The translations under genes and the position numbers were made by a program. A stretch of DNA of 64,000 nucleotides, taken from positions 310,001 through 374,000 of the forward strand of contig NZ_BMOQ01000002.1 of assembly GCF_014647155.1 (NCBI RefSeq), in the 5' to 3' direction. The DNA is from Halarchaeum nitratireducens (GTDB lineage: Archaea; Halobacteriota; Halobacteria; Halobacteriales; Halobacteriaceae). Of this stretch, positions 1 through 64,000 are shown in pieces. The notes under the pieces are model-generated. The model was not told the DNA's origin and did not search any database. It saw nothing but the letters and a program-made list of their open reading frames with translations. How positions within the stretch are numbered: position 1 is the stretch's first letter; every line of letters starts with the position of its first letter.

Positions 1-475
1 AGACTTGGCCAATCCCTCGAAGGAACCAAAACCCAATGTTTGCGAGAATGCAAATTACTGCCACCTGAATCGGCGAGAAGACAATGGCTATGCCGATCAG
101 AATCACCCAGTTAACAATGATGAACCAGAGACCTCCCGCTGAGAAGTAGCGTTGAAAATGCGGGTCAACCTTGTGGAGCGGAATTCCTTGATCAGTATGG
201 ACTTCTTGAGCAGCGCGGACTTCCCCCGGAAATACGCTCCGAGCGAAAAGGGCAAACAGTGCAAGTTGACCGAAGCCAATCATTGCGAATCCCGTAATGA
301 CTAATGGAAGTCGGAGGAGCGTGAGTAGCCAGTATTTGATCTGAATCCGTTCTTCTGGGGCTTCGATGCAGATTGCCTCTGCATCAGTTTCAGTAACCCG
401 GCATTCTATCTCTTCTTGGATGCTTGAATACCGATCTAAGTGAGATGCGCCAAATAGGTGAAGGGCACATGCCAT
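1..475 (-). CDS. Membrane protein of unknown function, C-terminus beyond window
   Basis: This frame opens at an ATG at 475 and runs without a stop past the window start, giving at least 158 residues. An in-frame TGA lies just upstream of that ATG, so no earlier ATG is available. The N-terminal 60 residues are hydrophilic (Glu-rich, several Cys). Two or more hydrophobic segments follow at about residues 55-85, and a second hydrophobic stretch covers residues 120-150. I do not recognise the family. It is divergent from the secreted protein at 686, with about 210 bases between them, so a shared promoter region is possible. GC is lower than in the main body of the window. Confidence 0.6.
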   Translation of the reverse strand, partial: MACALHLFGASHLDRYSSIQEEIECRVTETDAEAICIEAPEERIQIKYWLLTLLRLPLVITGFAMIGFGQLALFALFARSVFPGEVRAAQEVHTDQGIPLHKVDPHFQRYFSAGGLWFIIVNWVILIGIAIVFSPIQVAVICILANIGFWFLRGIGQV

Positions 476-685
476 ACTTATCTTTCAATAGGAGGACAAT
501 AAAAAATTCACGGGTGATTGTAATCACTACATGGTTGCTACCAGACTCTGGGTTCTATCAAGCCTTGAGATTCTATTGAGTGTAGAAGTACTACGGCATG
601 GTTCTTGGGAGAGTATGAATTATCCCTCGATACGAGATATATTGGTGGGTAAGTACATTATCCGACAGAAGTTTAATCCGCATGT

Positions 686-1417
686 ATGGGAGATAAAAAC
701 AAACCATATACGAACCGGCGCAAGGTCCTCAAACTACTCGGTTCCGGAGCTACCGCTGGAATCGTTCTCAGCTCCGTTGGCGGAGCAGCAGCTGCAAGTA
801 ACAAACACTCCTCGACAACGCTTTCGCCCACCCAGCAGAAGGCTGTAACCGCTACCCTTCAGGAGAAGGCGAATAACTACATTCAGAAGAATCAGCCAAA
901 CAGCACGGTTACAACCGAAGGATTCCCATCCTGGCTCCCCACGATCCCCAGCGCACTTCCATTCAACTGGTGTGTGAAAGGCATCCCGGACGTCCCAAAC
1001 TTCTGTGCTTCTACAACTGCACAAGGGTGGGGAGAAGTGTCCTGTAATGGATACACATTCTACGGTCCTCATGTCTCACAGGACTTCGGAAAAGGTCCTG
1101 AGGTTAAGATCTCCAGTGGGAATGTCGAAGTTTCTAAGGGCTTCGAAGCTAGCATGGAGTTAGCACTCGATCCCGTGACTGAATGCCCCTACATGAGATT
1201 TTCAACCAACGGGGCTGAAGCCTGTGTGGGCGGTGGCTATTGTCTGACGTACGAACCATCTACGGTATCTGCTACCAAACTCGCCAACGATCTCTGGAAC
1301 AAGAACAAGCAACTCATCAAAGAGGCCCTCGGTCTTGTTGGAGTCGGCGCTTCGGCTTGGCTGGTTACGACTCTAGACGTCACGGTGACCGCAGCCGAGA
1401 TACTCGCATTTGGGTGA
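686..1417 (+). CDS. Tat-secreted cysteine-containing protein, function unknown
   Basis: A 243-residue protein with a twin-arginine signal near residue 10 (NRRKVLKLLG), a hydrophobic core and an Ala-rich cleavage region, so it is probably exported folded. The mature part has six cysteines, including a CVGGGYC motif near residue 180, and ends in a hydrophobic segment. Size, Tat export, cysteines and a divergent membrane-protein gene resemble the general layout of a halocin with a membrane partner, but I see no specific similarity to halocin C8 and do not assign that function. The stop codon (1415-1417) coincides with the start of a possible insertion-sequence end, so the natural C-terminus may have been longer. 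Confidence 0.6.
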   Translation: MGDKNKPYTNRRKVLKLLGSGATAGIVLSSVGGAAAASNKHSSTTLSPTQQKAVTATLQEKANNYIQKNQPNSTVTTEGFPSWLPTIPSALPFNWCVKGIPDVPNFCASTTAQGWGEVSCNGYTFYGPHVSQDFGKGPEVKISSGNVEVSKGFEASMELALDPVTECPYMRFSTNGAEACVGGGYCLTYEPSTVSATKLANDLWNKNKQLIKEALGLVGVGASAWLVTTLDVTVTAAEILAFG

Positions 1418-1700
1418 CATCCCCTCCGCGCTGAGGCGCGAGGATTCCAACGTGGGACAACAGCCCGGTCCCACATCCCCGCTGGTAACTTCTGGCCTGC
1501 CGAACTGGTCCAGCGAGTCGATTCCGGGTTCATGCACGATACGTCGGTCCCATAAGGGGGGGCGGCGTATTCGGCGTCCGAATAGACGCAGTATCCGCTT
1601 GCACCGTACATCCTGTTCATCTCGGAGAGACGGCGGAGAGGCCCCCGTCGCGGGTTTTCCTGCGTTCGAGCATGGGCCATGCCATCGGCCTGCCTGTCCA
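1415..1700 (-). mobile_element. Possible IS200/IS605-type right end with structured RNA-like hairpins
   Basis: Read on the minus strand, this segment ends in a hairpin (1423-1443, seven pairs with one bulge). Just inside it is a perfect 7-bp stem, 1452-1458 pairing with 1468-1474 around a 9-base loop. Two adjacent hairpins before a short conserved-looking end (GAGGGGATGTCA, minus strand) are what I would expect at the right end of haloarchaeal TnpB-type elements, where the omega-RNA scaffold sits. I could not find a TnpB zinc-finger C-terminus in any minus frame, so this would be a decayed or stand-alone end. The outer boundary near 1700 is a guess. Confidence 0.35.
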
Positions 1701-1735
1701 TCAAGCCACGGTGGGACGACATAATCAGGAGAGGG

Positions 1736-1960
1736 TCACTTTTTGCCTGCCATTTCACGACGGTTTCGGAGACGCTCATTCGGGAACGGTATGGTGACCT
1801 TCGCCGTCCCGGCGGAACCCAATATAACAGCCAGTTTTTCACTATCAAAGTAGCAGATGTCTTCTTCATCCTTGAACTTGCACTTACTCCAGAATGTACA
1901 TTTGTCAACCTCGATGATTTGGGCGCAATTGTATAGCAGCGAGATGGAAAGGGCACGTCT
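1736..1960 (-). pseudogene. Gene fragment, start codon missing
   Basis: An open minus-strand frame of about 74 codons lies between an upstream stop at 1961-1963 and a stop at 1736-1738. It has no ATG or GTG near its beginning. Its translation has a natural-looking composition (CTFWSKCKFKDEEDICYF and a basic end, RNRREMAGKK) with four cysteines. I read it as the 3' remnant of a small gene, possibly cysteine-cluster or zinc-binding. The family is not recognised. It sits beside the possible IS end, which fits decay by transposition. Confidence 0.3.
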
Positions 1961-2203
1961 TCAACTTACTATAGTAGAATCTGGAAGTTTTTGCGGAGTT
2001 CCCAGCCGAACGCTTATTTGCAGAACTGAACACCTCGATACGAGGTGGGTTTCTTCACCGGGTCAAGTGCCTATCTCCGAGAGGTGTGAGCACCCGTCAA
2101 TCTAAGCACCGGCTTCTACAGATGAACGCCAACCGAAAACAGTTGTATTCCGCCGGCACGCAGAGATATTGAGACAAGTGTGGGTAGATGCTTCTGGATA
2201 TTA

Positions 2204-3040
2204 CTATAGAGTGGAGCCAATGTGTTCAAACCACTCTCTAACTATGTCTACTGTGAGGGATAGTTCAACCACAACTTGAGTCATCAGATCATCCTCATTC
2301 AACCCCTCAATAACCACATTCTGCGCGGTAGTGAATCCATTATACCTAAATTGGTCTTCCGTAATAGTCGTCAAGTCACTCCTTTCGACCCGAATATTGT
2401 CGAAAGTATTTATCCGTGAAAGCTCATTCACAACATTTCGAGAGACGATAAGTGATGAAATTGAATCACTTTCGAGTGCTCTCTCAAGAGCGTCACTGTA
2501 GAATGGGTTTGCAACTCCAAGAAACAGACATTCCACGTCGGTCGAACGGAGTTCCTCAGCGAATTGCCTCATTGGCTCGTATGGCGAATCGGCCGTTGAG
2601 ACATACGTACTAATTTCGTCATATCCAATGTCCCCCTGTAAGAGTGAACGGAATTCTGGGCAGTCGGTGAGTTTCAAGGGGAGCACTTGCTCAAGCTTGG
2701 TGAGACCAGCGATCGAGTGAAGCTGCCTGTAAAATTCCTCAAACATATCGACGATCCCGCTCCCTGCCAGCGTGATCTCATACAGGCCGTTCTGTCGTTC
2801 TATCACCCATCCATACTCTCTCATCTCCCTGAGGGTCCGAAGCAACGTTGACCGTGGAATATTGAGGGTATCAGAGAGCTCGCCTTTCCGGTGCGTATTC
2901 TCATCAAGTACATGCAGAACACGGATTCGCTTCGGTGACCGTGCCAAGTATTCGAGCCACTCCCACGACCAGTTTTCAAACGACGGGGCAGGACGACCAC
3001 TGTCACTCTCTCCAGAGATAGGCGAGTGAGATTCAGCCAT
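2204..3040 (-). CDS. Winged-helix transcriptional regulator, FilR1-type
   Basis: A 278-residue protein. Residues 25-105 form a winged-helix domain: a region starting WEWLEYLARSPKRIRVLHVL, then the recognition helix IPRSTLLRTLREMREYGW and a wing ending GLYEITLAG. The C-terminal 160 residues match the general layout of the FilR1 middle/C-terminal domain found in many haloarchaeal and methanogen regulators, which probably senses a ligand. Codon use and GC are lower than in the core of the window, so it probably belongs to the accessory island. No target is visible. The 340 bases upstream are gene-free and could hold its operators. Confidence 0.8.
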   Translation of the reverse strand: MAESHSPISGESDSGRPAPSFENWSWEWLEYLARSPKRIRVLHVLDENTHRKGELSDTLNIPRSTLLRTLREMREYGWVIERQNGLYEITLAGSGIVDMFEEFYRQLHSIAGLTKLEQVLPLKLTDCPEFRSLLQGDIGYDEISTYVSTADSPYEPMRQFAEELRSTDVECLFLGVANPFYSDALERALESDSISSLIVSRNVVNELSRINTFDNIRVERSDLTTITEDQFRYNGFTTAQNVVIEGLNEDDLMTQVVVELSLTVDIVREWFEHIGSTL

Positions 3041-3377
3041 CGTGTTCCTCCATCCGCCGGAGTGTCCCCTCCCGCCACTGAAGGACTGGCAGTTCAGACC
3101 GGCCTACGCTCCAAGGAAATCCCCCTCCGTATCCAGCCAGATCAGACACAGTGTCACCAGCATTTGGTTGATACATCATTACGCTATGGAATCGAAAAAT
3201 GCCAGCTTACTGGGACCCCCACCAAAAAATCACCACCCCCACCAAATGTTAGGCGATCACCCAACTCGCCGAAAAAGCACTCCCTACATAACGATTACCA
3301 GTCCGCGGTAATCTGGGGTGAGAGCCAGCGACACAAGTGATGATGCGTCTGAACGGGACACAAACTACTGAGAACTG
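3041..3377. other. Gene-free stretch
   Basis: About 340 bases between the FilR1-type regulator and the broken winged-helix gene. Short frames here have poor composition and none looks like a gene. An A- and C-rich segment lies around 3225-3250. No tRNA or clear inverted repeat was seen. Confidence 0.5.
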
Positions 3378-3775
3378 TTACGCCGATCCATCGTCGTCAT
3401 CTGGGCCGCCACCGGATTGACTCATGAATTCGTCATCGTACTCGGCCTCCTCATCGACTGGAATCGTGACTGATTCGCCGAACGCGTCCACATACGCGGG
3501 CTGATCGTCGAGGCGGGCGAGTTCCGCTTGGCGCGTCGTCACCCACTCAGACAACCCATCCATTTCCTCCCCGATCCGGTGCGTATAATCGAGTAATTGT
3601 CTGGCACGCGTGCGTAATCCCCTGCCGATCCATCCGCCGCACCACGCGCTCACCACGCGTCGTGATTCGGTACTCGTTCCGGACTGACGTCTCACCCGGG
3701 TTCATCCCGAGTGTAACGAGCCCGTGGCTCCGCGCCTCTGCCAGTCGCTGACTCAAGCGCGGACGCCCCGGGCGA
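3378..3775 (-). pseudogene. Broken winged-helix repressor gene (frameshifted, 5'-truncated)
   Basis: Two overlapping minus frames together read as one small DNA-binding protein. The first begins inside a recognition helix (RPRLSQRLAEARSHGLV) and continues into a wing (RNEYRITTRGERVVRRMD). The second supplies the C-terminal part (RQLLDYTHRIGEEMDGL and an acidic tail ending DDDDGSA). The switch between frames lies around 3600-3612. The N-terminal helices are missing because the reading breaks off near 3775, where transposase-like sequence starts on the other strand. The pattern resembles plasmid- and virus-borne haloarchaeal winged-helix proteins. It is probably non-functional through both truncation and frameshift. 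Confidence 0.6.
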
Positions 3776-4737
3776 GATTCGCGCCCAGACGACGGACCTC
3801 TACAGGATTCACGACCACATCACCCGCATCATCGCCAACCTCGACATCAATCCCGACTGGTTCGACGGCTACGACGAACCTGCACGCGCGACATTCGACC
3901 TCACCCATGGTCCGGACTTTCCCCTACATGGACGCCCTCGACCTCGGGCAGTCCGAAGTCGAACGCCGCCTCCAGGGAGCCACCTACATCTACCTCCGCT
4001 TCGGACTCCCCAAACCGATCAGCCAGCCAGTCATTAGCCACAACAAACGCACTCGCTTCACCCTCGCCGACCGAGGCCTCCTCCACGACCTCGCCGACGA
4101 GATTAGCGACGTCTGCGTCGAACACGACATCATCCAGGACGAAGCCCCCTCGCTCGACCCGGAGGATATCCAGGGGACGAGAGTGAGTGAGGACCTCATC
4201 ACGGATGCCGTCCGCGAGGCAACCCAACTCGGTTTCCAAGAGTTCACGGCGGACCGCGCGAGTAACGCGAAGTACGCCCCCGACGCCTACTTCGAACGCC
4301 AAGGCTACCTGAACATGGCGAACGCGAGTGCGACCTCCGAGCGCCGACGCTTCGCCCGACTCAGCGAGCGCGAGGAAGTCCCGCACAGCTCCTCGCACAA
4401 TCGGACGATGCAGAAAGTCACCACGCTCGAGAGTCAACTCACGTTCGACGAATTCACGGCCGGAGCGCCGATACCGGAATGGCAGCGGATTCGAGACCAC
4501 GTCTTAGAGCCCTTCCACGCGGGCGTCGAGGAAATTCTGGCGGAGCTCACGGACGATACGCGAGCGAGCGCGGGATTCCACGAGCGCGTTCACGCTGCCA
4601 TCGATATCACGCACTGGCCGTTCTGGGTCTCCCCGTTCAAATCCGAGGCCGACGCCGAACCCGACGAAGACCCAGTGACGTACACGGACAGTACGGGCCG
4701 AGAGCGCACCGTGTATCTCGCATACGAACGATACTAA
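3776..4737 (+). pseudogene. Truncated, frameshifted haloarchaeal DDE transposase (N-terminal part)
   Basis: The sequence reads well in one frame from about 3776 (EIRAQTTDLYRIHDHITRI, then NPDWFDGYDEPARATFDL). It must shift by one base at a CCCC run (3921-3924) to continue as YMDALDLGQSEVERRLQG. It goes on through segments typical of large haloarchaeal ISH transposases (TADRASNAKY, SYFERQGYLNMA-like, EEVPHSSSHNRTM) to AAIDITHWPFW, which carries the first catalytic Asp. It stops soon after, so the rest of the DDE fold is absent. The 5' end abuts the broken winged-helix gene, marking an insertion junction. An alternative full-frame reading from 3724 has a non-native N-terminus. Confidence 0.65.
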
Positions 4738-5059
4738 TCGAGATTTGATCAGGTTCTCCTCAACGGGAGACTCATTCCTCGACAGACTCCGACTCGTCCT
4801 CAAAATCACTCGATCTCGTTTGTAGAACTCTCAAACAGCCAGGTTGAGGCCACGCATTCGAGGAGAGCGACGGTCGACCGGAGGGGAGCGGCGTGATCGC
4901 TCGGGCCCGACACGCGGCGTTGCGGCGGCAGGACGGGCGCTCGCTCTCGGGGTGGTGATAGAGGTTCCCGTTTCGAGACGCCGGAACACGGATTCGACGC
5001 GCCGAGGCCGGAGATCGAGGACGGTGTACGAGAGAACAGGAACCGCGAGCGGCCGGTCG
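4738..5059. other. Gene-free stretch, possible insertion-sequence debris
   Basis: Between the truncated transposase and the gentisate dioxygenase there is no intact gene. On the minus strand around 4810-4865 a short frame reads VASTWLFESSTNEIE before a stop, which could be the tail of another transposase, but this is too short to be sure. From about 4860 the base composition rises to that of the main chromosome-like region, so the island boundary probably lies here. Confidence 0.4.
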
Positions 5060-6154
5060 TCAGCGCGGTTCGGCTTCCGCGTAGAGGTTGAACGACTCGA
5101 AGACCGGCCGGTCGGTCATGCCGAGGAGAATGGCCTCGTCGTCCGGCTCGTGGTGGTGGATGGCGTCGCGGGGGACGACGAAGATGTCGCGTTCGCTCCA
5201 CTCGAAGGCCTCGTCGTCGATGTGGGTGACGCCCTCGCCCTCGATGACGAAGTAGACGTCGACGGTGTTGTGGAAGTGGGGGTCGGTCTCCGCCTGGAGG
5301 AGCTGCGCGCGGAAGGACATCGTCGGAAAGAGCGGCGGGGCCCCGGTCGCGGGATTGACGTAGGAGACGCTGTAGCCGTCGTGAGGGTCGGGATCGTCGT
5401 TCTCGGCGCGCTGGCGAAGCGTCTGGACGGTGTCCTGCCAACTGAAGCGATACGGCGGCGTCGCCTCGCGGTTCCCCCGGAAGGGGCCGGGGATGTCGCT
5501 CTCCTCGGTGGACTCCGTTGGGCGCGCGCGGCCGTACTGGGACTCCCAGTAACCCTGCGACTTCGTCACCGGCTGGCGTTCGAGTTCGTGGTTCTCGAAG
5601 GCCTGTCGGGTGTTCAACGAGTCGAGGACGAGCGGGAGGTCGAGGACGTCGAGCCACGTCGCGGTCTCGTCGGAGTCGTTGACGTGATCGTGCCACTCCC
5701 ACTGCGGGGTCGTGATGAGGTCGCCGTCGCGCATCGGGAACTCCTCGCCGGCGACGACGGTCTTCATATCCTCGTTCCCGTCGATGGTGAAGCGGAGGGC
5801 GTTCGCGGAGTGCCGGTGCGACGGCGCGGTCTCGCCGGGCGAGACGGTCTGGACGCCGACGTAGATCGTGTTCGAGATGGCGTTGTTGTAGCCGCCGGTG
5901 TTGAGGGGGACGGCGACGCGGCGCTGGAACCCCGGCGGGAGGTCGGCGATCGGCACGTCGCGCTCGATACCGTCGATCGCGGCCTGGATGTCCTCCCACT
6001 TCCAGATGTCGGCCTCGAGGTCCGCCGTCTCGTTCCCGAGGTCGTCCTCGACCTCCCACAGCGGTCGGAGGTCGTTCGCTTCGAGGAGGCTCCGCGTGTC
6101 GTCGCTCAACTCGAGGAGATCCTCCGGATCTTCCCGTGACTCCGGCTGGGCCAT
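5060..6154 (-). CDS. gtdA: Gentisate 1,2-dioxygenase
   Basis: A 364-residue bicupin that opens the ring of gentisate to give maleylpyruvate, using Fe(II) and O2 in the cytoplasm. The first cupin carries the metal-binding segment SHRHSANALRF, followed by a GEEFPMRDGDLITTP-type strand. The second cupin near the C-terminus has HFHNTVDVYFVIEGEG. The length matches the family. A TATA-like box lies 27 bases upstream (6176-6183), indicating a leaderless transcript. The enzyme is known from Haloferax aromatic degraders. Neighbours (IclR regulator, acyl-CoA ligase, FAH-family hydrolase, symporter) support a gentisate pathway. Confidence 0.92.
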   Translation of the reverse strand: MAQPESREDPEDLLELSDDTRSLLEANDLRPLWEVEDDLGNETADLEADIWKWEDIQAAIDGIERDVPIADLPPGFQRRVAVPLNTGGYNNAISNTIYVGVQTVSPGETAPSHRHSANALRFTIDGNEDMKTVVAGEEFPMRDGDLITTPQWEWHDHVNDSDETATWLDVLDLPLVLDSLNTRQAFENHELERQPVTKSQGYWESQYGRARPTESTEESDIPGPFRGNREATPPYRFSWQDTVQTLRQRAENDDPDPHDGYSVSYVNPATGAPPLFPTMSFRAQLLQAETDPHFHNTVDVYFVIEGEGVTHIDDEAFEWSERDIFVVPRDAIHHHEPDDEAILLGMTDRPVFESFNLYAEAEPR

Positions 6155-6175
6155 ACCGTATCTATTGCATCATCG

Positions 6176-6183
6176 ATAATAAA
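6176..6183 (-). promoter_or_regulatory. TATA-like element for gentisate dioxygenase
   Basis: TTTATTAT on the minus strand, centred about 26 bases upstream of the ATG at 6154, the normal position for a leaderless haloarchaeal transcript. Confidence 0.5.
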
Positions 6184-6220
6184 GATCGGGGCGCGGTGAC
6201 GGATCGGGGTGCGAGTCGAC

Positions 6221-6397
6221 TTACGCCTCCACCTGCGCGTCGAAGACGTCGTCGGAGTCGAAGAGCGCGCCGCAGTCCTCACAGACCATGCGCCGTTGGA
6301 TGGCGTACTCCCAGAGCTTCCCGCCGCAGTCGAGGCAGTCGAAGTGCGCGCGGACGAACGGGTCGGACTCGCTGTAGATGTTGTCGAACTCCGCCAT
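6221..6397 (-). CDS. Small zinc-ribbon protein
   Basis: A 58-residue protein starting at the ATG at 6397. It has two CxxC pairs (CLDC and CEDC) spaced as in a zinc ribbon, with an acidic C-terminus. Similar small zinc-finger proteins are common in haloarchaea and are often encoded next to metabolic operons. Its role is not known. It lies between the gentisate dioxygenase and the IclR regulator on the same strand, about 65 bases from each, so it may be part of that transcription unit. The start is the only ATG that gives the intact ribbon. Confidence 0.7.
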   Translation of the reverse strand: MAEFDNIYSESDPFVRAHFDCLDCGGKLWEYAIQRRMVCEDCGALFDSDDVFDAQVEA

Positions 6398-6464
6398 GGG
6401 TGGTGGTGACAGACCGAGGACCAAAAGCGTGCCGCCGGGACGGACCGCCGTGCGCGGCGTGGGG

Positions 6465-7232
6465 TTACCGGTAGGCGAGGTTGACTTCGACGTCGTCGGT
6501 CGCGGTGAGCAGACGCTCCGCGAGGTCGGCCTCGCGGTCGTCGCGGGCGAGGCGGCGGGCAGCCCCGGCGACCGCGAGCGCGCCGCGCACGGCCCCGTCG
6601 TGGCGAACGGGAGCCCCGATCGCGTGGATCCCGTGGAGGTCCTCGCTGCGGTTGACGGCGTAGCCGCGCTCGCGGATCCGATCGAGCTCCGCGTGGAGTT
6701 CCGCCCGGTCGGTGACGGTGTTCTCCGTGTGCGCCGGAAGCCCGTGCGCATCGATGATCCGATCGACCTCGTCGTCGGGGAGGTGCGCGAGGATCGCCTT
6801 CCCGCCGGAGTTGACGTGGAGCAGGCGCCACGTCCCCACGATGGTCTCGACGCTGACCTCGGAGTCGCCCCGCGACCCGTAGAGGTACATGGCGCGGCCG
6901 TTCTCCTCGACGATGAGCCACGCCATCTCGCCGGTTTCGGCGGCGAGGTCGTCGATGGGGGTCTTGGCCGCGCGGTAGATGTCGTATCGATCACGGGCGT
7001 ACTCGCCGGCGCGGAAGAACTCCAAGCCGACGTGATAGGTCCCGTCGCGCTTGACCGCGTACCCGTGATCGACCATCGTCCGCAGGTGCTTGTGGACGCT
7101 GCTCTTCGCCAGACCGAGATTCTCGGCGAGTTCGGTGACGCCGGCGCCGTCGCGCTCACGTAGTTGTTCGACGATGGCGAACAACGTCTCGTCCGACCCG
7201 ACTGTCTCGACCCCCGATTCGTTCGATTCCAT
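6465..7232 (-). CDS. IclR-family transcriptional regulator
   Basis: A 255-residue protein from the ATG at 7232; a GTG at 7241 would add three residues. The N-terminal winged helix contains GVTELAENLGLAKSSVHKHL, and the remaining 180 residues form an IclR effector domain (VNSGGKAILAHLPDDEV, IGAPVRHDGAVRGALAVAGA). IclR proteins bind small aromatic or carboxylic effectors and often control aromatic catabolism. It is divergent from the CoA ligase at 7553 and upstream of the dioxygenase, so it is the obvious candidate regulator of the locus. Binding sites were not identified with certainty. Confidence 0.9.
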   Translation of the reverse strand: MESNESGVETVGSDETLFAIVEQLRERDGAGVTELAENLGLAKSSVHKHLRTMVDHGYAVKRDGTYHVGLEFFRAGEYARDRYDIYRAAKTPIDDLAAETGEMAWLIVEENGRAMYLYGSRGDSEVSVETIVGTWRLLHVNSGGKAILAHLPDDEVDRIIDAHGLPAHTENTVTDRAELHAELDRIRERGYAVNRSEDLHGIHAIGAPVRHDGAVRGALAVAGAARRLARDDREADLAERLLTATDDVEVNLAYR

Positions 7233-7552
7233 GCCAAACACAGGTCGGGGGAGGCATTTAGGACCTTCGCCGCCCGACCGAAATTGTGTTCCCTATGAGC
7301 GAATACCGAAGCGAAATTCCGACTTCTCGCGCGTGAGGTCGAGGAACCCCGTCCGGTCTTACGAGCATATCCGTGTAAATCCCGTACGCGACGCGCGGCG
7401 GGGCGGACCCACGATCGGGCGAAACGGTTTCCTCACAGCGAACGTAGGTCGACGGTGTCGATCAATCGCGGTACGGCGATCGGATTCGACCTCTGTGCGT
7501 GTACCCGAACAATTATGTACAATCGTCGTGGATAGGACCATAGCTAAAGAAA
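7233..7552. other. Divergent promoter region between IclR regulator and CoA ligase
   Basis: About 320 bases with no gene. It contains the promoter element of the ligase at 7508-7519 and presumably the divergent promoter of the regulator. No clear IclR palindrome was picked out by eye. Confidence 0.5.
7508..7519 (+). promoter_or_regulatory. Promoter element shared with the symporter operon
   Basis: The 12-mer AACAATTATGTA lies 34 bases before the ligase ATG. The identical 12-mer occurs at 10348-10359 before the DUF3311/symporter operon. It probably includes the BRE/TATA region. The identity over 12 bases suggests shared control. Confidence 0.5.
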
Positions 7553-9139
7553 ATGAACTACATCGATGGGTTCGAACGAACGGTGCGGTGTTACGGCGGG
7601 GAAACGGCGCTCGTCACGGCGAGCGGCGCGGAGCGGACGTACGCGGAACTCGACCGCGAGAGCACGGGCCTCGCCAACGCGGTCCACGAGCGGATCCCCG
7701 AGCGGCGGTGCGCGACCCTCGCGCTCAACGGTATCGAGACGGTCGTGTCGATGCTCGCGGGGCAAAAGCGCGGGCGCGGCAACGTCCAGCTCCCGTACCG
7801 CGCCGGAGTGGACGAGCTCGTCCGGATGGTCGACGACGCCGACGTCGGCGCGCTCCTCTTCGACGACGCGAACGCAGATCTGGCGCTCGACGTCGCGGAG
7901 CGGGCGGACCTCGACCTGGCGATTCACGCCGGCGACGCCTCGCTCGCCGGCGGCCGCGTCGTGTCCTACGACGAGTTCGTCGGGGCGGCGGCGACCGAGC
8001 GCGTCGTCGAGCGCGCGGACACGAACGAGTACGGCGTCTTCTACACGAGCGGGACGACGAGCCGGCCGAAGGCCGTGTCGTTCGATCAGGAGTCGATGTG
8101 GCTCGGCGCGACGCAGGTCGTCATGGAGATGAGCCTCGAACCGACGGACGTCGCGCTCGTGACGACGCCGTGGTACCACATGGTGACGGCCGACGCGTGG
8201 ATCCTCCCCCACCTCCTCACCGGCGCGACGCTCGTCATCCAGCCCACCTTCGAACCGGAGGAGGCGCTCGAGCTCGTCGCCGCACACGACGTCACGGGGA
8301 TGCTCGCGGTCCCGACCCAGCTCAACGTCCTCGCGGACCGCCAGGCCGACCTCGGCCTCGACATCGACACGCTCGACTACATCCGGACCGGCGGCGCCGT
8401 CGTCAGTGCGCGTCTCGTCGAGCGCGCCGCCGAACACCTCACCGAGAACGTCTACAACAGCTACGGGATGACCGAGGGCGGTCCGAACCTCGCGTACGCC
8501 CACCCCGAGGTACAGGACGAGCACACAGGGACGGTCGGGAAGGAGTCCTACGCGTGGGAGCTCCGCGTGGTCGACTCCGTCCCGCCGGACGAGGACCCGG
8601 ACCCCGAGGCCGTCGTCGAGCCCGGCGGCACGGGCGAGATCCTCGCGCGGTGTGACGGGATGTGCGACGGGTACCTCAACAACCCCGAGGCCGAGGAGGA
8701 CCTGTTCGTCGACGGCTGGCTCCGCACGCACGACGTCGCGGACGTCGACGAGGACGGCTACCTCTACATCGTCGATCGCGTCGACAACATGATCCTCAGC
8801 GGCGGGGAGAACGTCTATCCTCAAGAGGTCGAGCAGACCCTGCTCGAACACGACGAGGTCGAGGACGTCGGCGTCGTCGGGCTCGACGACGAGCACTGGG
8901 GCGAGGTCGTCGCGGCCGTCGTCTCCACGAGCGGCGACATCGGAGCCGACGAACTCGATCAGTTCTGCGTCGATCACGGATCGCTCGCGAACTTCAAGCG
9001 CCCGCGTCGCTACGTCGTCACGACGGACGAACTCCCGCGAACGGACACGGGGACGCTGGAGCGCTCGACGGTCGAGGAGAAGTACTTCTCGGCGGTCCGC
9101 GACGGCGGCACACAGGCCGAGGGCGAGAACACGACCTGA
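7553..9139 (+). CDS. AMP-forming acyl/aryl-CoA ligase-like protein, catalytic Lys replaced
   Basis: A 528-residue ANL-superfamily enzyme, expected to activate a carboxylic (here probably aromatic) acid as an acyl-AMP and then a CoA thioester. Visible motifs are the A3 loop YTSGTTSRPKAV, A5 YGMTEGGPN, A7 RTHDVADVDEDGYL and A8 DRVDNMILSGGENV. The A10 motif normally reads PRTxxGK and carries the adenylation Lys. Here it is PRTDTGTLERS, with Thr501 in that place (codon ACG; one change from AAG). The protein may therefore be slow, dead for adenylation, or use another residue. The position between the gentisate genes and the symporter suggests a benzoate- or salicylate-type substrate, which is an inference. 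Confidence 0.8.
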   Translation: MNYIDGFERTVRCYGGETALVTASGAERTYAELDRESTGLANAVHERIPERRCATLALNGIETVVSMLAGQKRGRGNVQLPYRAGVDELVRMVDDADVGALLFDDANADLALDVAERADLDLAIHAGDASLAGGRVVSYDEFVGAAATERVVERADTNEYGVFYTSGTTSRPKAVSFDQESMWLGATQVVMEMSLEPTDVALVTTPWYHMVTADAWILPHLLTGATLVIQPTFEPEEALELVAAHDVTGMLAVPTQLNVLADRQADLGLDIDTLDYIRTGGAVVSARLVERAAEHLTENVYNSYGMTEGGPNLAYAHPEVQDEHTGTVGKESYAWELRVVDSVPPDEDPDPEAVVEPGGTGEILARCDGMCDGYLNNPEAEEDLFVDGWLRTHDVADVDEDGYLYIVDRVDNMILSGGENVYPQEVEQTLLEHDEVEDVGVVGLDDEHWGEVVAAVVSTSGDIGADELDQFCVDHGSLANFKRPRRYVVTTDELPRTDTGTLERSTVEEKYFSAVRDGGTQAEGENTT

Positions 9140-9208
9140 CGCGGTCGAGTCGCAGTTTTTCGTCGCGGTCCGCGTCCTCGTTCCGGTACGCGCGCGGCGC
9201 TCGACGCG

Positions 9209-10087
9209 CTATTCGGTGCCGTGTTTCTCGACATCGACGTCGGCGAAGGAGACGTCGCGCTCCTCGACGCCGACGGTCATGGAGCCGACGTTCTCGATCT
9301 CGGCGTCGACGGTGTCGCCGTCGCGCAGCGGCCCGACGCCTTCGGGCGTCCCGGTCGTGATGACGTCCCCGACGTCGAGCGTCGCGCCGATGGAGGCGTA
9401 CTGCACGACGTCCGCGCAGGTGTAGACCATGTCGCTCGTGTTCGCGGACTGCCTGACCTCGCCGTTGACCGCGAGTTCGAGGTCGAGGTTCTGCGGGTCG
9501 CCGACCTCGTCCGGCGTGACGACGTACGGACCGACGACGGTGAACGTATCGTAGGACTTGCGGTTCGAGCGGTCCTGATCGCCGCGCACGGAGATGTCGA
9601 GGAGGATCGTGTAGCCGAAGATGCGATCCCACGCCTCGTCGCTGTCGACGTCCTTCGTCGCCTCGCCGATGACGAAGCCGAGTTCGACCTCGTGGTCGAT
9701 CCGGCGGTCGTTGAACGGGATGACGATGTTCTCCTCGGCACCGATGACGCTGGAGGGGGCCTTCAGGAAGTACCCCTTGTCCTCGATGGAGAACCACTCG
9801 TCGGTCGTGATGTCCCGATCGGCGATGGCCTCCTCGATGTGCTTCTCGTAGTTGAGCGGGGCCGCGATGACCTTCCCCGGCCGGTCGATCGGGGCCTCGA
9901 TGGTGACCTCGTCGAGCGCGTAGTCGGCGTCCGCGTCGGCGTACTCGCTCGCGTCGTAATCGCCCTCCATGTACTCGACGAGCGGTTCCTCGCTCTCCAG
10001 GCCGAGGCGATCCGTGAGGTCGACGACGCCGTCGCCGCTCTCGCTCACCACACCGAGTCTGTCGCCGTCGAACGTGACGAACTTCAT
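9209..10087 (-). CDS. Fumarylacetoacetate hydrolase family protein, probable fumarylpyruvate hydrolase
   Basis: A 292-residue FAH-family protein. In the gentisate route this family cleaves fumarylpyruvate (or maleylpyruvate directly) to pyruvate and a C4 diacid. The start at 10087 (MKFVTFDGDRLGVV) is preferred over a longer frame because the family begins there and a TATA-like box lies about 27 bases upstream. Family features are GKVIAAPLNYEKH, the metal-binding DHEVELGFVIG segment and the TGTPEGVG motif near residue 255. It faces away from the symporter operon, with about 300 bases between them. The exact substrate is inferred from the adjacent gentisate dioxygenase. Other 2-oxo acid hydrolases of this family look similar. 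Confidence 0.85.
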   Translation of the reverse strand: MKFVTFDGDRLGVVSESGDGVVDLTDRLGLESEEPLVEYMEGDYDASEYADADADYALDEVTIEAPIDRPGKVIAAPLNYEKHIEEAIADRDITTDEWFSIEDKGYFLKAPSSVIGAEENIVIPFNDRRIDHEVELGFVIGEATKDVDSDEAWDRIFGYTILLDISVRGDQDRSNRKSYDTFTVVGPYVVTPDEVGDPQNLDLELAVNGEVRQSANTSDMVYTCADVVQYASIGATLDVGDVITTGTPEGVGPLRDGDTVDAEIENVGSMTVGVEERDVSFADVDVEKHGTE

Positions 10088-10113
10088 GCGTTCGAACGTT
10101 CGCCCGCGTCCTC

Positions 10114-10119
10114 TTAAAT
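10114..10119 (-). promoter_or_regulatory. TATA-like element for the FAH-family hydrolase
   Basis: ATTTAA on the minus strand, about 27-32 bases upstream of the ATG at 10087. Its position supports that start rather than the longer frame. Confidence 0.45.
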
Positions 10120-10347
10120 CACGTCGGTCCGTGTCGATCGTTCGTGTCCTTTCGGTCCGGAGCGAACCGTCCTCGTAGGTCAGCCCGCCTACGGCGTTCC
10201 GACGGAGACTCGGCCGCTCACCGACGGCCATCACGATCGGATCGAGGTGGGCTGGCGTCACGACGTCGGTCGCGACGGACGGTCCGTCTCGGACGGCTCT
10301 CACCGCTGCCCGCGACGAACTAATCGGTTAGTGAAACGTCAATCAAT

Positions 10348-10359
10348 AACAATTATGTA
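10348..10359 (+). promoter_or_regulatory. Promoter element shared with the CoA ligase
   Basis: AACAATTATGTA, identical to the element at 7508-7519, placed 25 bases before the ATG at 10384 as expected for a leaderless transcript. Confidence 0.5.
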
Positions 10360-10383
10360 TATGCGTGTGGGATAGCGTACCGT

Positions 10384-10668
10384 ATGCTCTTTCGAACCAG
10401 CGTGTGGTACCCCGATTCGCGGCGGAGTATCGCGGTCCTCGTCATGCTCGCCGGGATGGTCGTGTTGCATTTCACGGAGCTGTTCGGGTTGCTGGACGCC
10501 GGGTTGCTCTTCGGGTGGCTTCCGATGCAGTTCGCCTACGACCTCGCGTACACCGTCCTCGCGGTCGTCCTCCTCTACGGGGTGTATCGAATGGCACCCG
10601 ACGGGACGGCGAAATCGGAGTCGGGAACGAGCGGCGTCGTCGACGGAACCCGAGGTGAGATGGAATGA
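10384..10668 (+). CDS. DUF3311-type small membrane subunit of a symporter
   Basis: A 94-residue protein with two hydrophobic segments (about residues 16-36 and 43-68) and a short hydrophilic tail. Its stop overlaps the start of the following sodium:solute symporter (ATGA at 10665-10668), so translation is probably coupled. Small DUF3311 proteins next to SSS transporters are a recurring arrangement, thought to act as a partner subunit in the membrane. The family assignment rests on size, topology and neighbour rather than on a specific motif. Confidence 0.7.
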   Translation: MLFRTSVWYPDSRRSIAVLVMLAGMVVLHFTELFGLLDAGLLFGWLPMQFAYDLAYTVLAVVLLYGVYRMAPDGTAKSESGTSGVVDGTRGEME

Positions 10669-12149
10669 CCGCGATCGCGGGCGACACGACGCTCATCGTC
10701 GGAATCGTCGTCTCCTACTTACTGATCGTCCTCGCCGTCGGACAGTACGCCTCGCGGAAGACCGGCGACTCGCGAGAGGAGTACTTCATGGCGAGTCGGT
10801 CCTTCGGGACGCTCGTCCTCCTCGCGGCGCTGTTCGCCACGAACATGTCCGCGGTGGTGATGATCGGTGCGCCGAGCCTCGCCTACGACATCGGACCGAA
10901 CGCGTACGGCTACTTCGTCGGTCTCTTCGTGTTCACATTCCCGCTGTTCGTGATGACCATCGGCCACCGCGTGTGGCTCGTCGGGAAGCGATTCGACCAC
11001 ATCACGCCGGGACAGGTACTCAACCACCGATTCCAGTCCTCGACCCTCGGCGTGTTGGCGATGCTCGTCTTCACGTTCTGGACGGTGCCGTACCTCCTCG
11101 TCGGTATCCAGGGAGGCGGTATCGCCTTCGAGCAACTCACGAGCGGCGCCGTTCCCTACTGGCTCGGCGGGCTGGCGGTGACGCTCGTCGTTCTCGTGTA
11201 CGTCTCGACCGGTGGGATGCGGGGAACGGGGTGGACGAACGCGTTTCAGGGGACGGTCTTCGTCGTCGCGCTCGTCGGGTTCGCGATCGTCATTCCCGAA
11301 CAGCTCGGTGGGTTCGAGGCGGCGACGCGCGCGACTCTCGACGTCAACCCCGCACTCGTGAACCGCGCCGGACTCCCACCGCTCGGGTGGAAGACCTACC
11401 TCTCGGTCGCGGTGATGGTCTCCATCGAGACGTTCATCCTCCCGCACTTGTTCATCCGGTACATGACGAGCCGATCGAGCAAGCAACTACGTCGGACGGC
11501 GGTCGTCTATCCGATCGCCATTCTCCTCTCGTGGGGACCGGCCGTGATGCTCGGGTTCTGGGGGCTCGGGCAGTTCCCCGACATCGCCAATCCGGACTTC
11601 ATCCTGCCGACGCTCATCCAGGCGAACTTCCCGACGTGGCTCGTCGGTCTGGCGCTCGCCGGCATCCTCGCCGCGCTGATGTCGACGCTCGACGGTCAAG
11701 TGCTCACGCTCGCGACGATGCTCACGGAGGACGTCCTCCGTCCGTTCACGGACATCGACGAACGGACAGAGGTGTTCGCAACGCGCGGGTTCATCGTCGC
11801 CATCCTCGCCGTCGCGTACGTCGCCGCCCTCCTCACCAAGGAGTCCATCATCGACACGACGATCTTCGCGTTCAGCGGCTACGCGCTCACCTTCCTCCCG
11901 ATCGTGAGCGGGTTCTACTCCGAGCGGGTGACCGAAGCCGCGAGCGGTACGGGGCTCGTCCTCGGCTTCGTCGGTCTCTGGGCGTTCCACCTCGGGGTCC
12001 TCCCGGGTAGCCTCACGGTCGGGTTCCTCCCCGTCATCCCCGTGCTCGTCGCACAGGCCGTCGTCATGGTCGCGGTCGCCCTCGTCACCGCTCCACCGGA
12101 CGACGAGCGCGTGGATCAGTACCGAACGCTCTTCGAGGGGGAGTGGTGA
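10665..12149 (+). CDS. Sodium:solute symporter (SSS family)
   Basis: A 494-residue protein with about 13 membrane segments. The early motif DSREEYFMASRSFGTLVLLAA and the later GILAALMSTLDGQVLTLATM are typical of SSS transporters, which use the sodium gradient to import organic acids, sugars or amino acids. Overlap with the DUF3311 gene and the shared promoter element with the CoA ligase suggest that the substrate is an aromatic acid feeding the gentisate pathway. This is an inference. Acetate- or lactate-type substrates are also possible for this family. Confidence 0.85.
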   Translation: MTAIAGDTTLIVGIVVSYLLIVLAVGQYASRKTGDSREEYFMASRSFGTLVLLAALFATNMSAVVMIGAPSLAYDIGPNAYGYFVGLFVFTFPLFVMTIGHRVWLVGKRFDHITPGQVLNHRFQSSTLGVLAMLVFTFWTVPYLLVGIQGGGIAFEQLTSGAVPYWLGGLAVTLVVLVYVSTGGMRGTGWTNAFQGTVFVVALVGFAIVIPEQLGGFEAATRATLDVNPALVNRAGLPPLGWKTYLSVAVMVSIETFILPHLFIRYMTSRSSKQLRRTAVVYPIAILLSWGPAVMLGFWGLGQFPDIANPDFILPTLIQANFPTWLVGLALAGILAALMSTLDGQVLTLATMLTEDVLRPFTDIDERTEVFATRGFIVAILAVAYVAALLTKESIIDTTIFAFSGYALTFLPIVSGFYSERVTEAASGTGLVLGFVGLWAFHLGVLPGSLTVGFLPVIPVLVAQAVVMVAVALVTAPPDDERVDQYRTLFEGEW

Positions 12150-12162
12150 GACCGGACGGGCG

Positions 12163-13122
12163 TCAGACGAGGCGGTAGCGCTCCCCGTTCGGTCCGTCCT
12201 CGCGGACGGCGACCCCGCGGTTGACGAGATCGCAGAGCGCGGCGAGGACCTCGGGGAAGAGATAGACGAGGTCGTGGTCGCCGACGACGGCGTCCGCGAC
12301 GTCGACGGCGGTCGCCGGACCGTCGGCGAGGACGTCTCGAACGCCCGCGAGACGGCGTTCGAGGCTTCCACGGTCGCGTTCGAGGGTCGCCTCGAACGCC
12401 TCGTGGATCGGACCGTGACCGGGATAAACGCGATCGATCGTCAGGCCGTCGAGTCGGTCGAGCGAGCGGCGGTAGTCCGCGACCGCGCGATGGCGTTCGA
12501 GGTCGAGACGGTCGTTGAGGAGCGCGGGGCGGAACGGCTCAATGGCGATGTCGCCCGAGAAGGCCACGCGTTCGCCGCCCACGTCGGTGACGTAGCAGAG
12601 GTGATCGGCCTGGTGGCCCGGCGTCCAGACGGCGTCGACGGCCCGATCGCCGACGGTGAGACGCTGATCGTCCACGACCCAGTCGTCGACCGCGTCGAGG
12701 GGGAAATCGCGCCGGATGCGGTCGCGGATCGAACGCTCCTCGTCGCGCATCGTCGCCTGCGTGTCCGCGTCGGCCCCGCTCGCGGCGATGGTCTGACTCG
12801 TCCGCTCGGCGACGACCTCGGGCGGGCGTCTGAGGCGGTCGCTCGCGGTGAGCGGCGCGTGGACGACGGGATCGCCGGCCGCCACGACCGCACGCAGGTG
12901 GCCGATGTGATCGGGGTGGGGGTGCGTGAGGAAGACGTGGTCGATCTCGTCGAGCCCGTAGCCGCTGCGCTCCGCGAACGACGCCCCGTCGACGCGCTCG
13001 GGCGGCACGCCGCCGTCGAACAGGATCGTCTCCGCGCCGTCGAGGACGTACATCGCGACGTGGCCCGGCGGCCACTCCATGTCGAACTCGACGCGCGTGA
13101 CGGTCGCCGGCTCCTGTGTCAT
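12163..13122 (-). CDS. Metallo-beta-lactamase-fold hydrolase with C-terminal winged helix
   Basis: A 319-residue protein from the ATG at 13122. The zinc-binding motif HPHPDH is near residue 70, followed by TPGHQADH, the bridging Asp in FSGDIAI and the late His in VYPGHGPIH. The last 80 residues, after the hydrolase core, look like a small helical or winged domain, as in the LACTB2 type of MBL proteins. These enzymes hydrolyse thioesters or esters or cut RNA. The substrate here is unknown. It is convergent with the symporter operon and only 13 bases from it, so the pair may share a terminator region. Confidence 0.85.
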   Translation of the reverse strand: MTQEPATVTRVEFDMEWPPGHVAMYVLDGAETILFDGGVPPERVDGASFAERSGYGLDEIDHVFLTHPHPDHIGHLRAVVAAGDPVVHAPLTASDRLRRPPEVVAERTSQTIAASGADADTQATMRDEERSIRDRIRRDFPLDAVDDWVVDDQRLTVGDRAVDAVWTPGHQADHLCYVTDVGGERVAFSGDIAIEPFRPALLNDRLDLERHRAVADYRRSLDRLDGLTIDRVYPGHGPIHEAFEATLERDRGSLERRLAGVRDVLADGPATAVDVADAVVGDHDLVYLFPEVLAALCDLVNRGVAVREDGPNGERYRLV

Positions 13123-13166
13123 CGCGAGCACCTACACCCGGTCGACGTATATGTCCTTCCGTGCCG

Positions 13167-14132
13167 TTACGTCCGGCGCTCGACGACGAGACCCCCGGCG
13201 CCGACGGCGATGTCGGTCGGTCCTCTCGTCACGGCTTTCAGGTTCGCGCCCGTCGGCGTGGACTGCTGGCGCCACGTCCCGTCGGTAAGGTCGTACAGCG
13301 CCCCGCCACCGCCGACGGTGAGCCCGGCGCCGCCCGCGCTCACCTCGACGTCGCGCAGGTCGGCGTCGCCCGTGTCGCTCGGCGTCCACTCGGCGCCGTC
13401 CCAGTGGAACACCATCCCGCCGCCGCCGGAGACGTGGACGTCGTCGGGGCCGTCGCTGTCGACGCCGTAGAAGTTGACGTTCGCGTCGGCGAGACCGATC
13501 TTCGTCCACGTCTCCCCATCGCGGGTGTGGAGCACCGTCTTGTTGCCGTCGACGATGTGTCCGCGCCGATCGCCGTGGAAGTCCACGGCGTTGATGTTCG
13601 ACCCGCTCGCCGGGGTGACGTACTCCCACGTCTCGGATTCGCCGTTCTCGAAGCTGTAGTAGAGCTTCCCCGAGTCGCCGGCCACGTAGACGTTCGCGGC
13701 GCCGGCGTCGCCGGTGACAGCGACGTCGTTGAAGTTGTTCGTCACGTCCATCGGGGCCGAATGGTCACGGAGGGAACCCGTCGTGACGTCGTACTCCCCG
13801 ATCGCGCCGGACGCGCCGACGAACCAGAGTCGCTTCCCGTCGTCGGTCACGTCGGCACCGTAGAGCGCGTTCCCGTTGCCAGTCGGTCCCCCGTCGAGGA
13901 CCCGCTGCCACCCCGTCGCCGTCCGCGACAGGAGGGTCCCGGCGCCGCCGACGGCGTGAGCCCCGGCGTCGGTGTACGCGACGTCGTAGAGCGTTCGATC
14001 GGTCGGCGTCTCCGCCACGGTCCACGGCGTGTCGCGGGCGCTCGCGGCACCCGCCGCCGAGAGCCCGGCGAGCGCGGCGCCGGTCGCTTGGAGGATGGTT
14101 CGCCGCGTGATGTGCGATGTCTCAGACGACAT
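13167..14132 (-). CDS. Tat-exported beta-propeller (Ycf48/BNR-like) protein
   Basis: A 321-residue protein. The start at 14132 places a Tat signal at residues 9-32 (TRRTILQATGAALAG, ending at an AASA-type site). The longer upstream frame has shadow composition. The mature part is built of repeated short units (DVAYTDAGAHAVGGAGTLL, AVDFHGDRRGHIVDG, GVDSDGPDDVHVSGGGGMV and similar) ending in Gly-rich turns, as in Ycf48-like or BNR propellers. Such proteins act as scaffolds outside the membrane. No catalytic residues are evident, and the function is unknown. Confidence 0.75.
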   Translation of the reverse strand: MSSETSHITRRTILQATGAALAGLSAAGAASARDTPWTVAETPTDRTLYDVAYTDAGAHAVGGAGTLLSRTATGWQRVLDGGPTGNGNALYGADVTDDGKRLWFVGASGAIGEYDVTTGSLRDHSAPMDVTNNFNDVAVTGDAGAANVYVAGDSGKLYYSFENGESETWEYVTPASGSNINAVDFHGDRRGHIVDGNKTVLHTRDGETWTKIGLADANVNFYGVDSDGPDDVHVSGGGGMVFHWDGAEWTPSDTGDADLRDVEVSAGGAGLTVGGGGALYDLTDGTWRQQSTPTGANLKAVTRGPTDIAVGAGGLVVERRT

Positions 14133-14528
14133 GTCCCGTCCGGACGGTGACGTCACGAGCCCGATAAAGCTTCGATTCGTTTCGTACCGAGCGTAATTAA
14201 GTACGGCGTGCCGAGACCAGAGCAGGTCGGCTCGCGTCGCCGGCGCCCACACCCGCGGCCGGGCGCCGCACGTCGCTGGCGCCGCCGATCGATGTCGGCC
14301 GCCCGACTGAACGAGAAGGCAGATAGATGCTCGACAAATATCGACGGCCGCGGCGTCGACGTCGTATCGAGGGGGAAATCGTAGTGCCGGCCACCGCCGT
14401 CGAGGTTCCGGTACGCCAGAGGTGATAGCCGATACGACGGACGCGCGCTTCGAGGTCGATTTCTCCACCCCAATCATCACCTTCTCGTCAATAGTTCGCT
14501 GTCGACAGGTCTGGGGTCGAGGCGTCGC
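14133..14528. other. Gene-free stretch
   Basis: About 400 bases upstream of the propeller gene and downstream of the thioredoxin-fold gene. An AT-rich segment at about 14190-14205 (TAATTAAGTA) could be the propeller promoter. Frames here look like random high-GC reading. No RNA gene was recognised. Confidence 0.45.
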
Positions 14529-15125
14529 TCAGAGCGCCTCCCAGTAGTCGGGTTCGTTCCCCTCGCGCCACTTGATCGTGCAGCCGCGCGACGGCCGGAA
14601 GCCGGCGTCGACGGCCTCGCCAGCGAGGACGTCGTCGATGATCTGTCGCATCTCGAAGCCGGGTTCGCCGGACGGGTCCGCGTCGGGGGTGAGTGCGTCG
14701 TCGAGCCGACCGTGGTAGACGAGTTCGAAGGCGTCGCCGCGGCGCGCGAAGAGGAAGGGGTCCGGCGTGCAGACCGCGCCGTAGGCCGCCGCGACGTCCT
14801 GCGACTCGTCGCGGAGGTAGGCGTCGTAGGCGATCCGGCCCGACTCGACCTCCTCGCGCATGCCGTCGACGGAGTCGGCGGGGTAGGCGTCGGCGTCGTT
14901 CGGGTTGATCCCGACGACCGCGACGTCGTCGTAGTCGGCCGCGATGGCGTTCAGCGCGGGGTGTTTCGCCCGCGCGTACGGGCAGTGGTTGCAGGTGAAG
15001 ACGACGAGGAGCGCCTCGGCGTCCGCGAAGTCGTCGAGGTCGTACGTCTCGCCGTCGACGCCCGGGAGGGAGAACGCCGGGGCGTCGTCGCCGCGTTCGA
15101 GCACGCGCGTGGATTCGCCGGCCAT
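14529..15125 (-). CDS. Thioredoxin-fold (AhpC/TSA-like) protein
   Basis: A 198-residue cytoplasmic protein with a peroxiredoxin-like start (DDAPAFSLPGVDGETYDLDD) and a CNHCPYARAKHPAL motif around residue 45, the redox-active region of this thioredoxin family subgroup. A later VCTPDPFLFARRGD segment is also typical. It probably takes part in thiol redox or peroxide defence, with partner unknown. It is on the same strand as the methyltransferase at 15186, about 60 bases away, so the two may be co-transcribed. Confidence 0.85.
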   Translation of the reverse strand: MAGESTRVLERGDDAPAFSLPGVDGETYDLDDFADAEALLVVFTCNHCPYARAKHPALNAIAADYDDVAVVGINPNDADAYPADSVDGMREEVESGRIAYDAYLRDESQDVAAAYGAVCTPDPFLFARRGDAFELVYHGRLDDALTPDADPSGEPGFEMRQIIDDVLAGEAVDAGFRPSRGCTIKWREGNEPDYWEAL

Positions 15126-15185
15126 ACCGACCCGTCGGCGCGCGCGGCGAAAAAACGCACGCCCGCCTCGATCGCCGCCGATCCG

Positions 15186-15830
15186 TCAGGGCGCGCGGAA
15201 GACGCGGATCGTGTCGCGCTTCGTTGGTTCGCACAGCAGTTGTGCGAGTCCGAGATCGCCGAAGATCGCCTTCCAATCCCGGTGGTAGAGCGGGAAGTCG
15301 TCGTTGACGTAACTCACCTCGCGGCCGTCGCGGCCCCGCTGGGGGCCGTTGCCCTCGTTCTCGGCGGTGACGAGCAGATCGGACGTGACGCGAGCGAGGT
15401 CCTCGAAGACCCACGCGTCGTCCGGGTGGACGTGTTGGAGCGTCTCGACGGAGTAGACGACGTCGAAGGCGTCGTCGTCGAACTCGGGAACGACGTCCTC
15501 GATGGCGCCGGTGCGGAACGATCCGGTCTCGGCGAGGGCGGGGAACTCCTCGGCCATCACGTCGAAGGCCTCGTCGTTGAGGTCGATGCCGGTGAGGTTC
15601 TCGTAGCCGCCGCGGCGGAGGTGTTCGAGGTGGCGACCGGAGCTACAGCCGACTTCGAGGATCGCCGCGTCCGTCGAGACGTAGTGATCGAGGGCGTCGC
15701 GGATCGTCTCGCTCACCTCGTTCGGCCCGAGATGCGCGTAGTAGGTCGGCGAGAACTCGCCCTCGCGCTCCGCCCAGTCCGCGCGGACGTCCGCTGGGTC
15801 CTCGGGGGTCTCGGGGTCCTCGGGGTTCAT
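15186..15830 (-). CDS. SAM-dependent methyltransferase (class I)
   Basis: A 214-residue protein with the class I fold: motif I ILEVGCSSGRHLEHLRR near residue 57, an acidic second strand (LTGIDLNDEAFDVM), then FDVVYSVETLQHVHPDD. The family is often annotated as methyltransferase domain 11/25. The substrate is unknown; small-molecule methylation is likely from the size. It lies upstream of the thioredoxin-fold gene and downstream of the Bat-like regulator, all on the minus strand. Confidence 0.85.
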   Translation of the reverse strand: MNPEDPETPEDPADVRADWAEREGEFSPTYYAHLGPNEVSETIRDALDHYVSTDAAILEVGCSSGRHLEHLRRGGYENLTGIDLNDEAFDVMAEEFPALAETGSFRTGAIEDVVPEFDDDAFDVVYSVETLQHVHPDDAWVFEDLARVTSDLLVTAENEGNGPQRGRDGREVSYVNDDFPLYHRDWKAIFGDLGLAQLLCEPTKRDTIRVFRAP

Positions 15831-15890
15831 ACACCGGGAAGACGCCGGGCCGTGAAAGGCCCCGCGATCGGAACGCGCGCGATGCGCGTC

Positions 15891-18800
15891 TCAGCGCGGT
15901 GGCGTTCCGAGGGCGTCGTCGAGGAGACGCCCGAGCGCCTTGCGCAGGTGTTGGTGGAAAGTCGGCCCGGCGACGCCGAGGTCGTCCGCGACGACCTCGC
16001 CCGTCGTCTCGCGCGGCCACTCGAAGTAGCCGCGGGCGTACGCCGTCCGGAGCGCCTGGAACTGTTTGTCCGTCAGGATCTCCGAGAGGTCGTGGCGGAG
16101 AGCGTTCGCCGCGGTGTCTCCCGCGGGCGCGCGGCGGCTGAGGTCCGCGCTCGGGAGGCGCTCGCGGATCGCGTCCGCGAACGCCCGGACGTCCGTCGCG
16201 GGGCTGACCGCGACCGTGATCGTCCCCCCGGTGGGCGTCGCGCGGAGGTGGCGGATCGTCGCGTCGCGGTCCGCGAAGGCGCTGAGGACCGGTGAGTCGG
16301 AGACGACGACGGCGAGCATCGACCCGTCCTCGTCCGCGCGAACGACCTCGGCGTCGGTGACGGCGACGCGTCCCGATGCGGCCTCGACGAGCTGCGTCGG
16401 TTCGCCCGCGACCGCCGCGTGGAGGAGCCACCCGCCGTCGTGCGGGGCGATGGACGTCACGTCGATCGCGCGCCCCGCCCGCTCCGCGAGCGCGAAGAGC
16501 GGGTCGTCGGTCGCGGCCAGCGAGAAGCGAAGTTCGAGCGATCGCCCGGAGAGGAGGGTCTCGGTGCGCTCGACGGCGCCGAGCGCGTCCGCGATGTGCG
16601 CGGCGAGTTCGGCGAGGACGTCGCGCTCCTCGCTCCCGAACGCACCGGGGACGCGCGCGTAGAGTTCGAGGAAGCCGTGGCACCGATCGCGGTGGCGAAG
16701 CGGGAGGCGGATCGCGCTCCGGAAGCCGCGGCGCATCGCCTCGTCGCGCAGACCCGCGAACGCGGGATCGCGCAGCACGTCGTCGACGACGGTTACGCGG
16801 TCGCCGCGCTGCGATCCCGTTCCACCCACCGATCCCGACTCCGTGCCCGCTGCACTCCCCCGTCCCTCGACACCGGCGCTCGCTCTCGCCTCCGTGTCGT
16901 CTCGCGCGCGCGTCGCCGCGAGCGGATGTTCGGTGCCGAGTTCGACGACGTGGTCGAGGAACGACTCGCCGGCGCCCGCCCACGCCTCGACGTGGGTCTC
17001 GCCGCCCTCGCGGCGGCCGATCCACGCGAGCGCGTAGCGGTCGTCGGCGGCGAGGTTCTCGCAGACGGCGTGCGTGACGCCGCCGCGCGACTCGGCGTCG
17101 ACGAGCGCGCCCGTGATATCGCGTATCACCCGGTTGAGACGGTTGAGGCGCTGGAGTTCGGCGTTGCGCTCGCGGAGTTCGTCTTCGGTCTCCCGGAGGC
17201 GGGCCTCGCGGGCGGCGCGTTCGAGCGAGCTCGTCGCGTACGTCACGATGAGGTCGACGAACTCGACGTCGCGGTCGTCGAAGGCGTCCGGGGTCGGCGA
17301 GGCGGCGACGAAGACGCCGTGCTCGCCGAGCGGGGCCGCGACGGCACTCCGCGCGCCCGGCCACGGTGCCCGCGAGGGGTCGTCCGCGAGGTCGGCGGCG
17401 ACCGTCGTCTCACCCTCGACGAACGCCTCCCAGACGAGCCAGCCGTCCGCGGTCGCGTCCACGACGCGGGGGTCGACGTCGCCCGTGACGGCCGAGGGGA
17501 CGAGTCGACCCGCCGCGTCCTCCCAGCGGTAGACCGCGAACCCGGGGGCGTTGACGGCGCCCCCGGCGGCGTCGACGATGGTCTCCGCGACGGCGTCGGG
17601 ATCTGTCGCGCGCGCCAGCTCGGCCGAGCGGGCGTGGAGCGTGGCGAGCACGTGTTCGCGGTCGCGGAGGGCCGCGGTCCGATCGAGGCGGTCGAGGGCG
17701 GCGGTCGCGTTCGCGGCGAGGATGCCGGCGAGCGTCCACGCGCGCGCCGCGTCGTCGTCGTCGGTCTCGTCGAAGCCGAAGACGAGGACGCCGTGGTCAC
17801 CGATCGGGAAAGCCGCGACGCTGTCGACGGGCCCCCGATCCCGGTCGTCGTCGATGCTCGCGGTCGGAACGCGTTCCGGGTCGCCCGAGCGGTACGCGCG
17901 CGGCACCGGAGCGTCTTCCGCGACGTCGTAGGTGAAGTCCTCGTCCTCGACGCCGTGGGTGGCGGCCGCCGGCACGAGCGTCGCGTTCGCGGGATCGTGT
18001 CGGTAGACGACGCCGTAAGCGTCCGGAGCGACGTACTCGGCGGCCTCGGTCACGGCGGCGGCGACGGCGTCCGGGTCGTCCGCATCGAGGAGGCGACTCG
18101 TCGTCCGCTGGAGGCCTTCGAGGCCGCGCTCGTAGCGCTCGCGCTCCGTGAGGTCGCGGCCGATCCCGGCGATCCCGACGACGTCGCCGTCGTCGCCGTA
18201 GAGGGGTGCGGCGCTGAGTTCGAAGGGTACGGGGTCGCCGTCGCGCGGGGCGAGCGGGAGGCGGACGGTGACTGACGCGCCGCCCCGGACCGTGTCGAGG
18301 GCGGCCGTCAGCGTCTCGTGTTCTCCCTCGGGAACGATGTCGTACACCGTGAGGTGCGAGAGATCGTCGTCAGCGTAGCCGGTGACGTCGCGCAGCGCGT
18401 CGCTCCAGTAGAGCGGCGTCCCCGACGTGTCGACGACGTAGACGACGTCGTCGAGCGCGCCGAGGACGGATTCGACGAACGCGAGGTGGTCGTCGAGGGC
18501 GCGCCGCCGGTAGTACGCGCGGACGGCGTCGGTCGCGGTCTCGGCGACGCGCTCGGCGAGCGCCGCGATGGACTCCTCGGCGTGCTTCGAGAGGTAGCTG
18601 GTGACGTCGGCGTCGATGGCCTCGCTCGCGACGCGCTCGCTCCCGACGCCCGTGAGGAGGACGAAGGGGAGGCGTTCGTCGAGTTCGCGGACGGCGTCGA
18701 GGAGTTCGAGGCCGCTCGACGCCGGCATCTCGTAGTCGCTCACGACGCAGTCGACCGTTCCGGCCTCGACGGCGTCGAGCACGCGCGCCGGGTCGGTCGT

Positions 18801-18911
18801 CGCCGTGACGTCGAGCGGCGTGTCGGTCCGTTCGAGCGCCGTTTCGAGGAGGTCGAGGTAGGCCTCGTCGTCGTCGACCACTATCAGGCGGGTCGGGGAC
18901 ACGTCCGTCAT
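15891..18911 (-). CDS. Bat-like multi-domain sensor/regulator (REC-PAS-GAF-GAF-GAF-HTH_10)
   Basis: A 1006-residue soluble regulator. A receiver domain fills about residues 1-125 (LIVVDDDEAY, phosphoacceptor region CVVSDYEMPASS, then LLTGVGS). A PAS domain follows (about 145-265, FVESVLGALDDVVYVVD), then three GAF-like domains (about 275-420, 430-585, 620-780). A short coiled coil (ERNAELQRLNRLNRVIRDI) lies before the last GAF. A BAT-type domain and a C-terminal HTH_10 (LTDKQFQALRTAYARGYF) complete it. The layout is that of haloarchaeal bacterio-opsin activator homologues, which couple redox, light or ligand signals to transcription. The start at 18911 excludes a longer shadow frame running into the next gene. 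Confidence 0.9.
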   Translation of the reverse strand: MTDVSPTRLIVVDDDEAYLDLLETALERTDTPLDVTATTDPARVLDAVEAGTVDCVVSDYEMPASSGLELLDAVRELDERLPFVLLTGVGSERVASEAIDADVTSYLSKHAEESIAALAERVAETATDAVRAYYRRRALDDHLAFVESVLGALDDVVYVVDTSGTPLYWSDALRDVTGYADDDLSHLTVYDIVPEGEHETLTAALDTVRGGASVTVRLPLAPRDGDPVPFELSAAPLYGDDGDVVGIAGIGRDLTERERYERGLEGLQRTTSRLLDADDPDAVAAAVTEAAEYVAPDAYGVVYRHDPANATLVPAAATHGVEDEDFTYDVAEDAPVPRAYRSGDPERVPTASIDDDRDRGPVDSVAAFPIGDHGVLVFGFDETDDDDAARAWTLAGILAANATAALDRLDRTAALRDREHVLATLHARSAELARATDPDAVAETIVDAAGGAVNAPGFAVYRWEDAAGRLVPSAVTGDVDPRVVDATADGWLVWEAFVEGETTVAADLADDPSRAPWPGARSAVAAPLGEHGVFVAASPTPDAFDDRDVEFVDLIVTYATSSLERAAREARLRETEDELRERNAELQRLNRLNRVIRDITGALVDAESRGGVTHAVCENLAADDRYALAWIGRREGGETHVEAWAGAGESFLDHVVELGTEHPLAATRARDDTEARASAGVEGRGSAAGTESGSVGGTGSQRGDRVTVVDDVLRDPAFAGLRDEAMRRGFRSAIRLPLRHRDRCHGFLELYARVPGAFGSEERDVLAELAAHIADALGAVERTETLLSGRSLELRFSLAATDDPLFALAERAGRAIDVTSIAPHDGGWLLHAAVAGEPTQLVEAASGRVAVTDAEVVRADEDGSMLAVVVSDSPVLSAFADRDATIRHLRATPTGGTITVAVSPATDVRAFADAIRERLPSADLSRRAPAGDTAANALRHDLSEILTDKQFQALRTAYARGYFEWPRETTGEVVADDLGVAGPTFHQHLRKALGRLLDDALGTPPR

Positions 18912-18970
18912 CCAGACCGTATTGTTCGGGCCGCGGCCTTCTATCGGTCGGTCCCGCTTCGAGCGGTGAG

Positions 18971-19975
18971 TCACGCGTCGTCGTCGACGCGCGCGTCGTA
19001 CCGGTAGTGCGCGGCGGGCGTGACGACCACGTACCGACCGCGCTCGGGGTCGTGGATGACGCGCGCGCCCGCGTCGATCCCGACGTCGACGAGGTCTTCG
19101 AGCGTCGCCGTCTCGACGACGAGCGCGTCGCCGGGGTCGGGGACGCGGCCGGTCGAGATCCACTCGTCGTGGCGGTGTCGGTGGACGGCCTCGGCGAGAC
19201 GCGGGAGCGCGGGCCGCCACGCGCGATACCACGCGGCGACGAGGAGGGCCGCGAGCGCGAGGAGTCCGCCGACGCCGGCGAGCGCCCACGGCGGCACGGG
19301 GGAGCTCCCGGGCACCGCGACGGTTCGCTCGACCGACCGATCGTGGCGTCGGGTGTCCGTGGCGGTCTCGACGTCGTACCACGCGTCGCCGAACGCGAGT
19401 GGCGCGCTCGCCGAGAGCGAGTCCGCGTAGCCCGCGACGCGGTAGGTAGCCGTGGTCCTGACGGCGACGTCGACGCTCCCGGCGTCGCCCGCGGCCGCCC
19501 GGTAGGCGGCGAGGCGTCCGCGGACGCGCTCGGTGTCGATCCGCGCGGTCGTGGTGACGTTCGCGGCGTCCGTCGTCGCGTTCGACCCGAGCGGCACGGT
19601 GCGCGTCCAGAACGTCTCGTCGTCCCGCGTCGCCGTGTAGACGAGCGTGACGTTCTGCGTGACGCGCGCGAACGACGCGTTCGCGCTCCCTGTCCGCGCC
19701 GTGAAGACGAGATCGGGCGCGGCGCGCGGGTAGACGACGGGGTTTTCGAGGACCGTCCCCGGGTCGTGGAGCGCGCCGTCGCCGGTCACGGTCGCGCGCC
19801 CGGACGTGTCGAGTGCGACGTGCTGGACGTTCGCGCGATCGGTGACGGTGGTCGTCGGGGGATGGGCGGTCGTCCACGCGGCCGCGCCGAACGCCGCGAG
19901 CGCGAGCATGGCGAGGGCGAGCGCGACGGCCGGGCCGCGCTTGGCGAGCACGTATCTGAGTCGGGGTGGGAGCAC
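18971..19975 (-). CDS. DUF5305-type membrane protein of SipW locus
   Basis: A 334-residue protein with an N-terminal membrane segment (about 14-36), a long beta-rich external region with many Thr/Asn motifs, a second membrane segment (about 230-252) and a cytoplasmic C-terminal domain. The topology and the neighbouring SipW-type peptidase match the DUF5305 family found in haloarchaeal SipW loci. Its task may be anchoring or capping of the exported proteins, an inference from context. It is last in a four-gene minus-strand operon and starts seven bases after the previous gene's stop. Confidence 0.75.
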   Translation of the reverse strand: MLPPRLRYVLAKRGPAVALALAMLALAAFGAAAWTTAHPPTTTVTDRANVQHVALDTSGRATVTGDGALHDPGTVLENPVVYPRAAPDLVFTARTGSANASFARVTQNVTLVYTATRDDETFWTRTVPLGSNATTDAANVTTTARIDTERVRGRLAAYRAAAGDAGSVDVAVRTTATYRVAGYADSLSASAPLAFGDAWYDVETATDTRRHDRSVERTVAVPGSSPVPPWALAGVGGLLALAALLVAAWYRAWRPALPRLAEAVHRHRHDEWISTGRVPDPGDALVVETATLEDLVDVGIDAGARVIHDPERGRYVVVTPAAHYRYDARVDDDA

Positions 19976-19981
19976 GGTGTG

Positions 19982-20473
19982 TCAGGTGGTAATCGTCGCG
20001 GAGCGGTCGGGTGCCGAGACGGTGACGCCGCGCTCGCCGGTCGCGCTGACGTCGAAGGCGAGCGCGTCGAGCGTCGTGTTCGAGGCGACGCGGACGTCCA
20101 CGGTCTCGCTCGCGCCGGACGAGAGGGAGACCGTCGCCGAGTCGCCGACGATGGAGCCGTCGACGACGAGGTCGGCGTCGTCGCGCGCGCTCTCGTGGAG
20201 CGAGACGGTCGCGCTCGCGGGCGCGTCGAGGGAGTTCGTGACGGTGACGAGGCGGGTCGTGTCGTTCGCCGCCACGGACGCACTCACGTCGAGGCCGACG
20301 ACGCCGCTCTCGTCGGCGGCGACGGGGAGCGCGGAGTCGCGGTCGACGGCGGAGGTGGCGAACGCGCCGGTCCCCGCGCCGCCGAGAGCGATGGCGACGA
20401 CCACGGCGATGGCGAGCGCGGCGGTGAAGGCGCGACCGGCGGGGCCGCGCGAGCGGGTTCGGTGCCGGCTCAC
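19982..20473 (-). CDS. Second TasA/DUF1102-like secreted protein (GTG start)
   Basis: A 163-residue protein. Its GTG start at 20473 overlaps the stop of the signal peptidase gene (GTGA), implying coupled translation. A basic N-terminus is followed by a hydrophobic segment and the site region GAFATSAVDRDSALPVA. This closely parallels SAFTTATVDRDASLNVA in the first gene of the operon, so the two are probably processed by the same SipW-like peptidase. The mature part is a beta-rich Thr/Ser domain with no cysteines. The DUF1102/TasA-like assignment is by signal type and neighbours. Confidence 0.75.
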   Translation of the reverse strand: MSRHRTRSRGPAGRAFTAALAIAVVVAIALGGAGTGAFATSAVDRDSALPVAADESGVVGLDVSASVAANDTTRLVTVTNSLDAPASATVSLHESARDDADLVVDGSIVGDSATVSLSSGASETVDVRVASNTTLDALAFDVSATGERGVTVSAPDRSATITT

Positions 20474-21471
20474 TCGAACCCCTCCGTGAGGAGGCGCCAC
20501 CAGCGCGATCGCGACCCGCGGAGGCGTTCGCGGCCGTCGATCAACGCCGCGAGCGCGATGGCGGGCGAGAAGGCGAGGGCCGCGGAGAGGGCGGCGGCGA
20601 GCAGCGGTTCGATGGCGTCGAGGCGGGCGAGGAGCGAGTGCGGGAGCACGGCAGGGTAGCGCCGGACCGCGACCTCGACGGGCACCGCGCCGGGATCGGT
20701 CGGGGCGCGGATCCGCCCGGAGACCGTCAGTGCGGTGGCGTTCCGGGAGACGGCGACGTCGCGCAGGCCCGCGGTGTGGACGACGCGGTCGGTCCACGGC
20801 CGCGACGGGACGGCGACGGTGTAGTTCAGCGCGTGCGACGATCCGGTGGCGACGGTCGGGATCGACCCGGTGCCGGTCGGGTTCTCGACGGCGAGGACCG
20901 TCTCCGCGTGCGTCACGCCGCCGAGCGCGACGACTCCGGCCGTCCCGACTACCGCGGCGAAGAGGAGCGGGACGAGGACCGAGCGGGCACTCGCGGGTCG
21001 TGACGGGCGACCTGTCGCGCGGCCGCGGCCGAGGAGCGCGGCGAGGCCGACGAGGCCGGCGAGGAGCGCGACGTGCTCGTGGACGAAGCGGACGGCGCGC
21101 CCGAGGTGCGGAATGACGACGGGCGCATCGTTCCACGTCAGCACGCGGCCGATGACGGCGTCGCGCGGGACCGGCGGATAGCCGGCGGCCTGATCGGCGA
21201 CGGGGTTGTTGTCGCCCTTCGTTCGGAAGCCGTCGGCGGTTTCGGCGACGACGCGGTGGGTCGTGTAGGCTCCGCGCGTCTCGCTCCAGAACGTCACGAC
21301 GTCGCCGGAGTCGACGTCGCCGGCGGGCACGAGCACGTAACCGTCGCCGATGCCGAGCGTCGGACTCATGCTGTCCGAGTAGACGTAGGACACCTGCACC
21401 GGCGATCCGGCCGGCGCGGCGACGAGCGCGGCGACGACGAGGAACGCGGCGAGGGAGACGGTGCGGAGCAC
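20470..21471 (-). CDS. SipW-type signal peptidase I with C-terminal extension
   Basis: A 333-residue membrane protein. The N-terminal membrane segment is followed by the catalytic Ser motif YSDSMSPTLGIGD, then GDVVTFW and AYTTHRVV, whose His is the general base expected in archaeal/ER/SipW-type S26B peptidases in place of Lys. FRTKGDNNPVAD is the usual box D-E region. After residue 150 it has further membrane segments and an external domain not found in a minimal peptidase. In Bacillus, SipW processes TasA fibre protein. Here it lies between two TasA-like genes, so it probably processes them. Confidence 0.88.
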   Translation of the reverse strand: MLRTVSLAAFLVVAALVAAPAGSPVQVSYVYSDSMSPTLGIGDGYVLVPAGDVDSGDVVTFWSETRGAYTTHRVVAETADGFRTKGDNNPVADQAAGYPPVPRDAVIGRVLTWNDAPVVIPHLGRAVRFVHEHVALLAGLVGLAALLGRGRATGRPSRPASARSVLVPLLFAAVVGTAGVVALGGVTHAETVLAVENPTGTGSIPTVATGSSHALNYTVAVPSRPWTDRVVHTAGLRDVAVSRNATALTVSGRIRAPTDPGAVPVEVAVRRYPAVLPHSLLARLDAIEPLLAAALSAALAFSPAIALAALIDGRERLRGSRSRWWRLLTEGFE

Positions 21472-21489
21472 GAAAACGGGTGAGGGCGT

Positions 21490-22017
21490 TTAGGCCGTGA
21501 CGTTCAGCGTCCCGGTGAGGGAATCGTTGCTCGTCTGGCCGGTCGAGTCGACGGTGACGACGACGTCGAGCGTCTCTTCCGCGGCGAGTTCGCCCTCGTA
21601 GCTAGTGTCCTCGCTCACGGTGGCGACGGTGCCCCCAGAGTTGTTGATGAGCTCGAACTGCACGTTGTCCGTGTTCGTGTCCGGGTCGGAGTTCATGTCG
21701 TACGTGACGTTGAACGTGTGGGCGTTCCCGAAGTTGTTCGTGATGGTGAACGCCGGCGAGGTCGCGTTCCCGATGGTCAGCGTCGAGTCCGGGTTGATGC
21801 CCGTGGCGGTACCGGTCGTGACGTCGATGGCGAGCTGGTCGCTGCTCGTCGTGACGAGGCTGGAGTCCCCGGCCTGCAGGCCGACGAGACCGCCGCTGTC
21901 CGTGGCGACGTTGAGGCTGGCGTCACGGTCCACGGTCGCGGTGGTGAACGCGCTCGCCCCGAAGGCGGAGGCGACGACGACGATTCCGAGTGCGATGGCG
22001 GCGAGTTTGAGTCGCAT
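21490..22017 (-). CDS. TasA/DUF1102-like secreted protein, possible fibre subunit
   Basis: A 175-residue protein with a SipW-type signal (hydrophobic residues 5-22, then SAFTTATVDRDASLNVA) and a mature beta-sandwich-like region rich in Thr, Asn and Asp (PAFTITNNFGNAHTFNVTYD). It is the first gene of the operon. TasA and its archaeal homologue AbpA form fibres by donor-strand exchange, in which the N-terminal strand after the cleavage site inserts into the next subunit. The conserved VDRD region immediately after the predicted site fits that, but fibre formation is an inference. Confidence 0.78.
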   Translation of the reverse strand: MRLKLAAIALGIVVVASAFGASAFTTATVDRDASLNVATDSGGLVGLQAGDSSLVTTSSDQLAIDVTTGTATGINPDSTLTIGNATSPAFTITNNFGNAHTFNVTYDMNSDPDTNTDNVQFELINNSGGTVATVSEDTSYEGELAAEETLDVVVTVDSTGQTSNDSLTGTLNVTA

Positions 22018-22249
22018 GACGAACGAAGAGAGTACCCACCGGCCAGAAAGACCGTCGTCTATTCACTTACCCACCCCGCGCGCGGAACCTACTATGCGAG
22101 GTTCGCGGGAGGGCGGCGGGGCGACCGGCGGCGACGCGGGTCTCGGTCGCGCCAACGGGCGCGCCTTCGAGTCCGGTGAGACGCCGTCGCGGCGGCCGAC
22201 GGGCACGCTAGGCCCCACGCTTTACTACGCGCGCACGAGACGGGCGTGC

Positions 22250-23359
22250 ATGAACGAGAAGCGACTCGTGGTCGCCTGTTTCGGCGTCCTCGTCGCCGCC
22301 GCCCTGGCCTTCCTCGCGTACCGGTTCATCGCGCCGCTGACCGTTTCGGTCTTCCTCTACTACTCGACGCGGCGCTACCACAAATCGCTCAAACGCCTCC
22401 ACCTCCCCTCTCGGGCGCGCGCGGCGATCGTCCTCGCGTCGCTGGCCGTCCCGCTCGTCCTGCTGATCGGCTACGCGGTCGTCCTCCTCGTCGTCGACGC
22501 CCGCTCGTTCATCATGGAGTACGCCCTCCTCGACGTCGCCGCGGCGCGCCTCCCGTGGTTCGAGGGGATCGGCACCCTCCCGCCGCTCACCATCGACGGC
22601 CTCTACACCGCCTACCAGTCCGGCCAGCTCAGCCCGTTCATCACCTTCGCGACCGACCACGCGGCCTTCCTCACGGGACTCCTCTCGGAGTTGTTCCTCG
22701 ATCTGTTCGTCATCATCATCGTCACCTACTACCTGCTCATCGACGGCGGACGCCTCCGCGAGTGGCTGTTGCGCTTCGACGACGACGCCATCGTCCGGGA
22801 CTACCTGGAGGCGACGGACGTCGAACTCGAAGCCGTCCTCTTCGGGAACCTCCTGAACGTCATCGCGGTGGCGCTCATCGCCATCGCGTCGTTCACCCTC
22901 TACAACTTCGTCGCGCCCGAGGCCGTCGAGGTGCCGTATCCGGCGCTCGCCGGCGCGCTCACCGGCCTGGCGAGCCTCGTTCCCGTCGTGGGGATGAAGC
23001 TCGTCTACCTCCCGCTCGCGGCGATCACCGCGATCCCGGTCGCGCTCACGGGCCGGACCGACCTGCTCGTCTACGTCGTCGGCTTCCTCGTCGTCGCCGT
23101 CGTCGTCGTGGACACGATCCCCGACATCGTGCTCCGCCCGATCCTCAGCGGCGAGAACACGCACGTCGGGCTCTTGATGCTCGCGTACACCCTCGGACCG
23201 GTCGTCCTCGGGTTCTACGGGCTCTTCCTCGCACCGATCCTGCTCGTCGTCGGGCTGACGTTCGCCGACACCGCCCTCCCGCGGCTCCTCGGCGTCGACC
23301 CGATCGACGCCGACGACGACTCGCTCTCCGACTCGCAGCGCCGCCTCGACGACTTCTGA
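22250..23359 (+). CDS. AI-2E family (PerM-like) membrane transporter
   Basis: A 369-residue protein from the ATG at 22250; a longer open frame upstream is not native. It has seven to eight membrane segments, with the soluble middle region and the C-terminal PALAGALTGLASLVPVVGMKLVYLPLA motif of the AI-2E exporter family. Members export varied small molecules and some are Na+/H+ antiporters. The substrate is unknown. It is divergent from the SipW operon, with about 230 bases between them. Confidence 0.87.
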   Translation: MNEKRLVVACFGVLVAAALAFLAYRFIAPLTVSVFLYYSTRRYHKSLKRLHLPSRARAAIVLASLAVPLVLLIGYAVVLLVVDARSFIMEYALLDVAAARLPWFEGIGTLPPLTIDGLYTAYQSGQLSPFITFATDHAAFLTGLLSELFLDLFVIIIVTYYLLIDGGRLREWLLRFDDDAIVRDYLEATDVELEAVLFGNLLNVIAVALIAIASFTLYNFVAPEAVEVPYPALAGALTGLASLVPVVGMKLVYLPLAAITAIPVALTGRTDLLVYVVGFLVVAVVVVDTIPDIVLRPILSGENTHVGLLMLAYTLGPVVLGFYGLFLAPILLVVGLTFADTALPRLLGVDPIDADDDSLSDSQRRLDDF

Positions 23360-23457
23360 GGCGAACGACGGGCCGGGGGACGCTCGGGCGGCGCGGGCGA
23401 CGAGGGGGGGGCGGTTTACAGTGCGTCCAGGTAGTATGTGTAGGCAGTATATTTGGT

Positions 23458-23468
23458 CAGTAATACCA
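23458..23468. promoter_or_regulatory. Half-site of a recurrent operator-like motif
   Basis: CAGTAATACCA lies 64 bases upstream of the ATG at 23532. It differs by one base from the arm of the perfect palindrome at 29557-29580. Confidence 0.3.
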
Positions 23469-23531
23469 CTCAATCGGTCCGACGGGCGTCGACCCGCGGA
23501 GTTAATACCGTAGCGCGCGAGGCGATCGGTG

Positions 23532-24137
23532 ATGACTGTGGATCCGTCGACGCGCGCCGGGCGCGCGACCGACCGTGCGCTCCGCCTCGGCCTCCTCGCG
23601 GTCGCCGTCGCCGGGCTCCGGCGGCGCGACCCGGGCGCGTTCGTCAACGCGCTCGTCGGGTTCGCGGCGACGTTCCTCCCCGACGTGCTCGAGCGGCGGA
23701 CGGTGCTCAGCGTCCGCCCGCGACACCGCGTCTGGGTCTCCGCGGCCTCCCTCCTCCACGCGATCGGGATGCTCGGTCCCTACGACGAGACGTGGTGGTG
23801 GGATCACCTCACGCACCTCTGCTCCGCCTCGCTTGTCGGCACGGCCGCGCACCTGTTCGCGCGACGGCGCGGCCACGACACGACCCGGACCGTGCTCGCG
23901 GCCACGCTCGGCCTCGGCGTGCTCTGGGAGGCGATGGAGTACGCCGTCCACCGGACCGCCCGCCGGTTCGGCCTCGAACCGCTCCTCGTCACGTACGGAC
24001 CGCGCGACACCGCCCTCGACCTCGTCTTCGACGCGCTCGGCGGCCTCTGCGTCGTCGCGTTCGGCGATCGGCTCCTGGGCGATCGGCTCCTCGAGGACGT
24101 CGAGGACGAGAAGGGCACAGCCGCGAGGGGGGACTGA
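23532..24137 (+). CDS. YjdF/DUF2238-like membrane protein
   Basis: A 201-residue protein from the ATG at 23532; a GTG three bases upstream would add one residue. It has four to five hydrophobic segments. The motif WWWDHLTHLCSASLVG around residue 90 and LWEAMEYAVH later match the family's conserved WD-H and E residues, which lie in membrane helices. Function is unknown. It is convergent with the RND exporter gene. Confidence 0.7.
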   Translation: MTVDPSTRAGRATDRALRLGLLAVAVAGLRRRDPGAFVNALVGFAATFLPDVLERRTVLSVRPRHRVWVSAASLLHAIGMLGPYDETWWWDHLTHLCSASLVGTAAHLFARRRGHDTTRTVLAATLGLGVLWEAMEYAVHRTARRFGLEPLLVTYGPRDTALDLVFDALGGLCVVAFGDRLLGDRLLEDVEDEKGTAARGD

Positions 24138-24190
24138 GCGGCGAAGCGGGTCGGACGCCGACGGTGGCGGTCCCAGTCCGTCGCGCGCCG

Positions 24191-26707
24191 TCACCCCGAC
24201 GCCGGTGCGTCTCCCGACGCGTCGCCCCCCGTGATCCGGGCGTCGCCGCGGTCGACGTACCGCGCCCAGACGACGATGACCGGCGGGAGCACGATCAGCG
24301 ACGCGAGGTACGAGTAGAGGATCGAGAGTCCCGTGAGGAGGCCGAACTGGCCGAGCACGGGCGTGATGGCGATGGCGAGAACGCCGATGCCGGTGACGGT
24401 CGTCAGCATGCTCCCGGTCAGCGCGCCGCCGGTCCCACGGACGGTCCGCGTGAGCGCGTCGAAGACGTCCGCCGACTCGTCGTACTCCTCCGCGAAGCGG
24501 TGAACGAGGTGGGCGGAGTAGTCGATACCCAAGCCGATCCCGATGGAGAGGATCGTCCCCGTCAGGACGTTGAACGGGATGTCGAGGGAGCGCATCGTCG
24601 CCGCGATGCCGACGACGGTCACGGCGATCGGGACGAGGTTGACGATCCCGAGCGACGGACGCCCTTGAAGGAGGCCGTAGATCAGGACGAGGAACGCGGC
24701 CGTCCCGAGCAGGGCGAACACCAGACTGATGAACGCCGACTGGGCGATGACGTCCGAGACGGCCTTCAGCACGACGACGTTACCGGTCGCGGTTGCCTCG
24801 AAGCGGAAGCGGTCGGCGACGGCCTGCGTGTCGTCCGTGACGGCGGCCTGTGAGGCGTCGGCCTCGACCGCGTACTCGACGCGCGCCGCCGTGTAGTCGT
24901 CGGTGATGTAGTCGAGCGCCCGCTCGCGCGCGGGCGAGTCGAGCAGCGCGTCGTAGACCGTCTTCAGGTCGTCGTCGGGGATCCCGTTCGCGTTCCGGTC
25001 GTTGCGCGCGACCAGTCGCGCGAACGAGTCGTCCCGCTCCGCGTACGCGCGGATGACGGTGATGATGCTCGTCTCACGGGCGTGGCCGCCGTCGACGACG
25101 AAGCTGTCCGGTGGCCCGTCGCCGGCCTTCCACATCGACTCCAGCGCGCCGTCGTTCGTCAGTGATCCCTCGACGTAGACCGTCGTGAGGTCCTCCTCAC
25201 CCGTCTGGAAGCGCTCTTCGAGGAAGTTCGTCGTCTCCGTCACCGTGTAGTCGCGGGGCTGGAGGGCTTCGGGGAAGTACTCCAAGTAATCGGGGTTGTC
25301 CTCGGGCGGGAGGAAGGACTCCTGCGTGAAGCGGCTGTCGACGCCGGAGCCGTACGCGCCGAGCCAGGCGGTGCTGACGAGCAGGACGGCGAGGAAGAGC
25401 CTCGGGGCGATCCGGGCGATCCGGACGCCGACGGGGAGGAGCGTGCCGAGGAGCGACTCCTCGGAACCGAGCGGTCGCGAGCCGAATCGGGGGACGCCGA
25501 CGCGCTCGCGGAGGCCATCGGCGGACACCTTCGCGGCCGGGAGGAAGACCCCGAAGATGCAGAAGGTGAAGACGATCCCGACGGCGGCGACGAGCCCGAA
25601 GTCGCGGATCGGGCCGAGTTGGCTGCTCGCGTTCGCGGCGAAGCCGATGACGGTCGTCCCGGTGACGATGACGAACGCGAGGAGCAACTGATCGGTCGCC
25701 GTCCGCATCGAGTCGCGCACGCCGAACCCCTGGGCGCGCTCCTCGCGGTAGCGGTTGATCGCGTGGATGCCGAAGTCGATGCCGACGGCGAGGAGGAGCG
25801 GCGGGACGGCGATCAGCATCTGCGAGAACGCGATCCCGGCGTGCCCCATGAACCCGAACGTCCAGAGGATCGCCATGGCCAGCGAGACGATACCGAGCCC
25901 GAGGTCGATCGGATCGCGGTACGCGAACACGAGGAAGAAGAGGATGAGCACGACCGCCGCGGGGACGACGAGGGCGAGCGAGTCCCCGATCACCGCGGCG
26001 AACTCCTCGGAGAGGATGCCGCTCCCGAACACCGTGATGTCGCCGCCGACGGAGTCGACGATGAACACCGCGTGCTGTTGGATGTCGGTGAGAGGGCTGG
26101 AGCCGCTCGTCCCCGCGCCGTCCCCGGTCTCGGCGGAGAGGGAGTGCGTGACGGTCCCGACGGTCGCCGACGCGGAGGCGGAGCGGGCGTTGAAGTCCGT
26201 GCTGAGGCTCGCGGCGAACCCCGGGCTCGCCGCGGCCGCCGCGGCGATCGCGCCGTCGATCTCGCTTGGCGTCGCCCGCTCGACGGCGTCGATCTGTTCG
26301 TCGAGCGTCGTCGCGGAGGGGTCGAGCGTCCGAGCGACCGTCCGGGCGGCGCTCGTCGTGGCGGCGACCTGCATGTCGGGGTTCGACTGGAGGCGTTCCT
26401 GCGCGCGGAGCATCCGCAGGAGGGAGGGCTTCGAGAGGACGTTCGTTTCCGACTGGATCAGCTGCGTCGTTCCCGTGTCGGGCTCGAACGTCACGCGCTC
26501 GAAGTTGGCGTTGACGTCGGAGAGGGCCTCCTGTGCGGGGACGTCCTCGGTGAACTGACTGGTGCCCGAGGAGGTGTCGGAGCCGCCGAGGCCGAGGGCG
26601 AAGACGCCCGAGACGAGCAGGAAGACGACGATGACGGTCCGCGGTCGGTCCACGATCCAGTGGTCGACGGCGTCGATGTAGCGCTGAGCGTCGATCTGGA
26701 GATCCAT
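24191..26707 (-). CDS. RND/MMPL-superfamily exporter
   Basis: An 838-residue protein with about 12 membrane segments in two repeats, each with one long external loop, the standard RND plan. The sterol-sensing-like core motif occurs twice (GVDFGIHAINRYREERAQ after the first block, GLGIDYSAHLVHRFAEEY after the second). Archaeal members export lipids or hydrophobic compounds using the proton gradient. It starts four bases after the stop of the COG1361 protein, so the two are an operon and probably work together at the cell surface. Confidence 0.88.
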   Translation of the reverse strand: MDLQIDAQRYIDAVDHWIVDRPRTVIVVFLLVSGVFALGLGGSDTSSGTSQFTEDVPAQEALSDVNANFERVTFEPDTGTTQLIQSETNVLSKPSLLRMLRAQERLQSNPDMQVAATTSAARTVARTLDPSATTLDEQIDAVERATPSEIDGAIAAAAAASPGFAASLSTDFNARSASASATVGTVTHSLSAETGDGAGTSGSSPLTDIQQHAVFIVDSVGGDITVFGSGILSEEFAAVIGDSLALVVPAAVVLILFFLVFAYRDPIDLGLGIVSLAMAILWTFGFMGHAGIAFSQMLIAVPPLLLAVGIDFGIHAINRYREERAQGFGVRDSMRTATDQLLLAFVIVTGTTVIGFAANASSQLGPIRDFGLVAAVGIVFTFCIFGVFLPAAKVSADGLRERVGVPRFGSRPLGSEESLLGTLLPVGVRIARIAPRLFLAVLLVSTAWLGAYGSGVDSRFTQESFLPPEDNPDYLEYFPEALQPRDYTVTETTNFLEERFQTGEEDLTTVYVEGSLTNDGALESMWKAGDGPPDSFVVDGGHARETSIITVIRAYAERDDSFARLVARNDRNANGIPDDDLKTVYDALLDSPARERALDYITDDYTAARVEYAVEADASQAAVTDDTQAVADRFRFEATATGNVVVLKAVSDVIAQSAFISLVFALLGTAAFLVLIYGLLQGRPSLGIVNLVPIAVTVVGIAATMRSLDIPFNVLTGTILSIGIGLGIDYSAHLVHRFAEEYDESADVFDALTRTVRGTGGALTGSMLTTVTGIGVLAIAITPVLGQFGLLTGLSILYSYLASLIVLPPVIVVWARYVDRGDARITGGDASGDAPASG

Positions 26708-26710
26708 CGA

Positions 26711-28351
26711 TCACTCCCGCCGGCGCCGCCAGAGGACGAACGCGGCGATGGCCACGACGAGCACGACGCCGCCGATCAGGGCGATCGGGGGGCCGCCGCC
26801 GGACGACTGGACGACGGTGACGGGGACCGTGTACGTCTGCGAGACCTCGGTGTCGCCGTCCGGCAGTTCGTACTGGAAGTCGAACGAGACGGGATAGCGT
26901 TTTTCGAGCGCGCTCCCGCCGGCGCTCAGGGCGATGGTGAACTCGTCGGTCTCACCGGGCGCGAGCGACGGGACGATGCCCTCGTCGTCGTCGCTTCCGA
27001 GCGGGTCCCGAACGAACGCCTTCGCCTCGACGTTCGTCAGCGGTTCGTCGCCGTTGTTCGTCACGCGGACGGTGAGCGCGCGCGATCCGCCCGCTCGGAC
27101 CGTGTCGTTGGCGACCGTGACGACGAAGCGGTCCCGCTGGGCACCGATCTCCGCGTTCGTCGTCAGGCCGTCGCTCCGCTCCACGTCGCCGCGCTCGGTG
27201 CGGTATTCGACGGTGAGGTTGAACTGCTGGACGCTCGCGCTGGCGGCGTCGCTGACGGCGACGGCGTACGCCACGGGCGCACGCTCGCCGGGCGCGAGGT
27301 CACCGATGGCGTACTCGGGTGAGTCGACCTGGACGTTCGGGTTGCTGGACGCGAACCGAACGACCGGATCGCGGACGGGGTCGGGGCCGGTGTTGACCAC
27401 GGTGGCCCGGAGCGTACCGTCCTCGCCGACGCGCAGCGACGCCGAGACGTTCCGGAGGGCGAATCGCTGCTCGTCGCGGGGGTCGACGCCGACGTTCAGC
27501 GTCTCCGAGGTGCGCGCGATCCCGTTGTGGTCGGTGTAATCGACCGAGAGGTCGACGGTGTACTCGCGGAGCGCGGCGTCGTCCGCGAGCCCGACCACGT
27601 AGTCGATCGTCCGGCGCTCACCGGGCTCCCACGCACCGAGTTGGGCGGTCGAGCTCGCCGACCCGGAGCCGAAGGTCAGTTCGTCGCTCCGCGAGGTCGC
27701 CGTCGCGCTCGCCTCGCTCGCCGCGCGGCTCCCGACGTTCTCGACCGTCACGGAGAGCGACCCCGTGGAGCCGATCTGCGCGCTCGTCGAGCGGTTCACG
27801 ACCGCGAATCGGGCCTGGTCGCGGACCCGGATCGTGACGTACTGCGTCTCCTCGCGCTCGAAGTCGCGGTACTCGGCGCCGTACGTGTCGTAGCTCACGC
27901 CGCGCGTGTACGCGTAAGAGAGCGTGACCGGAACGCGATACGTGCCGGGTTCGGCGTCGTCCGAGACGGTGATACCGATCGGGTCGACGGGCGACGTCCC
28001 GGTCGGGACGTTCCCGACGCCGACGGTACCGGTGTTCACCTCGATGGGTGCCGAGCCGGCCCGGACGTCGACGGTGAGCCCGCGGGCCGTCGTCACGCGC
28101 TGTTCGTACTGGGAGGGACCGCCCTGGTCGACGTCGCCGCGATTCGAGATGCCGAGGCGGAGTTCGGCCTCGGTGCCGGGTTCGAACTCCTTCGTGTTCG
28201 TGAAGACGTCGAGTTCGGGTTGGCCGATGACTTGCCCGGAGTTCCCCCCCTGTTGTGCACCGACGGGTGCGACTCCGGCGACACTCGACCCGAGGAGGAG
28301 ACAGACCAGGAACGCGCCGAGGAGGCCAGTTCGGGGGAAGCGACTCGCCAT
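26711..28351 (-). CDS. COG1361-type secreted beta-domain protein with C-terminal anchor
   Basis: A 546-residue protein with a Sec signal peptide (residues 10-33, ending VGAQQ). It has three to four CARDB/NEW3-like immunoglobulin-type domains (for example RLGISNRGDVDQGG, VTVENVGSRAASEA, VVNTGPDPVRDPVV, RVTNNGDEPLTNVEA). A C-terminal membrane helix ends in basic WRRRRE. It is tethered outside the cell and lies directly upstream of the RND exporter, a pairing seen repeatedly in archaea. It may act as an external adaptor, which is an inference. Confidence 0.85.
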   Translation of the reverse strand: MASRFPRTGLLGAFLVCLLLGSSVAGVAPVGAQQGGNSGQVIGQPELDVFTNTKEFEPGTEAELRLGISNRGDVDQGGPSQYEQRVTTARGLTVDVRAGSAPIEVNTGTVGVGNVPTGTSPVDPIGITVSDDAEPGTYRVPVTLSYAYTRGVSYDTYGAEYRDFEREETQYVTIRVRDQARFAVVNRSTSAQIGSTGSLSVTVENVGSRAASEASATATSRSDELTFGSGSASSTAQLGAWEPGERRTIDYVVGLADDAALREYTVDLSVDYTDHNGIARTSETLNVGVDPRDEQRFALRNVSASLRVGEDGTLRATVVNTGPDPVRDPVVRFASSNPNVQVDSPEYAIGDLAPGERAPVAYAVAVSDAASASVQQFNLTVEYRTERGDVERSDGLTTNAEIGAQRDRFVVTVANDTVRAGGSRALTVRVTNNGDEPLTNVEAKAFVRDPLGSDDDEGIVPSLAPGETDEFTIALSAGGSALEKRYPVSFDFQYELPDGDTEVSQTYTVPVTVVQSSGGGPPIALIGGVVLVVAIAAFVLWRRRRE

Positions 28352-28814
28352 TTAGGCCACCGCAGACTGACGGTCGACGCCGTCCGTGATCGTCGCTGGC
28401 GGGGACTGTGCGTTCATGAGATACGTACACAGGGATCGAGAAGTCGTATGTACTTTGTGGTGACGGAGCCGCCGGCCGGCGACGGTCGGAGCGTCGCGTC
28501 GCAGGGACGCCGCGTCGACGCCGAGGAGCCCGGGCGCGACAAAAGAAACGGGGCGGACGGGGGTCTCGATGGAGACGTCGGATGCCGAACGAGTTCGTCG
28601 AGTGTCGTCCGATCCGGACGCGTGGATGTCGGCCGGGCCGGCGAGCGGGTGTGGCGGACATCGCGGTCGAACGTTCGAGGGAGCGGTCTCCCCACTCGAT
28701 GCGAGACCGCACCGCCTCGACGGCCGCCGCGAAGTCGGCGTCGGCGCGCTCGCAGGATTAGGGGAGTCCGACGGTGACGTCGGCCGAAGGGATTCTAAAT
28801 TAGACGGTACCTAG
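28352..28814. other. Gene-free stretch
   Basis: About 460 bases between the start of the COG1361 gene and the end of the Tat lipoprotein gene. Frames are open because of high GC, but none has a convincing product. A short minus-strand reading around 28690-28760 (ADADFAAAVEAVRSRIEWGD) has native-looking composition and could be gene debris. Confidence 0.4.
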
Positions 28815-29369
28815 TCATTCGAAGTGTATAGGGTCGGGGAGTCGCCGTAGTTCCGGCATCGTCCCTGATTTTTCAACCGGCTGAACTTCTGTATTGTTCA
28901 CGCGTACCGATATCGTTTCCCAATCACTAGGTACGTTTGTGCTACCGGTAAGTCGGGTGACAGAGTCGCACGTCGATCCACCGGTCGACTCATCAGATAC
29001 GGATTTCCCGCTGAGGTCGGCACTGACCTCGAATCGCAGGACGTACTCGTTTCCGCTTGAATCGATCACTTCTGGTTCGACATCCTCTAATGAACTACAC
29101 AAGCGGACGTCGAACGTGAGGTCTGCTGACTCTCCGTCACTGACGATATGAACCCACCCGCTAGGAGACGACGCATCGTCACGTGGAAAAGACGCATTCG
29201 AACTCTTGGCGTAGACAAGTGCGGTCGTTTCGGTATCCCTCTCTTGCTCCTGCGGGTCCGCCGTGTATCGACTGAGAGGTGCGGTTAGCCCTTGACACCC
29301 GGAGAGAACACTGACGCCTGTGGTAGAAACGAGAGCGAGCGTCTCGCGGCGGGAAAGTGGAGGGCTCAT
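28815..29369 (-). CDS. Tat lipoprotein, function unknown
   Basis: A 184-residue protein with a Tat signal (SRRETLALVSTTGVSVLSGC) whose Cys25 is a lipobox cysteine, so it is anchored to the outer face of the membrane. The mature part is beta-rich with two further cysteines (near residues 98 and 145) that could form a disulphide. The GC content is lower than in its neighbours, which suggests transfer. A TATA-like box sits 27 bases upstream. I do not recognise the family. Confidence 0.72.
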   Translation of the reverse strand: MSPPLSRRETLALVSTTGVSVLSGCQGLTAPLSRYTADPQEQERDTETTALVYAKSSNASFPRDDASSPSGWVHIVSDGESADLTFDVRLCSSLEDVEPEVIDSSGNEYVLRFEVSADLSGKSVSDESTGGSTCDSVTRLTGSTNVPSDWETISVRVNNTEVQPVEKSGTMPELRRLPDPIHFE

Positions 29370-29392
29370 TAGGGTGCCATCGGGACTAGTAC

Positions 29393-29400
29393 GGTATAAT
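29393..29400 (-). promoter_or_regulatory. TATA-like element for the Tat lipoprotein
   Basis: ATTATACC on the minus strand, centred 27 bases upstream of the ATG at 29369. Confidence 0.5.
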
Positions 29401-29556
29401 CGTTCGGTCGATTACGGAGTCTCGCGTGAGAAGGTATCTGTCACGCCTTCACGCAGTGTGTACTGGATTGCTAGCCCCGAATGCGAACGGATGGATCCGG
29501 GGCACCTGCTTGCAGTCGAGCATAGATATCGTTTCATACGGTTTATCGACTGTAGT

Positions 29557-29580
29557 TGGTAATACTGGACAGTATTACCA
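29557..29580. promoter_or_regulatory. Perfect palindromic operator upstream of parA
   Basis: Two perfect 11-base arms (TGGTAATACTG and CAGTATTACCA) separated by two bases, ending 11 bases before the BRE/TATA of the ParA gene. ParA operons are often autoregulated, so this could be the operator of the ParA/partner system or a partition site. Related sites lie at 23458, 33753 and 57047. Confidence 0.6.
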
Positions 29581-29590
29581 GCAGGGTTGG

Positions 29591-29602
29591 CGAAAAATAC
29601 TT
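29591..29602 (+). promoter_or_regulatory. BRE/TATA of the parA operon
   Basis: CGAAAAATACTT, a BRE-like CGAAAA followed by a TATA-like core, ending about 26 bases before the ATG at 29628, so the transcript is probably leaderless. Confidence 0.55.
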
Positions 29603-29627
29603 GCCCCGCCGCGGTGAGTGAAGGAGC

Positions 29628-30512
29628 ATGGCGACGATCGCATACACGATCTGGAGCGAGGCGGGCGGGGTGGGGAAGACCACCTTCACCGTCACGCTCG
29701 CGGCCGCGCACGCCCGTCACGGGCAGCGCGTGCTCGTCGTGGATCTCGACCCGCAGGACGGCGGGGCGACCCACCACTTCGGCGCGACCGAGGATCGGGC
29801 GAATCCCGAGGCGGACAACCTCGTCCGACACATGATCGAGCGGCCGAAGGGCGACTTCGACGACCTCGTGACGACGGTCGCGGACGGGATCGACCTCGTG
29901 CCGAGTCACAACATGTTGGAGTCGCTCGAACGCAACCTCCTGCGCGCACAGCGGATGGAGGAGGACATGGGCGAAGAATTCGTCCCCGAGCGTCAGCTCC
30001 GGCGCGTCCTGGAGGAGAACGACGTACCCGCGGAGTACGACGTCATCCTGATCGACCCGCCGGCGACGGGCGGCCAGCACGTCTACAACGCGGTGTACGC
30101 GGCGTCGAATCTCCTGATTCCGCTGGAGCTCTCGGCGAAGGGCCGCGAGTCGGTGGAGGGGATGCGCGACACCGTCGAGGGGATCGAGTCGGAGCTCAAC
30201 GACGTGGAGATCGGCGTCCTCGCTGTCGTCCCGAACCGCGTCTCGAACACGAAGAAGCAGGCGGAATACGAGGCCGACCTCGAAGCGCAGGAGTTCCCGG
30301 TCGCGCCAGTGGAGATCCGCGAGCGCCGCGCGATGCTGGAGGGCGCGTGGGACGAGCAGGTGACCCCGTACGCGTTCGCCACGGGACGCGACCGGGTCCG
30401 CGACCGAGAGCTCGAAACGCTCGAACAGTTCGACGCGCTCGCGCGGTACGTCTCCGAGCAGTTCGGCGTGGAGATCGACGCGGACGACGTCCCGACGGAG
30501 GAGCGAGTATGA
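29628..30512 (+). CDS. ParA-family partition ATPase, signature lysine replaced
   Basis: A 294-residue MinD/ParA ATPase. The P-loop reads EAGGVGKTT at residues 11-19. The usual ParA form is KGGVGKT, whose first Lys contacts ATP across the dimer; here Ala12 takes its place. Other motifs are VLVVDLDPQDGGATHHFG (Walker A') and VILIDPPATGG (Walker B). ParA ATPases segregate plasmids or chromosomes on the nucleoid or position other complexes. A perfect palindrome lies just upstream. The next gene overlaps by four bases and is the probable partner. Confidence 0.87.
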   Translation: MATIAYTIWSEAGGVGKTTFTVTLAAAHARHGQRVLVVDLDPQDGGATHHFGATEDRANPEADNLVRHMIERPKGDFDDLVTTVADGIDLVPSHNMLESLERNLLRAQRMEEDMGEEFVPERQLRRVLEENDVPAEYDVILIDPPATGGQHVYNAVYAASNLLIPLELSAKGRESVEGMRDTVEGIESELNDVEIGVLAVVPNRVSNTKKQAEYEADLEAQEFPVAPVEIRERRAMLEGAWDEQVTPYAFATGRDRVRDRELETLEQFDALARYVSEQFGVEIDADDVPTEERV

Positions 30513-30943
30513 AACCCGGCGCCAGCGATCCGTTCGCCGACGACGAGGAGACCGAGTCCGCCGCGGAGGCGGAAGCGGCCGAACAGGAGACGGCCGGGAG
30601 CGAGACCGTCGACGCCCCGACGAACGCGGAGGCGGCGACGAGCGACTCGTCGGACGCCGACGGGAGCGACGCGTCGACCGAGAGCAGGAACGGGGGGACC
30701 GACACGTCCGAGTTCCCGTACATCTACCGTCGGGACAAGGTGAAAGACGAGCGACCGGACGTCCATCAGCTGTTCGTCCGCGACGAGACGGACACGTTGG
30801 CGCGCGACGCGGAGCGCGACCTCGAGAAGCTCCTCGGCGAGGACGTCTATAGACTCGACGCGCGCGAGGCGATCTACCTCGCGGGGATGCGCCATCTCGA
30901 CGAAGCCGCGGACGTCCTTCGGGAGTGGGGATACGACCGGTAG
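30509..30943 (+). CDS. Probable ParA partner protein with acidic linker
   Basis: A 144-residue protein whose ATG overlaps the parA stop (ATGA), so translation is coupled. Residues 8-68 are a low-complexity Glu/Ala/Ser/Asp linker. The C-terminal 75 residues are folded-looking (FPYIYRRDKVKDERP to the end, EAADVLREWGYDR). No ParB-type or helix-turn-helix motif is obvious by eye. Position suggests the adaptor or DNA-binding partner of ParA. The exact role is an inference. Confidence 0.65.
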   Translation: MKPGASDPFADDEETESAAEAEAAEQETAGSETVDAPTNAEAATSDSSDADGSDASTESRNGGTDTSEFPYIYRRDKVKDERPDVHQLFVRDETDTLARDAERDLEKLLGEDVYRLDAREAIYLAGMRHLDEAADVLREWGYDR

Positions 30944-30980
30944 ACACGCCGAGACGGGCGGCTGACGCGTCCGTTATCAC

Positions 30981-31000
30981 TTACACGTATAGTTTTGTAA
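30981..31000. promoter_or_regulatory. Inverted repeat upstream of rdfA
   Basis: TTACA and TGTAA arms separated by ten bases, ending 19 bases before the TATA element of rdfA. The site could bind an activator or repressor. Confidence 0.35.
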
Positions 31001-31018
31001 ACCGATGACCGATGCTAC

Positions 31019-31024
31019 TATATA
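31019..31024 (+). promoter_or_regulatory. TATA element of rdfA
   Basis: TATATA, centred about 28 bases before the ATG at 31050, fitting a leaderless transcript. Confidence 0.55.
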
Positions 31025-31049
31025 CGATCTCAGCTTATGCGAGGTATAG

Positions 31050-31667
31050 ATGAGTTCGGACGAACGGTCCTGTGACTGTAAGGTCGGGCGCGTCGCGGAC
31101 GCGTACGGGCTCGACGACATCGACGGCGAGCTCGCGTCGCTGTGGCGCGGCGAGGACGGGGAGTCGTACAGCCTCCGGGATCTCAAGCAGTACTTCAATC
31201 GGCGCGTGCTGGAGGCGGCGCTACGCGCGGCGAACGTCGAGGTGCTCGACGGCGAACTGGAGAACACGTATCGGCTCCTGACGGACGACGACGTGAGCGC
31301 GGGGATGCGGACGCAAGCGATCGGCCGACTCGAACGCGACGGCGTCGACGTCGAGGCGGTGCGGCGGGATTTCGTCTCTCACCAATCGATCCACACGCAC
31401 CTCCGCGAGTGTCTGGACGTCGAGAAGAACCCCGAGCCGGCGGATCGCGTCGCTTCGACGCGGAACACGGTCGGATCGCTGGAGACGCGTACGGAGAAGA
31501 TCGCCGCGAACAACCTCGAACGACTCGCGGGCGAGGAGGTGGCGATCGACGGCTTCGACGTCATCGTGACGACGCACGTGACCTGCGACGAGTGCGGGCG
31601 GCGCCACGAGTTCGGCGACCTCCTCGAAGCCGGCGGCTGTGACTGCCGCCTCGACTCGACCGCCTGA
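31050..31667 (+). CDS. rdfA: Rod-determining factor RdfA homologue
   Basis: A 205-residue protein matching the RdfA family: N-terminal CDCKVGRVADAYGL, a winged-helix-like region (SYSLRDLKQYFNRRVLEAAL), DVSAGMRTQAIGRLERDGVDV, and a C-terminal cysteine motif (CDECGRRHEFGDLLEAGGC) that could bind zinc. In Haloferax volcanii RdfA is needed for the rod shape and its gene lies beside an Sph-type SMC-like gene, exactly the arrangement seen here. Its molecular action is not settled; the fold suggests DNA binding. It has its own TATA box and lies 106 bases after the ParA partner gene. Confidence 0.85.
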   Translation: MSSDERSCDCKVGRVADAYGLDDIDGELASLWRGEDGESYSLRDLKQYFNRRVLEAALRAANVEVLDGELENTYRLLTDDDVSAGMRTQAIGRLERDGVDVEAVRRDFVSHQSIHTHLRECLDVEKNPEPADRVASTRNTVGSLETRTEKIAANNLERLAGEEVAIDGFDVIVTTHVTCDECGRRHEFGDLLEAGGCDCRLDSTA

Positions 31668-31677
31668 GTCTGCAGTA

Positions 31678-31685
31678 CATATAAG
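31678..31685 (+). promoter_or_regulatory. TATA element of the sph gene
   Basis: CATATAAG, centred about 29 bases before the ATG at 31711. The SMC-like gene can therefore be transcribed independently of rdfA. Confidence 0.5.
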
Positions 31686-31710
31686 TCGGCGGGCGTCGTA
31701 CCACGGTGGT

Positions 31711-33675
31711 ATGCAGACGAGCCGAGAGACGGGCACGGGTGTCGACGTGCGCGTGTCCAACATCGGCGGTATCGAAGAGACCGCAGTCAGCCTCACACCC
31801 GGCGTGAACGTCCTCGTCGGACGGAACGCGACGAACCGGACGTCGTTCCTGCAGTCGCTCATGGCCGTCGCGGGCAGCGAGCGCGCCACGCTCAAGGGCG
31901 ACAGCGAGGAGGGACGCGTCGAGGCCGATCTCGACGGAGAGACATTCACGCGCGTGCTGACGCGGCGCGGGGACGGCGTCGACTTCTCCGGCGATCCGAT
32001 CGTCGACGACGCCGAGGTGGCGGACCTGTTCGCCTTCCTGTTGGAGGACAACGAGGCGCGACGCGCGGTGGCGACGCAGGGCGACCTGCGCGAGCTCGTG
32101 ATGCGGCCGGTCGACACCGAGGCGATCAACGATCGGATCGACGAACTGGTCGCGGAGCGCGATCGGATCGACGACGAAATCGAGAACGCGGAGGCCGCGG
32201 GACGGCGGATCCCCGACTTGGAGGAGCGCCGCGTGGAGCTGCTCGACGAGATCGAGGCGAAACGCGAGGCCCTCGAAGAGAAGCAAGCGGAGATCGACGA
32301 CGCGGACGCCGACGTCGACGAGTCCCGCGAGGAGCGCGACGAATTGGAAGACGCGCTCGACGACCTCAACGATCGCCGAGCGGAGCTGGACCGGATCGCC
32401 TCCCGGCTGGAGAACGAGCGATCCAGCCTCTCGTCGGTGCGGTCGGAGCGCGAGGACGTCGCCGCGACGCTCGAGGAGTTAGAGAGCGTCTCGGAGGAGC
32501 GCGCGGACTACCTCGACGAACAGGTGTCGTCGCTTCGCGATCGAAAGCGCGAGCTCGACTCGACGATCACGCAGCTCCAGAGCCTCATCCAGTTCAACGA
32601 GGAGATGTTGGAGGGCGAGCACACCGAGGTGCTCCAGTTGCTCGCCGACGACGAGGGCGGAGACGGGTCGAACGCGGTGACGGACGCGCTCCTCGCCGGC
32701 GCGGAGAGCGCGGCGGGGCGCTGTTGGACGTGCGGTTCTGAGGTGTCGATGGAAGAGATCGAGGAGACGCTGGACACGCTCCGCGAGCTCGCTCGGGAGA
32801 AGCGACAGGAGCGATCGTCGGTGACGACCGAACTCGAGGAGGTCCAGTCGGAACGCAACGAGATCGAGACGCGCGTCGAGCGCCGCGAGGACCTCGAGGC
32901 GCGCCTCGAAGAGCTCGGCGAGGAGATCGAGACCCGCGAGGCCAACGTCGAGCGACTCACCGAAAGCCGCGAGGAGGCGGCCGACGCCGTCGAGGACTTG
33001 GAGGAGACGGTCGAGGAGCTGGAGGCGGGCCGACACAGCGCCGTGCTCGACCTCCACCGGGAGGCGAACGAACTCCAGTTCGAGTTGAACGACCTGCAGG
33101 ACGACTTGGAGGACATCGAGTCCGAGATCGCGTCGCTCGAAGCCGAGGTCGATCGGAAGTCGGAGCTGACGGAGAAACGCGAGTCGATCGCGGACGAGCT
33201 CGCGGAGCTGCGGACGCGGATCGAGCGACTGGAGGCGGAGGCCGTCGAATCGTTCAACGAGCACATGGAGACGGTGCTCGACGTGCTCGACTACGGGAAC
33301 GTCTCGCGGGTCTGGATCGAGCGCGCCACCGAGCAGGTCCGCGAGGGGCGCCGCAAGGTCGAGCGGACGGCCTTCCGGCTCCACGTGATCCGGACGGGGG
33401 CGGACGGCACGGCGTACGAGGACACGGTCGAGCACCTCTCGGAGTCCGAACGCGAGGTCATCGGGCTCGTCTTCGGACTGGCGGGCTACCTCGTCCACGA
33501 GGTGTACGAGGAGTGTCCGTTCATGCTCTTGGACTCGCTGGAGGCCATCGATTCGAGTCGGATCGCGGCGCTCGTCGACTACTTCCACGAGTACGCACCG
33601 TACATCGCCGTCGCGCTCCTGCCGGAGGACGCGCAGGCGCTCGACGACGACTACCGGCGCGTGACCGAGATCTGA
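31711..33675 (+). CDS. sph: Archaea-specific SMC-related protein (Sph) with altered ATPase motifs
   Basis: A 654-residue protein with an N-terminal nucleotide-binding half, two long coiled coils (about residues 125-330 and 345-530) around a Rad50-like CxxC hook (Cys338, Cys341), and a C-terminal half. The P-loop reads GRNATNRTS (37-45), with Arg43 where Lys is usual. The signature motif is HLSESERE near residue 575. The Walker B segment reads FMLLDSLEAID, with Ser609 where the catalytic Glu is usual. Sph proteins are haloarchaeal relatives of SMC/Rad50 linked to chromosome dynamics and, next to rdfA, to cell shape. The altered motifs may be a family trait. Confidence 0.87.
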   Translation: MQTSRETGTGVDVRVSNIGGIEETAVSLTPGVNVLVGRNATNRTSFLQSLMAVAGSERATLKGDSEEGRVEADLDGETFTRVLTRRGDGVDFSGDPIVDDAEVADLFAFLLEDNEARRAVATQGDLRELVMRPVDTEAINDRIDELVAERDRIDDEIENAEAAGRRIPDLEERRVELLDEIEAKREALEEKQAEIDDADADVDESREERDELEDALDDLNDRRAELDRIASRLENERSSLSSVRSEREDVAATLEELESVSEERADYLDEQVSSLRDRKRELDSTITQLQSLIQFNEEMLEGEHTEVLQLLADDEGGDGSNAVTDALLAGAESAAGRCWTCGSEVSMEEIEETLDTLRELAREKRQERSSVTTELEEVQSERNEIETRVERREDLEARLEELGEEIETREANVERLTESREEAADAVEDLEETVEELEAGRHSAVLDLHREANELQFELNDLQDDLEDIESEIASLEAEVDRKSELTEKRESIADELAELRTRIERLEAEAVESFNEHMETVLDVLDYGNVSRVWIERATEQVREGRRKVERTAFRLHVIRTGADGTAYEDTVEHLSESEREVIGLVFGLAGYLVHEVYEECPFMLLDSLEAIDSSRIAALVDYFHEYAPYIAVALLPEDAQALDDDYRRVTEI

Positions 33676-34148
33676 GGGGGCGCGCCGTTCGACCGCGGAT
33701 CGGTCGGATTCGAGTCGAGGGGGAGTAGGGAGCCAGGTGGTTCGGTATTCTAGTAATACTGCTCAGAATTACCGAGTGTACTTTCCGTACAGATATTCTG
33801 ATCAACACTGCCAGATGGGGGTTCCATTCAGGATTGTTGGACGTGTTGTCTGAGTAGACAGAGTGTACAGCCGGTGCGGACGGTTCGCATGAGCCGCCGG
33901 GCGGTTCGAACGGTGTCGTCGGTGTCGTCGGAGGGACGAGCCAAGGGGCGAACGACCGAGGAACGGCTGTGCGTGAAAAGGGAGATCGGGATCGTCCCGC
34001 GGCGGGGTGATCGGTGAGTCGCGGCCCGGCGAGCGCGGCTCCGCGATACCGTCGACCGCAGCGCGGCGAGGCGACGACGGCGACGCACGGTCCGGGAGGG
34101 CGGAAAACAGCACGAACGTTTTCGTGAAGCGGGGGCGAAAGAGCCGCC
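33676..34148. other. Gene-free stretch with operator-like repeat
   Basis: About 470 bases between the sph gene and the Lrp-like regulator. The first part is AT-rich and contains the imperfect palindrome at 33753-33772 and a short inverted repeat TGTCT-GAGT-AGACA near 33850. The rest is high-GC with no convincing frame. Confidence 0.5.
33753..33772. promoter_or_regulatory. Second copy of the parA-type palindrome (one mismatch)
   Basis: GTAATACTG, two bases, then CAGAATTAC. The arms match those at 29557-29580 over nine bases with a single mismatch. It lies downstream of sph and 376 bases before the Lrp-like gene. Together with the site upstream of parA it flanks the parA-rdfA-sph block. Confidence 0.45.
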
Positions 34149-34736
34149 ATGAGCAGTTCGAACGGCGATCTCGACATCTCACCGCGCGACGTGGTCATCA
34201 TGAAGGTGCGAGTCGAGTATCCGACGGTCTCGACGCGCGAGCTCAGCGATATCCTGAAAAACGAGTACGGGATCGAGCTCTCGCACAACCGCATCAACGA
34301 GATCCTCCGCGAGCTCTCCGAGTCGGGCGCGTTCCGCGAGACGATCTTCCCGAACCAGGAGATGTTCCGCCACTACCTCTTCCGGATCGCGTTTCACTAC
34401 CCGAACTTCGCGGAGGGGTGGGAGTCGTGCTACTGGGACCTCCGGGAGGACCCGCACGTGCTCATGTTCTTCAACGCCGACAGCCGGTATCACTGGCACC
34501 TCGTCACGCAGTTCCGCAGCGACGAACAGATGGGACGGTGGGTGCACGAGTTCTTCAAGGAGCACGGCGACTTCCTCGAGGACTTCCACAACACGATGCT
34601 CCGGAACGTCCACAAGTTCCAGACGGACGCGGCCATCTTCGACGACATCCTCGTGGAGACGCCGGAGGGGCGCGCGTACCTCGAAGAGCATTACGGGGAG
34701 ATCGACACGGCCACCGATACGGAGGGCACCGACTAG
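34149..34736 (+). CDS. Lrp/AsnC-like winged-helix regulator
   Basis: A 195-residue protein with an N-terminal DNA-binding domain (VVIMKVRVEYPTVSTRELSD, then LSHNRINEILRELSESGAF) and a larger C-terminal domain rich in Trp, His and Phe (HYPNFAEGWESCYWDLRED, DSRYHWHLVTQF) that could bind an aromatic or other small ligand. The closest plan is the Lrp-like family, though the C-terminal domain is not a standard RAM domain. It precedes the monooxygenase gene and probably controls this cluster, which is an inference. Confidence 0.75.
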   Translation: MSSSNGDLDISPRDVVIMKVRVEYPTVSTRELSDILKNEYGIELSHNRINEILRELSESGAFRETIFPNQEMFRHYLFRIAFHYPNFAEGWESCYWDLREDPHVLMFFNADSRYHWHLVTQFRSDEQMGRWVHEFFKEHGDFLEDFHNTMLRNVHKFQTDAAIFDDILVETPEGRAYLEEHYGEIDTATDTEGTD

Positions 34737-34877
34737 CGGGATCGAGTACGGACCCCCTGACGGCTCATCGTCTGTCGTAAGAGAAATAGCGTGTTTTCTC
34801 GTTCTTCGGTCATTGGATAGCCGATCGTAGGTAGATGCGTAAACACCAAGTGGACCGAAATAGATTGATCAGGAAAG

Positions 34878-36095
34878 ATGAGTGAGGACCAAGTCATCGT
34901 CGCGGGCGCGGGGCCGACCGGGATGGTCGCGGCGCTCGGTCTGCAGGCGCGGGGTATCCCCGTCGAGTTGTACGAGGCGGACCCAGAGGACCGCGATCGA
35001 CCGGGGAGTCGCGCCATCTTCGTCCACGGTGCGACGCTGCGGACGTTGGACGCCCTCCATCCGGACCTCGGCTCGGACCTCGCCGAGCGAGGGATGGTCT
35101 GGCCGACCCGACGGACGCTGTTCCGCGGCGAGGAAGTCTTCTTGCGCACGTACGACGACCCACTCGACGCGGATGACGGGCTCCCGCCGTTCACCAGCCT
35201 CCCGCAGGTGTGGACGGAGGACGTCCTGCTCGACACGCTCGACGACGTCGGGATCGACATTCACTGGAACACGCCCGTGGAGACCGTCGAATCGCGCCCG
35301 GACGGCGTCACGGTCGACACGGGGGACGGCGAGACGCACGAGGCGTCGTACGTCGTGGGTGCGGACGGCGCGGGCTCGACCGTCCGCAAGGAGATCGGGG
35401 CGGACTTCGCGGGCGATCAGTCGGAGAACTACTTCATCATCGCGGACATCGAGGAGGTCCCGGACGATCCGCGCCCGCCCGAGCGCGTCTTCCACTACGA
35501 CGCGCCCGAGCTCGGCGGTCGCAACCTCCTGATCGTCCCGTTCCAGGGCGGCTGGCGCGTCGACATCCAGTGTAAGCCGGACGACGACCCGGACCGGATC
35601 ACGAGCGACGCGGTCATCTCGGAGTACGCGGCGCGCGCGCTCGGCGAGCGGTACCGCGACCGCGTGGAGTGGGTGTCGGCCTACCAGTTCAAACAGGTCA
35701 ACGCCGACGCGTACGCCGACGAGCACGCTCGCGTGCTGCTCGCGGGCGAGGCTGCCCACCTCTTCGCGCCGTTCGGGGCGCGCGGGATGAACTCGGGGAT
35801 CGCGGACGCGGACGCGGTCGCCTCGGCCATCGCGGGCGCGCTCGCCGCGGACGTCGACGCGGTCGCGCGCGCGGAGATCGAGAAGTGCGCCGAGCGCCGC
35901 CGGCGCGCCGGCGAGTGGAACAAGGACGCGGCGGCACAAGCGCTCGAATACCTCCAGGGCGAGCGCGTCGTGACGAAGGCGAAAAAGCGCCTCGCGGCGG
36001 CGCTCGCGGACTACTACGAGCCCGCGGGCGAGTGGCTCGACGACGCGCCCTACGGGCCACACGGGAGCCCGCCGGTCTCCATCGGCCAGTACTGA
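34878..36095 (+). CDS. FAD-dependent aromatic-ring monooxygenase
   Basis: A 405-residue class A flavoprotein monooxygenase, probably hydroxylating an aromatic acid with NAD(P)H and O2. It has the dinucleotide motif VAGAGPTGMVAALGL at about 8-22 and the DG motif VVGADGAGSTVRKE near residue 160. The second FAD motif reads LLAGEAAHLFAPFGARGMN near residue 290; the usual form is GDAAH, so Glu replaces Asp here. The family includes 3-hydroxybenzoate 6-hydroxylase and salicylate hydroxylases, which would feed gentisate. The substrate is not determined by sequence. Confidence 0.85.
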   Translation: MSEDQVIVAGAGPTGMVAALGLQARGIPVELYEADPEDRDRPGSRAIFVHGATLRTLDALHPDLGSDLAERGMVWPTRRTLFRGEEVFLRTYDDPLDADDGLPPFTSLPQVWTEDVLLDTLDDVGIDIHWNTPVETVESRPDGVTVDTGDGETHEASYVVGADGAGSTVRKEIGADFAGDQSENYFIIADIEEVPDDPRPPERVFHYDAPELGGRNLLIVPFQGGWRVDIQCKPDDDPDRITSDAVISEYAARALGERYRDRVEWVSAYQFKQVNADAYADEHARVLLAGEAAHLFAPFGARGMNSGIADADAVASAIAGALAADVDAVARAEIEKCAERRRRAGEWNKDAAAQALEYLQGERVVTKAKKRLAAALADYYEPAGEWLDDAPYGPHGSPPVSIGQY

Positions 36096-36201
36096 TCACC
36101 GGGAGTCGCGGGCGCGCGACGAGCACGGACCGAGCCGGACCGGTCCCCGTCTCCCGACGGTGTACTTTGATAACGCTAGCGACCACTCTCACGATAACAC
36201 C

Positions 36202-39200
36202 ATGACGACGCGACAGACGGACGCCGCGCCGCCGGATCCGGCGACGGCATCGGACGCCGACTACGATTACGCGGGCGAGGACGTCGAGCGGCCCGATCTG
36301 CTCGACGCGCTCGACCGGCGCGCCGACGGCGAGGTGCGCTTCGATTCGTACTCGCGCGAACTGTACGCGACGGACGCGAGCCCGTACGAGGTGACGCCGA
36401 TCGGCGTCGTCTTCCCGCGGAACACGGCGGACGTCGCGGCGGTGGTGGAGTACTGCGCGGCCGAGGACGTCCCAGTGCTCCCGCGGGGCGGCGGGACGAG
36501 CCTCGCGGGCCAGACGGTGAACGAGGCGGTCGTCCTCGACTTCACGCGCCACATGGACGGCGCGGCGGACGCCGACCCGGAGGCCCGGACGGTGCGCGTC
36601 CAGCCCGGCATCACGCTCGCGCGGCTGAACGACGGGCTCTCGGTTTACGACCTGAAGTTCGCGCCCGATCCCGCGGCGGGCGACCGGAGCGTCATCGGCG
36701 GCGCGATCGGGAACAACTCGACGGGGTCGCACTCGCTGAAGTACGGCAAGACGGACGCGTACGTCGAGGAGGTCGAGGCAGTCCTCGCGGACGGGAGCGT
36801 GACGCGCTTCGGTGAGGTGTCGATCGGCGAGATCCGCGAGCGCGCGGACGCCGAGGGCGACATCGAGGGGCGCATCCACGCGGCCGTCCTCGACGTGCTC
36901 GAAACCGAGCGCGCGGAGATCGACGCGCGCTATCCCGAGTTGAAGCGCAACGTCTCCGGCTACAACTTCGACATGCTCGTCGACGAGGCCTACGAGGGAG
37001 CGCGGGCCGCGGCGGACGCGGACGCGGGTGCGGATGCGGCCGACGAGGGGGACGCGCTTCCCGACGACGCGACGGTGAACCTCGCGCGCCTGCTCGCGGG
37101 GTCGGAGGGGACGCTCGCGATCGTCACGGAAGCGACCGTTTCACTCGAACCCATCCCGGAGACGAAGGCCGTCGCGCTCCTCACCTACGACGAGCTGACG
37201 GCGGCGGTCGAGGACGTCACGGAGGTGCTCGAACACGACCCGGCGGCCGTGGAGTTCATCGACGACACGCTGATCGATCTCGCGGGCGACACCTCGGAGT
37301 TCCACGACGTCGTCGAGATGCTTCCGGAGGGGACGCGGGCGGCGCTCCTCGTCGAGTTCTACGCCGAGAGCGACGACGAGGGGCGCGAGAAGGTGGACGC
37401 GCTCGTCGCCGACCGCGTCGGGACGGCGGCGATGGACGCGATCGAGGCGCACGGGGAGGACGAACGCGGGCGCGTGTGGAAGCTCCGGAAGGCAGGCAAC
37501 CCGATCCTGCTCTCGCGGACGACGGACGAGAAGCACCTCTCGTTCATCGAGGACTGCGCGGTGCCCGCGGACGTGCTCCCGGAGTACGTCGCGGGCTTCC
37601 GGGAGATCCTCGCGGACCACGACACCTTCGGGGCGTTCTACGGCCACGCGGGGCCGGGCGTCCTGCACATCCGTCCGTTGATCACGACGAAGACGGAGGA
37701 GGGGCTCGCGGCGTACGAGAGCATCGCGGACGAGGTGACGGACCTCGTCGTCGAACTGGGCGGAAGCGTCTCCGGCGAGCACGGTGACGGGCGCGCGCGC
37801 ACCCAGTGGAACGAGAAGCTCTACGGGCGCGAGCTCTGGGAGACGTTCCGGGAGCTCAAGACGGCGTACGATCCCGACTGGCTGCTCAATCCGGGACAGG
37901 TCTGTGGCTACGACCCGGACGAGACCCTGCCCGAGGGCGTCCCCAAGCGCGCGCGACGCGTCTCGATGACGGAAGACCTGCGCTACGACCCCGACTACGA
38001 GTTCGACGCGGACTTCGAACCCGAGCTCGTCTGGGAGAACGACAACGGCTTCGAGGGGATGGTCGAGCTCTGTCACGGCTGTGGCGGCTGTCGGACCGAC
38101 CAGGACACCGCCGGGGGCGTGATGTGCCCGACGTACCGCGCGAGCGACGAGGAGATTCAGGCGACTCGCGGCCGCGCGAACCTCCTTCGGCAGGCGATGA
38201 GCGGCGACCTCCCCGACGAGCAGTTCGACGTCGAGTTCATGCACGAGGTGATGGACCTCTGCATCGGCTGTAAGGGCTGTTCGAACGACTGTCCGAGCGA
38301 GGTCGACATGGCGAAGATGAAGGCCGAGGTGACCCACGAGTACCACCAACGCGAGGGCGCGAGCCTGCGCGATCGGATCTTCGCCAACGTGGACACGCTC
38401 TCGAAGCTCGGGTCGATGGCCGCGCCGCTCTCGAACCTCGCCGCGAAGATCCCGGGCTCCCGCGCGCTCCTCGAACGGACGCTCGGCATCACGTCGGAGC
38501 GTAGCCTCCCGTCCTTCCGTGCGCAGACGCTGCACGACTGGTTCGAGGCGCGCGGCGGCTCGCGGGTGTCGAAAGCGGAGGCGAAACGGCGGGTCGTCTT
38601 CTTCGTCGACACCTACACGAACTACAGCCACCCGGCGGTCGGGAAGGCGGCGATCGAGGTCTTGGAGGCCGCGGGCGTCCACGTCGACCTCGCGGAGCGC
38701 ACGGACAGCGGCCGGCCCGCCCACTCGAAGGGCTTCCTCGACAAGTCGCGCGCGACGGCGTCCGAGAACGTCGCGGAGCTCCACCCGCGCGTCGAGGACG
38801 GGTGGGACGTCGTCCTCGTCGAGCCCTCGGACGCCGTGATGGTCCAGCACGACTACCGCGACCTGCTCTCGGGCGAGCGCGTCGAGGCCGTCGCGGAGAA
38901 CACCTACGGCGTGATGGAGTACCTCGACGCGCACCGGCTCGTCGAGGAGCTCGACACGCGCGACCCCGCGGAGACGCTGACCTACCACGGCCACTGCCAC
39001 CAGAAGGCCGTGAAGAAGGACCACCACGCGGTCGGCGCGCTCCGGCGGGCGGGCTACGAGGTGGACCCGCTCGATTCGGGCTGTTGTGGAATGGCGGGCT
39101 CGTTCGGCTACGAGGCCGAGCACACCTCGATGAGCGACGCGATCGGCGACGTCCTCTTCGAGCAGGTCGCGGAGAGCGACGGTGATCGCGTCGTCGCGCC

Positions 39201-39300
39201 GGGCGCGTCCTGTCGCACCCAGCTCGGGGACCGCGACGAGGACGCCGAGCGTCCCCCGACGCCGATCGAGATGCTGGCGACCGCGGTCCGCACCGCGTAA
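36202..39300 (+). CDS. FAD-linked oxidase / 4Fe-4S oxidoreductase fusion (D-lactate or 2-hydroxyacid dehydrogenase type)
   Basis: A 1032-residue fusion. Residues 60-250 form a PCMH FAD-binding domain (VFPRNTADVAAVVEYC, LPRGGGTSLAGQTV). Residues 320-590 form the FAD-oxidase C-terminal domain (FYGHAGPGVLHIRPL, SGEHGDGRARTQW). Two ferredoxin-type clusters follow near residue 622 (CHGCGGC) and 687 (CIGCKGCSNDCPSE). A GlpC/CCG domain with YHGHCHQKAVKKD and DSGCCGMAGSFGYE near 930-970 ends the protein. Such proteins oxidise D-lactate, glycolate or D-2-hydroxyglutarate and pass electrons to the membrane. Position in this cluster suggests a role in handling aromatic-breakdown products, but the substrate is open. 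The start at 36202 is the ATG nearest the domain. Confidence 0.87.
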   Translation: MTTRQTDAAPPDPATASDADYDYAGEDVERPDLLDALDRRADGEVRFDSYSRELYATDASPYEVTPIGVVFPRNTADVAAVVEYCAAEDVPVLPRGGGTSLAGQTVNEAVVLDFTRHMDGAADADPEARTVRVQPGITLARLNDGLSVYDLKFAPDPAAGDRSVIGGAIGNNSTGSHSLKYGKTDAYVEEVEAVLADGSVTRFGEVSIGEIRERADAEGDIEGRIHAAVLDVLETERAEIDARYPELKRNVSGYNFDMLVDEAYEGARAAADADAGADAADEGDALPDDATVNLARLLAGSEGTLAIVTEATVSLEPIPETKAVALLTYDELTAAVEDVTEVLEHDPAAVEFIDDTLIDLAGDTSEFHDVVEMLPEGTRAALLVEFYAESDDEGREKVDALVADRVGTAAMDAIEAHGEDERGRVWKLRKAGNPILLSRTTDEKHLSFIEDCAVPADVLPEYVAGFREILADHDTFGAFYGHAGPGVLHIRPLITTKTEEGLAAYESIADEVTDLVVELGGSVSGEHGDGRARTQWNEKLYGRELWETFRELKTAYDPDWLLNPGQVCGYDPDETLPEGVPKRARRVSMTEDLRYDPDYEFDADFEPELVWENDNGFEGMVELCHGCGGCRTDQDTAGGVMCPTYRASDEEIQATRGRANLLRQAMSGDLPDEQFDVEFMHEVMDLCIGCKGCSNDCPSEVDMAKMKAEVTHEYHQREGASLRDRIFANVDTLSKLGSMAAPLSNLAAKIPGSRALLERTLGITSERSLPSFRAQTLHDWFEARGGSRVSKAEAKRRVVFFVDTYTNYSHPAVGKAAIEVLEAAGVHVDLAERTDSGRPAHSKGFLDKSRATASENVAELHPRVEDGWDVVLVEPSDAVMVQHDYRDLLSGERVEAVAENTYGVMEYLDAHRLVEELDTRDPAETLTYHGHCHQKAVKKDHHAVGALRRAGYEVDPLDSGCCGMAGSFGYEAEHTSMSDAIGDVLFEQVAESDGDRVVAPGASCRTQLGDRDEDAERPPTPIEMLATAVRTA

Positions 39301-39434
39301 CGTCCAGAACATCGATTCCCGGCTCGCGTAATTCGTTCGCGCGACGTTGCCGAACGGTCACAAACATTATTGTTCGTGGTAGTCTCCGTCGAGGTATCGA
39401 TGGGACGAGACACGGACGCGGCGGGGCGACATCG

Positions 39435-40769
39435 ATGAGTCGGATGTGGAACCCGATGCTGGAGACGATGGACCGCGCGGACCTGCGGGCGCTTCAGGTC
39501 GATCGATTCCGCGAGCAGGTCCGACACGCCTACGATCACTCGCCGTTCTACCGGCGGAAACTCGACGCGGCAGGGATCGACCCGGACGGCATCCAGACGT
39601 TCGAGGACGTGCGGGCGGTGCCGACGACGAAGAAGGGCGAACTGCGCGAGGCGCAGGGCGGCGAGCCCTTCCCGTACGGCGACCTGCTCGCGGCGTCTCC
39701 CGAGGGGGTGACGGAGTATCACCAGACGTCGGGGACGACGGGCGAGCCCGTTCGACAGGCCGACTCGTGGAGCGACTGGGAGTGGTGGGGTGACTGTTGG
39801 GCGACCGTGCTCTGGGCGCAGGGCATCCGCCCCGACGATCGGGTCTTCTTTCCCTTCTCGTACAACGTCTTCGTCGCCTTCTGGGCGGCGCACTACGCCT
39901 GCGAGCGCATCGGCGCCGAGGTCGTGCCGGGCGGGAACCTCTCCTCCGCACAGCGCGTGCGCAAGATGCGCGAGATCGACGTGACGGCGTTCGCCAGCAC
40001 GCCGACGTACGCGCTTCGGCTGGCGGAGGTCGCCCGCGAGGAGGGGTTCGAGCCGACGGACTTCGCGGTCGACACCGTCGTCTGTGCGGGCGAACCCGGC
40101 GCGAGCGTGCCGGGGACGAAAGCGCGCATCGAGGAGGCGTGGGGCGCCGACGTCTACGACCACGCGGGCGCGACAGAAGCGGGCGCGTGGGGGTTCTCCT
40201 GTGACGGCGAGAGCGTCGGCCTCCACCTCAACGAGGCCCAGTTCCTGATCGAGGTGCTCGACGAGGACGGGGAGCCCGTCGATCCCGGCGAGACGGGCGA
40301 AATCGTCATCACGCCGTTGAACCGAACCGCCCAGCCGTACATCCGCTTCGAGCTGCGCGACGAAATCGGACTGCGCGAGGGCGCGGCCGTCTGCGACTGC
40401 GGGCGGACGTTCCGGTTCGCCGAAGGCGGCGTCCTCGGGCGGCTCGACGACCTGACGAAGGTCAACGGCGTCCTGCTCGCGCCGACCGCCATCGAGGACG
40501 CCGTCCGCTCCTACGACGGCGTCTCCGACGAGTACGAGGTGATCATCGACGACCACGAGGAGAAGCCGGACCTCGACGTCGTGACCGTCGTCGCCGAGGA
40601 GAACCCGGAGACGGACGTCTCGGCCGACGAGGCGAGCGAGGAGCTACGGAAGACGCTCAAACAGACGACGAGCATCACCTGTCGGATCGACGTCGTGCCG
40701 TACGAGTCGCTGGAGCGACCCGAGCTGAAGGCCGATCGGCTGGACGACCGACGTGAGAACCATGTCTGA
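39435..40769 (+). CDS. Phenylacetate-CoA ligase (PaaK)-family protein
   Basis: A 444-residue AMP-forming ligase of the PaaK type. It shows RFREQVRHAYDHSPFYRRKL near the N-terminus, the A3 loop YHQTSGTTGEPVR, the A5 region DHAGATEAGAWGF and a C-terminal GRLDDLTKVNGVLLAP. The expected late Lys is present in PELKADRLDD. PaaK enzymes activate phenylacetate or other aromatic or alkyl carboxylic acids with CoA. The substrate is not fixed by sequence. The last residues overlap the start of the small following gene by eight bases, so they are co-translated. Confidence 0.85.
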   Translation: MSRMWNPMLETMDRADLRALQVDRFREQVRHAYDHSPFYRRKLDAAGIDPDGIQTFEDVRAVPTTKKGELREAQGGEPFPYGDLLAASPEGVTEYHQTSGTTGEPVRQADSWSDWEWWGDCWATVLWAQGIRPDDRVFFPFSYNVFVAFWAAHYACERIGAEVVPGGNLSSAQRVRKMREIDVTAFASTPTYALRLAEVAREEGFEPTDFAVDTVVCAGEPGASVPGTKARIEEAWGADVYDHAGATEAGAWGFSCDGESVGLHLNEAQFLIEVLDEDGEPVDPGETGEIVITPLNRTAQPYIRFELRDEIGLREGAAVCDCGRTFRFAEGGVLGRLDDLTKVNGVLLAPTAIEDAVRSYDGVSDEYEVIIDDHEEKPDLDVVTVVAEENPETDVSADEASEELRKTLKQTTSITCRIDVVPYESLERPELKADRLDDRRENHV

Positions 40770-41019
40770 GGACGCACCCGACGATCTGGACGAACTGCGG
40801 GCGCTCGTCGCCGACCTCGACGCGTCGGCGGCGGCGCTCCGGGCGTACGGCGAGGCGAACGACGTCCCCGCGATCGAGCGCGGGGCGAAGCGCGTGCAGG
40901 GGACGCTCGACTCCGTGAAGCAGAACGTCCCCGGCGCGCTCGTGCGGGACGGAGCCGGTGGGGACGACGACGCCGATCCGAACGGCGAGTCGGGTGAGGG
41001 GCATGAACCGGGGCGGTAA
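40762..41019 (+). CDS. Small acidic protein coupled to the PaaK-type ligase
   Basis: An 85-residue protein starting at the ATG at 40762 inside the end of the ligase gene. The first 55 residues form an amphipathic helical region (LDELRALVADLDASAAALRAYG), followed by an acidic, Gly-rich tail. No known domain is recognised. The overlap suggests a dedicated partner or stability factor of the ligase. It stops seven bases before the AGAGG repeat tract. Confidence 0.6.
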   Translation: MSEDAPDDLDELRALVADLDASAAALRAYGEANDVPAIERGAKRVQGTLDSVKQNVPGALVRDGAGGDDDADPNGESGEGHEPGR

Positions 41020-41025
41020 AGGCCG

Positions 41026-41055
41026 AGAGGAGAGGAGAGGAGAGGAGAGGAGAGG
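41026..41055. repeat. Pentanucleotide tandem repeat (AGAGG)x6
   Basis: Six uninterrupted copies of AGAGG between the small protein and the 3' end of the convergent GH10 gene. The tract is prone to slippage. It lies outside coding sequence and may just be a neutral simple repeat. Confidence 0.9.
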
Positions 41056-41066
41056 GGACAGGTATC

Positions 41067-42443
41067 TCAGAGTTCGACGCGGAGGCGCGTCTCGCCGTCG
41101 GGATCGGTCATCGCCCGAACGTCGCTCACCGTCTCGGGGTCGGCGGCGACGCGCAGGTCGTAGCGGCCGAGGTCGGCGGTCGTCGAGAATTCGCCGGTCG
41201 CGTCCGTCGTCCCGCGGACGTCCGTGAACCACTGGTCGAAGACGAGGTCGACGTACGCGTGGTACCCGGGCTTCTTCGACCAGTCCGCGCGGAACAGCGG
41301 GGCGTCCCCGCGCCAGTGTTGGTCGTCCCAGTAGCCCCAGAGGCGGAAGCCGGCGCTCGCGGGGTGGCTGTAGACGGTCTTGAGCGTTCGATAGAGGTAG
41401 TCGCCGGCCGCGGTCTCGTCCGCGATCCCGGGCGTGTCGAACTCGGAGACGACGAGGTCGATATCGCCGAGGCCGGCGAAGCGATCGAGGCGGGCGTACT
41501 GCTCGGCGGGACCGATCGAACCGTCGGGCGTCGTGACGTGCGACTGAAACGCGACTTCGTCGGGTGGCGCCGCTCCGCCGAGGAGGTACGTGACGAGGTC
41601 GGCGTACCGATCGCGGTGCTCGGGACGGTCGAGCGTGAGGATGTCGTAGTCGTTGACGGCGAGCGTCGCGTCGGGAGCCGCGTCGCGCGCGATGTCGAAC
41701 CAGTGGCGCAGCGGCGGTGAGCGCGTCGGCGGGGCGTCCGCGAGCGCGTCCGTGAAGTCGTGGAAGCCGAGCTGTTCGTTCAAGAGCACCCAGTCCTCGA
41801 CTCCGTGATCGCCGGCATTGTGACCGACCAAGGTGCGGACGTGATCGTCGATGAGCTCCCGCAGTCGATCGATGTCGCCGTTCTCGTAAGCGGACCAGAC
41901 CTCGTCGGGGAGGACGTCCTTCTCGTGGTTCTGCCAGACGACGGGCGCGCCGGCGACGGCAACGTCGTTCGCGCGCAGGAACGTGATGACGCCGTGCGTT
42001 CGCTGGTGGCCGTCGGGCGCCGTCCACTGACGCCACTTGTAGGCGTTCTCGAAGACCGCCTCGTTGAACAGCCGGGAGACCCAGCGGCGGTACGGGCCGT
42101 CCGGATCGCTCGACCAGTGGCGCGCGACGTTGTACGCCGTCGAGAAGTCGTAGGCGTGTCGGCGGAGTCGGAGCCTGACGTCGGCGTCGGGGACCGGATC
42201 GCCGTCCCGACTGACCGCGACCGTCACGTCGCCGCGGCGGTGACGGTCGATGCGCCGGTCGGCCGCTCGCTCCCACTCGGGCGGGGCGTCGGCGCGCTCC
42301 CAGTCGCCCTCCGGCACCGGCTCGAACGCCGAGTCGTCGACGGCGGTCGTGTCCGTACGCGACGTGCTCGTCTCGGCGTCGTCGACGTTCGCGCACCCGG
42401 CGAGCGGGGCCAGTGCGGCGGCGAGGAAGTGCCGACGGTCCAT
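41067..42443 (-). CDS. GH10-family glycosidase, Tat lipoprotein (probable endo-xylanase)
   Basis: A 458-residue protein. A Tat-type lipoprotein signal (DRRHFLAAALAPLAGC) anchors it outside the cell. A region of about 100 residues is followed by a GH10 barrel: FENAYKWRQW, PVVWQNHEKD, the acid/base Glu in VLLNEQLGF, VNDYDIL, and the nucleophile Glu in LVVSEFDTPG. A small C-terminal beta domain follows the barrel. GH10 enzymes cut beta-1,4-xylan internally. A TATA box is present 27 bases upstream. It is convergent with the small protein gene, and no other sugar genes are close, so its operon context is unclear. Confidence 0.88.
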   Translation of the reverse strand: MDRRHFLAAALAPLAGCANVDDAETSTSRTDTTAVDDSAFEPVPEGDWERADAPPEWERAADRRIDRHRRGDVTVAVSRDGDPVPDADVRLRLRRHAYDFSTAYNVARHWSSDPDGPYRRWVSRLFNEAVFENAYKWRQWTAPDGHQRTHGVITFLRANDVAVAGAPVVWQNHEKDVLPDEVWSAYENGDIDRLRELIDDHVRTLVGHNAGDHGVEDWVLLNEQLGFHDFTDALADAPPTRSPPLRHWFDIARDAAPDATLAVNDYDILTLDRPEHRDRYADLVTYLLGGAAPPDEVAFQSHVTTPDGSIGPAEQYARLDRFAGLGDIDLVVSEFDTPGIADETAAGDYLYRTLKTVYSHPASAGFRLWGYWDDQHWRGDAPLFRADWSKKPGYHAYVDLVFDQWFTDVRGTTDATGEFSTTADLGRYDLRVAADPETVSDVRAMTDPDGETRLRVEL

Positions 42444-42466
42444 ACGGGGACGTGGCGACTTGCGAC

Positions 42467-42473
42467 GTATAAA
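42467..42473 (-). promoter_or_regulatory. TATA element of the GH10 gene
   Basis: TTTATAC on the minus strand, centred 27 bases before the ATG at 42443. Confidence 0.55.
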
Positions 42474-42650
42474 TCATGCACCGGGCTCACTGGCCAATGG
42501 GTGCGGCCCGCCACCGCAATGTATATCGTCGCTGTCGGGGCGAGCGCGACTGCCGGCGCGGCGGGATTGAGCGGACCATCGGACGCCATGGCCGGCTTCT
42601 CGTGGCCCCTTCCTGCTACCCAAGCGTCGTATTCAGAACCACAGAAACAG

Positions 42651-42657
42651 ATATAAG
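42651..42657 (+). promoter_or_regulatory. TATA-like element of the HAD-Nudix gene
   Basis: ATATAAG, 26-32 bases before the ATG at 42683. This spacing favours that ATG over a GTG nine bases earlier. Confidence 0.45.
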
Positions 42658-42682
42658 TAGGTGATACTACCACGTGATTGCA

Positions 42683-43909
42683 ATGATCGCTGACCAATTT
42701 GAAACGTTTCTGTTCGACCTCGATGGCGTCGTCCACCTCGGCGATGAAGCGCTCCCGCACGCCGTTGACAGCGTAAATCGGCTCTACGAGCGAGAAAAGC
42801 GAATCCGGTTTCTCACGAACGATCCACGACCGACGCGGGAGACGGTCGCGTCGCGTCTTCGCGAGCTCGGAATCAGGGTGGACGAAGGGGAGATAGTAAC
42901 GGCGGCTTGGGCGGCTGCAGTTCACCTTCGTCGTGAAGGAGTCGCCACGGCGGCGGCGGTAGGAAGCGAAGGGTTGCAGACGGAGCTCCGTCAGCAGGGA
43001 ATCACAGTCACAGATGAGTCGCCGGACGCCGTCGTTGTTGGAGCTGATGAACAAACAACGTATGCAGACATCAGACGGGCAACGAGGCACATCGATCGAG
43101 GGGCACAGTTCATCGGGACGAGTCCGGACGGTGCATTTCCGACCCCTGACGGTCCCGCACCTGGGGCAGGGGCCATCGTTCGCGCGGTCGAAACAGCGAC
43201 GGGGACATCGCCTACCGTCGTCGGCAAGCCCGAGCCGCTGATGTTTGAGGCGGCCCTCGAAGGACTCCCCGTCGGCCAGAATGGAGTCGTCATCGGCGAT
43301 AATCCGGCAACGGATATCCGCGGCGCACATCGCGCGGGCCTCACGGGAGTTCTCGTCGCAGATGAAACACCAGTAGCAGCCTCGGCCCGAGATTTCGCTC
43401 ACCCCGACGCAGTGATTCGATCGCTTGCGGGGTTGTTCTCACGGACAGCGACTCCCTGGAAAAGCCCCGACTACTCGTGGCCAGAGGACATCCGACCGGG
43501 GGTCGGTGCGGTCGTCCTGAATGAGTCCGGAGAGGTGTTGCTGTTAAAGCGGGCCGACAGAGAACGATGGGCACTCCCGACGGGGACGGTCGAACGGGGT
43601 GAAGCAGTCGTGGAGGCGATCTCGCGAGAGGTGCGAGAGGAGACCGGTCTTCGAGTCACGGTCGACCGACTAACGGGGGTGTATTCCCACCCGAAGCAGC
43701 AGGTGTTCTCGTATCCGTCCGGAGAGACGGTCCATTTCGTGACGAACTGCTTTCTATGTAGCGTCGACGGCGGTACGCTCGAAGCAGATCGAGATGAGGC
43801 ACTCGACGTCGGATTCTTCGACACGGACCGACACCCGGGGGGAATACTACCGATGCACCCACGATGGATCACTGACGCAGTCGAGGGGACTACCGTTACG
43901 ATCGCATAG
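42683..43909 (+). CDS. HAD phosphatase (NagD-like) fused to a Nudix hydrolase
   Basis: A 408-residue two-domain protein. Residues 5-265 are a HAD-IIA phosphatase: motif I FLFDLDGVVHLG (Asp12, Asp14), motif II RFLTND, Lys in GKPEPLMFEAAL, and motif IV VIGDNPATDIRGA. Residues 280-408 are a Nudix domain with a complete Nudix box (GTVERGEAVVEAISREVREE). The first domain dephosphorylates small sugars or nucleotides, the second cleaves nucleoside diphosphate-linked compounds. The fusion suggests two steps on one substrate, or sanitation of a damaged nucleotide. Codon use looks slightly less GC-rich than in its neighbours. The function is not known. Confidence 0.85.
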   Translation: MIADQFETFLFDLDGVVHLGDEALPHAVDSVNRLYEREKRIRFLTNDPRPTRETVASRLRELGIRVDEGEIVTAAWAAAVHLRREGVATAAAVGSEGLQTELRQQGITVTDESPDAVVVGADEQTTYADIRRATRHIDRGAQFIGTSPDGAFPTPDGPAPGAGAIVRAVETATGTSPTVVGKPEPLMFEAALEGLPVGQNGVVIGDNPATDIRGAHRAGLTGVLVADETPVAASARDFAHPDAVIRSLAGLFSRTATPWKSPDYSWPEDIRPGVGAVVLNESGEVLLLKRADRERWALPTGTVERGEAVVEAISREVREETGLRVTVDRLTGVYSHPKQQVFSYPSGETVHFVTNCFLCSVDGGTLEADRDEALDVGFFDTDRHPGGILPMHPRWITDAVEGTTVTIA

Positions 43910-44322
43910 GAGTCGGTATCGATCGGGTGGAGACGTACGTGAGATCCCATGGTCAGCACCCTTTCGTGACCTCGAAATGTGGGTCTCGAAGCGCCTCGTC
44001 TGCCAGATCGCCCACTCTTCCCCGGACTTGAATCGGACGTTCGCCTCGTCGCCGAACCGTGGTTCCAGCGGGGCGAACACGGAGGCGCCGAATCAGTCGT
44101 CCACGTACCGCTGTACGATCAGCGTTTGGAGAGCACGCAGATCAGTTCCCGCACACCGAATCAGTCGATCGCGAATCACGTCTCTGCGGTGATCCCGCGG
44201 TAGTCCCACCCCCACGCTCGCGGATCCCGATATATCGCATGTGCCGATACCGAGCCGCCCCCCGGCACCCGGCAGACCCCTCCCGCGAACCTATTTGTCG
44301 CTCCCGTCGAAAGCGTCGGCCG
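43910..44322. other. Gene-free stretch with a decayed minus-strand fragment
   Basis: About 410 bases between the HAD-Nudix gene and the MATE exporter. It holds a decayed minus-strand frame (see 43950-44211) and presumably the MATE promoter. Confidence 0.5.
43950..44211 (-). pseudogene. Decayed gene fragment with an in-frame stop
   Basis: The minus strand reads RDVIRDRLIRCAGTDLRALQ, then a segment ending VQRYVDD, a TGA (44093-44095), and continues in the same frame as FGASVFAPLEPRFGDEANVR and SGEEWAIWQTRRFETHISRS. Both parts have native composition and join naturally across the stop, where TGG (Trp) would give DDWFGA. I read it as a small gene inactivated by one nonsense mutation and lacking a clear start. 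The family is not recognised. Confidence 0.35.
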
Positions 44323-45702
44323 ATGACCGTCGTGTCGGCCCGCGTCCGGTCGGTCTGGCGGGACGCCGTCTCGCTCGGCTGGCCGATCGCGCTCCAACAG
44401 ACGCTGAACACGCTGATGCGGACCGTCGACGTCCTGATCACGGGCTTTTTCTCCCCGGCAGCGGTGGCGGCGATCGGTCTCGCGGACCTCTACTCGCGCG
44501 TCCCGCTCCGCGTCGGGATGGGGCTGGGGAGCGGCGCGATCGCCATCTCGAGTCAGGAGACCGGGCGGGCGTCGAGCGCGACGCGGGATCGCGCCATCGC
44601 TCAGGCCCTGCTCGTCGGCGCGCTCGCCGGCCTCCCGATCGCCGTCGTGGGCGTGCTCGGAAGCGAGTTCCTGATCGACGCGCTCGGGGCCGAGCGTGGG
44701 GTCGTTCTGCTCGGCGGTCAGTATCTGGCGGTCGTGCTGGCGGCCGCGCCGTTCCGGATCACGGGGTTCGTCGGCGCGCGCGCCCTACAGGGGATCGGCG
44801 ACACCCGCACCCCGATGCTCGTCAACGGCGCGGCGACGGGGCTCAACATCCTGCTCTCGGTCGCGCTGGGGCTCGGGGTCGGGCCCGCGCCGCGCCTCGG
44901 TATCGTCGGCGTCGGGATCGCGACGGCGGCGAGTCGCGTGGTCGAGGCCACGCTCCTCATCGGCGCGATCCGGAGTCCGCGCACGGCGGTATCGCTCGCG
45001 CGGCCCCGCGATATCGTCGTGACCCGACAGCTCCTCGCGGTGAGCACCCCGGACGTCGCGGGCGGCCTGAGCACCGAGGTCGCCAACTTCCCGTTCAACG
45101 CGCTCCTCCTCCTGTTCGGCACCGAGGCGACCGCGGCCTACCACATCGCCAATCGGCTCTATCAACAGCTCACCGCGCCGCTCTTCCGGGCGTTCCGGAC
45201 GGTGTCGAGCATCCGCGTTGGACAGGCGCTCGGCGCCGGGGACCGCGACGAGGCGCGATACGTCGCCGGCGCGGTCTGCGCGCTCAGTCTGCTGACGCTC
45301 GGGGCAGCGGGCACGGGGCTGTTCGTCGGTGCGGAGCCGCTGGTCGGGCTGTTCACGGACGACGCCGCGACGATCGATGATGCGGTCGCGTTCACCCGGG
45401 CGTTCGCCGTCGCCATGGCCTGCATCGGCGTCTACTTCCCGCTCGCCGGGGCACTGAAGGGCGCGGGGGACACCCGGACGCCGTTCTACGGCGGCCTCGT
45501 TGGTGCGTACGGCTTTCTGCTCGGATCGTCCTACGTCCTCGCGGTCACGCTCGGCTTCGGGATCGTCGGGGTCTGCGTCGGAATCGTTCTCTCGTGGGCC
45601 GCCCGAGCCGCGATCGTCGGCGCCGGCGTCCTACGGGGCGATTGGGCCGGGCTGGCCGCCCAGCTGATCGAGGAGCGGGCGGCGCTCGACGAGAGCGAGT
45701 GA
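44323..45702 (+). CDS. MATE-family multidrug/Na+ exporter
   Basis: A 459-residue protein from the ATG at 44323, with 12 membrane segments in two halves. The first half includes LGWPIALQQTLNTLMRTVDV and the loop ALQGIGDTRTPMLVNGAA, the second GALKGAGDTRTPFYGGLVG. The repeated GDTRTP loops are hallmarks of the MATE family. It probably exports organic cations or drugs by Na+ or H+ exchange. A longer upstream frame is not native. It is convergent with the iron-transport permease gene. Confidence 0.88.
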   Translation: MTVVSARVRSVWRDAVSLGWPIALQQTLNTLMRTVDVLITGFFSPAAVAAIGLADLYSRVPLRVGMGLGSGAIAISSQETGRASSATRDRAIAQALLVGALAGLPIAVVGVLGSEFLIDALGAERGVVLLGGQYLAVVLAAAPFRITGFVGARALQGIGDTRTPMLVNGAATGLNILLSVALGLGVGPAPRLGIVGVGIATAASRVVEATLLIGAIRSPRTAVSLARPRDIVVTRQLLAVSTPDVAGGLSTEVANFPFNALLLLFGTEATAAYHIANRLYQQLTAPLFRAFRTVSSIRVGQALGAGDRDEARYVAGAVCALSLLTLGAAGTGLFVGAEPLVGLFTDDAATIDDAVAFTRAFAVAMACIGVYFPLAGALKGAGDTRTPFYGGLVGAYGFLLGSSYVLAVTLGFGIVGVCVGIVLSWAARAAIVGAGVLRGDWAGLAAQLIEERAALDESE

Positions 45703-45763
45703 CGCAGCCAATATCGAGGAGGAAAGCAGCGGTAATCGCCGCGAGCAATGGGCGACGGGTGAG

Positions 45764-46918
45764 TTAGATCGCACCCATGTTCTGCTGCTTGCGCATGAGG
45801 TAGAGGAAGTACGGTCCGCCGACGATGCCGGTGACGATCCCGACGGGGATCTGCGTCGGGCTGAGCGCGAGGCGCGCGCCGACATCGGCGACGACCATCA
45901 GCGCGGGACCGGCGAACAGACATCCGATGACGAGCTGCCGGTAGTCGCTCCCGACGATGTTGCGCACCATGTGCGGGACGATGAGGCCGACGAAGCCGAC
46001 GATACCGGCGGCGGCGATGCTCGCGGCCGCGGCCAGCACCGCGACGCCGGAGAGCGCGAAGCGGATCTTCTCGACGTCCATCCCGAGGGAGCGGGCGGTC
46101 TCCTCGCCGAGCAACAGGACGTTGAGCTGGCGGGCGCTGATCAGCGCGAGTCCCATGGCGACGATCGTCCACGGGAGCACCATCCGCACCTGCGCCCAGT
46201 CCGTCCCGGTCAGCGACCCGGTCGTCCACGAGATCGCGGACTGGACGACGCCGAGGTCGTCCGCAAAGAAGAACACGCCGGTCTGGAGCGAGCTGAAGAC
46301 GGTCCCGACGATGACGCCGGCGAGCACGAGCCTGACGGGGCTCGTGCCGTTCTTCCACGCGATGACGTAGACGATGAGGAACGCGACGATGCCCCCGAGC
46401 GCGGCGATGACCGGGAGGAGCGAGGAGATCCCGAGCACGAGCGTCCCGAAGACGTACGGGATCGCGATCGTGACGCCCGAGAACACGACGAGCACGAGCA
46501 GGATCGTCAGCCCCGCGCCCGACGAGACGCCGAGGATGTACGGGCTGGCGAGTTCGTTGCGCGTGACGGCCTGAAAGATCGCGCCCGAGACCGCGAGGTT
46601 CATCCCGACGAACGCCGCGACGAACACCCGCGGGAGGCGGATGTTCCAGACGATGAGGCTCGCGCGGGACATCTCGGGGACCGGCGACCCGAAGACGAAC
46701 GCCTCCCACGCGTCGAGGCTGAAGAGCACGTTGGGGTTGAAGACCGCCTGCCAGGCCTGCACGAGCGTCATCGTGTACGATCCGAAGCTCACCTGCACGA
46801 GCCCGCCTGCGACGATCGCGAGCGTGCTCGCGAGACAGAGCGTGAACAGCGCGCTGTAATCGTCGACGACGCGCCGGAGGCGCCCGGGGCGTTCGGCGTC
46901 GTGCGAGGCTCCCGCCAC
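45764..46918 (-). CDS. Iron (siderophore/haem) ABC transporter permease, FecCD family
   Basis: A 384-residue protein with about ten membrane segments. The usual FecCD motifs are present: WNIRLPRVFVAAFVGMNLAV, NELASPYILGVSSGAGL, the ATPase-contact loop ETARSLGMDVEKIRFALS and GFVGLIVPHMVRNIVGSDYR. It is the last gene of the iron-regulated operon and begins two bases after the stop of the FAD oxidoreductase. No ATPase gene follows: the next gene, MATE, is on the other strand. The ATPase must be encoded elsewhere or shared. Confidence 0.9.
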   Translation of the reverse strand: MAGASHDAERPGRLRRVVDDYSALFTLCLASTLAIVAGGLVQVSFGSYTMTLVQAWQAVFNPNVLFSLDAWEAFVFGSPVPEMSRASLIVWNIRLPRVFVAAFVGMNLAVSGAIFQAVTRNELASPYILGVSSGAGLTILLVLVVFSGVTIAIPYVFGTLVLGISSLLPVIAALGGIVAFLIVYVIAWKNGTSPVRLVLAGVIVGTVFSSLQTGVFFFADDLGVVQSAISWTTGSLTGTDWAQVRMVLPWTIVAMGLALISARQLNVLLLGEETARSLGMDVEKIRFALSGVAVLAAAASIAAAGIVGFVGLIVPHMVRNIVGSDYRQLVIGCLFAGPALMVVADVGARLALSPTQIPVGIVTGIVGGPYFLYLMRKQQNMGAI

Positions 46919-46920
46919 GC

Positions 46921-47853
46921 TCAGTCACCCCCGTCGTCGCGCGCCGCCTCGATCTCGCGGGCGGCGTCGAGGATGTACTCGTCGTCGACGTGATCGAGGA
47001 GGCGGCGCTGTCCGCGCTCCGCGGCGGCCTCGATCTCGTCGGCCGTGCGATAGGCGTCGAAGCGGCGGTCGATCTCCCGCTCGCGCAGTTCGACCACGCG
47101 CTCGTCGTCGAGGTCGACGTCGTCCGGGGCGCGCTCCGCGAACCACTCGCGCCAGCGCTCGCGCGTCGTCCACTCGCCGCTGCGCGAGGCCTCGCGGCGC
47201 ACCCAGTCGTAGTGATCGGCGACGGCGGCCGGGTAGCCGCGCTCGCGCCGGACGTCGGCGATGAGCGCCCGGGCGGTGCGCGCGCCCTGACCGGCGGCCA
47301 TGATCGCCTGCGCGTCCGCCGTGCTCGTCGGCGACGCGACGTAGACGCCGTCGATCGGCGTGCGGCCGTCTTCGTCGGGGTACTCCCGATCGAAGTGCTC
47401 GTGGGTCTCGCCGTCGCGTTCGTGGGTCTCGAAGAGCGCGTCCGCGTCGTCGAGGCCCCGGAGATAGTCGCCGTCGTAGCGCGTCGCCGCGACGACGCGG
47501 CGCGCCGTGACGGTCCCGCCGTCCGCCGTCGTGAGCGCGAATCCCGAACCGTGGGGCTCGACCGACTCGACGAGCGCGTCGCGGCGTTCCGCGCCCGCGG
47601 TGTCGAGGTGGTCGTGCATCAGGTCATAGAAGGTCTCGATGTCGACGCCCGCGGGGAAACCGAGGTAGTTTTCGAGGTACGCACAGCGCTGTATCGAGGC
47701 GTTCCCGCGGTCGAAGACGAGCGTGTCGAGGCCGTACCGGGCGGTGAAGACGGCGGCGGAAGAGCCGGCGGGGCCGCCGCCGACGATCACGACGTCGTAC
47801 GCGAGCGCGTCGGTGCCAGCGTCGGCGTCGCGCTCGCCCTCGTCGTTCGACAC
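46921..47853 (-). CDS. FAD-dependent oxidoreductase (thioredoxin-reductase-like, no CxxC) in iron operon
   Basis: A 310-residue flavoprotein with the dinucleotide motif VVIVGGGPAGSSAAVFTARYG near residue 22 and the YLENYLGFPAGVD segment of thioredoxin-reductase-like proteins. A later STADAQAIMAAGQGARTARA segment resembles the second FAD motif. The redox CxxC of true thioredoxin reductases is absent, so it does not act by that disulphide. The C-terminal 90 residues are charged and helical. Lying between the binding proteins and the permease, it may reduce ferric iron or release it from a chelator, which is an inference from context. Confidence 0.78.
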   Translation of the reverse strand: MSNDEGERDADAGTDALAYDVVIVGGGPAGSSAAVFTARYGLDTLVFDRGNASIQRCAYLENYLGFPAGVDIETFYDLMHDHLDTAGAERRDALVESVEPHGSGFALTTADGGTVTARRVVAATRYDGDYLRGLDDADALFETHERDGETHEHFDREYPDEDGRTPIDGVYVASPTSTADAQAIMAAGQGARTARALIADVRRERGYPAAVADHYDWVRREASRSGEWTTRERWREWFAERAPDDVDLDDERVVELREREIDRRFDAYRTADEIEAAAERGQRRLLDHVDDEYILDAAREIEAARDDGGD

Positions 47854-47856
47854 GGG

Positions 47857-47961
47857 TCAGACACCTCCGTCGCCGGTGACGATGGTGGCGGCGCGCTCGC
47901 CGCCGTACGTGGGGTAATCGCGTCGGGTCGGTCCGTCCGTTCGGCTCTCGCTCTCAGTCAT
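47857..47961 (-). pseudogene. Stub of a third substrate-binding protein (34 codons)
   Basis: A 34-codon frame whose ATG overlaps the stop of the upstream binding protein gene (ATGA). It starts with GPTRRDYPTYGGE, matching the Tat signal starts of the two intact paralogues (PTRRDYLTYGG in the first). After that motif the frame ends at a stop. The stub keeps the operon spacing, ending three bases before the FAD oxidoreductase. I read it as what remains after deletion of a third tandem copy; it could alternatively be a genuine leader peptide. Confidence 0.5.
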
Positions 47962-49172
47962 CGTCGGAACTCCCCGTTGATGACGTCGGCGACGCGCTGG
48001 CGGTCGAAGAACTGCTCGCTCTCCGGGAGCTCGGGGTACGGCCCCTCGACGTACTCCGGCCACTCGCCGAAGACGTCCGGGTAGAGCTGCTTCGCCGTCA
48101 TCTCCAGCTGGAAGAGATCGAGGACGGGACCCTGGTAGCGACCGCCCTGCGGGTAGATACGGCCGTTCTCGACGGCGGGGATCGTCGCGCCGACGGGGTC
48201 GTCTTCGAGCGACGAGCGGATCTCCGCCATGTCGTAGGTCGGATGGAGGCCGCCGAAGACGAGGATGACGTCCGGGTTCGCCTCCGCGAGCGACTCCATG
48301 TCCACCCGCGATCCGGACTGTACGCCGTCGCCGAACGCGTCCACCGGCTCGAACGGGCGGACGTGCGCGGTGAGGAAGCCGGGCGTGTCGACGTTGTAGA
48401 CGTAGGGCGCGGCGGGGTCGCTGAACCCGCCCATGACGATGCTCGGGCGCTCCGCTTCCGCTGGGAGGGGCGACTCGACGCGGTCGAGCACGTCGTCGTG
48501 GATCGCGGCGAGCGCGTCGTACTTGTCCTCGTCCGCGAAGACCTGCGCGACCTTCTCGAACTGCTCCCAGAGCGTGTAGTACTCGTACGCGTCGGCGTAG
48601 GCCTCCGGTGGCTCGGCGTGGTCGTCGCTGAGCGTGTTCCCGAACCACGGCCCGACGTTGTCGCGGATCTCCGCGATGTCCGCGACGTCCCAGTCGTCGA
48701 GCGCGACGACGCTCGCGGGGTCGGCGAGGTGGACGTCGCTGTCGAGTTCGTAGAGTTTCTCCTTCGAGGTGGTCCACGAGGAGTAGCGGCCGGTCCAGTC
48801 GAGTTCGACGCCGGGGAGGCGCGGCGTGAACTGGTTCCAGAGCGCGTCGTAGTAGTCGGGCGCGTGCAGCGCGTTCACGTCGTCTCCGCGCCCGAGCGCG
48901 AACGCCATGCCCGCGAGGTGGGTGAGCCGCGTGAAGATCGTCTCGGGGACGGCCTCGAAGGTCACGTCGCCCATCGGGGCCATCGACACCGTGTACGGGG
49001 CGTCCGCCGTCGCGGTCGTCTCGTCGGTGGTCGTACTCGTCGCACTCGTCGTGGCCGTCGATCCGTCGCCGCCGCCCGTACAGCCGGCGAGCAGACCGCC
49101 GCCGACGAGCGCGCCGCCGGACGTCAGGTAGCTCCGACGCGTCAGGTGGGTCGTGCGAGGGTCGTCGCTCAC
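47958..49172 (-). CDS. Iron-type ABC substrate-binding protein, Tat lipoprotein (copy 2)
   Basis: A 404-residue protein with a Tat lipoprotein signal (TRRSYLTSGGALVGGGLLAGC) and a Ser/Thr linker, then a two-lobed binding domain of the iron/siderophore type. It shares its C-terminus with copy 1 (QLEMTAKQLYPDVFGEWP, then FDRQRVADVINGEF) and several internal segments (YELDSDVHLADP, GPWFGN). These similarities indicate tandem duplication. It binds ferric complexes at the outer surface and delivers them to the permease. It starts two bases after copy 1 stops. Confidence 0.88.
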   Translation of the reverse strand: MSDDPRTTHLTRRSYLTSGGALVGGGLLAGCTGGGDGSTATTSATSTTTDETTATADAPYTVSMAPMGDVTFEAVPETIFTRLTHLAGMAFALGRGDDVNALHAPDYYDALWNQFTPRLPGVELDWTGRYSSWTTSKEKLYELDSDVHLADPASVVALDDWDVADIAEIRDNVGPWFGNTLSDDHAEPPEAYADAYEYYTLWEQFEKVAQVFADEDKYDALAAIHDDVLDRVESPLPAEAERPSIVMGGFSDPAAPYVYNVDTPGFLTAHVRPFEPVDAFGDGVQSGSRVDMESLAEANPDVILVFGGLHPTYDMAEIRSSLEDDPVGATIPAVENGRIYPQGGRYQGPVLDLFQLEMTAKQLYPDVFGEWPEYVEGPYPELPESEQFFDRQRVADVINGEFRR

Positions 49173-49174
49173 GA

Positions 49175-50383
49175 TCAGAACTCCCCGTTGATGACGTCAG
49201 CGAGCCGCTGGCGGTCGAACAGCCGTTCGCTCTCGGGGATCTCCGGGTACTGATCGACGGAGAAGCCCGGCCACTCGCCGAACAGGTCGGGGTAGAACTG
49301 CTTGGCGGTCATCTCCAGCTGGAAGAGGTTCATGACCGGGCCCTGACGCGGGTTCCCGGACGCGTAGAGGCGGTCGTTCTCGACGGCGATGAGCTGCGAG
49401 CCGACGCTGTGCGAGCGGATGGACGCCTTCGTCTCGGGGACGTCGTAGTACGAGGAGATCCCGTGGTTCATGATGATGACGTCCGGGTCGGCGTCGAGCA
49501 TCGCCTCGTAGTCGACGAGCTTCCCGCCGTACTCGCCCGTCTGGATGTCCGCGAAGACATCGTTCGCGCCGAGCGGTCGCGTGTGTGCGAAGAAGTAGCC
49601 CGGCTGATTGAGCTTGTGGACGTAGAACGCGTCCTCGGAGAGCCGAGGGTACACCATGCCGACGGTCGGCCGCTCGCGCTCCGGCGGAAGATTCGCCTCG
49701 ACGTCGCGCATGAGGCCGCGCTTGAGGCTGTGCAGTTGCTCGAAGCGCTCCCGCTCTCGGAAGACGGCCGCGTACTTCGACGCCAGCTCCCAGAGCGTGT
49801 AGTACTGATAGCTGTCCCGGTACGCTTCGGGGGGCCGTCGGTGCTTGCGGCTGTACATGTTCCCGAAGAACGGCCCGACGTTCTCCTCGACCTCGCGGAG
49901 GTCGGACTGGCTCCAGCCGTCCAGCGTGCTGAGATACGCGGGGTCGACGAAGTGGACGTCGCTGTCGAGTTCGTAGAGTTTCTCCTTCGCGTACTCGCCC
50001 GCCTTCTCCAGATCCAGCCAGTCCGTGGACACGTCGAGCGTCGAGTAGTAGTATTCGAGCGAGGGCGTCGTCGTCGACGGACTGGACGTCGACGTCGCGG
50101 CGCTCCCGTGACCGATCGCGGCCATGATGTCGAGGTAGTTCGTCGAGCCCGCCAACACGTCCTGCGGGACGGTCTCGAACGTCACGTCGCCCATCGGTGC
50201 CATCGTCACGCTGTACGACGCGTCGGCGTCGGTCGTGGTGTCCTCGGTCGTGGCGGCATCGGTCGTCGTCGACGTCGTCGACTCGGCTCCCCCGGATCCC
50301 GCACATCCGGCGAGCAGGCCGCTCCCGAGCGCCAGCCCGCCGTACGTCAGGTAGTCGCGTCGCGTCGGTTCGTTCCTTGCCAT
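49175..50383 (-). CDS. Iron-type ABC substrate-binding protein, Tat lipoprotein (copy 1)
   Basis: A 402-residue Tat lipoprotein (PTRRDYLTYGGLALGSGLLAGC) with a Ser/Thr-rich linker (residues 31-55) and an iron-type binding domain (YELDSDVHFVDP, VGPFFGNMYSRKH). It is the first gene of the operon. A TATA-like box at 50405-50411 and an iron-box palindrome at 50388-50401 lie directly before its start, so expression is presumably repressed by an iron-dependent DtxR-type regulator when iron is plentiful. The ligand is inferred from the iron box and family. Confidence 0.9.
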   Translation of the reverse strand: MARNEPTRRDYLTYGGLALGSGLLAGCAGSGGAESTTSTTTDAATTEDTTTDADASYSVTMAPMGDVTFETVPQDVLAGSTNYLDIMAAIGHGSAATSTSSPSTTTPSLEYYYSTLDVSTDWLDLEKAGEYAKEKLYELDSDVHFVDPAYLSTLDGWSQSDLREVEENVGPFFGNMYSRKHRRPPEAYRDSYQYYTLWELASKYAAVFRERERFEQLHSLKRGLMRDVEANLPPERERPTVGMVYPRLSEDAFYVHKLNQPGYFFAHTRPLGANDVFADIQTGEYGGKLVDYEAMLDADPDVIIMNHGISSYYDVPETKASIRSHSVGSQLIAVENDRLYASGNPRQGPVMNLFQLEMTAKQFYPDLFGEWPGFSVDQYPEIPESERLFDRQRLADVINGEF

Positions 50384-50387
50384 ATTT

Positions 50388-50401
50388 TTAGGCTTGCCTA
50401 A
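50388..50401. promoter_or_regulatory. Iron-box palindrome (DtxR/SirR-type operator)
   Basis: TTAGGCTTGCCTAA is a perfect 6-base inverted repeat with a two-base centre, matching the iron-box core known for DtxR-family repressors (haloarchaeal Idr1/Idr2, SirR). It lies between the TATA box and the ATG at 50383, where a bound repressor would block the transcription start. Confidence 0.75.
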
Positions 50402-50404
50402 TCC

Positions 50405-50411
50405 TGTATAA
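50405..50411 (-). promoter_or_regulatory. TATA element of the iron-uptake operon
   Basis: TTATACA on the minus strand, centred 25 bases before the ATG at 50383, directly upstream of the iron box. Confidence 0.6.
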
Positions 50412-50458
50412 CCCCTTCGGTTTCACGGACGCGACGCGCCGGCCGTCGAGCGTGTCGC

Positions 50459-51436
50459 TCAGTACGGCGCGCCGCAGCGCGGGCACATCGGCGGGCCGGC
50501 GTCGGGGAGCGCGAGGCCGCAGTTCGGACACTCGCTGTCGGGGGCCGCGATCGCCTCGGCGGCGTCGGCGGTCGTCCGGCGGAGGCCGTCGACCGAGCCG
50601 AGATCGTCCGCGTCGCTCGCGTCCGCGTCGACGAGCGCGAATCGGGCGCGGGCCGCGACGCATGGGTCGTCGTCGCGGCGCGTGGCGAGGGCGTCCGGGG
50701 GCGCGTCATCGGCGTCCGAACGCGCGAGGAGACCGAGGGCCTCGGCGGCGCGGGCGCGGACCCACGGGGCGTCGTTGTCGAGCGCGTCGCCGAGTGCGTC
50801 CCGCGCGTCGGCGAGGGCGTCGGGATGCTCGCAGCCGATGGCCGCGAGCGCCGTGCAGAGGTGATAGCGAGCGAGGGCGGCGTCGGCGTCGAGGTGGCGA
50901 GCGAGGCGCCCCGCGTGGTGGCGGAGCCGTGAGGGGTCCCCGAGCGCGACGCGCTCGACGGCGAGCGCGAACCGCCCCGCGACGTCGTCGTCGGTGGCGT
51001 CGTCGAGGCCGAGAAGCAGGTCGGCGACGATCTCCGGCGTCACAGCGTCGGACGGGTATACGCCGGCGACGCGGCCGATCGCCTCGGCGCTCCGCGCGCG
51101 GACGTAGCGGAACTCGTCGGGGTCGGCGAGGCGCTCCGCGAGGTCGGGGACGACCGGCCGGACGTGTGCGGGAGTGGCGTCGGCGAGCGCGGCGAACAGT
51201 TTCGCGGCGATCAGTCGGACGGCGCGGTCGGTGTCAGTGAGGAAGGCGGTGAGATCGGAGACGACGGGGGCGAGCGTGTCGGGGTGGTCCGCGGCGCGAT
51301 CGCGGAGAGCGCGGAGGGCGTCCTTTCGCACGTCGACGTCGGCGTCGCGGCACCGCTCGAGTGCGGCGACTGCGTCGGCCTCGTCGTCGGTGTCGAGGGC
51401 GGCGAGCAGGCGATCGGTCAGCGGTTGCGATCCCAT
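50459..51436 (-). CDS. HEAT-repeat protein with C-terminal zinc ribbon
   Basis: A 325-residue protein from the ATG at 51436. It is made of about seven helical HEAT repeats (for example DVRKDALRALRDRAADHPDT, YVRARSAEAIGRVAG, WVRARAAEALGLLA), each starting with a V/A-R-x-x-A pattern. The last 30 residues hold a zinc ribbon with CPNC and CPRC pairs. HEAT proteins are scaffolds for protein contacts. The partner is unknown. The longer upstream frame has a basic, shadow-like N-terminus. Confidence 0.82.
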   Translation of the reverse strand: MGSQPLTDRLLAALDTDDEADAVAALERCRDADVDVRKDALRALRDRAADHPDTLAPVVSDLTAFLTDTDRAVRLIAAKLFAALADATPAHVRPVVPDLAERLADPDEFRYVRARSAEAIGRVAGVYPSDAVTPEIVADLLLGLDDATDDDVAGRFALAVERVALGDPSRLRHHAGRLARHLDADAALARYHLCTALAAIGCEHPDALADARDALGDALDNDAPWVRARAAEALGLLARSDADDAPPDALATRRDDDPCVAARARFALVDADASDADDLGSVDGLRRTTADAAEAIAAPDSECPNCGLALPDAGPPMCPRCGAPY

Positions 51437-51596
51437 TACCGCGATGTCCCGGACGCGTGCGCTTCGTCTCTTCGGTCGATGGCGCGCGTCGACGCGTCGG
51501 CCGTCGAGGTACCCGACCACGGCGGGTGAGTCAGCGACGGGGGTCGGCGCGGCGGTCAGGCACGGTGTTTATGCGGTGGCGCTCGTAGTGCGAATC

Positions 51597-52025
51597 GTGT
51601 ACGACGACATACTCGTTCCGACGGACGGGAGCCCCGAGGCGGAGGCGGCCGTCGAGCACGCCGTCGACATCGCGGCGACGTACGGCGCGCGGATCCACGC
51701 GCTCTACGTCGTCGACACGAGCGCGTACGCCACGCTAGACGCGACGGAGACGGTCGTGGAGGACTTGGAGGACGAGGGTGAGGTTGCGGTCGAATACGTC
51801 ACGGCGGCCGCGGAAGACGCGGGCGTCGAGGCGCAGGGGTCCGTTACGACCGGAAACGTCCACGAGTCGATCACGGCGTACGCGCGCGCCAACGACATCG
51901 ACCTCATCGTCATGGGGACGCACGGTCGCCGCGGGCTCGACCGGGTGCTCGTCGGGAGCGTCACCGAGCGCGTCGTCCGGACGGCGGACGCGCCGGTGTT
52001 GACGGTGCGGAGCGGGGCGGACTGA
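51597..52025 (+). CDS. Universal stress protein (UspA family)
   Basis: A 142-residue protein from a GTG at 51597 that places the typical start YDDILVPTDGSPEAEAAV at residue 2. A GTG three codons upstream is also possible. The ATP-binding motif GTHGRRGLDRVLVGSVTERVV lies near residue 105 and is complete (G-2x-G-9x-G-S/T form). It is a small cytoplasmic nucleotide-binding protein with a stress role. It is divergent from the HEAT-repeat gene. Confidence 0.88.
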   Translation: MYDDILVPTDGSPEAEAAVEHAVDIAATYGARIHALYVVDTSAYATLDATETVVEDLEDEGEVAVEYVTAAAEDAGVEAQGSVTTGNVHESITAYARANDIDLIVMGTHGRRGLDRVLVGSVTERVVRTADAPVLTVRSGAD

Positions 52026-52049
52026 GGCGTCCGAGAGCGCGGAACGCGG

Positions 52050-52286
52050 TTAGCGACGTCGGCCGTCGCCGTCGGTCCGCGTGTACGCCGACGCGACGAC
52101 CAGACTTCCGAGGGCGCCCGCAGCGCCGACGCTCGCCGCACCGTGCGTGCCGACGAGCAGTCCGAGCGCGCAGCACGCGACGCCGAGCGCGGCGCAGAGC
52201 GCGAGCAGGGACTCGACGGCGCTGGCGGCGGCGCGCGCCGGTACCGCCGGCGGATCGGGTAGCCGGTTCCACGCGGACGATTTCAT
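52050..52286 (-). CDS. Small membrane protein
   Basis: A 78-residue protein with two hydrophobic helices (about 20-45 and 50-68) and a basic C-terminus (GDGRRR). No family is recognised. The start at 52286 is followed by a hydrophilic stretch, and an AT-rich segment lies just upstream. It is convergent with the UspA gene, 24 bases away. Confidence 0.55.
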   Translation of the reverse strand: MKSSAWNRLPDPPAVPARAAASAVESLLALCAALGVACCALGLLVGTHGAASVGAAGALGSLVVASAYTRTDGDGRRR

Positions 52287-52348
52287 AACGTTTTATCGTT
52301 GTGTATATGGGAACGGATCTCATTGGGTGGGGAGCTACAGCCGAACGG

Positions 52349-53104
52349 TCACATGTACATCCCGTTCTGGGTGTCGTAATCGCCGAGCGCCTCCTCGCCC
52401 TCGGCGGCGGACGCGACGCGCTCGGCGAGCTTCCCGTAGTACTCGCGGAGTTGCTCGCTCAACGCTTCGAGCTCGCTCTCGTCGACGTCGAAGCCGTAGA
52501 CGGTTTCGAGGGCCGTGAGCAACCGAAGCGAGGCGTCGACGTCCGGTCCCGGCGGGTGCGTCGGGGTGATGTAGACGCCGACCTCGGGCGCGGCGCCGTC
52601 GAGGCTCCGAGTGACGAGTTCGCCGGCGACGCCGTCGAGGAAGCCGTTCGCCAGCGGGCGGAAGACGTCGTCGGGGAGGCGATCCGTCCGGTAGCCGTCA
52701 GTCGCGACGTGAAAGACCGCGTGTTCGTCGGGTCCGTGGGCGAACGGGACGCCGTGGAGGACCGCGATCTCGTCGACGCCCTGCGTCTCCGCCCACGCGA
52801 GGAGAGTGTCGGCGTACGAGCGCGCGGCCCCGAAGGGGACGAACAGTTCGCCGACGAGCACGGACAGCGGGGCGTCGTCGAGGGTGTACAGCCGGCTGTG
52901 GTGGCGCGGGACGCCGGCCTCGAAGGGAGCGATGGCCGGGAGGTCGTCGGTCGAGACGTGACCGGTCCGTTCCGAGTCGAGGTGGCGAACGAGGTAGTCG
53001 GCGGACGTGACACCCGCGAGCCCGGGATGCGTCTGGCCGACGACGAGGGTCGTACCGGTCTCGTGTCCCGACTTCGTCGTGACGTCGAACGAGGACTGTG
53101 GCAT
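52349..53104 (-). CDS. PAC2-family (proteasome-assembly-chaperone-like) protein
   Basis: A 251-residue protein of the PAC2 family: TLVVGQTHPGLAGVTSADYL near residue 19, LSVLVGELFVP, and VYITPTHPPGPDVDASLRLL late in the protein. Archaeal PAC2 members are relatives of eukaryotic proteasome chaperones but their task is not well defined. The C-terminal 50 residues are helical and acidic. It lies alone, with 210 bases of gene-free sequence on its upstream side. Confidence 0.85.
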   Translation of the reverse strand: MPQSSFDVTTKSGHETGTTLVVGQTHPGLAGVTSADYLVRHLDSERTGHVSTDDLPAIAPFEAGVPRHHSRLYTLDDAPLSVLVGELFVPFGAARSYADTLLAWAETQGVDEIAVLHGVPFAHGPDEHAVFHVATDGYRTDRLPDDVFRPLANGFLDGVAGELVTRSLDGAAPEVGVYITPTHPPGPDVDASLRLLTALETVYGFDVDESELEALSEQLREYYGKLAERVASAAEGEEALGDYDTQNGMYM

Positions 53105-53316
53105 GTAGTAGAGGCGTCGGCGGCGACGACCGTAACTCTACCTCCCGACGCCGGGGAGATTGGCGAAATCAGACCGCGGCGATCGACGAGCGGTGAAAGA
53201 CCGTCTCGCGCCGCTACGGGGTTCGACAGCCGGGTTCGCGGTGCTCACCGTCGTCCTGACGGCCTGTCGATCGCGGACGCCGCTCAACGTCGCGGGCCCG
53301 CCGAAAGAAGGAGGGA

Positions 53317-54630
53317 TTACTCCCAGTTGTGGAGGGCGTCGCGGAAGATCGCGGCGACGTCGGCCTTCTCGACGGGCCGGGGGTTGCAGCGCAGGAGGCG
53401 CGCCTGCGTGTCGACGGTCTGGCTCGCGAGCCAGTCGATGTCCTCCTCCTCGATCCCGGCGAGTTCGTTGAGGCCGCTCGGGAGGACGTTCAGGTCTCGC
53501 TGGAGCTGGACGTACTGGGATTTGAGTTCGTCGGCGGCCTCCCGATCGGTGAGGCCGGTCGTCTCGATTCCGAACAGTTCGGCGAGGTCGGCGAAGCGAG
53601 ACGGATCGCTCGCGGAGTTGTAGTCGATCGTGCTCGCGGGCGTCAACACCGCGATGGTCTCGCCGTGGTAGGTGTGGTACTTGTTTCCGACGGGGTAGGC
53701 CATCGCGTGACAGAGGCTCGCACCGGCGGTGAGGCCGGCGATGGCACCGAAGAGCGCACCTTGGAGCATGTTCGCGCGGGCGTCGAGGTCGTCCCCGTTG
53801 TGGACGACGCGCCGGACGTTCGAGGAGAGGAGATCGATGGCCTTCTCGGAGAACATCTCGGTGAGCGGCGTCCGCCCCGCGTAGACCGGCCGGTCCGCGG
53901 GGTCGTTCGGGCGGAGGAGGGAGTCGTACTCGTGGGTCGTGTACCCCTCCATGGCGTGTCCGAGAGCGTCCATCGCCGTACGCGCGGTGAGCTCGGGGGG
54001 GAGGGTCGTCGTCAGCGTCGGGTCGAGGACGGCGGCGTCGGCGCGGACGTGCGCGCTGGAGATCCCCTCCTTGATCTCCTTCTCGGGGACCGAGAGGATG
54101 GCGACGGGCGAGATCTCGGAGCCGGTCCCGGCCGTCGTCGGCATCAGGACGAGGGGCGCGCCGGACGTCTCCAGGGGCTCGCCGGAGCCGGTCGGTTCGG
54201 CGATGTAGTCGAGGGGCTCGCCGCCGTTCGCGATGACGGAGCGCGTCACCTTCGCGGTGTCCAGACAGCTCCCGCCGCCGAGACCGACGTAGAAGTCGTA
54301 GCCCGCCTCGCCCTGTTCGTCGCGGACGAAGGAGATGCAGTCCTCGGTGGCCGCGACGGACGGCTCGCGCTCGCAGTCGTCGTAGACGTCGACGTCGAGG
54401 CCGGCGTCGACGAGGACGTCGCGGACCCGGCCGGCGTGTCCGACGTCGACGAGCGTCTCGTCGGTGACGAGGAGGCCGTGTGCGCCGTCGGGGACGCCGA
54501 TGTCGCGGATCTGGTGGGGGAGTTCGGCGGTGGCGTCGCGCCCGAAGCGGAGCTCGGGGAGGCGGATGTTCCAGACGCTCTCCGGCACGAGGTCGTGATC
54601 GGCCGCGGAGACGGAGCGTTCGTACGCCAT
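53317..54630 (-). CDS. Iron-containing alcohol dehydrogenase
   Basis: A 437-residue group III alcohol dehydrogenase. The NAD motif is GGGSCLDTAK, followed by LMPTTAGTGSEISPVAIL. The Fe ligands are visible as Asp in DAAVLDPTL and His in MDALGHAMEGY, SLCHAMAYPVG and KYHTYHGETIAV. It oxidises or reduces a small alcohol or hydroxyacid with NAD(P). Hydroxyacid-oxoacid transhydrogenase is an alternative for this group. It starts immediately after the stop of the lactonase-like gene with no gap, so the two form an operon. Confidence 0.88.
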   Translation of the reverse strand: MAYERSVSAADHDLVPESVWNIRLPELRFGRDATAELPHQIRDIGVPDGAHGLLVTDETLVDVGHAGRVRDVLVDAGLDVDVYDDCEREPSVAATEDCISFVRDEQGEAGYDFYVGLGGGSCLDTAKVTRSVIANGGEPLDYIAEPTGSGEPLETSGAPLVLMPTTAGTGSEISPVAILSVPEKEIKEGISSAHVRADAAVLDPTLTTTLPPELTARTAMDALGHAMEGYTTHEYDSLLRPNDPADRPVYAGRTPLTEMFSEKAIDLLSSNVRRVVHNGDDLDARANMLQGALFGAIAGLTAGASLCHAMAYPVGNKYHTYHGETIAVLTPASTIDYNSASDPSRFADLAELFGIETTGLTDREAADELKSQYVQLQRDLNVLPSGLNELAGIEEEDIDWLASQTVDTQARLLRCNPRPVEKADVAAIFRDALHNWE

Positions 54631-55434
54631 CTACGACCACCCCCCGCCGATCTCCGCGTACTGCTCGGGGTCGTGGCCGTAGACGACCTCCGCGTCGTGG
54701 CGCCGCTGGAGGTCGCGGATCGTCTGGAGGCTGTCGAACCAGTGTCGACCGCTCCAGAGGAGTTGGGCGCCGAGCGGCGTCCCGTTCTCGTAGTTCTCGG
54801 CCTGATAGACCTCGTCGCCGGTGAAGATCACGGTGCCCGCGTCGTCGAGGTGAACCATCGTTCCGGTGAGTCCCGGGGTGTGGCCGGGGAAGCGGATGAA
54901 CTCCACGTCCTCGAAGTGCGTCTCTCTGTCCCGATGGAGCACCTGCCAGTTCAGGTCGTGATCGAAGTCGTTGAGGATGTAAGCGCCGCTCCCCTCGTCG
55001 GTCTTCGCGGAGTAGTACGCGAACTTGATCTCCTTCTCGTGGACGTACACCGGAACGTCCGTCCCGTCGAAGTGATGGAGACCGCCGGCGTGGTCGAGGT
55101 GGAGGTGGGTTTGGAAGACGGCGTCGATGTCGTCGAGGTCGTAGCCGGCGTCCGCGAGGTCCCCCGCAAGCGTGTGCTCGCGGACGTCGTGCGGGTAGAA
55201 GGCCTGCTTCAACTCCTCCGGCCACGCGCCGTCGAGCGCCTCCTCGTGGTTGCCGGTGTCCCAGAGGATCGTCGCCTCCGGATGGTCGATGACGAGGTTG
55301 TACACCGGGATCTCGACGTAGTCCGTGTCCGGGTTCGGTTCGTCGTGGCTCCCGAGCGTGTTCCCCTCAATGAGGTAGTTGAGGTCGCATTCGAGCCCCC
55401 CGCGATCGATGACGTCGATGGTAGCATCCACCAT
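54631..55434 (-). CDS. MBL-fold lactonase-like hydrolase (AHL-lactonase family)
   Basis: A 267-residue metallo-beta-lactamase-fold protein close to N-acyl-homoserine lactonases: zinc motif THLHLDHAGG near residue 107, FPGHTPGLTG, FTGDEVY and a late His in VVYGHD. AHL lactonases open lactone rings; in this operon the substrate is more likely a metabolic lactone linked to the iron-dependent dehydrogenase. That link is an inference. The promoter is probably the AT-rich segment at 55450-55475. Confidence 0.82.
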   Translation of the reverse strand: MVDATIDVIDRGGLECDLNYLIEGNTLGSHDEPNPDTDYVEIPVYNLVIDHPEATILWDTGNHEEALDGAWPEELKQAFYPHDVREHTLAGDLADAGYDLDDIDAVFQTHLHLDHAGGLHHFDGTDVPVYVHEKEIKFAYYSAKTDEGSGAYILNDFDHDLNWQVLHRDRETHFEDVEFIRFPGHTPGLTGTMVHLDDAGTVIFTGDEVYQAENYENGTPLGAQLLWSGRHWFDSLQTIRDLQRRHDAEVVYGHDPEQYAEIGGGWS

Positions 55435-55633
55435 ATCGAAAGATCGTTATGGTAGGTGATCAATTTTTTGTCGACTTTCGGCGGGCGGGGGTGCGACATG
55501 CACTGAACGAGCACGGCGAAAACGGTACGCGGAGAAGCGCGAGGGGTAAGACGAAGCGAGACGTCGTCGCGGTCGGCGGGCCGGCCAGCGGGACGCGCGG
55601 CGGACGCCGTCGGGATCGCGCTCCCCGCGTGAA

Positions 55634-56641
<1,008 letters not shown>

Positions 56642-56688
56642 GGTATCGGGTCCGCCCGGCGGGCGGATCAAATCACCGGTCGCGGCGA

Positions 56689-56817
56689 TCAGTCGTCCGC
56701 GACGGCGAGCGCGCGACCGGTCGCGTCGTCGCAGTCGTGATCGAAGAGGTCGTCGAGAACGGCGAACTCGGTGTCGCAGACGGCACAGCGAACGTCGCCG
56801 ACGGTCGCGGTCGTCAT
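56689..56817 (-). CDS. Very small zinc-finger protein
   Basis: A 42-residue protein from the ATG at 56817. It contains CAVCDTEFAVLDDLFDHDC, a C2HC-type pattern that could bind one zinc ion, and an acidic tail. Small zinc fingers of this size are common in haloarchaea and several influence gene expression. It is 47 bases upstream of the aldo/keto reductase start on the same strand and may be its co-transcribed partner. Confidence 0.6.
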   Translation of the reverse strand: MTTATVGDVRCAVCDTEFAVLDDLFDHDCDDATGRALAVADD

Positions 56818-57046
56818 CGGGCGACCACCCCGTCGGTTCCGCGAGACCGCCACAGAGGCCGGTCGCGGACGACGGCCGGGACGGACCGGCCGAGAGTGGT
56901 GTCCGTGCGGGGCGTGGTGTCGACAGCCGTGAACGACGTCGTCACGTTCACCGCTTGGTGGGTGGGGTATGTAAGTGTATCCCACGGTTCGGGGGACGAA
57001 CCCGCCGGACGCTCCGACCGACCGGTCTGCGAGAACGCACCATTCA

Positions 57047-57063
57047 GTAATACTGCGCAGTAC
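57047..57063. promoter_or_regulatory. Degenerate copy of the parA-type operator
   Basis: GTAATACTG, then CG, then CAGTAC. The left arm is identical to that of the palindrome at 29557-29580 and the right arm is partly conserved. Confidence 0.35.
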
Positions 57064-57380
57064 ACTCAGACAGTATGTCCAATGTGGATGGTTCGGGCGG
57101 CGGGACCGTCACGGGTACCGATCGTCACGCGACGAACCGACGCGGAACGAGCCGCCCGATCGATCGAGGGAAGGGGGATGGCGGGCCGGTGTGTAGCCGA
57201 TGTCGACCGCGTTCCGACGGGGCGCCCGTCGAGCGAAGAGAGCCCACGCCCGACGACGGAGAGTCGCGTGCCGAAGCCCAGAATGGCCGTCCGAAACGTC
57301 CAGTGCTCTCGTCTCGCCGTCTCACCGATCGGGGGCGATCGACGCGTCGCCGGTCGGCGGCCGGAGCGATCCGGCAGCAG

Positions 57381-57388
57381 TTTTTATC
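57381..57388 (+). promoter_or_regulatory. TATA-like element of the ATP-grasp gene
   Basis: TTTTTATC, centred 27 bases before the ATG at 57412. Confidence 0.5.
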
Positions 57389-57411
57389 TCTCGTCGGCCA
57401 GAGACTAGAGT

Positions 57412-58728
57412 ATGGAAGCGAAGAAATTCCTCTTCTGCTCGCTCGACGCAGCGCTCATCACGGACGTTGCGTGGCAGGTCCACCGGGAGGGCCACGACGT
57501 CAAGTACTACATCGAGGCGGAGAGCGATCAGGAGATCGGCGACGGGTTCGTCCCGAAGACGGAGGACTGGGAGGCCGAAGTGGAGTGGGCGGACGTCATC
57601 GTCTTCGACGACATCTGGGTCGGCTCCGACATCGGGACCGGCGCGCTCGCACAAGAACTCCGCGAGCAGGGGAAAGCAGTCGTCGGTGGCACTCCCAACA
57701 CCGACCACCTAGAGGAGGATCGGGGCTACGCGATGGAGATCCTCGAAGCGCACGGCGTGAACACCGTCGAACACCACATCTTCGACGACTTCGACGAGGG
57801 AATCCGGCACGTCCGGGAGAACCCCGCACCCTACGTCATCAAGCCGCTCGGCGAGGTCCAGAACGTCAAGCGCCTCCTCTACGTCGGTGACGAGGACGAC
57901 GGAAGCGACGTCGTCGACGTGCTCAAGGCGTACAAGAAAGCGTGGGGGCACCGGATGAAGGGGTTCCAACTCCAGCGGAAGGTCGAAGGCGTCGAAGTCG
58001 CCATCTGCGGCTTTTTCGACGGCGATCGGTTCATCGATCAGGTCAACTTCAACTTCGAGCACAAGAAGCTCTTCCCCGGAAACATCGGCCCGTCGACGGG
58101 GGAGATGGGGACGTCAATGTTCTGGGGCGGCCGGAACAGGCTCTTCGAGGAGACGCTGGGGAAGCTCGAAGGGTGGCTCGCTGAGGAGGGGTACGTCGGG
58201 AGTATCGACGTCAACTGTATCGTGAACGAGACGGGGATCTACCCCTTAGAGTTCACGCCGCGCTTCGGGTATCCAACGATCGCCCTACAGGAAGAGTCCT
58301 TCGAATCCCCGACGGGGCAGTTCTTCTACGATCTCGCGCACGGAAACGACCCGATCCTCGAAGTACACAACGGCTACCAGGTCGGTGTGCGCATCGTCCT
58401 CCCGCCGTTCCCGTTCGACGACGAGAAGACGTACGACGAGAGCTCGCGGAACGCTGCGGTCGTCTTCGACGACGACTCGCGCGACGGCGTCCACTTGGAG
58501 GACGCGAAGAACGTCGACGGACAGTGGCGCGTCGCCGGCGAGTCCGGCATGCCCCTCGTCGTCACCGGGAAGGGGGAGACGATGCGGCGGGCCCGCGAGC
58601 AGGCCTACGAGCGCATCGACCGGATCGTGATGCCGAACATGTACTACCGCGACGACATCGGCGAGCGCTGGACGGACGGTGACGGAGATCGCCTCCAAGC
58701 GTGGGGGTACCTCGGACCGCGATCGTAG
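57412..58728 (+). CDS. ATP-grasp protein resembling phosphoribosylamine-glycine ligase (PurD)
   Basis: A 438-residue ATP-grasp ligase. It lacks the GGGGREHA start of standard PurD. It has the central YVIKPLGEVQNVKRLLYVGD, the metal-binding region FFPG-like LFPGNIGPSTGEMGT (PurD usually GPNTGGMG) and LEFTPRFGYPT (PurD usually EFNxRFGDPE). It therefore belongs to the GARS-like group but differs at sites tied to substrate. It could ligate an amino acid to another amine, or be a PurD variant. No purine genes are nearby. It is divergent from the zinc-finger/reductase genes. Confidence 0.75.
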   Translation: MEAKKFLFCSLDAALITDVAWQVHREGHDVKYYIEAESDQEIGDGFVPKTEDWEAEVEWADVIVFDDIWVGSDIGTGALAQELREQGKAVVGGTPNTDHLEEDRGYAMEILEAHGVNTVEHHIFDDFDEGIRHVRENPAPYVIKPLGEVQNVKRLLYVGDEDDGSDVVDVLKAYKKAWGHRMKGFQLQRKVEGVEVAICGFFDGDRFIDQVNFNFEHKKLFPGNIGPSTGEMGTSMFWGGRNRLFEETLGKLEGWLAEEGYVGSIDVNCIVNETGIYPLEFTPRFGYPTIALQEESFESPTGQFFYDLAHGNDPILEVHNGYQVGVRIVLPPFPFDDEKTYDESSRNAAVVFDDDSRDGVHLEDAKNVDGQWRVAGESGMPLVVTGKGETMRRAREQAYERIDRIVMPNMYYRDDIGERWTDGDGDRLQAWGYLGPRS

Positions 58729-58850
58729 ACCGGGGATCCGTCGCGGCGAAGCGAAAAAAGCCGAAGAGCGGAAACGGCGGCGACGCGCGGCGAACGGGAG
58801 ACGAACGACACGTCGTCCCGCGTGGCCCCGTCAGCGAGACGGCGCGCGGA

Positions 58851-60086
58851 TCAGCACATGTTCGGCGGAATGACGTCGCTGTACTCCTCCATCGGGGTGA
58901 ACTCGGTGTTCTGACGCGTCGCGCCGATGAAGTCGACCTCGATCTGGCCGTCGCTGGCGCGGAAGGTCGTGTCGCCGAAGACGGACTGCCAGTTCAGGCC
59001 GCCGAGGGCGTTGACGACGTCGTCCCCGTCGGTGCTCCCCGCCTGCTCCATCGCCTTGGCGAGCGCGCGCAGGGTCTCGAAGCCGCTCCCACAGGGCGCG
59101 TTCGGCAGGAGGCTCGTGCTGTCCGAGGGGTAGAGCTCCTTGAACGTCTGGTTGATCTCGCTGTCGCTCGTGGGGTTGTAGAAGGTCGTCCCGTACCAGC
59201 CGTCGGCGGCGCCGCCGACGGAGGCCTGAACGATCTGGTTGACCGGCTTCCCGGAGTTGAACATGAGGATCTTCTCCTCTTTGAGGTTGTAGTCCTGCGC
59301 CTGATTGATCAGCGTGATGGCGAGGCTGGCCGGCATGACGCCCGTGATGAGTTTGGCGTCGCTGTTGAGTAGCTCGGAGATGTACGAAGAGAGGTCCTGC
59401 GTCCCGAGGGGAGCCAGCGTCGTCCCGGTTACCTCCCCGCCCTCCTCGCTGAGGCGCTCGCGCAGCAGCGAGAGGTTGTTCTGCCCGAGGGAGTAGTCGG
59501 CGGCGAAGAAGTGCATCCGCTTCGGGTCGAAGTCCCGATCGATGTGGTCCGACAGATCGTTGATGAAGTCGACGCCGGCGCTGACGGCGTGCCGGTTGCT
59601 CGGCCAGATGAAGAAGGAGTAGTCCGAACAGTTGTCGCCTTCACGCGCTTCCGTGGCGGACGCCTGGGTCGGGAGGATCGGGATCTGCGCTTCGTTCTTG
59701 ATGTACGGGACGACGGACGCCGTCGAGGAGCTAAGCGAGGGGCCGATGATCGCGTCGACGTCCTCCTGCGTGACGAGCGAGCGCGCGCCTTCGAGGGCGC
59801 CCGAGGGGGTGGACTGCGTGTCGCGGACGACGAGTTCGAAATCGGAGCCGAGGATCTGCCCACCGAGGTGTTCTTTCGCCATCTCCGTCCCGCGCCGGAC
59901 CTCCTGTCCGGTCGTCGGCGTCGCGCCGCTCAGCGGGGCGAGGATACCGATTTTGGCACTGTCGTTACCGCCACCACCGCCGCCACCGCCGCCGCAGCCG
60001 GCGAGGGCGGTCGCGGCGGCCGTGGCTCCCGCGGCTTTGAGGAACCGACGCCGTCGCACCGAGCTCTGTTCATTATTATTAGCCAT
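58851..60086 (-). CDS. LivK-type ABC substrate-binding lipoprotein
   Basis: A 411-residue Tat lipoprotein (RRRRFLKAAGATAAATALAGC) with a poly-Gly stretch just after the lipid cysteine and a Peripla_BP_6 binding domain (GILAPLSGATPTTGQEVRRG, TQEDVDAIIGPSLSSST). Such proteins bind branched-chain amino acids, amides or aromatic acids. A TATA element lies 27-34 bases upstream, so it can be expressed separately from the permease genes. Next to a CoA ligase gene and with gentisate genes in the window, an aromatic-acid ligand is plausible. Confidence 0.88.
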   Translation of the reverse strand: MANNNEQSSVRRRRFLKAAGATAAATALAGCGGGGGGGGGNDSAKIGILAPLSGATPTTGQEVRRGTEMAKEHLGGQILGSDFELVVRDTQSTPSGALEGARSLVTQEDVDAIIGPSLSSSTASVVPYIKNEAQIPILPTQASATEAREGDNCSDYSFFIWPSNRHAVSAGVDFINDLSDHIDRDFDPKRMHFFAADYSLGQNNLSLLRERLSEEGGEVTGTTLAPLGTQDLSSYISELLNSDAKLITGVMPASLAITLINQAQDYNLKEEKILMFNSGKPVNQIVQASVGGAADGWYGTTFYNPTSDSEINQTFKELYPSDSTSLLPNAPCGSGFETLRALAKAMEQAGSTDGDDVVNALGGLNWQSVFGDTTFRASDGQIEVDFIGATRQNTEFTPMEEYSDVIPPNMC

Positions 60087-60112
60087 GGTGTGGGTTACGA
60101 GTCGTGCCCCGA

Positions 60113-60120
60113 GTTTATAA
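60113..60120 (-). promoter_or_regulatory. TATA element of the binding-protein gene
   Basis: TTATAAAC on the minus strand, 27-34 bases upstream of the ATG at 60086. Confidence 0.55.
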
Positions 60121-60150
60121 CGCTTCTGTATCCGGGAAGGCGCGGGACGG

Positions 60151-61116
60151 CTACTCGCCGTCGCGCCAGCGCTGCAGCAGGCCGACGAGGCCGTCCGGAA
60201 GGACGAAGACGAAGACGATGAAGAGCGCGCCCAGGATCAACAGGTACCCCTCGGGGATCACCGTCCCGAGGTAGGACTCGAAGATCGTGAGGGCGAACGC
60301 GGCGACGAACGGCCCGAAGAAGGTACCGAGGCCACCGATGACGACCCAGATCGTGACCTCACCGGTCAGGCTGAAGGCCATGAGCGACGGCGAGGCGATC
60401 CCGACCGTCGCCACGTACATCGCGCCGGCGATGGAGGACACCGTGGCGGACATGACCCACGCGATGAGCTTCTCGCGGTCCGTGTCGTAGCCGAGGTACC
60501 GCATCCGGACCTCGTTCTGCCGCGTCGCGTGGAGGACGTCGCCGTAGTCCGACGAGAGGATCCAGTAGAGCAGCCCCGCGACGACGACGACGCCGAGGAG
60601 CGCGAAGTAGTAGTAGGGGACGGTCTGCGAGAGGTCGATCCCGAACACGGTCGGCGCGGTCAGGTAGCCGAGCCCGTTCGACCCGCCGGTGAGCCACGTC
60701 GTGGTGTAGGTGAAGTCGTGGACGAGGACGCCGAACGCGAGCGTGAACAGGACGAAGTAGACGAGTCCGATCCGGCGCTTGATCGGCCCGTAGCCGATCA
60801 GGAGCGCGATCACCGCCGCGAGGACGATCGCGGCCGGGAAGCCGAGCCAGAACGACGAGCCGTAGTCGACGACGAGTTTCGCCACCGAGTACGCGCCGAT
60901 CCCGAAGAATGCCGCGGGAGCGAGCGTGAACAGCCCCACGTAACCGAGCGCGATGTCGACGGAGATGGCGAACAGCCCGAGGATGATCGCCTGCGTGGCG
61001 ATGCTGAGGAGGTGCTGTTCGCTGACGAGCGGGAGGATCGCCAGGAGGACGACCGGAACGAGCAGCCACCGCCTCGTCTCCGTGAAGTAACGCCGGAGTT
61101 CGGCGACGGTGCTCAT
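60151..61116 (-). CDS. LivM-type ABC permease
   Basis: A 321-residue membrane protein with about nine helices and the LivM features FAISVDIALGYVGLFTLAPAAFFGIGAYSVAKL-like early region (residues 40-75) and GGLGTFFGPFVAAFALTIFE late in the protein. It forms the membrane channel together with the LivH-type permease, whose stop overlaps its start by four bases. The C-terminal basic segment (LQRWRDGE) faces the cytoplasm. Confidence 0.9.
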   Translation of the reverse strand: MSTVAELRRYFTETRRWLLVPVVLLAILPLVSEQHLLSIATQAIILGLFAISVDIALGYVGLFTLAPAAFFGIGAYSVAKLVVDYGSSFWLGFPAAIVLAAVIALLIGYGPIKRRIGLVYFVLFTLAFGVLVHDFTYTTTWLTGGSNGLGYLTAPTVFGIDLSQTVPYYYFALLGVVVVAGLLYWILSSDYGDVLHATRQNEVRMRYLGYDTDREKLIAWVMSATVSSIAGAMYVATVGIASPSLMAFSLTGEVTIWVVIGGLGTFFGPFVAAFALTIFESYLGTVIPEGYLLILGALFIVFVFVLPDGLVGLLQRWRDGE

Positions 61117-62000
61117 TCGAACACCTCCGGCTTCCCGAAGAAGCCACGTGGCTTGTACAGGATGAACACCATCGCGGCGACGAAGACGCCGAGGCGGACG
61201 TACGTCGGTTGGAGGAACAGCCAGCCGAACGCGGTGATCTGACCCACGATGAGGCTCACGAGCAGCGACCCTTTGAAACTCCCCATACCGCCGACGATGA
61301 TGACGAGGAACGCGAGGATCATGTAGCTCATGCCCATGCCGGGCGAGACGGACGTCACGGGCCCCGTGAGGCCGCCGGCGAGTGCCGCGAGTGACGCCCC
61401 GATGACGAACGTCAGGGTGTAGACGTGTGCGGAGTCGACACCGAGGATCTCGGCCGTTTCGGGCTCCGTCGCGGTCGCGTGGATCTCCATTCCGAGGCGG
61501 GTGTACGAGAGCAGGGCGCCGATGCCGATGGCGACGACGGCGCCGACGAGGATGATGAGGAGGCGATGCTTCGGGTACGACGCGCCCATGACGCTCACCG
61601 AGCCGGGGAACGGCGCGGCGATCTGTCGGGCCTGATCACCGAACCGGAAGGAGAGGAGTTCCTCGATGACGACGTACATCCCGAACGTCCCTAAGAAACC
61701 GAGAAGCGGGCGCTCGTACACCCGGTGGAGGACGCTGCGTTCGAGGACGAGACCGAGGAGGGCGACCAGTACGACCGCGCCCGCGAGGCCCGCCCAGAAA
61801 CTGCCGGTCGCGTCCGCGATCAGGAGCGTCCCGTAGCCCCCGAGCGCGACGAGGGCCCCGTGGGCGAAGTTGATGAGCCCGATGAGGCCGAAGATGAGGG
61901 TCAGGCCGCTCGCGACGAGGAAGATGATCATTCCTTGGCTGATGCCGTTCAACAGGTACGTGACGAACTCGCTCGACGTGAGGAGTGGTAGCTCGTACAT
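61113..62000 (-). CDS. LivH-type ABC permease
   Basis: A 295-residue membrane protein with eight helices and LivH motifs LIFGLIGLINFAHGALVALG at about 31-50, and LGVDSAHVYTLTFVIGASLAALAGGL (ATPase-contact loop around residues 185-210). It partners the LivM-type permease with a four-base overlap. A promoter-like 12-mer lies about 100 bases upstream (62101-62112), shared with the ATPase pair, so the permeases start a separate transcript. Confidence 0.9.
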   Translation of the reverse strand: MYELPLLTSSEFVTYLLNGISQGMIIFLVASGLTLIFGLIGLINFAHGALVALGGYGTLLIADATGSFWAGLAGAVVLVALLGLVLERSVLHRVYERPLLGFLGTFGMYVVIEELLSFRFGDQARQIAAPFPGSVSVMGASYPKHRLLIILVGAVVAIGIGALLSYTRLGMEIHATATEPETAEILGVDSAHVYTLTFVIGASLAALAGGLTGPVTSVSPGMGMSYMILAFLVIIVGGMGSFKGSLLVSLIVGQITAFGWLFLQPTYVRLGVFVAAMVFILYKPRGFFGKPEVFE

Positions 62001-62100
62001 TACGGCGTGGGTTGTGTGTCGTTGTCCATCAGTGGTTCACGAGGGGTGGAGCGACGAGCGTCCGTGTCCCGACGTCGCCGTCCGAGGTGGTTTCGATAGT

Positions 62101-62112
62101 CATTATCTTTCG
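62101..62112 (-). promoter_or_regulatory. Promoter-like 12-mer upstream of livH
   Basis: CGAAAGATAATG on the minus strand, about 100 bases before the livH start. An identical 12-mer is at 63701-63712 before livG. It has a BRE/TATA-like arrangement. Confidence 0.4.
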
Positions 62113-62186
62113 TATTGGGGTAGAGGTGATGCCACACCATATTATGTCTTCTGTTAACTGCCGCGATAGCGGCGTGCGGCCGTCCC

Positions 62187-62897
62187 TCAGACCGTTAGGT
62201 ATTCGTCCTGTAGCTCCTCGTCGTCGAGGAGCGCCGCGTCGCCCTCGGCGACGATGCGGCCCGTCTCGATCATGTAGCCGCGATCGATGAGCGGGAGCAT
62301 CCGCGTGATGTTCTGCTCGACGATCAGCACCGCGCGGTCGTCGGTGACGAGGTCCTCGAGGATGTCGATGACGTCGTCGATGATCGTCGGCGCGAGCCCC
62401 TCCGTCGGTTCGTCGAGGAGGAGGAGGTCCGGGTCGGTGACGAGCGCGCGACCGATGGCGAGCATCTGTTGTTCGCCACCGCTCAGCGTTCCCCCGCGCT
62501 GCGACTGGCGCTCGCCGAGGCGTTCGAACTGCTCGAAGACCTCCGCCAAGCGCTCCTCGCGCGTCGCCTTGTCGATGTCACGGGGCGCGGCGAGTTCGAG
62601 GTTCTCGCGGACGGTCAGCGCCGGATAGATCTCCCGGTCCTCGGGGACGTACGCGATCTTGTCCCGGATGATGTCGTGGGTCTCCCACTCCGAGATGTCC
62701 TCGCCGTCGTACACGATCCGGCCCGTCTTGCGGTCGATGCGGTTGACGATGCTGTCGAGCAGCGTCGTCTTCCCCATGCCGTTCCGGCTGAAGATGCCGA
62801 CGACGTCGTTGTCGCCGACGTCGATGGAGACGTCGAAGAGGATCTGACTCTCGCCGTAGTAGGCGTTCAGCTCCTCGACGGAGAGCAGGTCACTCAC
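62187..62897 (-). CDS. LivF-type ABC ATPase
   Basis: A 236-residue ATPase of the branched-chain/organic-acid importer. Walker A is FSRNGMGKTTLL, in which Ser replaces the first Gly of the usual GxxGxGKT loop (normally GRNGMGKT). The signature is TLSGGEQQMLAIGRAL, Walker B is LLLLDEPTEGLAP, and the switch His is replaced by Gln in LIVEQNITRML, as is usual for LivF. The start overlaps the end of livG by eight bases. It pairs with LivG to drive the LivHM channel. Confidence 0.9.
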   Translation of the reverse strand: MSDLLSVEELNAYYGESQILFDVSIDVGDNDVVGIFSRNGMGKTTLLDSIVNRIDRKTGRIVYDGEDISEWETHDIIRDKIAYVPEDREIYPALTVRENLELAAPRDIDKATREERLAEVFEQFERLGERQSQRGGTLSGGEQQMLAIGRALVTDPDLLLLDEPTEGLAPTIIDDVIDILEDLVTDDRAVLIVEQNITRMLPLIDRGYMIETGRIVAEGDAALLDDEELQDEYLTV

Positions 62898-63612
62898 CGA
62901 GGTACACCTCCTTCACCGTCTCGTTAGCGACGACGTCGTCCGGCGACCCGGTGGTGAGGATGGAACCGTTGTGGAGGACGGTGATGCGATCGGAGAGCGC
63001 GCGCACGAGGTCGATGTCGTGTTCGATGACGAGCATCGTGTAGTCGCCGCGCATCTCCTCGAAGATCTGACGGACTTCCTCGGTCTCGGACTGGTTGAGT
63101 CCGGCCGCCGGTTCGTCGAAGAGGATCACCTCGGACTCCATGGCGAGCACCATGGCGATGTCGAGGAACCGTTGTTCGCCGTGCGAGAGGTTCTTCGCGA
63201 CGGTGTCGAGTTCGCCGTCCAGGTGCGCGATCTCGGCGACCTCCTCGATCTCCTCGGTGTAGTCCTCCTGGGGGGTGAACGCGCTCAGGACCGTCCGCTT
63301 CGAGTCGCGCGCCGCGAGCCGGAGGTGCTTTCTAACCGTCATCTCCGGGAAGTACTGGACGACCTGGAAGGACCGACCGATCCCCATGTTGGCGATGGCC
63401 GTCGGCGATCGACCGGCGATGTTCTCCCCCTTGTACGTGATCGTTCCGCGCGTCGGGGAGAGCTCGCCGGTGATGAGGTTGATCGTCGTCGTCTTCCCCG
63501 CGCCGTTCGGACCGATGAGCCCGTGGATCTCGCCGGGTTCGAGTTCCAGATTCAAGTCCTCGACGGCGACGAGCGAACCGAACTCCTTGGTCAGCCCCTC
63601 AATAGAGAGCAC
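62890..63612 (-). CDS. LivG-type ABC ATPase
   Basis: A 240-residue ATPase with Walker A GPNGAGKTTTINLI near residue 35, a signature NLSHGEQRFLDIAMVLA (His replaces the usual second Gly, common in this branch) and Walker B VILFDEPAAGLNQ. The switch His is in LVIEHDIDLV. It is the first gene of the ATPase pair and overlaps livF. The promoter-like 12-mer at 63701-63712 lies about 90 bases upstream. Confidence 0.9.
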   Translation of the reverse strand: MLSIEGLTKEFGSLVAVEDLNLELEPGEIHGLIGPNGAGKTTTINLITGELSPTRGTITYKGENIAGRSPTAIANMGIGRSFQVVQYFPEMTVRKHLRLAARDSKRTVLSAFTPQEDYTEEIEEVAEIAHLDGELDTVAKNLSHGEQRFLDIAMVLAMESEVILFDEPAAGLNQSETEEVRQIFEEMRGDYTMLVIEHDIDLVRALSDRITVLHNGSILTTGSPDDVVANETVKEVYLGE

Positions 63613-63899
63613 GGTACCACCGACCCAGCGGGGAGCGTTCGTCCGCCCGCCGTCCCGGAGTGGCGGACGAAAGCATCTGTGTGAGCATCACTGGTCCGTC
63701 CATTATCTTTCGGGGAGGTTAATGCTTTCGGGGTACGTTCGCTCGTGGCAATATAATAATAGTGCGTGATGGTGGACGGGCGGTCGATCGAGAGAGCGAC
63801 CGGAGCGGCGGCCGACACCTCGACGATGCCGGCGGCCGGGGACGACGGCGGTCGCGCGAAACGAGTGGATACCGGAAGCAGGGGAGAGAGCGTCGGGCG
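63613..63899. other. Intergenic region upstream of livG
   Basis: About 290 bases between the CoA ligase gene and livG. It has the 12-mer at 63701-63712 and an AT-rich run (ATATAATAAT) at 63751-63760. No gene was seen. Confidence 0.5.
63701..63712 (-). promoter_or_regulatory. Promoter-like 12-mer upstream of livG
   Basis: CGAAAGATAATG on the minus strand, identical to 62101-62112 upstream of livH. Confidence 0.4.
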
Positions 63900-64000
63900 C
63901 TACTCGCCGTCGCCGAGTTGCTTGGCGCTGAGGCGGTCGAGTTTTCCGGTGGCGGTGCGAGGGAGGGGCTCGTCGACGAAATGGTACGTTCGCGGGCGCT
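63900..64000 (-). CDS. AMP-forming acyl-CoA ligase, C-terminal end only
   Basis: The last 33 residues of a gene that extends beyond the window. They include PLPRTATGKLDRLSAKQLG, the canonical A10 motif with the adenylation Lys, ending at a TAG (63900-63902). This is a normal ANL-family ligase, in contrast to the altered motif of the protein at 7553. Upstream of a Liv importer on the same strand it probably activates the imported acid. Confidence 0.8.
   Translation of the reverse strand, partial: RPRTYHFVDEPLPRTATGKLDRLSAKQLGDGE

Follow-up and report, generated by a model that had tools for sequence, protein, structure and literature searches.

A four-gene locus and its distribution in haloarchaea

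The window analysed here, a stretch of 64,000 nucleotides of Halarchaeum nitratireducens, contains an operon of four genes on the minus strand at positions 18971-22017, which encode two exported proteins that we call Pil1 and Pil2, a signal peptidase and a DUF5305 membrane protein (Table 1). The initial annotation had described four minus-strand genes with overlaps or short gaps, and its coordinates and strand proved exact: by arithmetic from the coordinates, 18 bases separate Pil1 from the peptidase, the peptidase and Pil2 overlap by 4 bases, and 6 bases lie between Pil2 and DUF5305. A scan with a sigma-70-style promoter model, which is unsuited to archaea, returned no match.

Table 1. Genes of the operon and the adjoining regulator, with the residue layout of two of the products.
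Feature	Position	Strand	Description
Pil1	21490..22017	-	Putative major pilus subunit, 175 aa; Taf-type pilin homologue
Pil1 layout			Signal peptide 1-23; predicted N-terminal donor strand ~24-40; predicted beta-sandwich ~45-175
SipW/Sec11-type signal peptidase	20470..21471	-	333 aa, GTG start; TIGR02228 over cutoff
Signal peptidase layout			Catalytic core ~1-130; TM; predicted outer seven-strand beta domain 186-273; Y[PF]x[VI]LP motif; helices/TM 278-310; basic tail
Pil2	19982..20473	-	163 aa, GTG start; second exported subunit, Pil1 paralogue by sequence
DUF5305 membrane protein	18971..19975	-	334 aa, GTG start; from its sequence, two TM segments, the first followed by an outer beta region and the second by a cytoplasmic domain; PF17231
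REC-PAS-GAF-GAF-BAT-HTH_10 regulator	15891..18911	-	Directly downstream of the operon; domain search

We surveyed 391 genomes of the order and read the gene order at the 30 best-scoring peptidase loci. The succession Pil1-SipW-Pil2-DUF5305 lies on one strand at 23 of these 30 loci, four others show Pil1-SipW-Pil2 inside the short sequence stretch examined, and three differ. Among named genomes, the four-gene order is kept in Halarchaeum, Halospeciosus, Haloarcula amylovorans, Halobellus clavatus and Haloferax massiliensis, as well as in Halomicroarcula rubra, two Halorientalis, Halolamina pelagica and two uncultured Halobacteriales. This conservation in the top loci and the named genera, which the initial annotation had suggested looking for, excludes a chance association of the four genes. 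Strong Pil1 orthologues (E ~1e-28 or better) occur in about 27 of the 391 genomes, and the distribution of the operon is therefore patchy, though widespread; the peptidase profile was matched at E 1e-25 in 288 of 376 good genomes. Since a few loci (L083, L097 and L123) have no Pil2 between the peptidase and DUF5305, Pil2 may be dispensable. The same parts are also present in a bacterial locus, that of Lederbergia (Bacillaceae), whose module contains a histidine kinase-like gene and a response regulator gene.

Family, fold and processing region of the exported proteins

Pil1 and Pil2 carry near-identical processing regions, SAFTTATVDRDASLNVATDSGGLVGL and GAFATSAVDRDSALPVAADESGVVGL, respectively. 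The initial annotation had noted this resemblance correctly, although the strict A-x-VDRD pattern that it gave for both proteins holds for Pil1 only, Pil2 having S-A-VDRD. Comparison of the two family profiles (hhalign 97.8%, and 95.3% with the mature parts alone) identifies the proteins as paralogues at the sequence level. Pil2 is the shorter of the two, with about 30 Pil1 residues missing, a strongly basic start and a retained putative N-terminal donor motif.

Profile comparisons assign Pil1, as a distant member, to the Taf-type pilins of haloarchaea. The Pil1 profile matches haloarchaeal Taf-type proteins, including those of a second cluster in the same genome, at 99.5% (hhalign, E 9e-23, ~150 columns), and it matches the solved structure 9P0A, annotated as 'Pilin', at 5.8e-6 (chain 9p0a_C), and a Taf protein from that second cluster reaches 5e-12 against 9P0A. 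Of the 34 Pil1 family members, 14 match NCBIfam TafE, all below its cutoff, and the Pil1 of the window fails the TafE equivalog (NF052522) with 31.1 bits against a cutoff of 155.

The designations given to the exported proteins by the initial annotation, TasA-like and DUF1102-like, did not survive these searches. PF12389 (TasA/camelysin) has no match anywhere in the genome, and none for Pil1 or Pil2 at E values up to 1; hhalign comparison of the Pil1 and Pil2 profiles with 22 TasA-locus sequences from Bacillaceae gave 0.1-1.6%. This second negative is of moderate strength, because the TasA set is shallow (Neff 2.2) and includes one wrong-frame sequence, but together with the absence of PF12389 it led us to reject sequence homology to TasA. 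Pfam searches matched no family in Pil1 or Pil2 of the window; DUF1102 (PF06510) is thus absent from both, and was matched in two of the 34 Pil1 homologues.

The AlphaFold2 monomer model of Pil1, built from 34 sequences, is a beta-sandwich whose block pLDDT is 74-97 from residue 41 onwards; the mean over the whole model is 79.7, and most of residues 81-160 score above 90. Its top match in a Foldseek search of 350,542 PDB chains is the AbpA bundling pilus (7ueg_A), a modest match with an E value of 1.3e-3, a probability of 1.00, a TM-score of about 0.40 and an rmsd of 18.6; nothing in the PDB scored under 1e-3. Further folds in the top ten are p24 GOLD domains, the Sulfolobus thread (7pnb, third-best at 3.6e-3), FimA and the Pyrodictium cannula. 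AbpA is a relative of TasA, and the possibility raised by the initial annotation that the exported proteins belong to families with no TasA relation therefore holds for the sequence profiles and, on this modest match, probably not for the fold. In the same monomer model, residues 19-36 are disordered, and residues 24-40 are the best-conserved part of the protein, with a mean pairwise identity of 51% against 39% in the body and 32% in the signal peptide. A conserved N-terminal strand predicted to be disordered in the monomer is compatible with a donor strand. N-glycosylation sequons, counted to see whether the pilin might be glycosylated, were uninformative, Pil1 having 5 against 4.0 expected from composition.

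Orthologues of Pil2 vary at their C-terminal extensions. Malectin and CBM35 domains are found on the Pil2 of one genome (G057, locus L048) and a lamin-tail domain on that of Halorientalis (L063), and other orthologues have longer extensions outside recognised families. Since it is the minor paralogue that carries exchangeable binding domains, these sequences suggest that Pil2 is an end-of-fibre subunit, most simply a tip adhesin.

The signal peptidase, the DUF5305 protein and the regulator

The peptidase was recognised by the initial annotation as SipW-type with catalytic Ser and His, and our searches bear this out. It has the S26 fold (PF10502), passes the NCBIfam model for archaeal signal peptidase I (TIGR02228) with 62.8 bits against a cutoff of 51.85, and has Ser34, His72, Asp87 and Asp93 invariant in 40 homologues, which agrees with the archaeal and ER-type signature of Ser, His and Asp catalytic residues, with His replacing the bacterial Lys. 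Its nearest fold is Sec11 of the human SPC (7p2q, 2.6e-6), and it fails the Bacillus SipW equivalog (NF046067) with 32.9 bits against a cutoff of 190.

The large extra C-terminal region pointed out in the initial annotation is indeed present, and it is kept in all 40 aligned homologues, including those of Taf-type clusters and Lederbergia. Modelled with pLDDT values mostly of 85-96, it is predicted to be a conserved, membrane-held beta domain, and Pro277 of its Y[PF]x[VI]LP motif is invariant in the 40 homologues. With the whole peptidase as query, Foldseek returned the fimbrial subunits DaaE, DraE, AfaE and BPSL1626 at weak E values of 0.013-0.15, a result that refers to the entire protein. 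We also considered whether the C-terminal domain or the outer part of DUF5305 is a degenerate pilin, and rejected the idea at the level of profile comparisons, which gave an insignificant 4.2% for the peptidase domain and 4.2% and below overall; a structural resemblance may still exist.

The DUF5305 protein is assigned to its family with 112.9 bits against a cutoff of 29 (PF17231), and no known signalling domain was found in it by Pfam search. This type of peptidase also has a DUF5305 partner in the genome's second cluster and in further Taf-type clusters, and the pairing recurs in Lederbergia, with a DUF5305 match at 1.8e-12. The outer part contains four sequons against 1.3 expected, and the cytoplasmic part is the better conserved, with a mean pairwise identity of 40% against 28%. 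Because the best-conserved part of the protein is its cytoplasmic domain, a role as a mere anchor appears unlikely from the sequences. The initial proposal of a fibre with the DUF5305 protein as its anchor is upheld with respect to the fibre, in view of the homology to 9P0A and the modest fold match to AbpA, and is too narrow with respect to DUF5305. Most of the named genomes have a homologue of the downstream regulator beside the operon, though its position varies, and this REC-PAS-GAF-GAF-BAT-HTH_10 protein is a candidate for controlling the four genes.

A proposed assembly pathway and its relation to known systems

The homologies, operon conservation, catalytic residues, predicted folds and domain fusions described above are, as a whole, best explained by an operon that builds a SipW-processed donor-strand surface pilus, a reading that we consider likely. 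Pil1 and Pil2 would be exported and both cut by the dedicated signal peptidase before F-x-[TS] of the conserved motif, and cleavage would free an N-terminal beta strand, in Pil1 approximately FTTATVDRDASLNVATD. Donation of this strand to the open beta-sandwich of a neighbouring Pil1 would produce a polymer, as in AbpA, TasA and thread filaments, with Pil2 and its exchangeable C-terminal extension at one fibre end, most likely as a tip adhesin. The tethered outer beta domain of the peptidase and the outer part of DUF5305 may hold subunits that have just been cut, pass them on and keep the base of the fibre attached, while the cytoplasmic domain of DUF5305 would link this platform to the cell interior, and the neighbouring REC-PAS-GAF-HTH_10 protein probably controls expression. 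Apart from regulation, we infer these steps by analogy with TasA, whose fibres assemble by donor-strand exchange (PMC9674648), with TapA, with the Sulfolobus thread and with the sipW-bsa system of Clostridium perfringens. One could go further and propose that assembly is carried out by the signal peptidase itself. Its tethered outer beta domain would act as a pseudo-subunit and, just as cleavage occurs, accept or donate the first donor strand; cutting and polymerisation would then be coupled in one protein, an 'usher' suited to cells that lack an outer membrane, and DUF5305 would provide the second half and a cytoplasmic link. We regard this as improbable, but if true, many SipW-dependent fibres of archaea, and of some bacteria, would be served by the same peptidase/DUF5305 pair.

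Other readings of the same genes deserve consideration. Pil1 and Pil2 could be exported and processed surface proteins that do not polymerise, serving as monomeric or short-oligomer adhesins or as coat proteins near the S-layer, held by DUF5305. No polymer has been observed, the monomer model of Pil1 is mostly confident on its own over residues 81-160, and the extensions of Pil2 are partly of a carbohydrate-binding type, all of which would suit such proteins; yet homology to a solved pilin, the prominence of archaeal fibres and fimbrial subunits among the best PDB folds, and a sequence whose most conserved part is the N-terminal strand argue for a polymer and leave this alternative quite doubtful. 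Within the pilus model, the place of Pil2 is less settled, and there is an appreciable, if minority, chance that it is the base or initiating subunit rather than a tip adhesin. TapA, to which it would then be equivalent, acts as a strand donor through its N terminus and is unable to accept a strand (PMC10151520); Pil2 likewise retains the donor motif, its acceptor site may differ, given the missing residues, its N-terminus is basic, and its gene adjoins that of the peptidase. Exchangeable malectin, CBM35 and lamin-tail domains are nevertheless better suited to an outward-facing adhesin.

The outer domains of the peptidase and DUF5305 could also form a sensing unit in place of an assembly platform, in which fibre subunits are sensed and the cytoplasmic domain of DUF5305 signals to the regulator, a switch that would control the state of the fibre or biofilm through feedback. 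The conservation of that cytoplasmic domain, the usual adjacency of the REC-PAS-GAF-HTH_10 regulator and the kinase-like and response regulator genes of the Lederbergia module are consistent with sensing. There are parallels elsewhere, as the C. perfringens sipW-bsaABCRSD operon, which produces SipW-dependent filaments, includes a two-component system (PMC7395162), and SipW of Bacillus subtilis reportedly affects matrix gene expression, according to a passage of PMC13082335 that cites Terra 2012. Nonetheless, DUF5305 and the peptidase are paired also where such a regulator is missing, the second cluster of the genome having a DUF7344 gene instead, and no known signalling domain was recognised in DUF5305, and we hold this explanation to be rather unlikely.

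Under the preferred reading of a donor-strand pilus, the kind of system is already known, that of SipW-dependent, Taf/AbpA-type pili, and the gene set and the outer domain of the peptidase are most likely new variants of it. In the literature searched, we found no papers on Taf fimbriae or DUF5305, and none explaining how SipW-dependent donor-strand fibres are assembled or anchored in haloarchaea. The operon offers a small, widespread test case for these processes: besides a single subunit and a paralogue whose binding domains are exchangeable, it encodes two membrane proteins. These two, the peptidase with its outer domain and DUF5305, are found together across haloarchaea and also in at least one genome of the Bacillaceae, and if the platform role is true, both are candidates for factors that assemble a large class of biofilm fibres in archaea and bacteria.

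Several known systems bear parallels with the operon. Like tapA-sipW-tasA and sipW-tasA/calY of Bacillus, it groups the genes of exported subunits with that of a SipW-type peptidase dedicated to them, with A-F or A-Y at the processing site; unlike them, it has no PF12389/TasA or TapA match, its peptidase has a long outer C-terminal domain, and DUF5305 is added. The sipW-bsaABCRSD group of C. perfringens, which we liken to it by description, also combines a SipW-dependent filament with accessory exported proteins and a regulator (PMC7395162), although the regulator is of a different type. The Sulfolobus thread (Saci_0406), a donor-strand fibre made via signal peptidase I, resembles the predicted fold of Pil1, while no sequence match was found and its gene cluster is different (PMC9715654). 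AbpA of Pyrobaculum is the best PDB fold match of the Pil1 model, with which it would share a beta-sandwich subunit with an N-terminal strand, but no sequence similarity was found, the TM-score is modest, and in Pil1 the donor strand is predicted and bundling hypothetical. The Taf fimbriae (NCBIfam TafA, TafC, TafE and TafF; 9P0A) differ from the operon of the window in that the latter lacks TafF/DUF1102, rhomboid-like and DUF7344 genes, its Pil2 fails the curated Taf cutoffs and its Pil1 signal is Sec-like and not of the RR type; the exported subunits of the two are nevertheless homologous and share the [GS]AF[TS]xxxxxR processing motif, and in its own Taf-type cluster (contig C7, locus L010) the genome likewise encodes a peptidase with a C-terminal domain together with a DUF5305 protein.

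Export signals of Pil1

The signal of the putative major pilus subunit Pil1 is Sec-type in appearance in Halarchaeum, whereas its orthologues at four homologous loci (L077, L078, L081 and L082) have Tat-signal-like, RR-type starts (MRRRTLIA, MQRRTVIA). Judged from these sequences, it is possible that the export route switched between Sec and RR/Tat inside a single operon family.

Neighbouring genes and related loci

Upstream of the operon lies a large membrane protein, RND/MMPL in appearance, adjoined by a secreted protein gene. H. nitratireducens itself carries a second, Taf-type cluster, comprising DUF5305, a peptidase with the C-terminal domain, a rhomboid-like membrane protein, a TafF/DUF1102 protein bearing a CARDB domain, two TafE-like proteins, a divergent DUF7344 gene and one more Taf-like protein. 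At another locus (L046, identical to L056), the DUF5305 protein has an additional cytoplasmic tail of ~900 residues, acidic and repetitive.

In the second operon copy of Halospeciosus flavus, with a like arrangement also at L045, Pil1 is followed by an open frame in which residues 1-119 of the peptidase, its core, are fused to the regulator's HTH end. This frame looks like an internal deletion, with loss of the outer domain, Pil2 and DUF5305.

Coordinates of the neighbouring gene and homologous loci
Feature	Locus	Positions
RND/MMPL-like protein	window	24191-28351
Second H. nitratireducens cluster	L010 (contig C7, about 62.7-70.3 kb)	736-8254
Tailed DUF5305 protein	L046	1310-5128
H. flavus operon copy	L064	7402-8576
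Lederbergia panacisoli module	L067	3044-9068

A bacterial counterpart

The bacterium Lederbergia panacisoli has the same module as the Halarchaeum operon: a Pil2-like protein, DUF5305, one histidine kinase-like gene, one response regulator gene, a Pil1-like protein (DUF1102) and a peptidase bearing the outer C-terminal domain.
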